Shown in pieces: positions 1 through 64,000 of a stretch of DNA of 64,000 nucleotides. The stretch spans positions 7,191,001 to 7,255,000 of the forward strand of contig OZ004584.1 of assembly GCA_963924555.1 (NCBI GenBank). The letters run 5' to 3'. This stretch comes from Crambe crambe. Lineage: Eukaryota; Porifera; Demospongiae; Poecilosclerida; Crambeidae. Each line of letters starts with the position of its first letter. The stretch's first letter is position 1. The notes beneath the pieces were generated by a model. It saw only the letters and a list, made by a program, of their open reading frames with translations, ran no database searches and was not told where the DNA came from. The translations under genes and the position numbers were made by a program.

Positions 1-490
1 AGTCTTAGAGTCCTCCACTTCTCTCTTTTCCTTTTCTTTATCCTGAATAACTGGAGAATCACTCAAGCATATGGCATTACTATATTATTGCTGGCTTCCT
101 CTTTCCTTTGATGATGTCTTGGATTCTCCACTGAGTATAGTCGATTCCATTGAGACGGACTTGCTGACATGTGTCTTCAAAGAATCTGCATCCAATCACT
201 TTCTTCACTAAATCTCTTTTCATACAAACCAAGTTCCTCAGCACTAAAAGTGGGTGGCGATTCACTGTTACTAGATTTCAAACCCTTAGCAGGTGCTAAC
301 ATTCGATCAGAAACTTCACTTGGGTTTAAAAGGAATTCCACTCTTCTTAAATCACTAAGAGGTGTGACAGGCTGTGGCCAAGTATCACCAACCAATGAGG
401 CAATTGCTACCAAGGTTCTTTATGATGTACTTCACACTCAGCCATCAACAAAGATTGTCAAACAAACTGTAGCATGCATGCAGCACATGT
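1..490 (-). pseudogene. pogo-like transposase, C-terminal remnant
   Basis: On the minus strand, about 413 to 177, a reading frame contains ASLVGDTWPQPVTPL and DRMLAPAKG. These align well with QIASLVGIAWPQALTP and DRQLAPSTL of the intact pogo-type transposase at 32.3-34.5 kb, so this is the region just after the DDE catalytic core. Further along (about 265 to 1) another frame carries a Lys/Glu-rich stretch (DKEKEKREVED), which matches the charged tail of that same protein. The two frames do not join, no DDE core is present in the window and no terminal repeat is seen, so I read it as a decayed and truncated copy running off the window edge. It is not a close copy of the intact element. Confidence 0.6.
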
Positions 491-565
491 GCATGTAATA
501 ATAATGTAATTTTAACATTATGTGTCAGCTACTGCTATGAGGTTGCACTATACTCCAATTGTTTA

Positions 566-1012
566 TGAATGCAAAAAATTTCTTCGAAATAAAAATGTGA
601 AGTAGGGATGCTATTATAACTGCAGCTTCATTATGAAAATCAAGTACTGCAGCATCGAAGCAGTATGGCCCAAAAATCTAGCTGGAATATGTATTAGCTA
701 TAACTGCATGCAAGAGAGTGAACTTAATGAAGTGACCCTTACCCATCATCAAGTACGAGATACTATTCCTACTTCACTCCCTTGGCCTTTGATCATGGGA
801 GTGAAGTAGGAATAGTATCTTGTACTTGATGATGGGTAAGGGTCACTTCATTAAGTTCACTCTCTTGCATGCAGTTATAGCTAATACATATTCCAGCTAG
901 ATTTTTGGGCCATACTGCTTCGATGCTGCAGTACTTGATTTTCATAATGAAGCTGCAGTTATAATAGCATCCCTACTTCACATTTTTATTTCGAAGAAAT
1001 TTTTTGCATTCA
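566..1012. mobile_element. Foldback (hairpin) element, 216-bp arms
   Basis: The left arm (566-781) and right arm (797-1012) are reverse complements with about one mismatch seen in the inner part, separated by only 15 bases. The outer end reads ACAAGTGAATGCAAAAAATT on the complement of 998-1017, followed by a small palindrome (ATTTCTTCGAAAT) and AGTAGGGATG. The same end signature recurs in four other places in this window. There is no coding capacity. As RNA or single-stranded DNA it would fold into one long hairpin. Confidence 0.85.
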
Positions 1013-1198
1013 CTTGTTTGCATTCTTTTTCTTTGTGATTAATACATATTCCAGCTAGATTTTTGGGCCATACTGCTTCGATGCTGCAGTACTTGGTTTT
1101 CATAATGAAGCTGCAGTTATAATAGCATCCCTACTTCACATTTTTATTTCGAAGAAATTTTTTGCATTCACTTGTTTGCATTCTTTTTCTTTGTGATT
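883..1198 (+). repeat. 158-bp tandem duplication of a foldback arm
   Basis: Bases 883-1040 are repeated at 1041-1198 with about one difference (TTGATTTTC versus TTGGTTTTC). The unit covers the outer three quarters of the right arm of the foldback element plus 28 bases of flank, so the duplication arose after the element was in place. Confidence 0.85.
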
Positions 1199-2079
1199 AT
1201 GAAAATTGATAGACACTAAAGGCTTCCTTGATTGAACTAAATTTATTTAATGATCAGTATTTCATTCTGTTCAGGGAGGAGAGTTTGAAGGATGATCATC
1301 TGCAGTGTAATGGAGTACTGAAAGGAGTGAACATTTTAAAAAGTGAACAGCATTAGCTAATTGTTACATATGTGATCACTGAAATAATTATTGAGATGGT
1401 ACGTACGTCTTGCTTGAGGGAGGAGTATGGGGAGCTTATGCATTTGGTGTAGTGATCATAATAGTGGATGCCATCAAATGGCCACATCCTGTGCAGGTGT
1501 TATATGAGGAGAACTGCTATTAATTGCCCCACCCCTTTTATGAGGTAATATCGCGAAGATTTTTTTCATACGAGGCTGCAGCACATTATAGATAGCCCAG
1601 CTAGATTTTAGGCTATCCCTACTTAACCTTTTTATTTTTTACGCTCACTTGTTTCTATCCTTTTTCTTAGTGCTTGAAGTTGAATGAGGGAGGCTACAGT
1701 ACAGTACTATACAAAGCCAGCTCTACATAAACCTCTTTTGTAGGTACATACAGTGTCTCTGGTTGAAGAATTAGTATTTAAGTTTTGTTGATATAAAACT
1801 TTACAGCAACAGCAATGTAAATGACATGTACACGGCATGGTGAAGTGAGCTGACTACACTACAGCCAAGTACTGGCTATAATGCTACTATAGGATGAGCA
1901 TCTGTACTGTAATTCAGCAAGGAGTGACTGGAACATCATCAGATAATGAATGAAGACCTTGGCTATAGCTAAACTTAAGCTTACGTGGCTCCGCCCATAA
2001 GCCCCGCCCCCTTCAAAATGGCGTAGAAAGATTAGCAGCTGTGTTCCGAGTGCTATCGAATAGTGAAGTAGAGCCTTAG
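1199..2079. other. Intergenic, no gene seen; truncated foldback end
   Basis: No coding frame of interest on either strand. At about 1612-1658 the complement reads ACAAGTGAGCG, an A-rich stretch, then AAGTAGGGATAG, i.e. one lone end of the same foldback family as the element at 566-1012. The rest is AT-rich unique-looking sequence. Confidence 0.5.
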
Positions 2080-2447
2080 TCAAAACTAATAGCAAAAGAT
2101 CAGCCTCTAGGTGCCGCTCTAACAGATGGCCAAAGCAGAATTTTGATGACTATAGCCAGTAAGTCGGTACGTCGATCTTATACATTATTATTATTATTAT
2201 TATTATTATTATAAAGAAAAAGAACGAAAAGTCAATTTTAGAACTCGTTTTTTTCTTATGTTGGCGAATGAATTTTTAGCTTTTGAACATTCTCCTCTCT
2301 TCTTTGTAGATATAATAATTCACTGTAGCCTTCTGAGAACCTGTAGAGTAAGGGTAGAAGAGAAAGAAGAGTTTTTAGTTTATACTGTCCTATGGACTTT
2401 GACCTGCCATCCCTACTTAGAGAGTGCTACCGCACTCTCTGATACAG
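2080..2447 (+). repeat. Hairpin-ended interspersed repeat, copy 1
   Basis: The stretch resembles 6965-7263 through most of its length (shared TAGCAAAAG, CTTCTGAGAACCTGTAGAGT, ACTTTGACCTGCCATCCC). It ends in CATCCCTACTTAGAGAGTGC followed by the complement of the last nine bases (GCACTCTCT) and GATA. The same terminal hairpin closes shorter copies at 16.67-16.78 kb and the 240-bp units near 40-42 kb. It contains an ATT microsatellite at about 2187-2212. A Helitron-like 3' end was considered, but the sequence after the hairpin is GATA and not CTRR. Confidence 0.65.
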
Positions 2448-2487
2448 CTATTCAAGCACTTCCGGGACAATCAATAGCCTTATGTAA

Positions 2488-3069
2488 ATCCGTTGCGGGA
2501 CACATTATTTTAACGATCACTATTCAGGGACTGTCCCGGAGCTTCCGGGACAGGTGGAGGCTATGCAGCTGGTCAATGTGACTTATCCCGATCTCAACTC
2601 TTTAATTGTTACAACATCACCAAAGACATTAAAAGTTATCTCTTATGACAACTCCAACGGAACAACAGATGAAGAATTTGTTTTTTCAGAGTCTGGGTCA
2701 GTGACGACATCATCATCATCATGGTCTGTGACTGCTGGTATGGAAGCTGGTGTGGAGACAGACGTTACTGCAGGCATCCCTGGGATAGTATCAGCTAGCG
2801 TAAAGGTGTCGGTAAAAGAGAGTATTTCTGGTACTTACAAACGCTCTACCACCAAAACAACTGAACAATCCTTCTCCTTTCCATTCAAAGTTCCCGCTGG
2901 TCAACGGCTGAAAGCCACTGCAATGATTAATGAGGGAAATATCAACACCAGATACACAGGCACGATGGTGTACACTCTTGATACTGGTGAAAAATTCAGC
3001 TATGACGTATCAGGGATATATACTGGCATCTCTGCATCTGAAGTTGTCATGTCAGTGGAGAGATTTTAA
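2488..3069 (+). CDS. Aerolysin/ETX-MTX2-like beta-pore domain protein
   Basis: The open frame runs from just after a stop at 2485 to TAA at 3067-3069; the first ATG is at 2563, giving about 168 aa. The sequence has the look of the aerolysin fold family: long alternating Ser/Thr strands (VTTSSSSWSVTAG, then GVETDVTAG), a Gly/Ser amphipathic segment typical of the insertion hairpin, a central KTTEQSFSFPFKVPAG strand with the turn VPAGQ, and a C-terminal pair of strands with GTMVYTLDTG. Family members oligomerise and form beta-barrel pores in membranes; this copy lacks any recognisable receptor-binding domain and I see no clear signal peptide, so an upstream exon may be missing or the gene may be a domain-only form. 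Single-exon, with no transposon gene beside it; the sequence upstream is the hairpin-ended repeat. Function beyond family membership is not shown. Bacterial origin cannot be judged from here. Confidence 0.6.
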   Translation: MRCGTHYFNDHYSGTVPELPGQVEAMQLVNVTYPDLNSLIVTTSPKTLKVISYDNSNGTTDEEFVFSESGSVTTSSSSWSVTAGMEAGVETDVTAGIPGIVSASVKVSVKESISGTYKRSTTKTTEQSFSFPFKVPAGQRLKATAMINEGNINTRYTGTMVYTLDTGEKFSYDVSGIYTGISASEVVMSVERF

Positions 3070-3301
3070 TTGAGATATAATGAATGTGAATGCCTAACTT
3101 AATAGTGTGTGTGATAATAATTGGTGTGTGATTAGAAAATAATTATTATTATTGATAGTATGACTGATTAACTTTATGATTACATGCATAGTGTGTTATG
3201 ATGAGAACGATTATAGCTACAGAAACTACAAAAGAAGTATGCCACAATAAGAGGGCTGCAGACACAGATACGTAGAGATTATGAGAAAGGATGAAGCTGA
3301 A

Positions 3302-3838
3302 TATGGGAGTGACAGCATTGAATTTAAATATCCAGTCTTGTGATCCATTTCCTGCAGTACAAAGTCATAAATCAAGTTAGCTAACTATAATATATAATAT
3401 TATACACAGTGCATCATTGGGGCAGGACATACTTGCATTTTAGGGGGTCTCGATAGTTATGTTCTGCATCAGTGGATTTAGGCACTCGATTAACAAGTGT
3501 GTTCCACTTCTGAGGACAAGCCCAATCCCAATCCCTCTTATTCAACACAATCTCACCATGACCATTATGAATCTTTGGTCAAGGCCTTAGTGCTTTCCTC
3601 CTCTCTTCCCCTAATGGAACCACATTTGAGTAAAATGTTGCATCAGGCCCAACTATTTCAACTCTTGGAGTTAAAGGAGGAATTTCAGCATAAACTGGCT
3701 ATTGAACATGAAAGAAATTGTAGCTGTGTAGGCATTAGTCTATCATCATTGCTACTTTACCAACATCTTTAGTAATGGCATATGCACTGTTTTCCTGAAC
3801 ATGTATTTCTGGGTGATTTTGTCTATCTTGATAGTTTG
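3302..3838. repeat. Diverged ~0.5-kb direct duplication, copy 1
   Basis: Matches 4260-4783 almost throughout (for example ATATCCAGTCTTGTGATCCA, GGCAGGACATACTTG, CCCAATCCCAATCCCTCTTA). Both copies carry, on the minus strand, remains of the receptor tail described separately. The ~960-bp offset suggests a segmental tandem duplication, with a partial hairpin element between the copies. Confidence 0.8.
3490..3800 (-). pseudogene. Decayed receptor cytoplasmic tail, copy 1
   Basis: On the minus strand, 3797-3757 reads NSAYAITKDVG and 3694-3590 reads PVYAEIPPLTPRVEIVG then FYSNVVPLGEE. These correspond one to one with two consecutive tail exons of the Ig/FN3/Death receptor at 10.75-12.92 kb (NSAYAVIKDDE, then HPYEDIGEITLSTPTEI and FMIPLEEN). 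The exon junction is out of phase here, a stop follows the second block (LRP then TGA), and neither a transmembrane exon nor a Death domain was found. I therefore read it as a fragment of a third paralogue. A further possible exon (KWNTLVNRVPKS, 3518 down to about 3440) is not recognised. Confidence 0.55.
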
Positions 3839-4012
3839 CTTAAGTTGGTGTGGCTATTGAAATTAGGAGGCCTTGGAGTGAATTAGGACTAGTAATATTG
3901 CTGTGATTCTTGAGTTTGGTGATGGGTACAGGTAAGGGGTTAATTTTGACTCATTTGTTGCTGAAGGGCGAGTGAAGTAGGGATTCAAGTTGGGTGATTG
4001 ATAGGAATAGTT

Positions 4013-4150
4013 ATTATATAAGTGAAAAAAGCATTTCGTGAAATGAAAAAAGATGTAGGGATGACCACTGCTCAAAAAAGTAAGGAAACAAGAAGGATGG
4101 AATCTTTGTTCTGTATATCCAGCCAACAATCCCTACATATACGTACATTA
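4013..4150. mobile_element. Half of a foldback element (37-42 kb family)
   Basis: AAGTGAAAAAAGCATTTCGT, GATGTAGGGATGACCACTGC and AACAATCCCTACATATACGT match the left arm of the ~300-bp hairpins in the 37.1-41.2 kb array. The right arm is absent. Confidence 0.75.
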
Positions 4151-4235
4151 CTGCACTATAATCTGAAGCTATGATTAAGTTTTCATATCTAAAGTATCAA
4201 CTCTTGTAGATTCTTATCAAGTGGTGAAATAGGGA

Positions 4236-4266
4236 CTGACTCATAATACCCACACCTACCCTATGG
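4236..4266. mobile_element. Solo end of a pogo-like element
   Basis: The complement reads TA, GGGTAGGTGTGGGTATTATG, AGTCA. The intact pogo element at 31.9-34.7 kb ends in TA, AGGTAGATGTGGGTATAATG, AGTCA. Only one end is present. Confidence 0.5.
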
Positions 4267-4783
4267 GAGTGATAGCATGAATTTGAATATCCAGTCTTGT
4301 GATCCATTTCCTGCAGTACAAAATCATAAATCAAGTTAAACATAATGGCTATAATACACAGTGCATCATTGGGGCAGGACATACTTGTATTTTTTTTTTT
4401 TTTTGCATTTCAGGGGCTAGCTAGCTATATATGTTCTGCATCAATGGATTTAGACACTTAACTAACAAGTGTGTTCCACCTCTGAGGACAAGCCCCAATC
4501 CCAATCCCTCTTATTCAGCACAATCTCACCATGACCGTTATGAATCCTTGATCAAGGCCTTAGTACTTCCTCCTCTCTTCCCCCAATGGAACCATCAGGC
4601 CCAACTATTTCAACTCTCAGAGTTAAAGGAGGAATCTCAGCATAAACAGGCTATTGAAACATGAAAGAGTACAATTAATTGTAGCTATGTAGGTATTAGT
4701 CTATCATCATCTCTACTTTACCAACATCTTTAGTAATGGCATGTGTACTGTTTCCCTGAACTTGTGATTTTGTCTATCTTGAG
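4260..4783. repeat. Diverged ~0.5-kb direct duplication, copy 2
   Basis: Second copy of 3302-3838, with a poly-T insertion near 4391-4404 and several small deletions. It also carries the receptor-tail remnant on the minus strand. Confidence 0.8.
4470..4770 (-). pseudogene. Decayed receptor cytoplasmic tail, copy 2
   Basis: Minus-strand equivalent of the remnant in copy 1, with more damage: the first motif Tyr is His (NSTHAITKDVG), a 15-bp gap removes part of the second block, and further stops occur. No intact reading frame. It adds support for at least three related receptor tails in this 16-kb stretch. Confidence 0.5.
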
Positions 4784-4879
4784 CAGTGGCCACCATTTCA
4801 GAAGATCTCTATAATGAGTCATCAGAAAGCATGACTACACTTTGGCTTAAGATGATGTCATTTTTGTTGGGAAAGTATA

Positions 4880-4985
4880 TAGGATTTGCATGCATCCTTT
4901 CACCATGTCAACGGCAGCCATTTTGGTACACAATCTCAAATTGTGTACCAAAATGGCTGCCGTTGGGATGCATAGTAAAAGGATA
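4880..4985. repeat. Short palindrome with near-perfect core
   Basis: 4909-4934 (CAACGGCAGCCATTTTGGTA and on) is the exact complement of 4940-4965 across a 5-base loop; weaker pairing (GGATGCAT / ATGCATCC) continues outside. No coding frame of interest. Confidence 0.75.
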
Positions 4986-5082
4986 CATTGTAAACACTCA
5001 GATTAACTGTAACTACGTATGATAGCCATTTGCTAAATGGAAAGAAAGTAAAAATTGCTTTTGAGTCATCAATAATTTAGAC

Positions 5083-5358
5083 AAGTAAAGGAAAAAATAT
5101 TTATTTTAAATAAAAAAGAAGTAGGGATGGCTGTGTGCAGTTCAAAAAAGTTCAGCAACAAGAGAGTGAACTTCAATCAAGTAGCTAATCCCTTAGGTAA
5201 CTATTCCTACTTCACTCCCTTAAGTTATATCTCATCATGGGAGTGAAGTAGGAATAGTTGGCTCGTAGTTGGTGATGGGTAAGGGGTTAGTTCACTCTCT
5301 TGTTGCTGAACTTAGCCATCTTTTTTATTTAGAATAACTATTTTTTCCTTTACTTGTT
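5083..5358. mobile_element. Foldback element, imperfect arms
   Basis: The left end ACAAGTAAAGGAAAAAATAT and right end CTATTTTTTCCTTTACTTGT pair, with AAGTAGGGATGGC and GCCATC further in and GGAGTGAAGTAGGAATAGTT near the loop paired with AACTATTCCTACTTCACTCC. The central stem-loop resembles that of the element at 566-1012. Same terminal family signature; non-coding. Confidence 0.75.
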
Positions 5359-5786
5359 GAGCAGATAACTGATGAGGTATTTATTTTGAATAATCTATAA
5401 AACATTCAATACTGTTGAGCTAGCTAGCAGTGTGACTCCACATTCTCATTTTGAATTATCTTTAAACACATACTGCTTGGAGAACTGCACAGATATGCAA
5501 ATAAGACAGCAGCAGCATAAAGCCGTTGTAGACTTGTAACTAAAGATACTCCAGCTCTCTGTGATTGCTCTAATGTACTCACTTTGTAGTCTCGCGCAGA
5601 CTTTCCTGGTGGGCGGGGCTTCACGGAGAGGGAAAGTCTGGTACAGTAGATTTCAGGTTGCTTGACACTAGTACTGCAGCCACCGAGGTCACATGAACCA
5701 ATCAGATTTGCAGGCAATGATGTCAGCATGAATCTGATTGGTCCATGTGACCTTGCTGAGTGTCAAGCCACCTGCAAACCACTGTA

Positions 5787-5916
5787 CAGCGGTTTTCCAA
5801 AACCTTGCAACAGGAAAGCGGAAAGCGGAAGTGATTGGAGCGAACTGGTTGGTCAGATTGCTCATATTGATCATGTGACTCGCTTTCTGTAGTTGCAAGA
5901 TTTTGGAAAACCGCTG
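5787..5916. mobile_element. CAGCGG MITE (Tc1/mariner-like), 130 bp
   Basis: Flanked by TA on both sides. It begins CAGCGGTTTTCCAAAACCTT and ends with the complement (TTTTGGAAAACCGCTG). TA duplication with CAG ends points to the Tc1/mariner group; no coding capacity. Confidence 0.75.
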
Positions 5917-6071
5917 TACTGTGGATTGCAGGTTGCTTGACACTAGTATGTCAGCCACCAGGTCACATGGACCAATCAGATTTGCAGGCAATGATGTCAG
6001 CATGAATCTGATTGGTCCATGTGACCTTGCTGGCTGAAGTACTAGTGTCAAGCAACCTGCAATCCACTGTA

Positions 6072-6381
6072 ACTGTGGCCAGGTTTCAGTGGACACTCTG
6101 GAATGCAGTCACATGCACTTGTCACGTGCGCAAAAGAATTTATTTTAGAGTTCTTTTCCTTTTTCAGGGAGGAGGTTTAAGGATTTGATTGCGGTTTCAG
6201 CCATCAGCAAATGGAGCTAATTGACAGCTTCTCCGATAGCAAGAGAGTCAGCCATCTTCAAACGCGCGATCGTTTATAGCTGATCGACAATCACATGACA
6301 TTCACGCCCATTTTTTTGAATCTGCGATCTGATTGGTGCTGCCACAAATTCCTGCAGTGTCCACTGAAACCTGGCCACAGT
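6072..6381. mobile_element. ACTGTGGCC MITE, TA target
   Basis: Ends ACTGTGGCCAGGTTTCAGTG / CACTGAAACCTGGCCACAGT, about 28-bp terminal inverted repeats, TA on both sides. Non-coding interior. Confidence 0.8.
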
Positions 6382-6383
6382 TA

Positions 6384-6776
6384 CAGCGATTTTCCAAAAT
6401 CTTGCAACTGCAGAAAGCGAGTCACATGATCAATATGAGCAATCTGACCAACCAGTTCGTTCCAATCACTTCCGCTTTCCACTTTCCTGTTGCAAGGTTT
6501 TGGAAAACCGCTGTACAGCGGTTTTCTAAAATCTTGCAACTGCATAAGCCAGTCACATGATCAATATGAGCAATCTGACCAACCAGTTCGCTCCAATCAC
6601 TTCCGCTTTCCACTTTCCTGTTGCAAGGTTTTGGAAAACCGCTGTACAGCGGTTTTCCAAAATCTTGCAACTGCAGAAAGCGAGTCACATGATCAATATG
6701 AGCAATCTGACCAACCAGTTCTCTCCAATCACTTCCGCTTTCCACTTTCCTGTTGCAAGGTTTTGGAAAACCGCTG
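6384..6776. mobile_element. Three CAGCGG MITEs chained through shared TA
   Basis: Three ~130-bp elements lie at 6384-6513, 6516-6644 and 6647-6776, each starting CAGCG[A/G]TTTTC and ending AAAACCGCTG. Between each pair there is exactly one TA dinucleotide, and the first also shares a TA (6382-6383) with the ACTGTGGCC element to its left. Internal sequence is nearly the same (AGTCACATGATCAATATGAG, then CAATCACTTCCGCTTTCC). Confidence 0.85.
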
Positions 6777-6964
6777 TACCAGATTTTCCCTTTCCCTCTC
6801 CGTGAAGCCCCGCCCATCAGGAAAGTCTGTGCGAGACTACTCTGTATAGTATAATTATCCTAGATGAAGTAGGTAATGGTCGGCAGCACAGAGTGTGCAT
6901 TATATGGAGTATAGGCTATAGCTAGCTAGCTAGCTAGCTGGAATCGTGGGAATGAAGTTAGAAC

Positions 6965-7263
6965 AAATAGCAAAAGGCACGCCTGGAAGTAGCGCTAGAG
7001 CAGATCGGAATGATAGCAATGTCATAGCTGCAGCGAGTAAGTCAGTACACTGATCTTATAAATTAATAATTATATCAATAGTCAATTTTAGATATCGTTT
7101 TTTTCTTATGTTAGCGAATGAATTTAACATTCTTCTCTCTACTGTGTAGGTGTAATGATTCACTGTAGTCTTCTGAGAACCTGTAGAGTAAGAAAGAAGA
7201 TTTATACAGTCCTATGCACTTTGACCTGCCATCCCTACTTAGAGAGTGCTAGCGCACTCTCTG
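6965..7263 (+). repeat. Hairpin-ended interspersed repeat, copy 2
   Basis: Second copy of the repeat at 2080-2447, ending in CATCCCTACTTAGAGAGTGC and GCACTCTCTGATA. The aerolysin-like frame that follows copy 1 has no counterpart here. Confidence 0.65.
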
Positions 7264-7526
7264 ATATGCCAGGGATGAAGTATATACCGCACCATGTGCT
7301 GTGTAATAGTTAGAACATGGGTGCCAGGGGTTTATGGGATATAAATGACCTGAGTCCTGAGGGCGAGGACATTTAAAAATCTGGCACTGACAAGCTTTAG
7401 TTTTTATGTGGATGAGCTATTACAAAATTATGTGCCACAACTACATGTACTCTAATTTTTCCATCAACCTTGAGATAGGAGGTATGCTTTTTATCAATCA
7501 TACAGCTTTCACACCCTGCTGTATGT

Positions 7527-8325
7527 TAGTCTCACGTAGCCAGACCCAATTCTTTTCCTTTTTCTTGGGGGTGGGGGGGGGGGAAGAAAGGGTCTGGTGA
7601 ACTCCCGTAGAGCGTTTTGTTCTGAGTGCACCCAAATTCCGGTGCACGCTAATTGACCACCACTTAGTTAGCGGTAAGGCAATAACCACCGTGGTTACTA
7701 TGAATCTCATTATTTTGCATTTTATCATGACTGCTGATCCTTCTGTTGCTCCTGATGTTCCACTGACACAGGAGATAGGACTGCATGCATTGTAGCTGAA
7801 GCAAAAGCCATTGAAGCATTAGCTTGGGATGGCTGCTTTCTTTTGGCTTTACTACTCAGACTGAGACATTGCATCTTTATAGCAATACTGTTTGTTGTTG
7901 CTTCTAGTTTGTCCCTCAGATTGGCTCGCCTGCTGAGCTCTCCACTACAGACATGGCACAAAATAAGCATCACAGTCTGCAGTTTCCATTAAGACCAACT
8001 CTAAACACAGCACATTCAGTTCAGCCTTGGATTAGTTAGTTAGCTAGCTAGCTAACTGTGATGACATCATTTCTTACCTGGTTCCTGTTATTCCATGCAG
8101 TTTCTTCCTCAAATTAACTGGACTTAGATCACTTTTGCACAAGCCATGTGAGATTCATAGTAACCACGGTGGTTATCGCCTTACCGCTAACTAAGTGGTG
8201 GTCAATTAGCGCGCACCGGAATTTGGGTGCACTCAGAACAAAACGCTCTACGGAAGTTGACCAGACCCTTTCTTTCCCCCGCCCCCAAGAAAAAGGAAAG
8301 AATTGGGTCTGGCTACGCGAGACTA
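7527..8325. mobile_element. Mutator-like element, 799 bp, 9-bp TSD
   Basis: The ends TAGTCTCACGTAGCC (7527) and GGCTACGCGAGACTA (to 8325) begin terminal inverted repeats of about 183 and 177 bp. They are flanked by an exact 9-bp duplication, GCTGTATGT, at 7518-7526 and 8326-8334. Long terminal repeats together with a 9-bp duplication are typical of Mutator-like elements. The interior holds one minus-strand frame and no transposase, so the copy is non-autonomous. Confidence 0.8.
7725..7973 (-). CDS. Unrecognised ORF inside the Mutator-like element
   Basis: The 82-codon frame has CHVCSGELSRRANLRDKLEA near its start, which resembles the treble-clef edge of some zinc-binding domains, then a basic stretch (KAKRKQPSQ) and a Gln-rich end. 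It fills the unique part between the two terminal repeats exactly. It could be a captured host exon or chance. No function is claimed. Confidence 0.25.
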   Translation of the reverse strand: MMLILCHVCSGELSRRANLRDKLEATTNSIAIKMQCLSLSSKAKRKQPSQANASMAFASATMHAVLSPVSVEHQEQQKDQQS

Positions 8326-8339
8326 GCTGTATGTACCAT

Positions 8340-10740
8340 GAGGGCTGTATTGCTAGAGCTAAGGGGATAAACCATACAGCCCAGAGTGGTTGTGGTATAA
8401 TAACCTACCTTATTTGGGCATTATTATCATAAAACAGGGTATCACCCTGATAACCCTGTGGTTGTGCCTGTACTAGAAGTAGTAGTGCTTTAATCTTAAC
8501 CACAAGTAGGCTATAATAATGTTTGAATATCATAATCATAAAGTGATACTTCACATGTATTGTTGAATGGAGAGCTATACAAGGTTAGGTAGCTGAAATG
8601 TTCCACTCCATGCAGTTAGAAGCTATTTTAGCCTAGGGTAATGCTGCTAGCTCAGTGTGTGATAATCATGTGCACATACTAGAACTGATTGCTTAACCAT
8701 TAAAGTTAAGCAGATATCTACCCACTTTCTACAGTTGATAAGTCGAGTAGCTAGTGTGGCTAACATGTTGCTATGAGTTAGCAAATAGGTTATCTCTGCT
8801 TTAGGAGCTTCTGTACCAACCAACTGTTGGGTAAACTGCATACGCTCGATCATCCCCCTAGTGTGAGGCTCATGAATTACATGCTATACAACAGAAATTA
8901 ACCATTAGTTCAATGATATTACTATGAAGGGAAAACATTTATGCTAAATTGGATAAGTCTGTACTTTTTATATGTCATCAAAGTTATTCTGCCCTTCAAT
9001 AATAATCCCTATACATCACTGCCTCCCACCAAGCTTCATGTCAGTATAAAAGTGTTCTGCTTGGTTTAGGCAGTGATGTAGGGATTATTATTGAAGGCAG
9101 CATAATTTTGATGTTAGTTCACAGAAACTGCTAGCGTAAGGCATCACTATTCGGCCAGACTATTTTGCTCGTGCCGTATCGTCTTCACCGATGGTCGTCA
9201 AAGCCTCAAACAAGAACCATAAGGAAGATATTTCCTTCCTCTTTAACGACATATAAATCATTTCCCCCACAATTGGATAGAAATTTTGTAACACTGGATC
9301 TACTACAACATCAACTAAAGAATCAATAATCGTCCACCAATACCTATCTTCGACCACCCGTTGAAAATCTAATCGTCCACCCCAGTCTTTCTCTTTGCTC
9401 CCAATTGTATATCAGTAACTTGGTTGTGCTTTCATCTCTTCTTTTTGGTATTAATTTTCAAAATAATTATCATTGAAATAGCTAGCTACTTAGTTTCTAT
9501 AAAAATAATAAATCACTGCTATATTCAAACCTCCTCCCCCTTCATTAAGAGTACCCCTTCTTAACCACAATTAAATCTAACCTTCTTCTTCCTTCTATAG
9601 CAATTATGTACTAGCTAGCTACGACTTTTAGATTGTTCTGTGGTGGTATAGCTAGCTATCAAGTTTAAACTTTGAGAACTAGCTCAGTAAGCTACATCTG
9701 TGTATCACTTTTCAATCCCAAAAACCATTGGAGATGAACACGAGAGGTTTCTCTATAGATAAATCAATCATCTTGAGTAATAAGAGCTATAGCTACCTCA
9801 CTACTCAAAGTATATAGCTGGGTGAAGCTTGTGGTTACAGGTACAGGGTCGTCTTGAGTATGTCTGCAAGCTAAATAAAAAGCATATTATCCTTTCCCAA
9901 AATAGCTAGCTATGTAAAAAAGCAACCACGAATGTACGTAATAATGTTTCAACAAGACATTTCATGAAGCTTATTCAATCTCCAAGTCCAAACTCTTTCA
10001 GTATTGTAATGATAACAAAAACATGTTGCACCAATGCAGAAAAATAGCTACTTTGCTTTCAATCTCCAAGTTACCCATCACTGGGTCAGGGTATCTTGCA
10101 TGATGGGACTATTTGACTTTTAGCTATATGCTCCCTATGCAATTTGTAGAGAAATTATTCAATATGACTTAGATCTTAGAGCTACAGTGACTAGGACCTA
10201 TAGATCACCAGTTCACTACCGATAACAATAGCAGCACACAGCAACAACAGTAACAAATAAAATTGCAGAAAGCTAAAGGCCATCTTTATAATTATCTATA
10301 TCTACCTGTATACAAATTAGTTATATGCATGTTTATATGTATGGCTATATTATTTCAGGACTTGATCATTCAGATTCCCATGCAGAAAATAGATAACATG
10401 CAGATATTGGAAAGCCATGGCATGCATGCATGACAACTCTGTTTGTTTTGTATTTCATGGTTTAGTTTTCTATACCAAATTATCGTCCCAAAATAGCTAT
10501 AGTATAGCTACTGCAAACATTGATGCTGACTGAGTGCTGTTTATGAATTTATAACTCTTTCTCCCATCCCTAAAGCAAATTATGGCAGCTATATAGTTAT
10601 CTAAGGATATTATTTCAAAGTGCAGTGAAAGCATCCACATTCATTTTTCCACACAATGCCATTAAATTTTAGCTACACTAATTAAACTTTTGATTACAAA
10701 CAAAATTATTTACAGTATAACAGTCAGTATGTATGTAAAC
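8340..10740. other. Intergenic stretch, no supported gene
   Basis: AT-rich, with many AGCT runs. It contains an imperfect hairpin at 8974-9112 (CCTTCAATAATAATCCCTA paired with TAGGGATTATTATTGAAGG). A minus-strand frame at 9400-9160 (RVVEDRYWWTIIDSL) is open for about 80 codons but I cannot recognise it, see no splice context, and do not call it a gene. Confidence 0.5.
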
Positions 10741-10750
10741 AGTGTCATTG

Positions 10751-12924
10751 TTAGTTGCATGAAAGATATTTTCTTGATAAATAATTAGCCACTTCGTATT
10801 CTTCCATGTTTTTCAATGCATCAGTGATATCAGTCAAATTATGAGAGTTAATGGTGAAAAATAATTCAACTGTGGCTTCCAAGCACACTTCATTAGTATA
10901 ATCTTTGGAGAATTTAGGAATATTATCTGCAACAATTCCTAATTTAGTGGCAAACTCCCTCCACTTGTGAGCAATTGGTGAAAGATCATTCAAAAGGTTA
11001 ACAACAGAAATTCTTGCACTTTTCTGATCCATTTCTGTAATAATTAATAGCTAGTTACCCCACTATAACTTCAAGCAGCATAGCATTACAGCCAACCTGG
11101 TTTCAGTTGAATAAGTGATGTTGTGTTCTCCTCCAATGGAATCATGAATACATCATTGGGTGTGGTTATTTCAGTTGGTGTTGAAAGAGTGATCTCCCCA
11201 ATGTCCTCATAGGGATGATCAGGCTAGAAGTACAGAGAGTATTTAGCTAGCTAGCAGGCTGCATCTCTCTAGTTTGTAGCTACCTCATCATCTTTGATGA
11301 CAGCATATGCACTGTTCTGATGTGTATTTATCTCAGTAGCTGATGGTGCAGGTAGATCATGGTGTCTGGCTGGAAATTCAGTAAACCTCTGTTGTAGGAG
11401 TAGCTATTAGCAACAACATTAACAATAATAAAAACTGCATAGATTCAACCCATTAGCTACCTTTCCTTTCCTCTTGTAATGGAACCAAAGGCAGAAACAT
11501 AATGATGCACTTGATAGCAGCAGAATAACAACTGTGATGCTCAATACTGCAACATTCATTATTAAGATAATACTTAGTAGCTCCAACTACATGTATGTTA
11601 CCTATCATTGTTGTAATTATAGCATCTGTTACAGTATAAGAAGGAAAGCAATCATGTTAAAAAAAATTTTTTATAGTTATAGCTATAGCTATAGTGACTA
11701 ACTTGTTTGTGAGATCACCATATTATTATGAGTAGATCTGTAACTGTTATCAGTTGGGGAATATGTCACAATAAGTCTATTGGATACAGTTCCATCATCA
11801 GTTTCCATATAAATAATGTAATTGTTTACAGATTCATCAAAACATCTGCTACAATTATGGATACTTTCTCCATTCAAACTGATGAAATATTGCTGATTCA
11901 ACTCTGGAGTTACTTGTACTGGGCAGCTGCAGTTTGTGTTATCATAGTAATCAAAGTGGAGAGTTAGCTCTTGGAAGCACACAGATATCACCTGTATAAT
12001 AATTAAAATCAATCATTTACAGTAGACAAGCACCAATGTTAATACCAGTGATACATTCAGTTCAGAATTAATCCAACTTGCTCCATACAGTCGTATAATG
12101 CCTACATATATATAAAATAATTCAGTTTAATTATAATTAGCTAGCTAACTATTTCTATTACCATCATAAAATTCTACATTCCTCGGATCACTAGGAGCCC
12201 CTCGACCCACTACATTCACTGCTGTGACTATGAACTGATAGTGAAGCATCAGTCCAGAGTTGTTGGTAGGTATTGTGTAGTGAGGAGTCACAATGGAACA
12301 TTGTCCAAGGTGGTGAAGTGGAGTCCTCTCTCCCTCAGATATATTGTACACCTCCACACAGAATGTCATGTTTGGGTCAGTGTTAGTGATGTCCAGGGAG
12401 AAGGGAGGCTGCCAAGTCAGAGTGATGGAGGAACAGTTAGTGGTGATATTCACTTCTCTCACTTCATCAAGTATCCCTGCATGCAGTATAAATTGGATCA
12501 GCTAACACATGCATGGATCTCTGAGAGCTATACAGCTAGTTAGCTTTCCTTGAATGTGGAGTGTAATTAAGTCACCATAAATGGTACCAGAGCTTAAATT
12601 TCCTATATCACGTGCCATACACTGAACTGTAATATTTTCATTCTCTTCTGTACAGTTTATCTGAAATTCTTTGAATGATGTTTGCTCTCCAGTTATTATT
12701 GGTGAGGCAGTGATAGTCCATAGAATTGAAGGTAGAATTAGAGATGACGTATTCAAGTTGCAATGAAATTCAGCAGTTTGATTCAAACCACACACCACTA
12801 CTGATCCTTCATTGAATAGAATAATTAATGTAACGACTTTATTACTAGCTATACCTAGCTAGTTACCTTTTATTAGATTTGCACCATGCAGCAGCGAAAT
12901 GGTTATTAAATATCTTCCAGCCAT
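10751..12924 (-). CDS. Ig-FN3-TM-Death receptor A with ITAM-like tail
   Basis: Ten exons on the minus strand read in phase: 12924-12867, 12806-12549, 12476-12162, 12101-12046, 11991-11703, 11625-11602, 11546-11461, 11388-11284, 11223-11097, 11034-10751; 1602 nt, 533 aa. Order of parts: short hydrophobic N-terminus; Ig domain (~21-105, Cys in EFHCNLN and VQCMA); FN3 (~106-210, LTWQPP and YQFIVTAVNVVGRG); a Cys-rich module I cannot name (~211-325, NCSCPV, CSRCF); one transmembrane helix (~327-354) followed by HYKRKGK; tail; Death domain (~455-530, W-R-E-F-A-T-K-L-G-I and the terminal ALKNMEEYEVANYL). The tail has Y390-AVI and Y402-EDI with eight residues between, the spacing of an immunoreceptor activation motif. 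Ectodomain has many N-glycosylation sequons. All joins are GT-AG except the Ig/FN3 join, which is unresolved. Signalling roles are inference from the motifs. Confidence 0.8.
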
Positions 12925-13275
12925 AACTCCTCAGAGTATGCCAATTCAATTAAGGCCACTGTTAATTGTATTGCTGTTTCTGCTCCACAGGTACTTTCCC
13001 AGTTAGCGCGGGCGGGCGGTTGTCAATTGCCATTATGTCATTATTTTATTATTCAGCCATCGTTAAAAAAACCACAAAAATGTCTATAAATATATATGAT
13101 TACTAAGAACAGTGGCCTAAAGATCCTGCGGAAAGGCGGATATACATAGCAGCTATACATGATTTCTGGTTAACTTCCGCTGGATTCGAAAGCTTAATAG
13201 TAGCTACTCGGCTTCGAGGATTTCGTTATAGCATAGCTATAGCTAGCTATTTTGTTAAGCGATTTGCGGAGAGTT
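12925..13275. promoter_or_regulatory. Shared divergent promoter of receptors A and B
   Basis: The 351 bases between the two start codons are all that separates the head-to-head genes. The stretch holds a GC-rich box (GCGCGGGCGGGCGG, about 13007-13020) in otherwise AT-rich DNA and an AT-rich segment (ATAAATATATATGA) near 13086. No TATA box in a standard position is evident. Co-regulation is inference from the arrangement. Confidence 0.5.
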
Positions 13276-16200
13276 ATGGCTGGAAGACATCTAATAGCTA
13301 TTGTTATACTGCTGTATGGTATAGATTTAGTAAAAGGTGTATAGTTAGCCAACTAGTAATAACCTAACTAAGCATTATGTATTCTATTCAATGAAGGATC
13401 AGTAGTGGTGTGTGGTTTGAATCAAACTGCTGAATTTCATTGCAACTTGAATACGTCATCTCTAATTCTACCTTCAATTCTATGGACTGTCACTGCCTCA
13501 CCAATAATAACTGGAGAGCAAACATCATTCAAAGAATTTCAGATAAACTGTACAGAAGAGAATGAAAATATTACAGTTCAGTGTATGGCACGTGATATAG
13601 GAAATTTAAGCTCTGGTACCATTTATGGTGACTTAATTACACTCCACATTCAAGGAAAGTTAACTAGCTATATAGCTCTCAGAGATCCATGCATGTATTA
13701 GCTGATCCAATTTATACTGCATGCAGGGATACTTGATAAAGTGAGAGAAGTGAATATCACCACTAACTGTTCCTCCATCACTCTGACTTGGCAGCCTCCC
13801 TTCTCCCTGGACATCCCTAATATTGACCCAGATATGACATTCTGTGTGGAGGTGTACAATATATCTGAGGGAGAGAGGACTCCACTTCACCACCTTGGAC
13901 GATGCTGCATTGTGACTCCTCACTACACAATACCTACCAACAACTCTGGACTGATGCTTCACTATCAGTTCATAGTCACAGCAGTGAATGTAGTAGGTCG
14001 AGGGGCTTCTAGTGATCCAAGGAGTGTAGAATTTTATGATGGTAATAGAAAATAAAATCATTAACATTACAATTAAACCAAACAAATTTTAGGCATCATA
14101 CAATTGTATGGAGCGAGTTGGATTAATTCTGAACTGGAGCTAAATATATCACTGGTATTAATAATGGTGTTTATATAATTGTAACTATACACTATTGAAC
14201 TATTATGCAGCTGATATCTGTGTGCTTCCAAGAGCTAACTCTCCACTTTGATTACTATGATAGCACAAACTGCAGCTGCCCAGTACAAATAACCCCTGAG
14301 TTGAATCAGCTCATTTTGAATGGCAAGAGTATCCATAACTGTAGCAGATGTCTTGATGCATCTGTAAACAATTACACTATTTATATGAAAACTGATGGTG
14401 GAACTGTATCCAATAGTCTTATTGTGATGTATTCAATAGATAACATCATGACGACACAAACACATATGACAAGTAAGGCTGTGCAGTATCATAAGTATAC
14501 ATGTATAGCTTTATCAGCTATTTCTATCCTCATAGGTATGGCTTCTCCCATAATAATAATAGTCACTGCAGCACTTGCAGGTGGAACAGGTGAATGAAAC
14601 TGAGTACAGGGATGGTGGCTCAGTTTTCAAAGGGGGGAGGGGGCAGGTATAGTTGGAGCCAGCTCTTCCCTCTCTGGGTGCTCTTTGTGCGTATCCTTAT
14701 TCGTAATTATATATCAGCATGGACTCTTCTTGATAATTATACAACACGTTTATTCAGTTTTTTTGGTTGTAGTTGTGACTGAATAAAAGTAGCAAGTAGC
14801 TAGCTAGTCATAATTTTGATTTCCTTCTTATAGGACTTATTCTGCTGCTATCTGCATCCAGCTACTATTTCCATCATAGAAAGGGGAAAAAATTGGTATA
14901 GTATTTAGCTGTAGCTACTGTCCAAAAATGATTTATCATTATCTTGAGCTAGCCCTCTGTGGCCATGACTCTTGTATTGTACTATAGCTATTAGTTAACT
15001 TCCCATTATATCATTAGCTACATGCAGAGAAATGTGATGTCATCGTTGATATATTATTTGGTTAAAAATAGGTAATCAGTGCTAACTTGTACACAGAAGT
15101 CAATATGGTGGAAGTAGTGAGTTCAGAGCTATAACAGAAGTATAATGTTTGATGATGCACATGTAGAATAATATTATACACAGTGATTCTGAAACTCATA
15201 ACACAAACTTGAATCAACCAACATATTGGCCAAATCATCCTGACACAAATCCAACAGCAGAAAACCATTACACTGAAGTAAATGAATGGGGTAGCTACAC
15301 ATGAAGATATAAACTTCTTTTTTTTTTTAGCACCTCTCACGAGAACATTCTGATTCTAACTCACTTGTGATTGACTCAACATATTCTTTAGTAAAACCTG
15401 ATGACCCTCCAAGTAATAAAAATTTGAACGATGTCCAAGAAATCAGAGTTAGAATAAATAAATTGTATGTGTGTCTTACATTAATTTTATTAATACTCCA
15501 GGTCATTTATCCTTCAGAAGAGCCGGTTAAATCAGCAGCAATACATAATCCAGAGAATTCTCTAGCTGCAAAAAGTCTAGAAAATAAAACAATTCAAGAC
15601 CAAAAAGTAAGTTTAAAGACGTAACCCTGCTTATAGCTACCACTTTGTAACTATAATTATGGCATAATAAAAATAAAGGCAACTCAACATGGATCACATG
15701 AAATTCTTGCCACAAGCTCTGCTGCTTCAAGTAAAGAAAATAATGTTGCTCTTCGTCACACTACAGCTCACATCAAAAATGGAGTAATAATAATAAGCAA
15801 ATTGCTTATGGCTACCTTATAGCTATTATATAAATTATATAGGTTATTTATTCCCAAGTTGAGGTTGCAAAATCAACAGTAGATGTGATAAAGATACATG
15901 ATGTCATATATTCTGATATAATCGCAAAACCAGCAAAAACAGAAATAAAAACAGCAGGTATCATTATAAAAATTATTGTAGTAATTCATCAATGAACAAA
16001 TTTCTATTTTAATAGAAGTAAAGGTTCATTCAACACCTCTAACATCTGATAATGTGTACCATGACTTACATTCCATTGCTGGAAAGTGGAGTGAGTTTGC
16101 ACTGAGAATAGGAATTGATGAGGATCTTGAAGATGAGATATTCACTAACAATGAAACCAATGAAGCATGTTTGCAGGAGACCTTGGAATACTTCTTCAAG

Positions 16201-16305
16201 AAAAGAGCTCCTTTCAAAGAACTTACTGATGCTCTATGTCACATTGAAGAGTATGAGTTGGCAAATATTTTATCTAAGAAATATACAGCCACCCAAGCAA
16301 AATAA
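13276..16305 (+). CDS. Ig-FN3-TM-Death receptor B with ITIM-like tail
   Basis: Twelve exons in consistent phase: 13276-13336, 13397-13654, 13727-14041, 14093-14154, 14211-14472, 14536-14589, 14834-14895, 15331-15447, 15502-15606, 15679-15783, 15843-15957, 16016-16305; 1806 nt, 601 aa. The signal peptide (LIAIVILLYGI), Ig and FN3 exons are almost the same as in receptor A, including exon lengths of 258 and 315. The transmembrane helix (~322-350, PIIIIVTAALAGG) and tail differ. The longer tail has Y376 (STYSLV), Y400 (VIYPSEE), Y470 (VIYSQV) and Y490 (VIYSDI); the first, third and fourth fit the [S/I/V/L]xYxx[I/V/L] inhibitory-motif pattern. The C-terminal Death domain (~520-598) has KWSEFALRIGI and ALCHIEEYELANIL. 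The acceptors before exons 10 and 12 and the donor of exon 8 are weak. Divergent with A across a 351-bp promoter. Confidence 0.8.
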
Positions 16306-18423
16306 ATGGCATGTCTGTGGCTATAACTACAGTGATTGTATATTATTTTGTGGACTAATACTTTCCCAAAATTATTACATCTGTGTCATAGCTAGATAGT
16401 TTACAAATAGCTAGTTTTTTGCCATTAACATGACCTCAATAATGAAAGCAATAACTTATTTCAAGGTAAGCATGGACATAAATAAGTGCATGCATATAAT
16501 TATGTACAAGTGAGCGCAAAAAATTTCAAAATGAAGTAGGGATAAAATTTAGCTGCATTATTACTATTCCTATCACTCCTAGCCCTCCTAATTTCAATGG
16601 CCAACCACACCTATATCCTATTTCTCTCCCCTATAAGCGAGTCAAGTAACCCCTTACCTGTACCCACAGGAAGAGTTTTTAGTTTATACAGTAGTCCTAT
16701 GAACTTTAACCTGCCATCCCTACTTAGAGAATGTGCTACTGCCATCCCTACTTAGAGAGTGCTAGTGCACTCTAGCTAGTCTACATCCTGCACACATGCA
16801 CACTATTGATACATAATATTCTCTAGTCATAAACTACAGCAGTGTTTAGCTATACCTACTATAGACAGATACGTAGCTAATGTTATGAATACGATGAATT
16901 CCCAAATTGATAATTGCATGGTATTGATGTAGCTACAGGATCATATGGTATAAATTTAACCTTGGTCTTCCAGAAGCAAAATACAGTTTGTCATGTCTAG
17001 CTACCATGTAGTGATAGAATTTCATATAATAATGAAATACTAAACTCAAAAGGACTGAGTCATATAGCATGATGCTTCAGTCATTGCATTAATTATCAAG
17101 GGCCAACCACATACCAATTACCAAGTAGAAAAACTGTAAAAGAAACCAGCTAACCAAGAAGTGAAACCAGTTTTAGATGATTAGACTACGTACATCTAAT
17201 TATCTAAGGAATAATTCAGTGAGCTGACTCTCAGGTCATGACTCATTGAAATTGTAAATATAGTTAGAACATGGGTGCCACGTAAACCCACCCTTTCCCC
17301 CCCAATCAAGCCCTACCCAATGTGCTAACGCTTTGGCATAGGGTTGTGGCCAGCAACTAGTGCACTAGTACTGGAGTTTTAAATAGGTTTGCCTACTTTC
17401 TTTCCTTTCTTTCCTTTCTTTTGGATGTATTTTTGGTCCAGTGATACTTGGCCCACAGCTACAACCCGAAGTTATGTCTAACAACAGACTCACATACATG
17501 ATTCCCTCCAAGGGTGGGTGCCCTGTTACACTAATCAGTTGAATCGCCAATCCACCAGAAGTCCTGCCATAATACTAATTTTATGAGAATATAAACAGAA
17601 TTACTGCAAACTCAGCATAAATTACCATAGCTGTTTTAGTGTGAGAGGCTGAGAGTGCACCTGATCCAAGAAAGTACCTGGTCAAATTTCATTTCTCCAT
17701 GAATTAGGAATTTGAATTGATAGTGCTAAGATGTATCATTCCTGCCTGCAAATTTGTTTTGTTCTGAAAATTTTCTTGTGATGCAAATTCCTATGAAATT
17801 ACCTCCAATAATGTCATTTTATTGCAAGACCCCAAGAAGACATTTCTACAACATTTATTCTTTCCTGAGCCTAAGATTCATGTGATATTGCTCCACACTA
17901 TAAACAAAGGGCTATAGTTAAGCTTCCATTCAAGTTTCAGACACCTTTTATGAGTAGGCACTGAGTTTTTGCTGAAAAAGGTAAGCGAATGATCACCAAC
18001 CTTTCATTTAGTAAGTATCAAAAATTAAGCAGCAAAATACAGTAATGTTAAATGCCACTCCATTGACCTAGTACAAGCCACCAGACAGGAAGCGATCACG
18101 TAATTAACTCGTCTTAGTGTAAACCGAGTATGGCAGCAAAGAAGTCAGAAATTGTGTTTGATCTTTGCTTTATTGGAACAAGTTTGTTTTTTGATATAGC
18201 TAAGCCATGAACATTTATCGAGTCAATGCATGTCTTACACTGAACAGGAGAAATGGTTTTTGATCAGCCATGATTTCATGCACTGAGAATCTATTTAAAA
18301 AGGTCTAGAGGTTGTTAAAATTGCTTTCAGAAGTCATGATAGCCATAAGTGGAGAGTAACCAGCACACACCAACACACCTAGTACCTGCTTCTTTAATTA
18401 AGGAATAAAAATTGCGCCCATTA
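16306..18423. other. Intergenic; foldback end and hairpin repeat fragments
   Basis: At about 16506-16545 there is a lone foldback end (ACAAGTGAGCGCAAAAAATT, then GAAGTAGGGATA). At 16670-16775 there is a short copy of the hairpin-ended repeat with its last segment doubled (CATCCCTACTTAGAGA twice). A short phrase at 17268-17280 (TAGTTAGAACATGGGTGCCA) is shared with 7305-7325. No coding frame is supported in the rest. Confidence 0.5.
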
Positions 18424-18686
18424 CAGTGGTTTTACCCAATCTTGCAAAAATTGGTCGTCAGGCGTCATCCGTATACGCATGCGCACTGCTTGAATTTTGA
18501 AATTGCACTCAGATTTGGAAAGAACTTTAGAGAAGTAAGCTTTGAAGAGCTAGCTAGTGACTGTCCTGGTTTAGTTCTAACCTACTAGCATGCCACTCAC
18601 CTTCTCCGGTAAGATTTTCGAGGCTCAAAGTCGAGCATGCGCGAGAATGCACACTCAGCATTTTGCAAGATTGAGTAAAACCACTG
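18424..18686. mobile_element. CAGTGG MITE (Tc1/mariner-like), 263 bp
   Basis: TA on both sides; ends CAGTGGTTTTACCCAATCTT and AAGATTGAGTAAAACCACTG. The ends resemble those of the CAGCGG MITEs at 5.8-6.8 kb, so they may share a mobilising transposase. Non-coding. Confidence 0.75.
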
Positions 18687-18741
18687 TACGTCACTTCCGG
18701 CTTATTATTTAACCCCTCTGCACACATGCCCAGTGATTGAC

Positions 18742-19859
18742 CATAGATATACTAGACTACGTACACAGGATTGGAAACAGGTCACGTGCGCCCATAACGA
18801 AAATACTGACAATCCGTGTAGGCAGCTGTTCGTGCTAAATTGCTCCAAACAAACAGGGGAGGAGAAGTAGTGTGCCAAATTTCTGCTAAACTATAGCCAA
18901 TTGGTAAGTTCAAAGAATGCAAAGAGTGGGCTAGTATAGTGTTAAACAAGCATAGTTCTTAAAAAGGCTGGTTTCTCAAGTGTTAGAGGGTATAATTGCG
19001 AGTAACAATGGTAGTTCGACTTTGTGGACCTCTGGAGCTTGGATATTAAAAGTATAGTCTCTTCTTTTCCACTAATCTGTTAGGTAGTGATCATTCATAT
19101 GTACATATGTATTTTTTAAAGGTGCCTGTAAAAAAATCATGTCAATGTTACTGTTTCTTCAGATTACTCATGGCTGGCTGTCAAGAAAAGCTATAGTAAA
19201 GAAGGATACTATAATGTAGCAACTAATACTGTCACTTTACACATATTTCCTTTCATGTTATAATAAGAAAATGATAATAACAAGTACTGATAGTGCACTG
19301 GTGAACATCCGATTCATCGAGCGATTTGTTGTGATATACTTGTTTTGGGGGATCAAGATGAAGAGTAAAGCTGCCCCAGTGTATCCTTTCCTGCCCCTGA
19401 TACAAGAAGGTATCTCATCTCAGAACAACAACATAGTGAAATGGCTTCTTACACCATCAATAGCAAATGGCATGCCATCTCCAGCCCTGCACAAAATTAA
19501 AACTACTTGAGTACATATGGTCAACTAGTATCCTTCATTTTATACCAAAAGTAAGGCAGCTAGACTTCTATTTTAGTAGTAGGAGTGCCACAAAACTTTT
19601 CAGTCACCTGCTTCCACGTTTTTCTTCCATAGCAACAGTAAATAGACTAAACTGACATGATAAACTACTACAGCTATAGGTCATTGAGCCTTTTCACTTA
19701 TAATCATAATTATTGCTGCGCTAAATACCTTGCCTTTCACCCTCTTTCTTATTTTGTGTAAGATTTCTCTGTTCGCCAGGTACCTACACGGATGGTCTAT
19801 AAATTCTACGCGCGCATGCCCTGTTTCCAATCCTGTGTACGTAGTCTAGTATATCTATG
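18742..19859. mobile_element. CATAGATA-end element, 1118 bp, complete
   Basis: Ends CATAGATATACTAGACTACG and its complement, followed inward by ACACAGGATTGGAAAC on both sides. Flanked by an exact 7-bp duplication GATTGAC (18735-18741, 19860-19866). No coding frame with recognisable content. It is collinear with the two flanks of the element at 31504-35416, which carries an added pogo element. Confidence 0.85.
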
Positions 19860-21059
19860 GATTGACCAATCTCTGCTTTACGTATACTAGCTACTGGCTC
19901 CTCCGCGTACTCCTCTCATTAACTAGTCTCAGCCCACTTATTTTTTTTTCTGAAAAAATAAGGGTCTAGTCTCGCGGGCCAGACTCTCACATGCAGAAGA
20001 GTCTGGTCAAACTCCTATACCGACTTTGTTCTGCTGAGTAAGCAGCAACGCGCACCGCGCATAAAAAATCGCGTCATGACTCAGTAGAAATTGTGCGAGC
20101 AAAAAGATGGCTCAAGATTTTTGGAAGCTATTCAAGAAGCCTAAAATTCTAATAAGCTCCTTCATAAAAGGACAATCACCATCGATTGCATGCAGCTAGA
20201 TCATAGATATACTAGACTACGTACACAGGATTGGAAACAGGGCATGCGCGCGTAGAATTTATAGACCATCCGTACCGTGTATAGGTACCTGGCGAACAGA
20301 GAAATCTTACACAAAATAAGAAAGAGGGTGAAAGGCAAGGTATTTAGCGCAGCAATAATTATGAAAAGGCTCAATGACCTATAGCTGTAGTAGTAGTGAT
20401 ACCGGATGCTAAGGTAGGCGGGGTCAATTTTTTATACGTAAAGATAATACTGCAGGACGGTGTTGCAGTGATTTCTGTTTCCCCGGGTTGCGTGTTTCCC
20501 CGCACATATAGCCCTAGGGAGGAATGTTTCCCAACGGGGGGTCAAAGGTCATCACAAAGTTTCCAGGGCTCGATGTTTCTTTGGTTCTTGCTTGCGGCGC
20601 TGCATCAGAGGTCCTAGCCAGCATTTAGTTGTAGTTTTCTCTCTGACAGGTATGTAGCTAGAGCATGCATGAGCTATGTACACTTACCAGTCATGTTTAA
20701 TATTTGGTCCTGCCAGTGGTCCATAGCAATTGGCCTATGACTGCTGTCATCTCAGGTATCTATAGCTGCATCTAGTCCAGACACATTAATTTTTTATCAA
20801 GGAGTGATAATGTAGGATTATAGAACCAGACACTCAAGAGCAACTGGTCTCAAAATAAGAAATGTAACGTACTTGAAGTGATGGAGACTAGAATAACCAG
20901 TCTTCTCTTACAGCACAGTTCCTACTGTGGCCAGGGATCATAACTAGCTATGATAATTGTAGTAGGCGATGACTATAAGATTAGGCACATTAAAATATAT
21001 AAACCATAAAAATTATATCATTTTCCAAACCATGGTTATCTCCTACACACCCTCGATAT

Positions 21060-22880
21060 CTATGTAGCTACATGAAATCATGCGTTCCCCTGACATGAAG
21101 TTTGCAGCGAAGGGATTATACATTTACCATGACATACGTAAGGTAATATTCCTCACCAGAGGTTTCTTTTAATGAAGGAATATGCAGGGGAAACACATCC
21201 CTGATCAGTGACATTCGTTCCCCTGACATAAAATCTGCAGCAAAGGGAATACACATTCCTGATCAGTGTACCCTTGCCTGACATAAGGTAAAATCGATTA
21301 GCTATACCTCATGACCTGAGGTTTCTTTTTGTGGAGGGGAAACACATATCCCTGATTAGTGATATGCGTTCCCCTGACATGAAGTTTGCAGCGAAGGGAT
21401 TATACATTTACCCTGACATACGTAAGGTAATATTCCTCACCAGAGGTTTCTTTTAGTGAAGGAATAAGCAGGGTAAACACATATCCCTGATCAGTGACAT
21501 TTGTTCCCCTGACATAAAATCTGCAGCAAAGGGAATACACATTCCTGATCAGTGTACCCTTGCCTGACATAAGGTAAAATCAATTAGCTATACCTTATGA
21601 CCTGAGATTTCTTTTTGTGAAGGAATAAGCAGGGGAAACACATATCCCTGATCAGTGATACGTGTCCCCCTGACATGAAATTTGTAGCAAAGGGTTATTC
21701 CTGATCAGTGTACCCTTGCCTGATATAAGGTAAAATTGATTATACCTCACTTGAAGTTTCTTTTAGTGAAGGAATAAGCAGGGTAAACACATATCCCTGA
21801 TCAGTGATATGCGTTCCCCTGACATGAGATTTGCAGCGAAGGGATTATACATTCCTGATCAGTATACCCTGACATATGTAAGGTAAAAAATCAATTATTC
21901 CTCACCAGATGTTACTTTTAGTGAAGGAATAAGCAGGGGAAACACATATCCCTGATCAGAGATATGCGTTCCTCTGACATGAAGTTTGCAGCAAAGGGAT
22001 TATACATTCCTGATCAGTATACCCTGACATACGTAAGGTAATATTCCTCACCAGAGGTTTCTTTTAGTGAAGGAATAAGCAGGGGAAACACATATCCCTG
22101 ATCAGTGATAGCTATGCGTTCCCCTGATATGAAATTTGCAGCAAAGGAAATACACATTCCTGATCAGTGTACCCTTGCCTGACATAAGATAAAATCAATT
22201 ATACCTCACCAGAGATTTCTTTTAGTGAAGGAATAAGCAGGGGAAACACATATCAATATACGTTCCCCTGACATGAAATTTACATTCCTGATCAGTATAC
22301 CCTGACATAATATTATGGTAATATTCCTCACCAGAGGTTTCTTTTAGTGAAGGAATAAGCAGGGGAAACACGTATCCCTGATCAGTGATATGCATTCCTT
22401 TGGCACGAAGTTGGCAGCGAAGGGATTATAGCTATATTCACTCGGCCTATGGCCTCTTGAAATATTGCCACCATGTAATAAGTCATGATAATATTATTCA
22501 AAGCATGAATGTGCAATCTCACTTGAATTTAGTGAAGGAATTAGCAAGGGAAACACATAGTGATATGCATTCCCCTGACAAATCTGAAGCGAAGGGATTA
22601 TACATTCCTGATCAGTGTACGCTTGCCTGACATGAGGTAAATCTTACCCGAGGTTTCATGAAGGAGGCCCTGATCAGTGATATGTGTTCCCCTGACATGA
22701 TACTGATGTATAATCCCTTTGCTCTGATCAGGGATGTTTTCCTACTTATTCCTAAGAGGTATAACCTTACATATGTTATGATGTCAAGGTATACTGATCA
22801 GGGCTGTATCTTTGCTGCAAATTTCATGTCAGGGGAATGCATGTCACTGATCAGCTTCACTAAAAGAAACCTCAGGTGAA
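21060..22880. repeat. Subterminal repeat array of the Ginger-like element
   Basis: Irregular direct repeats of about 130-240 bp built from the phrases TTCCCCTGACATGAA, GCAGCGAAGGGATTATACAT, TCCTGATCAGTGTACCC, GAAGGAATAAGCAGGGGAAA and ATCCCTGATCAGTGATA. Roughly ten units, degenerating toward the right, where inverted pieces also appear (22.68-22.88 kb). The array lies only at the left side of the element. Confidence 0.75.
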
Positions 22881-22899
22881 GTGGTATTATTAACAAACT

Positions 22900-23388
22900 T
22901 GATGTTGAAGCAAAGGTATAAGGTCTAATTTCTCAGTATAATCAATTTTATTTTCTTAGGGCCCTCTCATGCATGCATGAGTAACTATGACTGAGCATGC
23001 TCAGTTTCAATCCATATGCAAAGTTGACCACGCCTACTTGTGTGACCACACCCACCACTGAGTAAACCTGAAACAACAACAACAGCAACAACAACAAATT
23101 AAATGTACAAAACATAGTTGCTGTGTGGCCAGCTTTGGACAAGTTTTTTCTTTTTTCTTGATTTGTGCTGTTTGTGCACTCATATAATCCTTGTAGTGGT
23201 TTTGGTTTTGTGCATGTCTTTTCTTGTCTTTACACTCGGTGCGTGTTTTTTCTTGTCTTGGTGATTTTTATATAAATAGGAGCATTTTAGTTGTAGTGCA
23301 GTTTATTGTAAAGTTCTATAGCTAGTTGTGACAAAAAAATCTATAAATCTCTGGATCTTCTGATTTGGCTTTCATCTATCCTTCAAAC
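22900..23388. other. Probable 5' region of the Ginger-like gene
   Basis: No coding frame seen. The segment separates the repeat array from the first integrase ATG at 23389. TATAAATAGG at about 23272-23281 could serve as a TATA element, which would place a transcription start near 23.3 kb. Confidence 0.35.
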
Positions 23389-24471
23389 ATGGATGATAAA
23401 CAATATGAAGATCTGTACCTTTATATTAATGATGGCCCCTTGGATACAGCAAAAGTGAGAAGTTCGTGCTACGAAGGAGTAGTAAAAATTTCCTTGTTCA
23501 AGGAGAGCAATTATTTTATATCTCCAAGAGACCTGATGGCACTTCCTTTAATCGTTTAGTACTACGTGGTCAAGAAGAAGCAGAATGTCATTTGACTACT
23601 GGTGGTCACAGAGGGAGGGATGCTACCACGAGTAAGATAAAGGAAAGATACTATTGGCCTCTCTACTACAAAGAAATTGAAGAAAAGGTTTGTGTTTAAG
23701 CATAGGTTCATTTTTTGTTATGTGGTAAAGAAAAGTTTTTGTAGCTAATAATAACTTCCTCCCATGATATTTCTTCCTTATAAATATATAGTTCTTTAAT
23801 GGGTGTGCAGACATTACCCGTGTGTGTTTACAGTTATCCAGTGTGGATTTCTGTTGATTTATCAATGCTATGTACTAACTGATTCTGAGGGACCTTGATT
23901 GGTTCTATTTCTGCAGATCAAGAGATGTGACAGGTGCCAAAGGAATGCATCACAGCTCAAAAATGCTGTAGTTGAGCTTCAACCAGTAGCTGTTGAGCCA
24001 CAGGTGTGGTATCTGGTTGGAATGGACATAATTGGTCCTTTTCAAAAAAGTGCCGATTTCTCATATATCCTCACAATGACAGACTATTTCAGTAAATATG
24101 TTAAAGCAGTGCCGATAGAGGATAAATCAGCGATCTCAGTGGCCAAAGCTATTTACAAGGGGTATTGTAGGCATGGAGCTCCTGTGAGCATTATTTGTGA
24201 TCTGGGAAAGGAGTTTACAAATCAGGTATTTTTTTATAATAGCTGACTGTTAATTTCCTTGTAAAGTTGAAACATCGTTTTATATTGAAAGCTTATTGAA
24301 ACACTTCATCAAAGCTTTATGGTCAAAATGCGGATTACCTCACCATACCATCCACAATCAAATGGCTTAGATGAACGAACTAACCAAACACTTAAGAGGT
24401 AATGGTGGCACAGTAAATAGAGAAATCTCCCTAGTCATTGTCATCACATAATAATAATAATAATAATAATA

Positions 24472-24515
<44 letters not shown>

Positions 24516-25419
24516 TATTAATGCCTAATTTCATATGCATTTCGATAGGTCACTATCCAAGCTCATGTATGATCACGATGATGACTGTACAAGTATCCAG
24601 CTCACTACAAAGTATTCTCCATTTAGGATGATGTTTGGGAGAGACCACTGGAAGCAGAAAAACAGGGAGAGAGGGAATGCTTTGAAAATGTTTTAAATAC
24701 TTCCGAAGACATTGAAGGAATAATGCAGAGATTTATCAAGAAGCAGCAAGACATCTTTGTGTCGGCTGAGCTGAACATACAGAAATCACAAAAAAAGCAG
24801 AAAGAGCAATACCTAAAGCACAAAGGAATGTTGCAATATGGATTTAAAGAAGGTGACATGGTATTGGGAAGAAATATGAGACAAAAGACAAAAAAAGGAC
24901 ATAAAAATGAAGACAGATGGTAATTTTTGAAAGACTAAACACAGTTATTTAATTTTGTAAATTCAGGTTGGGTCCATATAAGATTTCAAATATGAAGAAG
25001 TCAACCTGCCAGCTAGAGACCAAACTGGGGAAAAGGCTGAAGACTTGTGTTAACCTCAGTCAGCTGAAACCTTACAGTCAGCCTACATTGGGTAATAATG
25101 ATGCCATAGAGCAAATCTTACTACAGTTAATTTCACTAGCTAATACAAGGGTGCTAAATAATTTTTAGTTGGACCCATATATCAAAAGCTAAAGTGTTTT
25201 GTATGATACAACAGTTCCATGGGGTCATAGCTATTAATTTCTTGTTTAAATTGAAGGCATTCCTTCATGTCCAAAATCTGAAATTCCTCCTCCTCCTCCT
25301 CCTCCCCTGCTGTTGCCGCAGCTACTACTATTACTACTAAAGAGGAAGTTTATGAACTTCCCCCTCCTGCAAAGAAATTCTGTGCCATCTCTGAAGAAAA
25401 ACTTATGTTAAGCAATGTG
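23389..25419 (+). pseudogene. Gypsy-type integrase of the Ginger-like element
   Basis: Exons read as 23389-23687, 23917-24225, 24292-24398, 24549-24919, 24967-25091, 25322-25419. The parts follow the retroviral/Ginger integrase plan: zinc-binding HHCC (ECHLTTGGHRGRD, then CDRCQRN), DDE core (first D in GMDIIGPF, second in ICDLGKEFTN, E in SPYHPQSNGLDERTN) and a GPY/F domain (RWLGPYKI). Two one-base frameshifts break the frame, at about 23433 (between YLYINDG and KSEKFVLRR) and about 24641 (after MMFGR). Introns are 50-230 bp with GT-AG borders; a TAA microsatellite (24450-24515) lies in one of them. Catalytic residues are all still present. Confidence 0.85.
24450..24515 (+). repeat. (TAA)n microsatellite in an intron
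   Basis: About 20 near-perfect ATA/TAA repeats within the intron between the third and fourth integrase exons. Confidence 0.9.
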
Positions 25420-25473
25420 GTAAGTGAAGGTTAACTAATAAACTTCCTCCCCCTTCACTCCCAACTCAATCAG

Positions 25474-27134
<1,661 letters not shown>

Positions 27135-27271
27135 GTACATGCTAGAATCACTTTCATGAATCAATTAGTATTAATTCTATGCAGAGGAATGTTGTAATCA
27201 TTCTCTACTCTACCCCTCAAATATCAGTAAGAATTACCTCTCTATAGCTACCATGATTTACATACATTCAG

Positions 27272-27421
27272 GTACATGTTTTGAAAACTGATGTCAGTAA
27301 TTTACAAATAGAATCAAAGGTAAATCATAATGTGAAAACTGATGTCAGTAATTTACAAATAGAATCAAAGGTAAATCATAATGTGAAAACTGATGTCAGT
27401 AATTTACAAATAGAATCAAAG
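27272..27421 (+). repeat. 51-bp tandem repeat (x3) carrying a splice donor
   Basis: Three in-frame copies code for KTDVSNLQIESKVNHNV. Each ends in TCAAAGGTAAATC, a usable donor, so the exon may end after one, two or three copies. Spliced from the last copy to 27474, the frame continues as DFSIEEEVK. Confidence 0.8.
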
Positions 27422-27556
27422 GTAAATCATAATGTATACATAGCAGTTATACTTATCATCATTGCCTTAATAGGATTTCAGCATTGAGGAGGAAGTGAAG
27501 GTATAGCTAAGTATCTATAGTGATCATAATAGCTAAGTTTCTGACACATTTCGCAG

Positions 27557-28637
27557 GAGAACTGCCAGTGAGTGCTTTCATTATCTTTGTAGATTGTTTC
27601 ATCTTTCAGTGACTCGCTGTTAAAATTAAGCTTATGGTGATTAAATGATGGTGAATGGCTTGATGATGTGGTAAATAATGTGAATGCATTATCAAATGCA
27701 TGCATGATGACGAAAGGGCTCGTTTGCTCATAGATTATCAACTCTGGTTGTTGATGAGAGTGCTACTGATGCTAAGGTGAAATGACTAGCTACTGCTCTC
27801 TACTGCTCTCATTCTTATATCTATATTATTTTGTAAAATAGCTCAAAGTTGCAGCAGCAAATACTTTTTTTGGTACCTCATTTTTGTTGCATGGTTATAT
27901 TAAATCAAAGAAGTACTTCCCTAAGGTAAGAGTAGCTGATCTTGGTATTGAATTTGAATTCTGACGTCAGATATTATAATTTCCAGAAAAATTGTTTTGA
28001 CAATAACATCATTTTAATTCCGTGGAATATACACAGTTCTCACTGGATATTAGTGGTACATAATAAAATTTATGTTTATACAACCAACATTGATCATCAT
28101 TATTACAAAGGTTGTAAAAAGAAAAATGATCTACATGGACTCTTCTCTAGAGCTTTCCAATTCTAGTATCGAAAATAATATTTGGTAAGACTATAAGCAC
28201 GAAATTAATGACACAGCTAAAATGCCATAATTATTATAGGTATTTTTTATGTGAGTTGAGTCAGGAATCTGGGCATATCGGTGAAATGGACCAGACTAAG
28301 TGGAAGAAGTGGAATTCTGAAGTAAATAAGTAGATTATTATTAGAATTAATTAATCTGCTTCATCACAGATGGGATGTATGCCATTGCAGACTAATACAT
28401 CTGACTGTGGGGTATTCATGTGCATGGTAAGTTGAATGATTGACACAAAATATAGTGCAATGTTGTGCAAAACCATAGTATTCCTGCACAGATTCAGGCA
28501 CAACCCATGTACTTAATTTATACGCCCCCCTCCCCCCTCTCCCCATAATCTTCCCCCTGCACTGAGTAATTATCTTGTTATCTTACTTACAGGCTGCTCG
28601 CTTCATAGTAATAGATGAAGTTCCTTCCTTCAGCCAG
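27557..28637 (+). pseudogene. Ulp1-like (C48) cysteine protease module
   Basis: Readable pieces: LNDGEWLDDVVNN (27.64-27.70 kb), 27842-27925 (LKVAAANTFFG), 27987-28166 (ILIPWNIHSSHWILVVHN, with the catalytic His-Trp), 28240-28321, 28370-28426 (GCMPLQTNTSDCGVFMCM, with the Gln and catalytic Cys), 28593-28637 (AARFIVIDEVPS). This is the His, Gln, Cys order of SENP/Ulp1 proteases. An in-frame TGA before the LNDGEWLDD block and a frameshift near 28160 make it non-functional. It lies directly after the USP-like domain in the same gene. Confidence 0.75.
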
Positions 28638-28690
28638 GTATGGTATGGTCAAAATTTGCTACTAATATTTTTCATTATTGTAGCTAATAG

Positions 28691-29777
28691 GCCGACATAC
28701 CTCACTTAAGGAGGGTGATGAAGAATGAGCTAAGACAGGGGAAATTGATGCCCATCAAATTCAAGGAAGATGGTGGCCAGGATGGTAGATTCTGTATGTA
28801 ATTAAATAAGACAATAAGCTATCATAATTATAAGCAGAGTCCAAAAGAAGTGAATCAGATAATCAAAGTGAATCCAACAAGGAGTCAGGATCAAAAGCTA
28901 ATGGTAATTTCAGCATAGCTAGTCAATAGGCTATATATTATGTGTCTATCTTTGCAAAAAATGAACTTAAATTTGCTAATCATGATAATCAGTCTGATTT
29001 ACAGTTCTGATTATTTATGTAGATTCAAGTGATGAAGATTCAGTATTACCAGCAAATTTCCTATTCCCATCCTTCCAAGAGGACCAAGCAAATTATGATA
29101 GTGATGATATTTTCACTTTTGATAAAAGAAGCATAAAAGATAGGTGGTTGGATATAGCAAAAATGTATTATCGTGATAAAAAAGGTCCTATTGCTTCAGT
29201 ATATAACTAATTACAACTTTATGGTAGTGTGCAAGCATTAATGTTTTCATTAATTTTAGCCACTGTATCTTCAAGAGGGAATTTATGAGAAGGGTGATCA
29301 AAGAAAATGAGGTAGCTGTTTGATTTAAAATTTAATACATATTAATAATGGTGCTATTGACAGGAATTGTGGAGAGGAATCATAGAAGGAAGAATTTCAA
29401 GCTCATACACTACATATCCTACACGTGCACAGAGAAAAAAAAAAGCATCTCAGTGGCCTATAGAGCTGGTGGACTTGGTACATAATAATTATAGCTAGCT
29501 AATTATTCTACTATCTCTAATTTTTTCAGGGATTTGAAATGGAGCATTATCTTAAAGCACTTCAGTGTGATGTGCAGCAGATAAACAATATCATGGGTCT
29601 TCATATGGCACAATTCATACTGTGGCCAGAGGTGATAACTATGAAATTGTTGTATAGTAGTATTAGTTACTAACTGTTGTATAGGCAATGATCCAGCTCA
29701 TTAAAGAACGATTTGAAATCGAAAGAACTGAAGTGGACAGGATATACAAAAAATCAAATCTGTTTAAGCACCTTTAG
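28691..29777 (+). pseudogene. C-terminal region of the Ginger-like polyprotein
   Basis: Short exons (28691-28793, ~28837-28901, ~29024-29183, ~29262-29309, ~29364-29478, ~29530-29632, ~29686-29777) give an acidic linker (SDNQSESNKES) and then a conserved part with DDIFTFDKRSIKDRW, KASQWPIELVDL, GFEMEHYLKALQCDV and AQFILWPE, ending at TAG 29775-29777. The same sequence blocks occur on the minus strand at 47.3-48.4 kb, so this is a family-specific domain. Function unknown. Confidence 0.7.
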
Positions 29778-31424
29778 CTAAAATAATTATTGTTTTATAA
29801 TTTTTCAGTGCTATTTCTATATTTCTCTCACTATAATTTGTATACGTACATATATGAGTGAGCACAGTGAGTGAGTCGACTCTCAGGTTATGAAATCGTA
29901 GATATAATTAGTAGCACCTGTCCCTATAGTATTTTAGGTGTGAAGAGGGAAGCATCAGTCCCTTCTCTTAAAATATATCAGTGCAGTATAATATTGGGGT
30001 GCCATTTATACATATCAAAACAGAAATAATAGGTGTCATCTATCTACAGCTAGTGCAGAAACATTGCTATAAAATTATGACTTCATGATCAGCTTGATTT
30101 TGAAGGAATTAGCAGGAGAAAATGATAGCATACATATAAGCTAAACGAAACACAGTTGAGATATCAGTAGGCCTCGATAAATTATGCTAGCTTTTCTCCC
30201 TATTATGCATTCTCAAATTCCCATGCACAGTGCCTATTATGCTTTGAAATCTACCTATTATGCTAAAAAATTGAAACATTATGCTCATTATTCCCATTCA
30301 CATTGTGACAAAATGAGACCCATTATACTCATTATTCCCATTCACTGTTACAAAACTGTTAGTCTAATTTTCTGTAGTTGTACTGTAGCATGATAGATAT
30401 TTCTATGTAGTCTTCCATAGAAGAAGTTTGCTGAGAATTAAAACTACGTATTTGATAACAGTGAAAAAATACGCTCCGCTGCTGCTGATGAAGGTTGCAT
30501 GAGTAAAGCAATTTTGCAGGCTTTAGTTGCACGCCAATTACCTTTCCACTGAGCTAGCCATAGGCTCCAATCTCTTAGTAGCTTCTATGTGAGATCCTGT
30601 GACTACTTTCACTCGATAAACACAAGCTGCATCTGATGTGCTCAGAAAGCATGACACTGCACTATAGTGCTGAGAGACTCAACCTTGCACTATAAGCACA
30701 CTAGTAAATTGTAATTTTCAAATTGAGCCCTGTATACATGTAGCTAACTCCACTACAGGCATAAAAATTAATAAGCAAAAATCACCTAAAATTCTCAAAA
30801 TCATGCCTATTATGCTAGCATTATTCTCTTATGCTTTGACATACCTAAAATGCTCAAAAATACGCTAGCATAATTTATCGAGGCCTAGATATCAGCTAAA
30901 TCACAACTTATGATGTAGAGGGAACTCATTTGTGTCTAATTTTTTACTATTTGGGACATGTCACAGGCCGAGCAGAGTTTATCGTCACCTCCCTCATCAT
31001 CACAATATTGAATTTTTGATGACAGAAATCTGAAAAATTGGTAAGGCTTCAGCATTTTATCCTTAAAATTCATTGACAAGTAGGTTTGGTTATCCCCCTC
31101 CCTCATGGAAATCTGAAAATCTTGTGACAAATTTAGTTCATGTGGCTTTAAATATGTTCTTCTGCTAGTTCTTTCACTGAAAACATCATTGTTGGGTTTA
31201 GAACGTATGATCACTAGCTGGTTATATAGCTAATTTATCATGTCCTTACAATGCAGCTACACTACTAGCTACGTAGGTCTATATTGCAAGAGACTAGCTA
31301 CAGACAATAGCAAGAGACTATAGATAGTAGCTACGTATAGCTATTCGCGATGGAAACATTCTACCCGGGGGAAACACTTGCCACTGCTGGCAATGAATCT
31401 TTGCAGTTCAGTGCTCAATGTGCG
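29778..31424. other. 3' non-coding part of the Ginger-like element
   Basis: No coding frame of its own; contains the 720-bp hAT-type MITE. The 250 bases before the right terminal repeat share no array with the left side. Confidence 0.5.
30168..30887. mobile_element. hAT-type MITE, 720 bp, 8-bp TSD
   Basis: Ends TAGGCCTCGATAAATTATGC and its complement (about 27 bp); exact 8-bp duplication GATATCAG (30160-30167, 30888-30895). Interior has repeated AATTATGCT/TATTATGC phrases and no transposase. Confidence 0.85.
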
Positions 31425-31945
31425 GGGAAACATTCCTCCCTAGGGCTATATGTGCGGGGAAACACGCAACCCGGGGAAACAGATATCACTGTAACAACGG
31501 CACCATAGATATACTAGACTACGTACACAGGATTGGAAACAGGGCATGCGCGCGTAGAATTTATAAACCATCCGTGTAGGTACCTGGCGAACAGAGAAAT
31601 CTTACACAAAATAAGAAAGAGGGTGAAAGGCAAGGTATTTAGCGCAGCAATAATTATGATTATAAGTGAAAAGGCTCAATGACCTATAGCTGTAGTAGTT
31701 TATCATGTCAGTTTAGTCTATTTACTGTTGCTATGGAAGAAAAACGTGGAAACAGGTGACTGAAAAGTTTTGTGGCACTCCTACTACTAAAATAGAAGTC
31801 TAGCTGCCTTACTTTTGGTATAAAATGAAAGATACTAGTTGACCATATGTACTCAAGTAGTTTTAATTTTGTGCAGGGCTGGAGATGGCATGCCATTTGC
31901 CATTGATGGTTTAAGAAGCCATTTCACTATGTTGTTGTTCTTATA

Positions 31946-34743
31946 AGGTAGATGTGGGTATAATGAGTCACCTAAGTTCAGCTATCAATTTCTCACGATA
32001 GCATCATAGTAAAAAGGTGGAAATCATGGTACTATATAACAAAGACATGAAGATTCTGAAAATCAAGTTATTTTCACAAACATTTGTTCACAGGTCTCTA
32101 AAAATGAAATTAAACCACACCAGCTAAAAAATGGCTACTTTTGGGTACGATGGTATTATGGGTCACCATGTTTGTCAATGAAAACGGGAAGTAATCATGT
32201 GACTGAATATTGATAAGCCCGCTTACCAACTAATTAACCACTCATTAACCACAAATTGACCACAAAAATTTATCTTCATTATGCAACTGTACAAGTCATA
32301 CTGTGTTCCAATGACACTGTGAATGTAACTACACACAGTTAGAACAGATAAAAGTTGAGTCAGCAATGTTTTCATTGACATCAGCACAGGTCATATCCCA
32401 CCACAATGCGCAGTTGTCACACTGCACCCACTGTTCTTGATCTTGTGCACTGCCGTATACCAGTCCACACCCTGGGCACTCACCTTCACTCTCTTCCCCA
32501 CTGTCTCCAGATTCAATATTCAAGTTCGAGAAAATCTCTTGGAGATCTGGTATAAGATCACTGGTCTTGATTTCTTGCCAACTTGCTCTGGTCTGTCTCT
32601 TTGGTTGCTTTTGCTTCGATTGATCTTTCTTCTTTCGTATCTCTTCCTTTTTTTCCTCCCGCTCTTGTTTCTTCCACTCTCTCTCTTCTTGCTTCTCCTT
32701 CTTCTTCTTTTCTCTTTCTTCCTTCTTTTTCTCTTTCTCTAACCTTCGTCTCTCCTTTTCCTTCTCCTTATCTTTTTTCTCCTCCTTTTGCCGTTTCAAA
32801 TCTTCAAGTACTTCTAGGTCAGTGATGCAGTTAGCTTTTGCATTCACTGCTGGTTTTCTCATCTTCTTTTTTGCAGCTACTGGCTTTGGCAAAGCTAAAA
32901 TTTCACTAAGAGAACTGTTAGTGCTTTCATCACAATTGGGAGAGGACACAGTAGATAATGGTGGGCTTGAACCAGTTGGGGAAGGAAGGTTGTTATCATG
33001 GATCCACTGCAGGTAATCTTCGGTGTAGATATCATACCCTTCTTCATACTTCTTCCTATACTCCAAATCACGATCACTAAGATCTGATCTCCCCACAGAA
33101 GAGGTCCTGGTGACAGATGAAGCATCTGGTGAGGTGTCCGGCCTGTTAAAAGATGAGGCATCTGATGAAGTGTCAGGCTTATTGCCCGGTGATGAAGTAG
33201 GAGAGGATGACGAATGAAATAGGGTAGACGGTGCTAATTGCCTGTCCGTAACTACTCCTGGGTCGAGGGGATATATTCCACATTTCTTGAAGCCAGACAT
33301 GATGTTCACAGGTGTTAGAGCCTGTGGCCATGCAATCCCAACAAGACTAGCAATCTGCTCTGTGGTAATCACTCGATTAGGATGTGCAGCTATTCGCTTC
33401 TTGCATGCTTTGTAGTAGAAGGATTTGAAAGATTTGAACACTCCAACATCCAGTGGTTGTAGTATGTGTGTCGTGTGAGCTGGGATGCAAAGCATGTGAA
33501 TATCATTACTCCTAGCAAACTCAATTGCCTCTATGGACAAGTGTGAGGAATGGCCATCAAGAACAAGAAGTACAGGCCTCGAAGGAGGTATGGACCGAGC
33601 AAAAAAATGGAGCCATACAAGAAACAACTCTGCATTCACCCACCCAGAGTCACTACAATGAAACACAGTTCCAGCAATAGCTCCTTCTTTTAAATTGTCT
33701 GTGACTCTCTGTCTCGGGTAAATCAAGAAAGGGGAAAGAACGAACCCGGATGCAGAAACACATGTGAGTATTGTGTGAGTTTTCCCTTTTTCACCGGATG
33801 TTACAGCCCAAACATTCTGGCGTCCAATCTCTGTCACCACTTTCCCACCTTTGTGGATGATTGTCACACCTGTTTCATCCATGTTGAAAATATTCATGGG
33901 CTTATTCAAGATGTTCAACTTTGCACACACAGCTCCCAATTTTCCAAAAAAATCAGAAACAATTTCACTATTGGCACTGGATGCTCGTGCACGTGAAAGG
34001 GATTGGGTAGAGCGCAAAGTGAGTCGTGGATGTCTTGATCTGAACCCATCAAACCATGCTCGACCAGCAGCGCCATCCGTAAATGGATGCTCCCTTCCAC
34101 TAGCTTCCACAATTTTAAAAGCTACCACCATGACATCAGTTCGTGATAAGCCAAAGCCCATATCAGCCATCTTCACACAATACGAAGCTAGTTCAGTTTC
34201 TTCATGCTCAGTTAAAACTGTAGGCGGCCCACATCTGCACTCTAAGTCAACTTTCTCCACTACTCGTCTTCTTAGTGTTTCATATGGCAGATTGTATAGC
34301 CTAGATGCCTCACGCACACTCATTCCATCTTTCACATCCTGCAGAGCAGCAGCCATACTTTCTTTAGACCACTGCTTGCGAGAGATCTGAAAATGTAGTA
34401 CAAAATTAATGTGTAGCTAGCTACTCTAATTAAAGAGCAACAAATAGGCAATAGGCTCTGTGTCTCATTAAAATTGCTACCTACCTTATGTTGAACAGCG
34501 GTACTGGCCATTGAGATAACCTCCTGCTCTAGATTCCTGCTACAGTCTACCAGAACAGCTGGATCTTTGATAGGTCAAAGGTCACATGAAATAAAGGGTC
34601 CAAAGTGCACTATCTAAGCTGTGGGCGTGGTCAAAATCTTCCAGTCAACTCTAAGTAAGGTCGTTAATAGCTAGTAAGATTTTGAAGGAATTTTATTATA
34701 GTGACTCATAATACCCCCTGACTCATAATACGGACATCTACCT
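31946..34743 (-). mobile_element. pogo-type transposon, 2798 bp, apparently intact
   Basis: TA on both sides. The ends are AGGTAGATGTGGGTATAATG / complement of AGGTAGATGTCCGTATTATG, followed by AGTCA; the phrase GACTCATAATAC is repeated just inside the right end, as expected for transposase-binding sites. Encodes one full-length transposase on the minus strand. A solo end of a relative lies at 4236-4266. Confidence 0.85.
32329..34511 (-). CDS. pogo-type transposase with C-terminal PHD finger
   Basis: Two exons: 34511-34485 and 34386-32329, 694 aa. Parts in order: psq-type helix-turn-helix (~20-60, SVREASRLYNLPYETLRRRV), CENP-B-type DNA-binding domain (~70-150, ending RHPRLTLRSTQSLSRAR), DDE_1 catalytic core with D in NMDETG, D in LDGHSSH and D in QPLDVGVFKSFKS, then a Ser-rich segment, a 60-residue Lys/Glu coiled region (KEKEKERRRLEKEKKKEERE) and a terminal PHD-like zinc finger (CPGCGLVYG, WVQCDNCALWWDMTCA, FICSNC). 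No stop or frameshift is visible, so the protein could be active. A PHD finger suggests chromatin-guided integration, which is inference. The N-terminal exon of nine codons rests on a GTAGG donor and TTTTCAG acceptor. Confidence 0.9.
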
Positions 34744-35423
34744 TATGAGGAGATGAGACACCTTCTTGTATCAGGGGCAGGAAAGGATACACTGGGGCAG
34801 CTTTACTCTTCATCTTGATCCCTCAAAACAAGTATATCACAACAAATCTCTCGATGAATTGGATGTTCAGCAGTGCACTATCAGTACTTGTTATTTTATT
34901 ATAATATGAAAGGAAATATGTGTAAAGTGACAGTATTAGTTGTTACATTATAGTATCCTTCTTTACTATAGCTTTTCTTGACAGCCAGCCATGGGTAATC
35001 TGAAGAAACAGTAACATCGACATGATTTTTTTACAGGCACCTCTAAAAAGTACATATGTACATATAAATGATCACTACCTAATTAGTGGGGCAAAAGAGA
35101 CTATACTTTTAATATCCAAGCTCCAGAGGTCCACAAAGTCGAACTACCATTGTTATTCGCAATTATACCCTCTAACACTTGAGAAACCAGCTTTTTTAAG
35201 AACTATGCTTGTTTAGCACTATACTAGCCCACTCTTTGCATTCTTTGAACTTACCAATTGGCTATAGTTTAGCAGAAATTTGGCACACTACTTCTCCTCC
35301 CCTGTTTGTTTGGGGCAATTTAGCACGAACAGCTGCCTACACGGATTGTCAGTATTGTCGTTATGGGCGCACGTGACCTGTTTCCAATCCTGTGTACGTA
35401 GTCTAGTATATCTATGGCTAGAT

Positions 35424-37140
35424 AGGCAGCAATTTATCTGCTCGCCGAGAAAGACTACGCGCGCGCTCAAGTTTGATGACGTACGTACGTACGTACGTAC
35501 GTGTTCTGCGCATGCTATCCACGATTTTCATGGATTTTTGACCAGACTCTCTCTTCTGCGTGTGGGAGTCTGGCCCGCGCGAGACTAACTAGGGTATGTT
35601 CGTGTAACATATTCAATTAGCGAGCGAAGCAGTTGGTGAAAGTCATTTGTACTTTGACTTACTAAGATATTGCAGCTGCATACATAGGAGGCTGTATAAT
35701 GCTTACCACAAGCACTTAGAAAGCCAAGCGCCTACAATCCACTTAGCACCTCTATGACAAAATGCTGTAGAAAATAATAAGCTCAAGCTGTTGGTTCTAA
35801 GTGCTATGGGCATGTTTCATTTGGGGGTCAAAGGTCAAACGAACGTGCGCATGCGTATTATTAATTATGCCCGCTAGCTATTGACATACGTATATATATA
35901 TAAGACTTATTATACGAGTCAGCGTGAGATATGGGGAGATATTTCACGAGCCAAAGGCGAGTGAAATATCTCGCCATATCTCTCAGCTGACGAGTGTAAT
36001 AAGTGATACAGTGCACTACATATGTCACAACTAACAAGTCTAAGGAATGTTTATAGTCATCATAAGCATACGTCTGTAGGAAGCTGTTATGAGAACTTGT
36101 AATACTCACCACGAAGCACTTTAGATAAGCCTAGCAGCCTACCGGACCCTACAAACAACTAATGCACTTCGATAAACCGCTGTAAGATTCAATTAAGCTT
36201 GCCTATCATCTTCAGAAATGTCGGCCAAAAAGGTTACTAGGCTAGTCTGCACATGCGCAGTAGACCGTTGAATATAACCGTTGAATATGGGGATTTATTC
36301 AACGGCTCGTCTATGGGGAAAATATACTAGTGGGCGTGGTCTGTAAGAATAAATATAAATATATATCTCGAGCTCCCGTTGACATGACCAGAGAGTGGCT
36401 CGCTTCGCTCGCCAATAAGGGTCTGGTCAAACCATATCTATGACTGCACTGGCTTGTCACATAAATTTAGGGACCTCATAAATTTGGGGACCCCCGACCC
36501 CAAAATTATCGTTTATAGCCACTATGCGTAGTCTATTATCCCTTAGCCTGCAATAGCATTTAGATTTTGAAATCAAAATCGAATGGGCAGGGGTCGTCAC
36601 GCTAAGAGTCACACTTATGGCAACCAATAGGCCACGCCCACTATAGTGCTCCAGTCCCCTGCAGCCTCTTCTCGTCTCCGTTCTCAGTAGACAGAACCCG
36701 AGCTGGATCAGCTCATCACCCAAGACACTCACCATGCCCTCCTGTGTCTTCTTCTTTAAAAAAAAGTGTTGAAAGCAAAGATCAAAGCTTGATCAAAGCC
36801 AAACCACTTATGACTCATCACTTCAAAGTTCCGATTTGACCGCTCTATTGTTCTCAGAGATTTTTTGAGATAGATAAGGCTGCCAAATGCCGCCAATTCC
36901 AATTTTACATCTATTTAAGCGAGTTTTCCCATTTAAACGACTAATATGCAAAGGGTTAAGAAAAGTAGCATCCCTAATGTGAGTTCCAAAAATCACCTAC
37001 ATCCACTTCTAATTGCTCACACTCACACCTAATGGAGTCCTTGGCACTAGTAACTACCCTAATGTCATTACTGGCACTGGTCACTATCATACACCTCACA
37101 TCACAACCCACCCTAGAAAAAGTGATCATTACAAATGATT
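35424..37140. other. Intergenic; no gene seen
   Basis: Contains a GTAC microsatellite (about 35488-35511), an imperfect hairpin near 35930-35980 (GAGATATTTCACGAGCC paired with GGCGAGTGAAATATCTC) and scattered GCGCATGCG motifs. Minus-strand frames near 36.46-36.74 kb have no recognisable content. Confidence 0.45.
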
Positions 37141-38750
37141 ACAAGTAAGGGAAAAAGCATTTCGTGAAATGAAAAAAGATGTAGGGATGACCACTGCTCA
37201 AAAAAGTAAGGAAACAAGAAGGATGGAAATGGGATCAATCTTTGTTCTGTATATCCAGCCAATAATCCCTACATATAAGTCGGGTAGCTTCAGATTATAG
37301 TGTAGTAATGTACGTATATGTAGGATTGTTGGCTGGATATACAGAACGAAGATTGATCCCATTTCCATCCTTCTTGTTTCCTTACTTTTTTGAGCAGTGG
37401 TCATCCCTACATCTTTTTTTCATTTCACGAAATGCTTTTTCCCTTACTTGTTCCTGGTCTTTTTTCCTCTCTTTTATGGTTTTAGCTATGTATAGAGTTC
37501 ATTCTTCTATGTGTATGCAGGGACAGATGAAAGAAGAATAGTTCTCCAATAGTTCTCCAGCATACCAGCCCAATCATTATCAACGAGTCAAGGTGTTGTT
37601 ATTGTTGAGCTATATTTGGAGGTCGAAGGAAGATGCTGAAATAGAGTCTACCGTCGTGAATCTAAATCCCCGAGTCGATACAGTAGTCTATCATCATTAT
37701 CTAGCTAGCTAGAGACAGCAGAGTAATATTATAATTTCAAATAATTGGATATCAAATACATGCGCATGCGTATTATAGAAAAGATGGCTTCCTAATTCAA
37801 TTAGTCGAGTGCTGTGCTCCGTAGTGTCTCCTTTTTCATCAACTCTTTCAAGGATCAACGAGTAGAAAAGATCGTAGTTCATAGAATTATTTGGAGTGGA
37901 TTTATCCAGAAATTATAGCTGTAGCTTGAGTGGTTCGAGAGATATGGTTGTCTAAGAAGAAAAAGAAAAAGAAGAATAATAATAACAAGTAAGGGAAAAA
38001 GCATTTCGTGAAATGAAAAAAAATGTAGGGATGACCACTGCTCGAAAAAGTAAGGAAACAAGAAGGGATCAATCTTTATTCTGTATATCCAGCCAACAAT
38101 CCCTACATATACGTCGGGTAGCTTCAGGTAATGTACGGACTGTCGGCTGGATATACAGAACAAAGATTGATCCCATTTCCATCCTTCTTGTTTCCTTACT
38201 TTTTTGAGCAGTGGTCATCCCTACATCTTTTTTCATTTCACGAAATGCTTTTTCCCTTACTTGTTCCTGGTCTTTTTTCCTCTCTTTTATGGTTTTAGCT
38301 ATATATGTATAGAGTTCATTCTTCTATGTGTATGCAGGGACAGATGAAAAGAAGAATAGTTCTCCTATAGTTCTCCAGCATACCAGCCCAATCATTATCG
38401 AGTCAAGATGTTGTGTTATTGTTGAGCTTTACTTGGAGGTCGAAGGAAGGTGCTGAAATAGAGTCTACCGTAAATCCCCGAGCCGATACAGTAGTCTATC
38501 ATTATCTAGAGCTAGCTAGCTAGCTAGCTAGAGACAGCTGAGTAATATTATAATTTCGAATAATTAATATATGCGCATGCGTATTATAGAAAAGATGGCT
38601 TCCTAATTGAATTAGTCGAGTGCTGTGCTCCCTTTTTCATCGACTCTTTCGAGGATCAACGAGTAGAAAAGATCGTAGTTTGTAGAATTTGGAGTGGATT
38701 TATCCTGAAATTATAGCTGTAGCTTGAGTGGTTCGAGAGATATGGTTGTC

Positions 38751-38781
<31 letters not shown>

Positions 38782-41700
38782 AAGGGAAAAAGCATTTCGT
38801 GAAATGAAAAAAGATGTAGGGATGACCACTGCTCAAAAAAGTAAGGAAACAAGAAGGATGGAAATGGGATCAATCTTTGTTCTGTATATCTAGCCAACAA
38901 TCCCTACATATACGTACATTACTACACTAGCTACCAGACGTATATGTAGGGATTATTGGCTAGATATACAGAACAAAGATTGATCCCATTTCCACCCTTC
39001 TTGTTTCCTTACTTTTTTGAGCAGTGGTCATCCCTACATCTTTTTTCATTTCACGAAATGCTTTTTCCCTTACTTGTTCCTGGTCTATTTTTCCTCTCTT
39101 TTATGGTTTTAGCTATGTATAAGAGTTCATTCTTCTATGCAGGGACAGATGAAAGAAGAATAGCACAGTAGCCCAATCATATTTATCAGGAGTCAAGGTG
39201 TTGTGTTATTGTTGAGCTATACTTGGAGGTTGAAGATGCTGAAATAGAGTCTACCATGGTGAATCTAAATCCCCGAGTCGATACAGTAGTCTATCATCAT
39301 TATCTAGAGCTGGCTAGTTAGTTAGCTAGCTAGAGACAGCTGAGTAATATTATAATTTCGAATAATTGGATATCAAATACATGCGCATGCGTATTATAGA
39401 AAAGATGGCTTCCTAATTGAATTAGTCGAGTGCTGTGCTCCGTAGTGTCTCCTTTTTCATCGACTCTTTCGAGGATCAACGAGTAGAAAAGATCGTAGTT
39501 CGTAGAATTTGGAGTGGATTTATCCAGAAATCATAGCTGTAGCTTGAGTGGTTCGAGAGATATGGTTGTCTAAGAAGAAGAAGAAGAAGAAGAAGAAGAA
39601 TAAGTAAGGGAAAAATCATTTCTTGAAATGAAAAAAAGATGTAGGGATGACCACTGCTCAAAAAAGTAAGGAAACAAGAAGGATGGAAATGGGATCAATC
39701 TTTGTTCTGTATATCCAGCCAACAATCCCTACATATACGTACATTACCTGAAGCTACCCGACGTATATGTAGGGATTGTTGGCTGGATATACAGAACAAA
39801 GATTGATCCCATTTCCATCCTTCTTGTTTCCTTACTTTTTTGAGCAGTGGTCATCCCTACATCTTTTTTTCATTTCAAGAAATGATTTTTCCCTTACTTG
39901 TTCCTGGTCTTTTTTCCTCTCTTTTATAGTTTTAGCTATGTATAGAGTTCCTTCTTCTATGTGTATGCAGGGTTCTCCAATAGTTCTCCAGCATCATTAT
40001 CAACGAGTCAAGGTGTTGCGTTATTGTTGAGCTATACTTGGAGGTCGAAGGAAGATGCTGAAATAGAGTCTACCGTCGTGAATCTAAATCCTCGAGTCGA
40101 TACAGTAGTCTATCTAGCTATAGAGACAGCTGAGTAATATTATAATATCAAATACATGCGCATGCGTATTATAGAAAAGATGGCTTCCTAATTGAATTAG
40201 TCGAGTGCTGTGCTCCATAGTGTCTCCTTTTTCATCGACTCTTTCGAGGATCAACGAGTAGAAAAGATCGTAGTTGGTAGAATTTGGAGTGGATTTGTCC
40301 AGAAATCATGGCTGTAGCTTGAGTGGTTCGAGAGATATGGTTGTCTAAGAATAATAATAATAATAATAATAGAGAAGAAGAAGAATATAGCGATTTACCT
40401 GCTTGCCGTATTTCTGAAACGGTAAGCTCCCTGGTCCTGAAACTTGGTCTGCACATTGTAGTAGGCTCTAGTAGGCTGGATAATCATTCACAGTAGCTTT
40501 TGTTAGGTCTAAGTGGGAGAACTAGAATTTCACTTTAGTATTAGTCTATAGGCGGCGCGCGCGGCCGTCCGAGTCATCCCTACATAGAGAGTGCTACACC
40601 GCACTCTCTGATAATAATAGAGAAGAAGAAGAATCCAGCGATTTACTTGCTTGCCGTATTTCTGAAACGGTAAGCTCCCTGGTCCTGAAACTTGGTCTGT
40701 ACATTGTAGTAGGCTCTAGTAGGCTGGATAATCATTCACAGTAGCTTTTGTTAGGTCTAAGTGGGGAACTAGAATTTCACTTTTGTATTAGTGTATATAG
40801 GCGGCGCGCGCGGCCGTCCGGGTCATCCCTACATAGAGAGTGCTACCGCACTCTCTGATAAGGGAAAAATCATTTCCTGAAATGAAAAAAGATGTAGGGA
40901 TGACCACTGCTCAAAAAAGTAAGGAAACAAGGATGGAAATGGGATCAATCTTTGTGCTGTATATCCAGCCAACAATCCCTACATATACGTCGGGTAGCTT
41001 CAGATTATAGTGTAGTAATGTAGCTTCAGATTATAGTGTAGTAATGTACGTATATGTAGGGATTGTTGGCTGGATATACAGCACAAAGATTGATCCCATT
41101 TCCATCCTTGTTTCCTTACTTTTTTGAGCAGTGGTCATCCCTACATCTTTTTTTCATTTCAGGAAATGATTTTTCCCTTACTTGTTCCTGATCTTTTTTC
41201 TTCTTTTTTATGGTTTTAGCTATGTATAGAGTTCATTCTTCTATGCGTATGCAGGGACAGATGAAAGAAGAATAGCTCTCCAATAGCATACCAGCCCACG
41301 AATCAAGGTGTTGTGTCATTGTTGAGCTATACTTGGAGGTCGAAGATGCTGAAATAGAGTCTACCGGTAGATGGATTGGTGAATCTAAATCCCCGAGTTG
41401 ATGCAGTAGTCTATCATCGTTATCTAGAGCTAGCTTGCTAGATAGCTGAGTAATATTATAATTTCGAATAATTGGATATCAAATACATGCGCATGCGTAT
41501 TATAGAAAACGATGGCTTCCTAATTGAACTAGTCGAGTGCTGTGCTCCGTAGTGTCTCCTTTTTCATCCACTCTTTCGAGGATCAACAAGTAGAAAAGAT
41601 CCTAGCTGGTACAATTTGGAGTGGATTTATCCAGAAATCATAGCTGTAGCTTGAGTGGTTCGAGAGATATGGTTGTCTAAGAAGAAGAATAACAACAATA

Positions 41701-42179
41701 GAGAAGAAGAAGAATCCAGCGATTTACCTGGTTGCCGTATTTCTGAAACGGTAAGCTCCCTGGTCCTGAAACTTGGTCTGCACATTGTAGTAGGCTCTAG
41801 TAGGCTGGATAATCATTCACAGTAGCTTTTGTTAGGTCTAAGTGGGGGGACTAGAATTTCACTTTTGTATTAGTCTATAGACGGCGCGCGCGGCCGTCCG
41901 AGTCATCCCTACATAGAGAGTGCTACCGCACTCTCTGATAGAGAAGAAGAAGAATCCAGCGATTTACCTGCTTGCCGTATTTCTGAAACAGTAAGTTCTC
42001 TGGTCCTGAAACTTGGTCTGCACATTGTAGTAGGCTCTAGTAGGCTGGATAATCATTCACAGTAGCTTTTGTTAGGTCTAAGTGGGGGAACTAGAATTTC
42101 ACTTTTGTATCAGTCTATAGGCGGCGCGCACGGCCGTCCGAGTCATCCCTACATAGAGAGTGCTACTGCACTCTCTGAT
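37141..42179. repeat. Tandem array of ~0.8-kb units, each with a ~300-bp hairpin
   Basis: Hairpins lie at 37141-37451, 37985-38264, 38784-39077, 39602-39901 and 40859-41185. Each is followed by the same spacer (GTTTTAGCTATGTATAGAGT, then TAGTCGAGTGCTGTGCTCC, GGATCAACGAGTAGAAAAGA, ending in AAG or AAT microsatellites of differing length). After the fourth and fifth units come pairs of 240-bp hairpin-ended repeats. Frames in the hairpins (e.g. FPSFLFPYFFEQW) are by-products of the palindrome and do not look like genes. Unit copies differ by small indels. Confidence 0.85.
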
Positions 42180-42180
42180 T
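40371..42180 (+). repeat. Four 240-bp hairpin-ended repeats in two pairs
   Basis: Copies at 40371-40613, 40620-40860, 41700-41940 and 41941-42180. Each runs from GAGAAGAAGAAGAAT through GCCGTATTTCTGAAACGGTA and a GC-rich box (GGCGGCGCGCGCGGCC) to CATCCCTACATAGAGAGTGC, GCACTCTCTGAT. They share the terminal hairpin with the repeats at 2.1-2.4, 7.0-7.3 and 16.7 kb. The foldback element at 40859 starts directly after the second copy. Confidence 0.85.
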
Positions 42181-42418
42181 ATTTTCAAAGAATAACAAAA
42201 AGAATAACATAAGTAGTTCAAAACTGGTGAAATTCAGCAAAGCAAGTACAAAAAGAACATGCAAATGATGTAAATTTCACTGGGTTCCTGTTCTTCAGCA
42301 CACACTGACAACATCTACCCCTTTTCAAATCTACATCAATGGACCTAATGAGATGACATGAACCTTTGGGATCCTCCTCCATGCTATATAGTCTCTAGAG
42401 GCCAACCTCTTTCTACAC

Positions 42419-42579
42419 CTAGCTACTCTGCCTCAACAAGAGGTGAACCAATCGCAGCCTAAAATCCAACAACTTTATGGGGGTCTGCTTATAGTAAGTG
42501 CAGTTGTGCTTATACAGCATTATCAACTGCGTAGTCAAGAAACTGAAAGAATGGATGCAACCAGTACCTCTTGTCATAG
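42419..42579 (-). pseudogene. piggyBac transposase, detached C-terminal piece
   Basis: On the minus strand the frame reads YDKRYWLHPFFQFLDYAV and ends at TAG (42419-42421). It continues exactly the piggyBac-type frame that is interrupted at 52759-52766 (KTYGYDH), with the 7-bp duplication GTCATAG at 42573-42579 and 52759-52765 marking the insertion. The Cys-rich C-terminal domain common in piggyBac is not seen here. Confidence 0.8.
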
Positions 42580-42799
42580 CATAGATACTATAAACTACGT
42601 GTGTAGCGTGCTGAAATGGCTCAGTGCCAGAATGGCTGATTTAACCCCTAGACAGCGGAAATGCGTATTTCTAAATAACGCACACCTATATATAAACATG
42701 CGCGCGCTTATTGACTATAGCTTCATATTGAGCCTTTCTGGCACAGACATTATTAGATAGCTATAGCCATTTTGGCACACACAGTTAGCTAGCATTCAA

Positions 42800-45700
42800 T
42801 TATTATTATAAGACTCTATCATAGTATGAGCCATACTGGCATGCTGCAGTTATTATTATAGACTCTATAGTGAGCCATTCTGGAATGCAGTTATTATTAT
42901 TGACTCTATAGAGTGAGCCATTCTGGCATGCAGTTATTATTATAGACTCTATATAGTGAACCATTCTGGCATGCAGTTATTATTATAGACTCTATATAGC
43001 AAGCCATTCTGGCATGCAGTTATTAATATAGACTCTATATAGTGAGCCATTCTGGCATGCAGTTATTATTATCGACCCTATAATAGTGAGCCATTCTGGC
43101 ACGCAGTTATTATCATAGACTCAATATAGAGTGAGCCATTCTGGCACGCAGTTAGCTATTAATATAGACTCTATAGAGCGAGCCATTCTGGCATGCAAGT
43201 ATTATTATCGACTCTATACAGTGAGCCATTCTGGCATGCAGTTATTAATATAGACTCTATATAGTGAGCCATTCTGGCATGCAGTTATTATCATAGACTC
43301 TATAGAGTGAGCCATTCTGGCATGCAGTTATTATTTTCAACTCTATAGAGTGAGCTATTCTGGCACGCAGTTATTATTTTCAACTCTATAGAGTGAGCTA
43401 TTCTGGCACGCAGTTATTATTATCGACTCTATATAGAGAGCCATTCTGGCACGCAGTTATTATTATCGGCTCTATATAGTGAGCCATTCTGGCATGCAGT
43501 TATTAATATAGACTCTATATAGTGAGCCATTCTGGCATGCAGTTATTATCATAGACTCTATAGAGTGAGCCATTCTGGCATGCAGTTATTATTTTCAACT
43601 CTATAGAGTGAGCTATTCTGGCACGCAGTTATTATTATCGACTCTATATAGAGAGCCATTCTGGCACGCAGTTATTATTATCGGCTCTATATAGTGAGCC
43701 ATTCTGGCATGCAGTTATTAATATAGACTCTATATAGTGAGCCATTCTGGCATGCAGTTATTATCATAGACTCTATAGAGTGAGCCATTCTGGCATGCAG
43801 TTATTATTTTCAACTCTATAGAGTGAGCTATTCTGGCACGCAGTTATTATTTTCAACTCTATAGAGTGAGCTATTCTGGCACGCAGTTATTATTATCGAC
43901 TCTATATAGAGAGCCATTCTGGCACGCAGTTATTATTATCGGCTCTATATAGTGAGCCATTCTGGCATGCAGTTATTAATATAGACTCTATATAGTGAGC
44001 CATTCTGGCATGCAGTTATTATCATAAACTCTATAGAGTGAGCCATTCTGGCATGCAGTTATTATTTTCAACTCTATAGAGTGAGCCATTCTGGCATGCA
44101 GTTATTAATATAGACTCTATATACTGAGCCATTCTGGCATGCAGTTATTATCATAGACTCTATAGAGTGAGCCATTTGGGCATGCAGTTATTAATATAGA
44201 CTCTATAGAGTTAGCCATTCTGGCATGCAGTTATAAACTCTATATAGAAAGCCATTCTGGCATGCAGTTATTAATATAGACTCTGTATAGTGAGGCATTC
44301 TCGCACGCAGTTATTATTATAGACTCTATAGAGTGAGCCATTCTGGCATGCAGTTATTATTATAGACTCTATAGAGTGAGCCATTCTGGCATGCAGTTAT
44401 TATCATTGACTCTATAGAGTGAGCCATTCTGGCATGCAGTTATTATCATAGACTCTATAGAGTGAGCCATTCTGGCATGCAGTTATTATTTTCAACTCTA
44501 TAGAATGAGCTATTCTGGCACGCAGTTATTATTATCGACTCTATAGAGTGAGCCATTTGGGCATTCAGTTATTATTATAGACTCTATAGAGTGAGCCATT
44601 CTGGCATGCAGTTACTAATATAGACTCTACAGCTATAGCGAGCCATTCTGGCATGCAGTTATTATCATAGACTCTATAGAGTGAGCCATTCTGGCATGCA
44701 GTTATTATTATAGACTCTATAGAGTGAGCCATTCTGGCATGCAGTTATTAATATAGACTCTATAGAGTGAGCCATTCTGGCATGCAGTTATTATTATAGA
44801 CTCTATAGAGTGAGCCATTCTGGCATGCAGTTATTAATATAGACTCTATAGAGTGAGCCATTCTGGCATGCAGTTATTAATATAGACTCTATAGAGTGAG
44901 CCATTCTGACATGCAGTTATTATCATAGACTCTATAGAGTGAGCCATTCTGGCATGCAGTTATTATTTTCAACTCTATAGAGTGAGCTATTCTGGCATGC
45001 AGTTATTATTATCGACTCTATAGAGTGAGCCATTGGGCATGGAGTTATTAATATAGACTCTATAGAGTTAGCCATTCTGGCACGCAGTTATAGACTCTAT
45101 ATAGAGAGCCATTCTGGCATGCAGTTACTAATATAGACTCTACAGCTATAGCGAGCCATTCTGGCATGCAGTTATTATCATAGACTCTATAGAGTGAGCC
45201 ATTCTGGCATGCAGTTATTATTTTCAACTCTATAGAGTGAGCTATTCTGGCACGCAGTTATTATTATTGACTCTATAGAGTGAGCCATTTGGGCATGCAG
45301 TTATTATTATCGACTCTATAGAGTGAGCCATTGGGCATGGAGTTATTAATATAGACTCTATAGAGTTAGCCATTCTGGCACGCAGTTATAGACTCTATAT
45401 AGAGAGCCATTCTGGCATGCAGTTACTAATATAGACTCTACAGCTATAGCGAGCCATTCTGGCATGCAGTTATTATCATAGACTCTATAGAGTGAGCCAT
45501 TCTGGCATGCAGTTATTATTTTCAACTCTATAGAGTGAGCTATTCTGGCACGCAGTTATTATTATTGACTCTATAGAGTGAGCCATTTGGGCATGCAGTT
45601 ATTATTATAGACTCTATAGAGTGAGCCATCCTGGCATGTAGTTACTAATATAGACTCTACAGCTATAGCGAGCCATTCTGGCATGCAGTTATTATCATAG

Positions 45701-46150
45701 ACTCTATAGAGTGAGCCATTCTGGCATGCAGTTATTATTTTCAACTCTATAGAGAGAGCCATTCTGGCATACAGTTATTATTATCGACTCTATAGAGTGA
45801 GCCATTTGGGCATGGAGTTATTAATATAGACTCTATAACAGTGAGCCATTCTGGCACGCAGTTATAGACTCTATATAGAGAGCCATTCTGGTGTGCAGTT
45901 ATTAATATAGACTCTGTATAGTGAGGCATTCTCGCACGCAGTTATTATTATAGACTCTATAGCGAGCCATTCTGGCATGCAGTTATTAATATAGACTATA
46001 TTGAGAGCCATTCTGGCATGCAGTTATTATCATAGACTCTATAGAATGAGCCATTCTGGCACGGAGTTATTATCATAGACTCTATATAGTGAGCCATTCT
46101 GGCATGCAGTTATTATTAAATATAGACTCGGCATGCTAGCCGTTCTGGCA
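42800..46150 (+). repeat. Satellite array, left arm, ~43-bp monomer
   Basis: About 75-80 monomers of the form GACTCTATAGAGTGAGCCAT, TCTGGCATGCAGTTATTATTATA, with lengths of about 34-46. The monomer contains a palindrome, ACTCTATAGAGT. Higher-order blocks are visible (e.g. 43250-43470 recurs at 43490-43700 and 43720-43960). The phrase GAGCCATTCTGGCA echoes TGGCTCAGTGCCAGAATGGC in the terminal repeat. Confidence 0.9.
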
Positions 46151-47338
46151 TGCAGTTATAGTGGTATATTCTTGTATAGTGATAAGTCTTTCTGTGAGCC
46201 ATTCGAATCCTCCATTGTACTCAGTAATCTGTCAGTAATAGAAGTTAGTCTGCATGCATCAGGTTATTTTGGGACTGTCTAGCTGAAAGCTATATCTACA
46301 ATCTTGGGTTACAGCAGTTATTAAGCTGTATGCTATAGCTATTAGACAGAAGCTAATAGCTATAATATTATAGTGAGCCATTCTGGTAGGACTATGGAGC
46401 CGTTTTAACAAGCACACTATAGCTGTTCTAGTAGCTATATAATTATTCTGGCTATAGCTATTCTTTCTGTCCGTAATGAGCTACATAGCAATAATTAATT
46501 CAGGCATGGCAATTCTGGCTCAGAGTTATCATTCTGCATCACATTCTGAAATTTTCTGTCACTGCAGTTTAATGGATGATGTTGAAAGTCCTTCTGCACT
46601 GAGATGTAAGTTGCTTAGTATGCAGCTGTAGCAGCTGCAGAGATCATTTTTTAAATTCAAACCTGCACCAACTGCATAGGCGGAGGAACCAGGGGGCCAT
46701 GCCCCCCCCCCCAGATGTTTAGACTTATGGTTTTGCCCCCCCCCCCCCTCCCCCCAGATTTCATTCAACTATTAAGTCATTGTAGGAGACAGTTATACAT
46801 GACTGCATGTGCAAAGTGAACTCAATTGACAAACATGAAAATCATTCACACATGAGGCTAAGTTAGTCACTTAAACTGTTGCAGCAGCTTGATTGCTAAT
46901 TACTATTTTGGAACTTACTGTTACGTATATAACTTATTTGTGTTGACTGAATTTTAAATCACCACTGTTGTTACACATTGTGCAATGGGGGTTTGGGGTT
47001 ATGTTCCTCTGCCTATGAACTGCTCTACATAAGGAGCAAGTGACTGAAGCATGCATGCAGTTGTGATCAACAGAGGATGATACATGCTGGCACATGGTAT
47101 ATAGTCATAGCAAGACTCAAGCCATTCTACATTTACAGTATAATCATATGAGCCATCTCCCATTCATGCTCATGCACTATTTAAACCAACTAGCTATAGA
47201 CTCCACAGACATTGCATTCTTTGTACTAATTTTATACTAAAGTATAGCTATGCTATAGAAGCCTGTAGTAATGGGTACATTTCTAACCATCGATCAATCT
47301 ACAACAATCAATTTTTAATGGAAATAGCTAATACATGG
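46150..47338. other. Interior of the Ginger-related element, no gene
   Basis: Degenerate satellite to about 46.5 kb, then AT-rich sequence with poly-C runs near 46702-46755 (GCCCCCCCCCC type). No coding frame supported. Confidence 0.5.
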
Positions 47339-48415
47339 CTAATTGTGACTTGCACTGTCTTTTAAAAACAATTCTTTCAGAGCATTAGAATCCTCATTAA
47401 TGTAAATAATCTTTGCTTGATCGGTTCTAACTTTAAATCTTTCAGATATTATGGTCACCATGGCCTGCAGTGTGCATAATTGTAATTGTAACATTAAGCT
47501 CCATTTAAATTTGAATACCTCAGGCCATAAGATGTACTGCGCTATATTGAGTCCTGTTATGCCTCTTTTTTTCCTCACATCACATTCCAATGCTCGGAAA
47601 TAAGTGTCAATCTCAAACCCCTGCAAATCATGATAAGCAAGAAATGAACTGTGTAACTAGTTAATTTACAAATAAATGGGTGGAGCCACTATAGCAGGGG
47701 GCACCAATGCTAATTAATTTACTATTAAAGCATGCATCCACCCCACAGACAGAGTCAGAGCCCTCTTTCTTTGCCCATGAGCTATGACTTTACGTAGCTA
47801 GCTACACATTATATATAATTATACCAATTCAATTGTTTCAATTGGCCACTGAGCAGCTATCATCTTTTTCATCTTCTTCGATGCAGTCACTGGAAACAAA
47901 CTTGTTTCAGGCTTCATAATAATAGCCCTCCAATTTTCCTGTAAAATGATTATAATTAGCTACTACGTAGTGTTTGAATCAGCTGGCTATATACCTCTCT
48001 TGACTTTAACACAGCTCTTACAAATTTTCTGGGGAAGATCATGTTTCTTGATATAAGAAGTATTGCTATAGTAATAAGGTGCTAAATCTCCTTAGCAGCA
48101 CTCACTCTTTCCTTTTACAAGAATGACTGTATGATTTCACATAGTCCATCCATATTTTTTCAATGCTCCTCCTGTCGAAAGTGAAAATGTCATCCTTATC
48201 CACTAAACAAATTTTACTCTGTTCGCTAAAGTCCGGAAGTAGATAATCATCATCCAGCCGGTTTCCTTTATCACTCTGTTTGCCATCAGCACAAGTTTCA
48301 TCTACGTACGTACATGAATGAAATTTTTTACATCTGATTCAGTTTCAATAAAAAATACATACTAGCAGTCTCCTTTTCCTGTTCATTTACATCTGGCAGT
48401 GTGAAGGTGTGTTTT
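47339..48415 (-). pseudogene. C-terminal exons of a Ginger-type gene
   Basis: Minus-strand exons, read from high to low coordinates: ~48411-48365 (HTFTLPDVNEQEKE), ~48300-48113 (LLPDFSEQ and KDDIFTFDRRSIEKIWMDY), ~48060-48000, ~47940-47830 (IIMKPETSLFP, KMIAAQWPIETIEL), 47624-47521 (GFEIDTYFRALECDV, AQYILWPE) and 47466-47339 (AMVTIISERFKV, to TAG). They align exon by exon with 28.8-29.8 kb. The upstream part of the gene (integrase, proteases) has been lost where the satellite begins at 48419. Confidence 0.75.
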
Positions 48416-48418
48416 TTC

Positions 48419-50450
48419 ATATAGAGTCTATAATAATAACTGCATGCCAGAATGGCTCACTCGATAGAGTCTATAATAATAACTGCATGCCCGAATGGCT
48501 CACTCTATAGAGTCTATAATGATAACTGCATGCCAGAATGGCTCACTCTATAGAGTCTATAATGATAACTGCATGCCAGAATGGCTCACTCTATAGAGTC
48601 TATAATGATAACTGCGTGCCAGAATGGCTTACTCTATAGAGTCTATATTAATAACTGCATGCCAGAATGGCTCACTCTATAGAGTCTATATTAATAACTG
48701 CATGCCAGAATGGCTCACTATACAGAGTCTATATTAATAACTGCATGCCAGAATGTCTCACTCTATAGAGTCTATATTAATAACTGCATGCCAGAATGTC
48801 TCACTCTATAGAGTCTATATTAATAACTGCGTGCCAGAATGGCTCTCTATATAGAGTCGATAATAATAACTGCGTGCCAGAATGGCTCACTCTATAGAGT
48901 CTATAATAATAACTGCATGCCAGAATGGCTCACTCTATAGAGTCTATATTAATAACTGCATGCCAGAATGGCTCACTATACAGAGTCTATATTAATAACT
49001 GCATGCCAGAATGTCTCACTCTATAGAGTCTATATTAATAACTACATGCCAGAATGTCTCACTCTATAGAGTCTATATTAATAACTGTGTGCCAGAATGG
49101 CTCTCTATATAGAGTCGATAATAATAACTGCGTGCCAGAATGGCTCACTCTATAGAGTCTATAATAATAACTGCATGCCAGAATGGCTCACTCGATAGAG
49201 TCTATAATAATAACTGCATGCCCGAATGGCTCACTCTATAGAGTCTATAATAATAACTGCATGCCAGAATGGCTCACTCTATAGAGTCTATAATGATAAC
49301 TGCATGCCAGAATGGCTCTTTATATAGAGTCTATATTAATAACTGCGTGCCAGAATGGCTCTCTATATAGAGTCGATAATAATAACTGCGTGCCAGAATG
49401 GCTCACTCTATAGAGTCTATAATAATAACTGCATGCCAGAATGGCTCACTCTATAGAGTCTAATATTAATAACTGCATGCCAGAATGGCTCACTCTATAG
49501 AGTCTATAATGATAAATGCATGCCAGAATGGCTCTCTATATAGAGTCTATATTAATAACTGCATGCCAGAATGGCTCACTCTATAGAGTCTATAATGATA
49601 AATGCATGCCAGAATGGCTCTCTATATAGAGTCTATATTAATAACTGCATGCCAGAATGGCTCACTATACAGAGTCTATATTAATAACTGCATGCCAGAA
49701 TGTCTCACTCTATAGAATCTATAATAATAACTGCATGCCAGAATGGCTCACTCTATAGAGTCTATATTAATAACTGCATGCCAGAATGGCTCACTCAATA
49801 GAGTCTATAATAATAACTGCGTGCCAGAATGGCTCACTCTATAGAGTCTATATTAATAACTGCATGCCAGAATGGCTCACTCTATAGAGTCTATAATGAT
49901 AAATGCATGCCAGAATGGCTCTCTATATAGAGTCTATATTAATAACTGCATGCCAGAATGGCTCACTATACAGAGTCTATATTAATAACTGCATGCCAGA
50001 ATGTCTCACTCTATAGAGTCTATAATAATAACTGCATGCCAGAATGGCTCACTCGATAGAATCTATATAATAACTGCGTGCCAGAATGGCTCACTCTATA
50101 GAGTCTATAATAATAAATGCGTGCCCGAATGGCTCACTCTATAGAGTCTATAATAATAAATGCGTGCCAGAATGGCTCACTCTATAGAGTCTATATTAAT
50201 AACTGCATGCCAGAATGGCTCGCTATAGCTGTAGAGTCTATAATGATAACTGCATGCCAGAATGGCTCACTCTATAGAGTCTATAATGATAACTGCATGC
50301 CAGAATGGCTCACTATTATAGAGTCTATAATAATAACTACTGTGCATGGCTCGGCTCACTATATTAAGAGTCTATACTGTGTTCCAGATTATCTCACTAA
50401 TTAACTGCATGTAGAATGGCTCACTATATGATAATGATAACTGTGTGCCA
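48419..50450 (-). repeat. Satellite array, right arm, inverted
   Basis: About 45-48 monomers, the exact complement of the left-arm unit (ATAACTGCATGCCAGAATGG, CTCACTCTATAGAGTC), tandem in the opposite direction, degenerating from 50.4 to 50.9 kb toward the right terminal repeat. Confidence 0.9.
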
Positions 50451-51923
50451 GAATGGATCACTATTATATAGAGTTAATAGTAGCTGCGTCCCCTATATAG
50501 CTAGCTATAGCTCTTTAAAGGCATACCAGAATGGCTCACGTAACTGTAGTTTAATAAATGCATGCCGGAATAGCTAGCTAAAAATCTAGCTACAATAATA
50601 ACTGCATCATAGTGCAAGAATATAATTAGCTATAGCTAATCTACAATAAGATTTGAGTGTGCCAGAATGACTCACTAAAGCCTACAATAATCAATGCATG
50701 GCATACTAGCTGTAGCTATAACTGTGTGCCACATGCAATATAGCTCATCTGTATAGATAAAGTCTATACTGCACAGCGCCAGAATGGCTGACAAGCTACG
50801 GCTTAAGTCTACAATAATATCTAAGCAGTAAATGCATGCCAGAATGGCTTACTGTAGCTAAAGTCCACAATGACATAAACTGCATGCCAGCATAGATTAT
50901 CTATGATGCCTACAATAGCTAAATGCAAGCTCAATAAGCGCGCGCATGTTTATATATAGGTGTGCGTTATTTAGAAATACGCATTTCCGCTGTCTAGGGG
51001 TTAAATCAGCCATTCTGGCACTGAGCCATTTCAGCACGCTACATACGTGTACGGGATTGGAAACCCGCCCCCGCATCCGTATATGGCAATGTAATTCATC
51101 CTTGTCCGAGGTTCCTAGACAAGTTAGTTTCCTGTTTTGGCGAATTTCGCGTATTCTACGCATCCCAAGTTCATCTCCAAAGGAGGAATAGTTCTTGCGG
51201 TGGATTAGCAAGGTAACTATGCAAAGCTTTTACACGAAAGAGTTGCAGAAATAGTTCATAAACTCTAGTTACCGTGAAAATGGCTACTTTTTTGCATGTT
51301 AGTAACATTAACTTGCCTAGAACTCACAGTGAACAGTAATGACAATGAAAATTAGTTGGAGAATAGTTTCTTACATGTACTTAACCATAATATTATTTTA
51401 AGTCATGTAATACTATTACATTCAGCAGAGTGAACAATTTGGATGAAAAAAACCAGTTCAACTGTAGTAACACTTCCTACATTACTATTAGCTAAAATGC
51501 CTACCACTCTACTGAAAGTGGTAGAGCAATGCTTACCATATGTACCTGTAACAAGCTCTTGATCCTAGAGAAAACAGTTAATTTGTTACACTTTTTTGAA
51601 AATGACTATTATTAAAATTGAATTATAGCTATGAGTCAAAGAAATGTATGTATTCCAATGCTAAAAGACAGCAACAGTCTCACAGTGCTAGTGATGATTG
51701 GGTCGAATCTGCAGAGATGTAAAAGAGGCAGAATTAGGGGAGATAATCATTCAGAACATCTTGTTAATGTGCATGGGAGAGTATCTATTCCTGTTATATT
51801 AAAATGGCACCATGTACTATATTCTATGGCACATAGGGTATAATAAAAGCTGTGGATTAAACCTCCCCTATCGATGGCACACCACACATCCATTCCTCCG
51901 ATTCAGATGGTTCCATGTTATCG

Positions 51924-52450
51924 TCACTGTTGTAAGTCGTCAAGTCCAAGTAAAATTTCTTTGACTGTGCAGTCTTTGTGAATGGATCTGACTATGTAGC
52001 CTCCAATATACCTAATTGCACACTGTCCTTCGTATATTAGCTCCTTTATATTGGTGTGTACATCATCATCAACTGTCACAGGTAATGCTTTTTCTATCAG
52101 TGAGATGAATAAATTCAGAGTAAGTTGCTGATAAAATAGGGGCTCAATGGTTATGCCACAATCAGTGAGGAATTTCACCCACTTATCAATAAATGAAGAT
52201 GAACTCCGGAGTGAGTGAAACTCAATCCATAAATTTTCCTTAATACTTGAAAATTTTCTATACCTTTTGTAATGATTTTTGAGATAGAATCTAGAAGCCA
52301 TTTACTGAACTCAGTAATAATGGAATTGGGTTGCTGGTATAGCTCATATAACTTAGTAGCCATGTCAATTAAAATCTTACAATTATCCACGGAGGTATCA
52401 TAATCTGCATCCATGCTCATATTATGGCAAGCAGCTTTTATAGCTTCCAC
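51924..52450 (-). pseudogene. Unassigned transposase-like fragment in the CATAGATA element
   Basis: Two overlapping frames join if one base is restored near 52260. The first (52450 onward) has MATKLYELYQQPNS and SKWLLDSISK; the second has ENLWIEFHSLRSS, DKWVKFLTDCGI, a Leu-rich stretch and AIRYIGGYIVRSIHKDC before a stop at 51924. The RYIGGYIVR phrase resembles C-terminal motifs in several transposase families, but I cannot assign it. If it belongs to the element it would be the first protein clue for this family of ends. Confidence 0.45.
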
Positions 52451-52765
52451 ACAACTATCTGCAGATATGAAGTAGCCTCTAACTTAAATATCACCTAGCT
52501 ACCTATTTTTCATTTTTTTCTCTCCCTTTTTTATACAATAATAAGTTGTCAGCTAACTTTTAACTTGTGGAATGCAAGTGGCCATAGGTAACTCAGAGGA
52601 CCACAGAGATCAGTAGCTAGCTTAGCTCGATGCAGCGGCAATCTCCCGCGTTACGTTGCTCGCGGATAAAGAGTTAAGCAAGGCCACGCCCTCGGACACG
52701 GATTCAACTGGTTAATGTGCCGTTTCCAATCCCGTACACGTAGTTTATAGTATCTATGGTCATAG

Positions 52766-53817
52766 CCATAGGTCTTTCTAAGCTGGCTAAGACGGTCAAC
52801 ACCTCCCATGAACTTATTGTAAGCTGGCAAGACTGGGGGGACAGACTGATACCGAAGAACACCTTTTTGTACCCTGGGAACTTTATCCTCCATATGTTCG
52901 GGAAATACATTTGAAACTAAGGACACTACCTTACGGTCATGGAAGACATAATAGCATGTCTCGTTCACTATTTGGTCACCCTCCTTTTCTGTAACTGTTT
53001 CTGCTACATAGCTACCTGCTGGTGGCTTAACGCCCTTTAAACTCTTGGGAAATCCACATGCCCTCTGCTTAATTGTTCCTGCAAAATATATCTGACACTC
53101 AGCCAACCACTTCACAAGAGGCCCACTAGAATAGAAATTATCGCAGTACAACACATGGTTCAAATTGGTAAAGGGACTAACCAGATCTTGAACTACCTTT
53201 ATAACTAAACCCTTCTCTGCTACACGTTTTCCTGTCATCGGATCAGTGGGCTTTCCCAGATAGACTCGAAATGTGCACAGATACCCACAGCATGAACAGC
53301 AGCAGCACCATTATTTTAAATCCCTTTTTAATGGGTTTTTTTGGCTTATCATGTGCTTCTGCACCTCTGGTATTCTTAGTAACCCATCCCTGCTCCAAAT
53401 ATCCGGCAATTTATGTATCCCCATTGCTAAGTTCACCCCAAAGAACGTATACAATTCACTCCTAGTTACATCAATCCAATTACGACGTCTCTTGCGACAT
53501 GCATATCTATTGGTCTCCTCTACAATTAAATCACAAAGGGTCTGTGGCCAAAGCATGGTCAGGAAATCTAATTCAGGGTACAAACCAGACACCTTTAATG
53601 CTTGCTTACTAGCAAGCTTGCAGTGTTTAGAAGTAGGTCTAAGTCCCTCCAGATCAATGTCTTCTTCTTCTTCTTCTTCTTCTTTATCTTTATCTCCTTC
53701 CTTTTCCTCTTCTTTTTCTTCTTCTTCTTCTTCTTCTTCTCCTTCACCTCCAACTCCATCTTCGGATCGGTATCCAGCTTCAGAGCCATCTCCATCATCT
53801 GAGGCTAGTATAAACAC
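52766..53817 (-). pseudogene. piggyBac-type transposase, deleted and interrupted
   Basis: The N-terminal exon (53817 to about 53311; preceded by an ACTAG acceptor and no ATG) has a long acidic tract and then YACRKRRRNWIDVTRSEL and DIWSRDGLLRIPEV. The next readable part (from ~53290) begins CTFRVYLGKPTDPMTGKR and contains YCDNFYSSGPLVKWL (second catalytic Asp) and YNKFMGGVDRLSQL (third). The roughly 120 residues expected between them, with the first catalytic Asp, are missing. At KTYGYDH the frame is cut by the CATAGATA element and continues at 42579. Confidence 0.85.
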
Positions 53818-53879
53818 ATGATAGTCACATGATAGTCATTACAAACTACACCCCATCATGAGATTATATTAATAGAGGA

Positions 53880-55130
53880 GCCACACCCACAAAATAATAA
53901 TAACATGCCCACACCCTTTATATTAAGCACAATAATGGGCACACCCTTTCTTGCCGAGATAATGGGAGCCATACCCCTTTTCTTGCTAAGCCACACCCTT
54001 TCCTGCTAATTAAACATTTCCTACAATACCTCTACCCTTTCTCGCTAACCACACCCATTTCTTGCTCATTTAATGACTTTCCTGTACAATAATACACTTT
54101 TTGGCTAACCACACCCATTTCCTGCTCATTTAACATTATTTCGAACCAACCACACCTATTTCCTGCTCACTAAACAACTTTCTCTGCCATTTCCTGCTCA
54201 TTTAATAAACTTCTTGCTACGGTAATACCTTTTCTTGCTCCAACCACACACATTTCCTGCTCATTAAACAACTTCTTGCTAATTAAACCACAATAATACC
54301 CAACCACACCCATTTCCTGCTCATTAAACAACTTCTTAACTACGGTAATACCTTTTCTTGCTAACCACACCCATTTCCTGCTAATTAAATGCTCTTTTCT
54401 TGCTATTTACTGCTCAATTAACACGAAATACCCCAACCACACACATTTCCTGCTCATTAAACAACTTCTTGCTAATTAAACCACAATAATACCTAACCAC
54501 ACCCATTTCCTGCTCATTAAACAACTTTCTTGCACAAAATATCCTAACCACACCCATTCCCTGCTCATTAAAGCTAATTGAAGGCTAATCATACCCTGCT
54601 AATTTATAACCAACTCTTGCTAATTAAACCACGATAATACCTAACCACACCTATTTCCTGCTCACTGAAGCTAATTAAAGGCCATTTACTGCTCAATTAA
54701 CACGAAATACCTCCAACTTCCTGCTCATTAAACAACTTCTTGCTAATTAAACCACGATAATACCTAGCCACACCCATTTACTGCTCATTAAAGCTAATTA
54801 AAGGCTAATCATACCCAATTAACACGAAATACCTAATTTCTAACCAACTTCCTGCTCATTAAACAACTTCTTGCTAATTAAACCACGATAATACCTAACC
54901 ACACCCATTTCCGGCTCACTTTCTTGTGCAAAATACCCCAACCACACCCATTTCCTGCTCATTAAAGCTAATTAAAGGGTAATCATACCTTTTACTCCTT
55001 AATTAACATGAAACACCTAATTTCTAACCAACCACACCTCATTAAACAACTTCTTGCTAATTAAACCACGATAATACCTAACCACACCCAACTTTTCTTG
55101 CTAACTAAAGAGCTACTATAGCCTTTCTTG
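53880..55130. repeat. Irregular minisatellite of CACACCC/TTTCCTGCTC units
   Basis: Phrases TAACCACACCCATTTCCTGC, TCATTAAACAACTTCTTGCT and AATTAAACCACAATAATACC recur in changing order over 1.25 kb, giving nested periods of about 30 to 120 bp. Non-coding. Lies next to the 5' side of the piggyBac gene. Confidence 0.85.
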
Positions 55131-55699
55131 CTAATAATGGGAGACACATTCAATTATAGCCAAGCCACACCCCAACCACAACTCAGGAAGAAGCTTTCCC
55201 TACCGAAATGGGGATTGTACAACCTCATTAGGATAAGCTACAACCCCTCATGGCTCCCCAAAAAGCTCTATACTGACTCACAACTTGAACTGATGTCACT
55301 CTCTTCACGCTCACCTATAATTATCGTCCAAATATTCGATGATAGAGTCCTCTCCAAAGGTGGAATCGATTCCGAAGTGGCTGGAGCATCCTGGAACAAC
55401 ATTATTTTTCTCCAAATAGGTAAATAGCTAGGTACTGTAGGAGTGAAATAAAAAATGAATAAATAGGTACTGTAGGAGTGAAATAAAAAATGAGAAAACT
55501 ACCCCCATCAGGTGGGCATGGTGGAAAACAGTGCAATGATAGGTGGAAGGTGTCCCAGATGTTGGTAGCTAGATAGAGGTAGTCAAAATCAAAGTCAAAG
55601 TTCATTGTAAAGGCCCAGTGGGCATTATAGAGTACAGAATTAAGTTCAGAATAGGTTAGCTAAAGAACACAGGTAGCTAGCTAATTGAACAGAGTTCAG
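55131..55699. other. Intergenic; no supported gene
   Basis: A 99-codon plus-strand frame (55128-55427) has no recognisable motif or splice context. A 34-bp direct repeat (GGTACTGTAGGAGTGAAATA) occurs at about 55433 and 55467. Confidence 0.4.
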
Positions 55700-56211
55700 T
55701 CAGAGTCAGTGACTAATGTATGGTATAACAAAACTAAAGTTAAAATAATTTAGCAAATTGACACAGGTAACAGAGTCAGAGTCTGAAACTGATGACACTT
55801 GCAAAAGTTCATCCGAGGTGAAGTTGGCATCTACATGTGTAGTGATGACATGAGCGAGCAGGTGGTCCCTTTGAACACTGACACTGTCGCACGCAGATGT
55901 AGCATGGGAGGGGAAAGCGATCACACGTACCAAGTTCTTCAGCCCATCAACACATCTCCGCCATCCAGTGCAAGGTCCCATAGCCTCAGCCATCCCACCT
56001 CACTTTCAATCTTCGCCACGATGGCCATGTCCGCCCTACCAACATGCTTGATCAGCATCAGGCTGCGGTCCTTCTTCTCGATCACCTCCTTAACCTCCCT
56101 AGGGCATGGACGAGGGCCAGCATCCTGGGTCAGCAAAGCTGATGTGAAATCTGTGCCAAAGTACTGCTTGAGTTCCCTGCACTCACGAACCAGGCAAATG
56201 GAGCTGATGTC

Positions 56212-56274
<63 letters not shown>

Positions 56275-56870
56275 AGGTCTGGGCACTCAGAGTATCACTA
56301 TTCTCCAGGGCAGTAATTTTGCCTTCAGTTTTCTCACCAGACACAGTGCTCTGGCAGTTCTCAGTCCGACCACGATAGAGGCTGGTGTGTTACAGTACCA
56401 CTGTGGGAGGAAGGAGTTCAATTTGGATGGACTTTGGTGTCAGACACCAGTTCTCTGCACCATATAAGAGCACAGGTAGGATGTAGGTGTCCACAACAGA
56501 CTTCCCAGACACAGATGAGAGTTGCCCCTGGACGAGACCCATGCTACCATAGGCAAAGAAAGACTTCCTGGCCTTCAAGATGTTGTAATCGATTGATGGT
56601 TTGGCCGAAAGGTCGTGGTGCCATTTGAAACCGAGGCATTTGGCAGTGCCCCTGGATGGCAGGGTTGTGTTCTCAATCTCACAGACAGGGTGTGGGACAT
56701 TATTCTTCTGGGCAAAGGAGACAATCTCACATTTACTAGGATTTAGCTGGAGGAAGTTGTTCTTGCAAAATGCGTGGACTTCAGGTAATCTGCTCTTGAA
56801 GAGTGGTGGAAGCTGTAGTGTCTGTATGGAGATGAAGGTTGGCAAGGGAGCCTATGGCTTGATCTACATA
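55700..56870 (-). pseudogene. Non-LTR retrotransposon RT, C-terminal fragment
   Basis: 56845-56390 reads FCKNNFLQLNPSKCEIVSFA, then ATKCLGF-like AKCLGFKWHHDLSAKPSI and VVDTYILPVLLYGAENW, which is the end of a LINE reverse transcriptase (thumb region and the LLYGAE motif). About 56200-55940 continues with RECRELKQYFGTDFTS and VIEKKDRSLM in another frame, broken by an AG microsatellite. The YxDD active site is not in the window copy. A 5'-truncated insertion is likely. Confidence 0.75.
56216..56273 (+). repeat. (AG)n microsatellite
   Basis: About 29 AG units inside the LINE fragment. Confidence 0.95.
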
Positions 56871-57393
56871 CCAACTTTTATACACTGTGAGATACATAAT
56901 GGCCACCTGTCAACTATCCATCATCTCTCTACAGTTACTTATTATTATAAAATGAGCAGTTTATCAGAGAGAAGCTTGAGGCATGGGAAATATTTCTGAA
57001 GTGATAAAATAAACAAAATCGTGATCAAATAGAAATAAGATCCTAGGGCCTCAAGGTCCCATAGCAAGAGTGTATAAGAAATAAATAAGGTGCTAAATAA
57101 GAATGAATAAACCTAGAGAAACTGGGAGGGATGGAACGAGCTACATGGCTATTCCCTTTGGTGCTCGAGAATACTATTTCATGAAAATCTGTTCCTTCTC
57201 AGCAAAGTTCAGACCTAGTATTTCTGCTTGATGTAGCTGGGGAAAAAGAACAATTTTCATGGCCAGAAAGTTCGTGGAACATTTTTCAACAACTGCTTGT
57301 ATTTGAGTTGATGGGCTGTATTGATTGATTCTGTCCAGTTGTATGGGATAGTTATTTCTATGATGTTAACAATGAGGCAGTATGTTGTAGCTA
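56871..57393. other. Intergenic; nothing recognised
   Basis: No coding frame, repeat or element end seen. Confidence 0.4.
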
Positions 57394-58041
57394 AGGTAAG
57401 TCAGGGTAATTCTAAATACAGGGTAATTCTGAATACCTGAGGTTACTTCAAAAGGAAGAGGCGTTTCAAGCTCAAACTTGATACACATAAACTACTCCGC
57501 TTGCTCTATCTTTGCAACAACTCTTGAAGATCAAGCTTCTTGTGCACTGAAGCTAGCTAGCTCTGAATAATTTGTCGCCACTTCCTATCTTTGTGGGAGG
57601 AACCCACTTGGGTCTATGGGTCTCCCTGCTGTTGCTGGTATTGTTAGTGGATCCAATTGAGGAGGGTTTAGCTCCCGGGAGATTGGACCCCCTGATTTCG
57701 AACTTCCTAAAATTTACTGGAGATTATGAGCGATTGATCTAGCCCTCTGAAGGTGGCACTAGAGATGAAGTTTTGAAAAGCAAGGTTGTAAGGCTAAGCA
57801 GCTTTATGCTTTGTGTGGCCACAACAATCATTCGGAATTACCCCAACCCTCCAATTTTTGAGTGCCTTTATTCTTGGCTCTATAATAAACTATCCACAAT
57901 AATTTAATCTATGAAACTTTCACTGCTAGTTAGAGAAAAGATTTAACTTTCATCTGCAATTTACAGCATGTTTCTATCTGCTCCCAGTCAGAAATAAGAA
58001 CCATTTTCCCGAAAAGTATTCAGAATTACCCTGATTTACCT
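57394..58041. mobile_element. AGGTAA-ended MITE, 648 bp, TA target
   Basis: TA on both sides; ends AGGTAAGTCAGGGTAATTCT and complement of AGGTAAATCAGGGTAATTCT. The phrase GGGTAATTCTGAATAC is repeated just inside the left end and a related GGAATTACCCC lies at 57.84 kb. TA target and the AGGTA start are shared with the pogo element at 31946-34743, so pogo transposase may move it. Confidence 0.7.
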
Positions 58042-58140
58042 TACTCATCCTCCCTAGAGAACGAACTTAGGGATGCAACTCACAGTCACACATAACTAGC
58101 TAGATTTGCTTACCAGCAACAGTTTCTAGGCTACTAACGA

Positions 58141-61100
58141 TAGCGATTCCGGACGCGACGTGGGTGTGGCCAATTTTTCCCTGCCGGAAATCAATGTAAA
58201 AAATGGCTCCCGCGCAAGATAGGAAGAATAATAATACCAGCACTATGCATATCACCATGTTCCCCTTGTATCATAGAATGTGATTTTCATGGTTAATAGT
58301 ATTTTAGTTGGCATTATAATGCAGTTTGCTTCGCTATAATATTTAAATCTCGTTTTACTATTTAAAATTTACTAATTTTTTTCCGTAACCTACATAGCTA
58401 TTTAAAATTAGTGAGAAAAATTGACCAAGAAAATCTTCATAAAAATCTACTGTGACTAACCTGGCGCCAGCGCACAAGCTCTGAGTAAGCTAGACAACAA
58501 TAACCCACAAATTAACTATAATTTAAAAAGCGCGCATGCGTTTTTCTCCTTTCACCCGCGAAATTCGAAATCTGCTTCGAGCTTCTGCTCTAAGTCTCTC
58601 AATAATCATACTAGAGATTAATTTTAGTGAATCAATTTGTAGGATGGATATATCTGATTCATATAAATATTGCAAAGAGAGTGACATTACTTCAAGTATG
58701 CTCCTTGGAGGAGAACCACTGCAAATAATACCTGACATTAAAAATGGTCTCGTTCTAGAGCTATTTGCCATAAAGAAAATTAAAAAAGAATCAGTGTCCT
58801 GGTCTGATTTTATAAAATGGATAAAAACAATATCTGGGAATGAGGATCCAATATCTATCGCTGCAATTCAAAAATCAGTTACTAAATTGCAATCTAAAAA
58901 AACCCAACTACAAAAGAGTAAGTCAAAAAATGGGTGTCTTATAATTAATTCGTTTCTGGAGTCACCTTATAAAATCCCTGGGAATGAACCAAGAAGATCT
59001 AGATTATCAACAGTTAATTATAAAGTACCCTGGCAATCTTTTTTCATGAAAGAGGTGATAGCCACTGTCAATAAAAGTCTAGCAGCAGAAAATGCGAGAA
59101 CGAAATTGAGAAGTTTAAAAGGAAGCTTAGGAAACGTTATAATGCCTGTAGAAAAATAAAAAGAAAATATTCAGCTGTTAATCATTTCAAAGATGATTTC
59201 TCCAAGCCAGATCGAATGAAACGACTAAGAGAACAAATAAGGTATTATAAAACTAAGTGTGATTCTTTAACAATTCAATTAAAAGAACTTGAGTGTGAGG
59301 AATGTCAAACACTACAAACAAGCATTGAGCAGTTAAAAAGTGAAAAAAGAGAGCTGTTACACCTTAATTCTGAATATAGAGACACAATAAAAGAATTAAA
59401 ATCAATTCTATAAAGATAATAAATACACTGATACTTTACGAATTTGCATCATGGAGTTACTTTCATATAATGTAGGAATACTTAATGTTTCACCAATTAT
59501 ACAATCAGTCTTACACTTAGCAGGACTAGATTATGACAAACTTCCTGAACGGACAACTATTAAATGAAATTCTTATTGAAAGTCGTTCACTAGCACATAT
59601 GCAGTTAGCTGAAACTCTCACACATGCATCCAACAGCACACTACATTCTGATGGCACCACCAAATTTGGTCATAAATACACAAGTTATCAAATGTCAACT
59701 ACAGAAGGAGCACTAACCCTTGGTCTACAGGTGAGTCAAAACATTCCATTGTGTGCTTATGTTACAGTAATAACTTTGTAGGAAGTGATATCTGGAGCTG
59801 CTGAAACCACACTCCAGACGCTGCAGGATATACTTCATGAAATTGCAGAGTCAGCTGAGAAACAAGGCATGAGCACCAGTGCAGATAAGATCATTTCAAA
59901 TGTAAAAAGTACGATGTCTGATCGAGCATCAACTCAGAAATCATTCAATTCTTTACTGTCTGAATACAGCAGGCATATTACCAATAGTAATACAGGATTA
60001 GGATGATTTTATACCAGAAGAAAAACAGTCTATGTCCCAGATGCACAATTTTTTTTGTGGTATGCACCTAGTGGTTAATATGGCAGAGCATGCATCAGAA
60101 TGTTTGAAATTGATTGAGAGGAATTACCCTAATCCAAAATTTGCTTTCAATAATGATAGTGAATCTGGGACTCTTCGCTTAATTAGGACAACTTGTAAAG
60201 CATTTGAGAAAAGAGGAAATAAAAAGAGTGGTTGTCCTTTGCAGTTCACTTCATACCTCAAGAGAAACGGGATAGCAAAAAACCCACTGATTCATTTCAG
60301 AGGTAACAGATTTAACATTATATTTGCAAATGGTGCTCGTGTTTATAGTTTACATAATCACATCACCGATTTTCTCAAGAATGTGTGGGGGACACCTAAT
60401 CACCTATTAAAAGCTGTACTGGAAGATGCAACCAATGATAATTATATTGCTGGATGCAAAGCTTTGGGTTTAATTGACAATCACTGGTCCTCTTTGGAGA
60501 ATTTTAGAGTCGGATATTCATATACTGGACATCCCAGAGTACTACACTAAATTGAGAATCTTCTTCAAAGAGACCACAGCACAAAACATCAACAGTGTCA
60601 TGATAGGAGAAAGAATACCCTTCACTCCCGACTTAATAAAGCGTGACAAAATTTGGGAAACACTCAGTTCTCAGTCACACCATGATTCTTCAGTTGAATA
60701 TATCCTCCTCTCTCTTTTCAAATCTTTTGAATTGCTATTGGAGTGAGTGTTAGCAGATCATCAACCAGTTATGAGTGCAGCTGCTGAAAATAAAGAAAAA
60801 GTAAAATCTGAAACAACTGTGAAAACAACCAATACAATCAGTGAAAGAGATTTTGGAAAATTGGACAGGCTTATTAGAGAAAAACCAAATGCTTCCATAC
60901 TAGCTCTGGAGGCACACATTTTATTTACTAATAATAAGACAACTAAATGGCTAGCTACGAAATCCTCTGATGAAAGGAGGATTATGTTTGAAGATACAAG
61001 AAAAAATGCCCCCCAACATCGCCAGCGATATCACGAACACCTCTCAAATATTGAAAAAGAACGAATCAAAGTCCAGAATAAAAAACAAAAAGAAAAAGAA

Positions 61101-61670
61101 GCGTCTGAGAGAAAATGGGTCCAAATGAAAGAAAAGATTACATCCGAGTTACTGATTATGGATTTGGATATCTCCAGCACAAGTGAAGTCCAAATTAAGT
61201 GCTATGAGGTCTGAGAAGCAAAAATGTACAGCACTTAAAGCCCAATTAAAGTTCAGGAAAACTGTATTGCAACAGCAGCCCACAGATGATTCTGTTTACA
61301 AGTTTTCAAGTAAAGAAAAAGGTCACTTTGATTCCCTGTGAAAATCTTTTGAAGTTAATAGAATATTCTCGATCAATTGAAGCTTCTGAATCAGCTACAC
61401 CCGAGTCTATTCCCTCACTAAGTATACTATACCAGGCTCTTCTGTGTACACTACATTGTACCAGTCAAGAAAACCAGGTACCTGGGAGATGACTTTGCCT
61501 TTGTATGGCTTAATGGTTCCCCGTAAAGTTATGTTCAATACATTTCCCACTCGATGTAAGATGAGTTAGAATGCATGAATTTTCACCGGAAAAAGACCAT
61601 TCTGCTCAGAAAAAAAAGCTTAGTGAGAAACATCTAATAGTGAATTATAAAAAATGATCCGGAATCGCTA
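58141..61670 (+). mobile_element. DNA transposon with unassigned transposase, 7-bp TSD
   Basis: Short terminal inverted repeats TAGCGATTCCGGA (13 bp) and an exact 7-bp duplication CTAACGA (58134-58140, 61671-61677). The interior is filled by one decayed plus-strand gene. About 390 bp of leader and 330 bp of trailer are non-coding. Confidence 0.85.
58536..61339 (+). pseudogene. Unassigned DDE-like transposase, several frameshifts
   Basis: First ATG at 58536 or, more likely, 58641 (MDISDSYKYC). Readable blocks: 58641-59090; a coiled-coil (59090-59410; KFKRKLRKRYNACRKIKRKY); 59415-59730 with LHSDGTTKFGHKY; an intron (59731-59780); 59781-59990 with TMSDRASTQKSFNSLL; 60032-60740 with FFCGMHLVVNMAEH, FRGNRFNIIFANG and LIDNHW; then 60750-61339, Lys/Glu rich. 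The SDGTTK and MSDR acidic residues are candidate catalytic sites. At least four frameshifts (near 59090, 59412, 59570, 60010) and two stops (60003, 60744) kill this copy. I recognise the type as one that recurs in cnidarian and sponge genomes, but cannot give it a superfamily. Confidence 0.65.
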
Positions 61671-61677
61671 CTAACGA

Positions 61678-61786
61678 ACACGTAAAGAGGTCTGTAGAAG
61701 CTTGCTAGTCTTTGGTGGGTGTGGCCTGAGGGACTCTGTCTCCCACGGGCATGCGCACATCTTGGTTCAAAGGTCAGTGGTCAGAC
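61678..61786. other. Short spacer, no feature
   Basis: Unique-looking sequence between two elements; the last seven bases, GTCAGAC (61780-61786), are the expected target duplication of the element that follows. Confidence 0.4.
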
Positions 61787-64000
61787 CATAGATATAAGAG
61801 GTTTTACGGGATTGGAAACGCCCAATGAACTGCACAACCGAGGCGCGTTGACAGATGCGCACGCGCATGCAGCATTAATTATATCATAGATATAAGAGGT
61901 TTACGGGATTGGAAACGGATCACGTGCTCTCGTTAGCAACTAACAACCGAGGCGCGTTGACAGCTGAATGACATAGCACTTTTGTCAAAGTTGCTGTTCT
62001 GACAAGATCCATGAGGTAAGACTTATGCCAATGATACTATAATACACTAGGGCATAGATTTATTGTATGAAATAAATTTTAGCTCAGATTTTCAAGTTTA
62101 ATCCTACAAATACTACTGTAGTGGTTAATGGGACTATAATCCCTCTCACGCTTGATAGAATCAATTGCTGTTGCCCATTTTCTGATCAAAAGGCATGTAA
62201 ACTTTAGCTACATGGAATAGTAATGTTAGTTTTTGTATAAGCTGACATATATTGTCTCTAGCATTTGCAAGTGGTGTTAAAACTGTAATCCCTCTCCCAA
62301 GAAATAGATTAACAATATTGCAACTGTATTAGTTATTTCAGGGAAAGGATAGAACAGTAAATGGAATTGGTGCATTCGTTTTCTATACAATAGTCATCCT
62401 ATGGAGATGGCAAGCTTACTATATTTCCCCCCTAATATCCATAGGGTCCACAGGACAGCTGACTGAGCCGAATTCTTGAGGTGGATGGTGTCAAAACCCA
62501 ACAGCCAAAAGCTGGAAGTATTGCAATAATGCTGATGAGGGAGAACTGAGCAGAAACTGGCGGATAACTTTGGGGCAAAATTATCTAGCTATAATAATGA
62601 TGAATTTATGTCTAATTTTAATACCAAAAGTCATTCTGGCCTTTCTTTCAAATCAATCACATAAAATTAGTGTATAATGAGCAATGATAGGTACTCATAG
62701 TTATAATTACAAGGAAAAAAGTTATGAATAATTAATAACTTCCTTCCTCAGACTCTCCAACTTCAACTCTCTGACTCTTCACTTCTTCAATACCTTCCCC
62801 TTAGCTTACTTGTACTATTCTATGAGCTGTAGGGGCAGAACATCACTTTAACTGCCTTGAAAGGAGTGAATATTGATCTCCTTTCACGGCCATTAATATA
62901 ATTAATGCTGCATGCGCGTGCGCATCTGTCAACGCGCCTCGGTTGTGCAGTTCATTGGGCGTTTCCAATCCCGTAAAACCTCTTATATCTATGATTATAT
63001 TAATGGCCGTGAAAGGAGATCAATATTCACTCCTTTCAAGGCAGTTAAAGTGATGTTCTGCCCCTACAGCTCATAGAATAGTACAAGTAAGCTAAGGGGA
63101 AGGTATTGAAGAAGTGAAGAGTCAGAGAGTTGAAGTTGGAGAGTCTGAGGAAGGAAGTTATTAATTATTCATAACTTTTTTCCTTGTAATTATAACTATG
63201 AGTACCTATCATTGCTCATTATACACTAATTTTATGTGATTGATTTGAAAGAAAGGCCAGAATGACTTTTGGTATTAAAATTAGACATAAATTCATCATT
63301 ATTATAGCTAGATAATTTTGCCCCAAAGTTATCCGCCAGTTTCTGCTCAGTTCTCCCTCATCAGCATTATTGCAATACTTCCAGCTTTTGGCTGTTGGGT
63401 TTTGACACCATCCACCTCAAGAATTCGGCTCAGTCAGCTGTCCTGTGGACCCTATGGATATTAGGGGGGGAAATATAGTAAGCTTGCCATCTCCATAGGA
63501 TGACTATTGTATAGAAAACGAATGCACCAATTCCATTTACTGTTCTATCCTTTCCCTGAAATAACTAATACAGTTGCAATATTGTTAATCTATTTCTTGG
63601 GAGAGGGATTACAGTTTTAACACCACTTGCAAATGCTAGAGACAATATATGTCAGCTTATACAAAAACTAACATTACTATTCCATGTAGCTAAAGTTTAC
63701 ATGCCTTTTGATCAGAAAATGGGCAACAGCAATTGATTCTATCAAGCGTGAGAGGGATTATAGTCCCATTAACCACTACAGTAGTATTTGTAGGATTAAA
63801 CTTGAAAATCTGAGCTAAAATTTATTTCATACAATAAATCTATGCCCTAGTGTATTATAGTATCATTGGCATAAGTCTTACCTCATGGATCTTGTCAGAA
63901 CAGCAACTTTGACAAAAGTGCTATGTCATTCAGCTGTCAACGCGCCTCGGTTGTTAGTTGCTAACGAGAGCACGTGATCCGTTTCCAATCCCTCTTATAT
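61787..64000. mobile_element. CATAGATA-end element (outer copy), runs off the window
   Basis: Starts CATAGATATAAGAGGTTTTA, with CGGGATTGGAAACG next. Its interior is split at 61884 by a second copy of itself and resumes at 63001. The window ends inside its right terminal repeat (GTTTCCAATCCCTCTTATAT), about five bases short of the end. Confidence 0.8.
61885..62993. mobile_element. CATAGATA-end element (inner copy), 1109 bp
   Basis: Complete copy in the opposite orientation to the one around it; ends CATAGATATAAGAGG; exact 7-bp duplication ATTATAT (61878-61884, 62994-63000). No coding frame. The self-insertion explains the ~1-kb-arm palindrome spanning 61885-64000. Confidence 0.85.

What the first reader, a model, noticed from the sequence alone, without database searches (positions are those of the whole stretch)
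10751..16305. Head-to-head receptor pair with opposite-looking signalling tails
Two paralogues share nearly the same Ig and FN3 exons (same exon lengths, 258 and 315 nt) and a C-terminal Death domain. Their tails differ: A has one ITAM-like pair, B has three ITIM-like tyrosines. Paired activating and inhibitory receptors with shared ectodomains are a known theme of vertebrate NK/myeloid receptors; finding the plan in what looks like a sponge, combined with a Death domain and a shared promoter, would be new to me. Seen: exon threading, motifs. Inference: signalling polarity and shared ligand.
Basis: partly seen in the sequence, partly recalled or inferred. Interest (0 to 1): 0.92.

Follow-up and report, generated by a model that had tools for sequence, protein, structure and literature searches.

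The report
Paired on/off immune-like receptor genes
Two neighbouring genes of an unnamed, probably sponge-like animal encode cell-surface receptors with almost the same outer part but "go"-looking and "stop"-looking inner tails, both ending in a cell-death domain, and they belong to a large cluster of such genes, which suggests that on/off receptor pairs like those of our natural killer cells may be much older or have been invented more than once.

Summary
Gene A (12924→10751, minus) and gene B (13276→16305, plus) are head to head. Their Ig-like exon (258 nt, 1 difference) and FN3 exon (315 nt, 13 differences) are nearly identical, while introns 1, 3 and 4 differ by 24-35%: a conversion tract. 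A carries YAVI-x8-YEDI (ITAM); B carries STYSLV, VIYSQV and VIYSDI (ITIM type). Both end in a Death domain.

The pair belongs to a large cluster on one chromosome (about 6.58-7.34 Mb). All 14 A-type Death exons found have both ITAM exons and tyrosines beside them. All 15 B-type or B-related Death genes read have a two-tyrosine exon. Tail and Death exons are under purifying selection. Two further A/B pairs carry their own, different, matched Ig-FN3 block, sharply bounded. So activating-looking and inhibitory-looking tails are combined with shared, diversified recognition domains. An SHP-like gene and a possible Syk-like gene are present.

Not shown: expression, polarity, ligand, species. "Ig" rests on a C-W-C pattern; Pfam found no Ig in 28 of 28 copies. 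Head-to-head order is not general. An unexpected GA-AG intron follows the Ig-like exon in 33 of 40 copies.

The parts
10751..12924 (-). Gene A: signal peptide, Ig-like, FN3, membrane-proximal domain, TM, ITAM, Death; 10 exons, 533 aa
   Evidence: exon threading, all junctions in frame
13276..16305 (+). Gene B: same ectodomain plan, TM, tail with several Yxx[ILV] motifs, Death; 14 exons, 657 aa
   Evidence: exon threading
12925..13275 (.). 351-nt gap between the two start codons (possible shared promoter; not tested)
   Evidence: the consensus scan there covers bacterial-type sites only
12549..12806 (-). A Ig-like exon, 258 nt, followed by a GA (not GT) donor
13397..13654 (+). B Ig-like exon, 258 nt, 1 mismatch to A; GA donor
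12162..12476 (-). A FN3 exon, 315 nt
13727..14041 (+). B FN3 exon, 315 nt, 13 mismatches to A
11703..12101 (-). A membrane-proximal cysteine-rich region (exons 12046-12101 and 11703-11991)
14093..14472 (+). B membrane-proximal cysteine-rich region (exons 14093-14154 and 14211-14472)
11461..11625 (-). A transmembrane exons (11602-11625, 11461-11546)
   Evidence: hydrophobic stretch
14536..14895 (+). B transmembrane exons (14536-14589, 14834-14895)
   Evidence: hydrophobic stretch
11284..11388 (-). A ITAM exon 1, ...NSAYAVIKDDE
11097..11223 (-). A ITAM exon 2, PDHPYEDI...
15072..15107 (+). B tail exon with NLYTEV
15331..15468 (+). B tail exon with STYSLV
15843..15957 (+). B two-ITIM exon, VIYSQV...VIYSDI
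10751..11034 (-). A Death-domain exon
16016..16305 (+). B Death-domain exon
3612..4650 (-). Remnants of a third, Death-less tail type (C2/C3 exons)
   Evidence: C6:7194612-7195650

Best explanation
A and B are a pair of activating and inhibitory receptors from a large, diversifying receptor cluster. The Ig-like/FN3 ectodomain is the recognition part. It differs strongly between Ig classes but is kept nearly identical inside a pair by gene conversion, so both partners should see the same ligand (inferred). On ligand binding a Src-type kinase would phosphorylate the tails (inferred). A's ITAM would then recruit a tandem-SH2 kinase of Syk type and promote signalling. B's paired ITIMs, 20 residues apart, would recruit the tandem-SH2 phosphatase of SHP type and restrain it. 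The shared C-terminal Death domain would give both access to the same Death-fold complex, so the balance of A and B would set whether that complex is launched. Shown: anatomy, conservation, pairing, the conversion-like tract, and exon matches with an SHP-like layout. Inferred: polarity, ligand and outcome.
For: Conversion-like tract in the window pair: Ig 0.4% differences against 24-35% in introns 1, 3, 4; a 280-column tract with at most one mismatch is reached by 0 of 5,000 shuffles. Two more A/B pairs carry another Ig class yet are 96% (1,123 columns) and 98% (767 columns) identical in one block that starts 81 and 135 nt before the Ig exon and ends after the membrane-proximal exon or after FN3. 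3 of 3 complete pairs match in Ig class; drawing from the six A genes with an unbroken Ig would give this in 2 of 120 orders (two broken copies of a fifth class left out). ITAM: 14 of 14 A-type Death exons have both ITAM exons beside them with both tyrosines. Two-tyrosine exon: 15 of 15 B/D-type Death genes read, linker residues diverging; one broken D-type remnant (6659 kb) without it was not counted. dN/dS 0.18-0.54 on ITAM, ITIM and Death exons, 0.36-0.92 within five Ig classes. Pfam Death 17 of 17 and fn3 17 of 17; the Death model aligns to Death-fold chains. SHP-like: the genome's best PTP match sits beside two SH2 matches, C18:6539084-6540942. Syk-like candidate: C14:6544512-6551018. A homologue from a metagenome contig has VVYSEI before the Death domain.
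Confidence: 0.62

Rival explanations
1. The tyrosine motifs are ordinary YxxPhi sorting/endocytosis or general SH2-docking sites. Both genes are Death-domain recognition receptors with the same polarity, differing only in trafficking or adaptor choice.
For: YAVI, YEDI, YTEV and YSDI all also fit YxxPhi (motif recalled, not from a call); the other B-type tails read show several further Yxx[ILV] sites; the shared Death domain gives a common output.
Against: Two YxxI/V motifs 7-9 residues apart (8 in 16 of 18) are kept in all 18 ITAM copies. In the B exon the second motif keeps V or I at Y-2 in 15 of 15 and the tyrosines stay 20-22 residues apart while the linker diverges. Sorting signals need neither.
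Confidence: 0.2
2. The family is an allorecognition system: the Ig-like ectodomains discriminate self from other individuals, and A/B tails decide rejection or fusion. This is a version of the best explanation with a stated ligand, so the two confidences overlap.
For: Large cluster, divergent Ig classes, conversion-like tracts and ITAM/ITIM tails, as reported for Hydractinia Alr and Botryllus FcoR (PMC12065747, passages and section 12).
Against: No population polymorphism or grafting data; expansion and conversion fit pathogen recognition as well.
Confidence: 0.3
3. A and B are recent, weakly constrained duplicates. The tails differ by drift or exon shuffling and the opposite look is chance.
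For: A single ITAM or three ITIM-type hexamers arise in about 1% of tail shuffles; broken copies are frequent in the cluster.
Against: dN/dS of 0.18-0.54 on tail and Death exons; motifs kept at 14 of 14 A-type and 15 of 15 B/D-type Death exons read; three pairs with the same plan.
Confidence: 0.06

Closest known systems
SIGLEC11/SIGLEC16 and CEACAM1/CEACAM3-type paired receptors of mammals
   Same: Genes with near-identical ectodomains kept alike by gene conversion and opposite tails. SIGLEC11/16 are head to head about 9 kb apart (PMC5701461, passages); CEACAM1/3 have ITIM/ITSM versus ITAM-like tails (PMC5112662, start of abstract in the search listing).
   Different: No Death domain (recalled); Siglec-16 signals through an ITAM-bearing adaptor (PMC5701461, passages), whereas A carries its own ITAM; the ectodomain here is one Ig-like domain plus FN3 and a cysteine-rich domain.
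Hydractinia Alr family (allorecognition complex)
   Same: Clustered family of Ig-superfamily single-pass receptors, at least 41 loci (PMC11067881, passages), with ITAM/ITIM motifs on candidate genes (PMC12065747, passages).
   Different: No Death domain is mentioned in the passages read; direct sequence comparison was not made.
Botryllus fester co-receptors (FcoR)
   Same: Tails with ITIM or hemITAM motifs in a receptor cluster (PMC12065747, passages and section 12).
   Different: Ectodomain is V-type Ig, sushi and two C2-type Ig (same source); single hemITAM rather than a full ITAM; no Death domain mentioned in the passages read.
Sponge genes joining Ig domains to Death-fold or TIR domains
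   Same: A Dysidea avara gene with Ig domains and a CARD, induced by microbial molecules, and Ig-TIR receptors (PMC6208332, passages).
   Different: No ITAM/ITIM is mentioned there (the term ITAM occurs 0 times); CARD or TIR instead of Death.
Death receptors (TNFRSF, UNC5, p75NTR)
   Same: Single-pass receptor with C-terminal Death domain (recalled); p75NTR Death domains appear weakly in the profile search (E 0.48).
   Different: No TNFR, TSP1 or ZU5 match in full-length B; ITAM/ITIM motifs precede the Death domain.

Membership tests
Activating/inhibitory paired receptors (works like) | Near-identical ectodomains within a pair, more divergent elsewhere | tested here: met
   Three pairs
Activating/inhibitory paired receptors (works like) | Opposite tyrosine motifs (ITAM versus ITIM) | tested here: met
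   Motif level only
Activating/inhibitory paired receptors (works like) | Opposite signalling outcome, same cells, shared ligand | not testable with these tools
   No expression or binding data
Immunoglobulin superfamily | Match to an Ig profile or Ig fold | tested here: inconclusive
   0 of 28 Pfam Ig matches; AlphaFold pLDDT 37; invariant C16-W30-C63; best PDB profile hit an antibody light chain, E 0.029, with C and W aligned but each stretch alone insignificant
Fibronectin type III proteins | FN3 profile match | tested here: met
   17 of 17, best E 2.3e-6; window B exon 22.4 bits, below the 25-bit cut-off
Death-domain proteins | Death-domain profile and Death fold | tested here: met
TNF-receptor superfamily death receptors | TNFR cysteine-rich repeats | tested here: not met
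   Pfam scan of full B finds none
Hydractinia Alr | Sequence homology to Alr1/Alr2 | not tested
   No Alr sequence was compared
Botryllus FcoR | V-type Ig, sushi, two C2 Ig domains | tested here: not met
   Ectodomain is Ig-like, FN3 and one cysteine-rich domain; no sushi match in full B or in the domain alignments
ITAM/ITIM pathway organisms | Tandem-SH2 phosphatase of SHP type in the genome | tested here: met
   Exon-level matches only: C18:6539084-6540942, two SH2 plus the best PTP match
ITAM/ITIM pathway organisms | Tandem-SH2 kinase of Syk type in the genome | tested here: inconclusive
   C14:6544512 SH2, 6548751 partial SH2, 6550176-6551018 kinase, same strand; only the best kinase candidates were scored

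The most novel reading that the evidence does not exclude
A non-bilaterian animal (probably a sponge) has a single-chain version of the natural-killer on/off logic. Matched receptor pairs join a diversified recognition domain to an ITAM or a double ITIM and to a Death domain on the same tail, so one cluster holds a ready-made 'kill or spare' switch for self/non-self decisions, with ectodomains homogenised by gene conversion.
Probability: 0.35. Interest if true: 0.93.

Novelty: new variant of a known kind. Interest (0 to 1): 0.82.

Why it matters
How sponges and other early animals recognise kin or microbes at the molecular level is an open question. [quoted passage not shown] A cluster with matched ITAM and ITIM partners would extend that to another lineage and give places in a genome to test. 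I found no paper in the held library that joins ITAM or ITIM to a Death domain on one tail (searches); the library lacks most subscription papers. Such a tail would couple phosphotyrosine control directly to Death-fold signalling.

Tried and rejected
The search for homologous proteins with full-length A scored nothing at E 0.001. AlphaFold on the Ig exon failed, so no fold search was made with it. A variant U1 RNA that would read GA donors was looked for: three U1 genes found, all with the ordinary 5' end ACTTACCTG, so no support. I considered that the Ig exon might end at an upstream in-frame GT; one copy (FDDLH, C6:6625936) seems to lack the GGT codon that would supply it (inferred from the protein), and the residues after it end in IQG in 28 of 28 exons aligned. 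The membrane-proximal domain had no consistent Pfam match (23 exons). The organism could not be named: a search with a window transposase gave hits from ENA, JGI and other sources without organism names. Families absent from the VIA list are not excluded.

Full report
What is there. Exon threading gives gene A on the minus strand, 12924 to 10751, ten exons, 533 aa, and gene B on the plus strand, 13276 to 16305, fourteen exons, 657 aa. Their start codons are separated by 351 nt. Each protein has a signal-peptide-like start, an Ig-like exon, an FN3 exon, a cysteine-rich membrane-proximal region, a transmembrane-like segment, a tyrosine-bearing tail and a C-terminal Death domain. Signal peptide and transmembrane segment are read by eye.

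Shared ectodomain. Aligned region by region, A and B differ at 1 of 258 sites in the Ig-like exon, 3 of 72 in the intron after it and 13 of 315 in the FN3 exon. They differ at 14 of 58, 18 of 51 and 17 of 54 sites in introns 1, 3 and 4. The longest tract with at most one mismatch is 280 columns; 0 of 5,000 shuffles of the mismatches reach it. This is what gene conversion between the two arms would leave.

Tails. A's tail holds one ITAM, YAVIKDDEPDHPYEDI (154 of 20,000 shuffles contain one). B's tail holds STYSLV, VIYSQV and VIYSDI, each fitting [ILVS]xYxx[ILV] (268 of 20,000 shuffles have three), plus NLYTEV. The motif definitions are recalled. The frame-keeping donor GTAAAT in B ends exon 9 at YTE, so a further HYTEV is not made in this model.

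The family. The window lies at C6:7191001-7255000 of a 143-Mb genome. The ectodomain query has 179 matches; the listed ones are on C6 except two on C10, and those on C6 lie mostly between 6.58 and 7.34 Mb (the list is cut and only 131 candidates were scored). Death searches gave 57 matches with B's exon (55 on C6, 2 on C14) and 59 with A's. Sorted by hand by identity, the 55 on C6 are 14 A-type (83-100% to A), 9 A-related (51-56%), 22 B-type (73% or more to B) and 10 of a B-related class, D (48-50%). One of the 22 (4694 kb) lies outside the cluster.

Tail conservation. Both ITAM exons occur 18 times; 14 of these stand beside the 14 A-type Death exons, and four, with a shortened second exon, lack one. 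All 18 keep both tyrosines: YAVI in 16, YHAV and YAVV in one each; YEDI in 16, YEEV in two; the spacing is 8 residues in 16, 9 and 7 in one each. At least one of the 14 Death exons has a stop (6753 kb), and the 6685-kb copy has no Ig or FN3 of its own. Fifteen of 15 B-type or D-type Death genes that could be read have the two-tyrosine exon: VIYSQV (4), VKYAQL (8) or xxYAQL (3), then [VI][VI]YSD[IV], 20-22 residues apart with diverged linkers. One broken D-type remnant at 6659 kb, without the exon, was left out of that count; in one counted gene (6726 kb) exon and Death lie 5.6 kb apart. A third tail type has no Death domain and reads YTVI, YAVT, YAEI. dN/dS estimates (own script, pairwise, pooled over sampled copies; 3 to 10 per tail or Death set, 34 FN3, 4 to 6 per Ig class): ITAM exons 0.46 and 0.23, A Death 0.20, B-type Death 0.18-0.25, ITIM exons 0.29-0.54, FN3 0.48, Ig within five classes 0.36-0.92.

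Pairs. Thirty-eight intact Ig-like exons, several of them identical copies, have a median identity of 0.40; I sort the ones on long stretches into seven classes by best match. A tails occur with five classes. In one of these (r17) both copies are broken, and in another (r21) the two copies hold an extra membrane-proximal exon fragment with a stop. The B1 tail, four genes, occurs with three classes, each also found with an A tail; class r21 carries both ITAM genes and ITIM genes of the D type. The three complete A/B1 pairs match in class: window (0.99), 6770/6776 kb (0.95), 7122/7136 kb (0.90). In the second pair one block of 1,123 columns, 96% identical, starts 81 nt before the Ig exon and ends at the membrane-proximal exon; nothing else aligns. 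In the third a block of 767 columns, 98% identical, starts 135 nt before the Ig exon and ends with FN3; the membrane-proximal exon differs by 27% and a further 79-column stretch is 73% alike. The fourth B1 gene (6710 kb) lies beside an A gene but no Ig or FN3 was found for it and its Death exon is broken. Against strict pairing: the 7136-kb Ig is closer to a Death-less gene (0.94), so homogenisation acts across a class.

Arrangement. The window pair is head to head; 6705/6710 and 6770/6776 kb are tail-to-tail; the 7121 and 7135 kb genes are on the same strand about 12 kb apart. A shared promoter is therefore not a rule of the family.

Machinery. The genome's best PTP match lies beside two SH2 matches on the same strand (C18:6539084-6540942), the layout of an SHP phosphatase. 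An SH2, a partial SH2 and a kinase lie within 6.5 kb on C14, a possible Syk. Both are exon-level matches, not gene models.

Other species. A profile search of the protein collection with the 17 Death exons gave 17 matches. One is the window's own and several are near-copies of this family. Four come from short contigs (1.4-4.4 kb) at 46-57% identity to B over part of it. One of these (P0136) has ...KVVYSEI... upstream of the Death domain, aligning with B's DVIYSDI; its first tyrosine is YALT and not an ITIM, and the tails alone give no significant match. This suggests, weakly, that the ITIM-Death tail is not confined to this genome. The species of neither is known.

A splicing surprise. The Ig-like exon ends at CAAG|GAAAG in 33 of 40 copies listed, some of them identical. 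Of the other seven, six (the first-Ig class) have GT and one broken copy reads GAAGC. GA-AG introns flanked by AG upstream and A downstream are reported for Eurytemora and Oikopleura (PMC7072748, passages). Ordinary gene finders would probably split these genes. Three U1 RNA genes have a normal 5' end.

How it most likely works, and what is known. The closest working parallel is the mammalian paired receptor. SIGLEC11/16 are head to head, with gene conversion keeping the binding domain alike (PMC5701461, passages). Among invertebrates, Alr and FcoR candidates carry ITAM/ITIM or ITIM/hemITAM motifs (PMC12065747, passages and one section). In a sponge, a gene with Ig domains and a CARD is listed (PMC6208332, passages). 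I found no paper in the library joining these motifs to a Death domain, nor one describing them on sponge receptors (searches; passages read). The Alr source paper is not held. So it works like a paired-receptor system at the level of anatomy; membership in Alr or FcoR is not shown.

Limits. The window, 216 kb in long stretches and 24 short loci were read, of a cluster of about 0.76 Mb; other genes are known by search coordinates only. Polarity, ligand, expression and species are untested.

Noticed in passing
window 12543-12548 (-) and 13655-13660 (+); 33 of 40 Ig-like exons listed: Family-wide GA-AG intron after the Ig-like exon (CAAG|GAAAG); the three U1 RNA genes found have the ordinary 5' end.
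   Followed up: partly
G000:C5:1417826-1656255: Array of many SH2 matches, many in close pairs roughly 400-750 nt apart, possibly a tandem-SH2 gene family.
   Followed up: no
G000:C16:4976850-6050423: Array of tyrosine-kinase-like open frames, 26 PF07714 matches listed.
   Followed up: no
window 2488-3069 (+): Open frame with a weak ETX/MTX2 (aerolysin-type pore-forming) Pfam match, E 0.0057, below cut-off.
   Followed up: no
window 32329-34416 (-) and 52651-53310 (-): A DDE_1/psq transposase of 695 aa and a DDE_Tnp_1_7 (piggyBac-like) transposase.
   Followed up: partly
window 42789-50930: Long repeat arrays matching each other in both orientations (42.8-46.2 kb and inverted at 48.4-50.9 kb), match starts often about 43 nt apart.
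   Followed up: no
window 61905-63992: Self-inverted match of 2.1 kb at 97% identity (near-perfect palindrome).
   Followed up: no
window 3612-4650 (-): Remnants of the Death-less (C) tail exons of the same family.
   Followed up: partly
G000:C1:1039173-1039325: A fragment 73% identical to A's Death domain, with stops, outside the C6 cluster.
   Followed up: no
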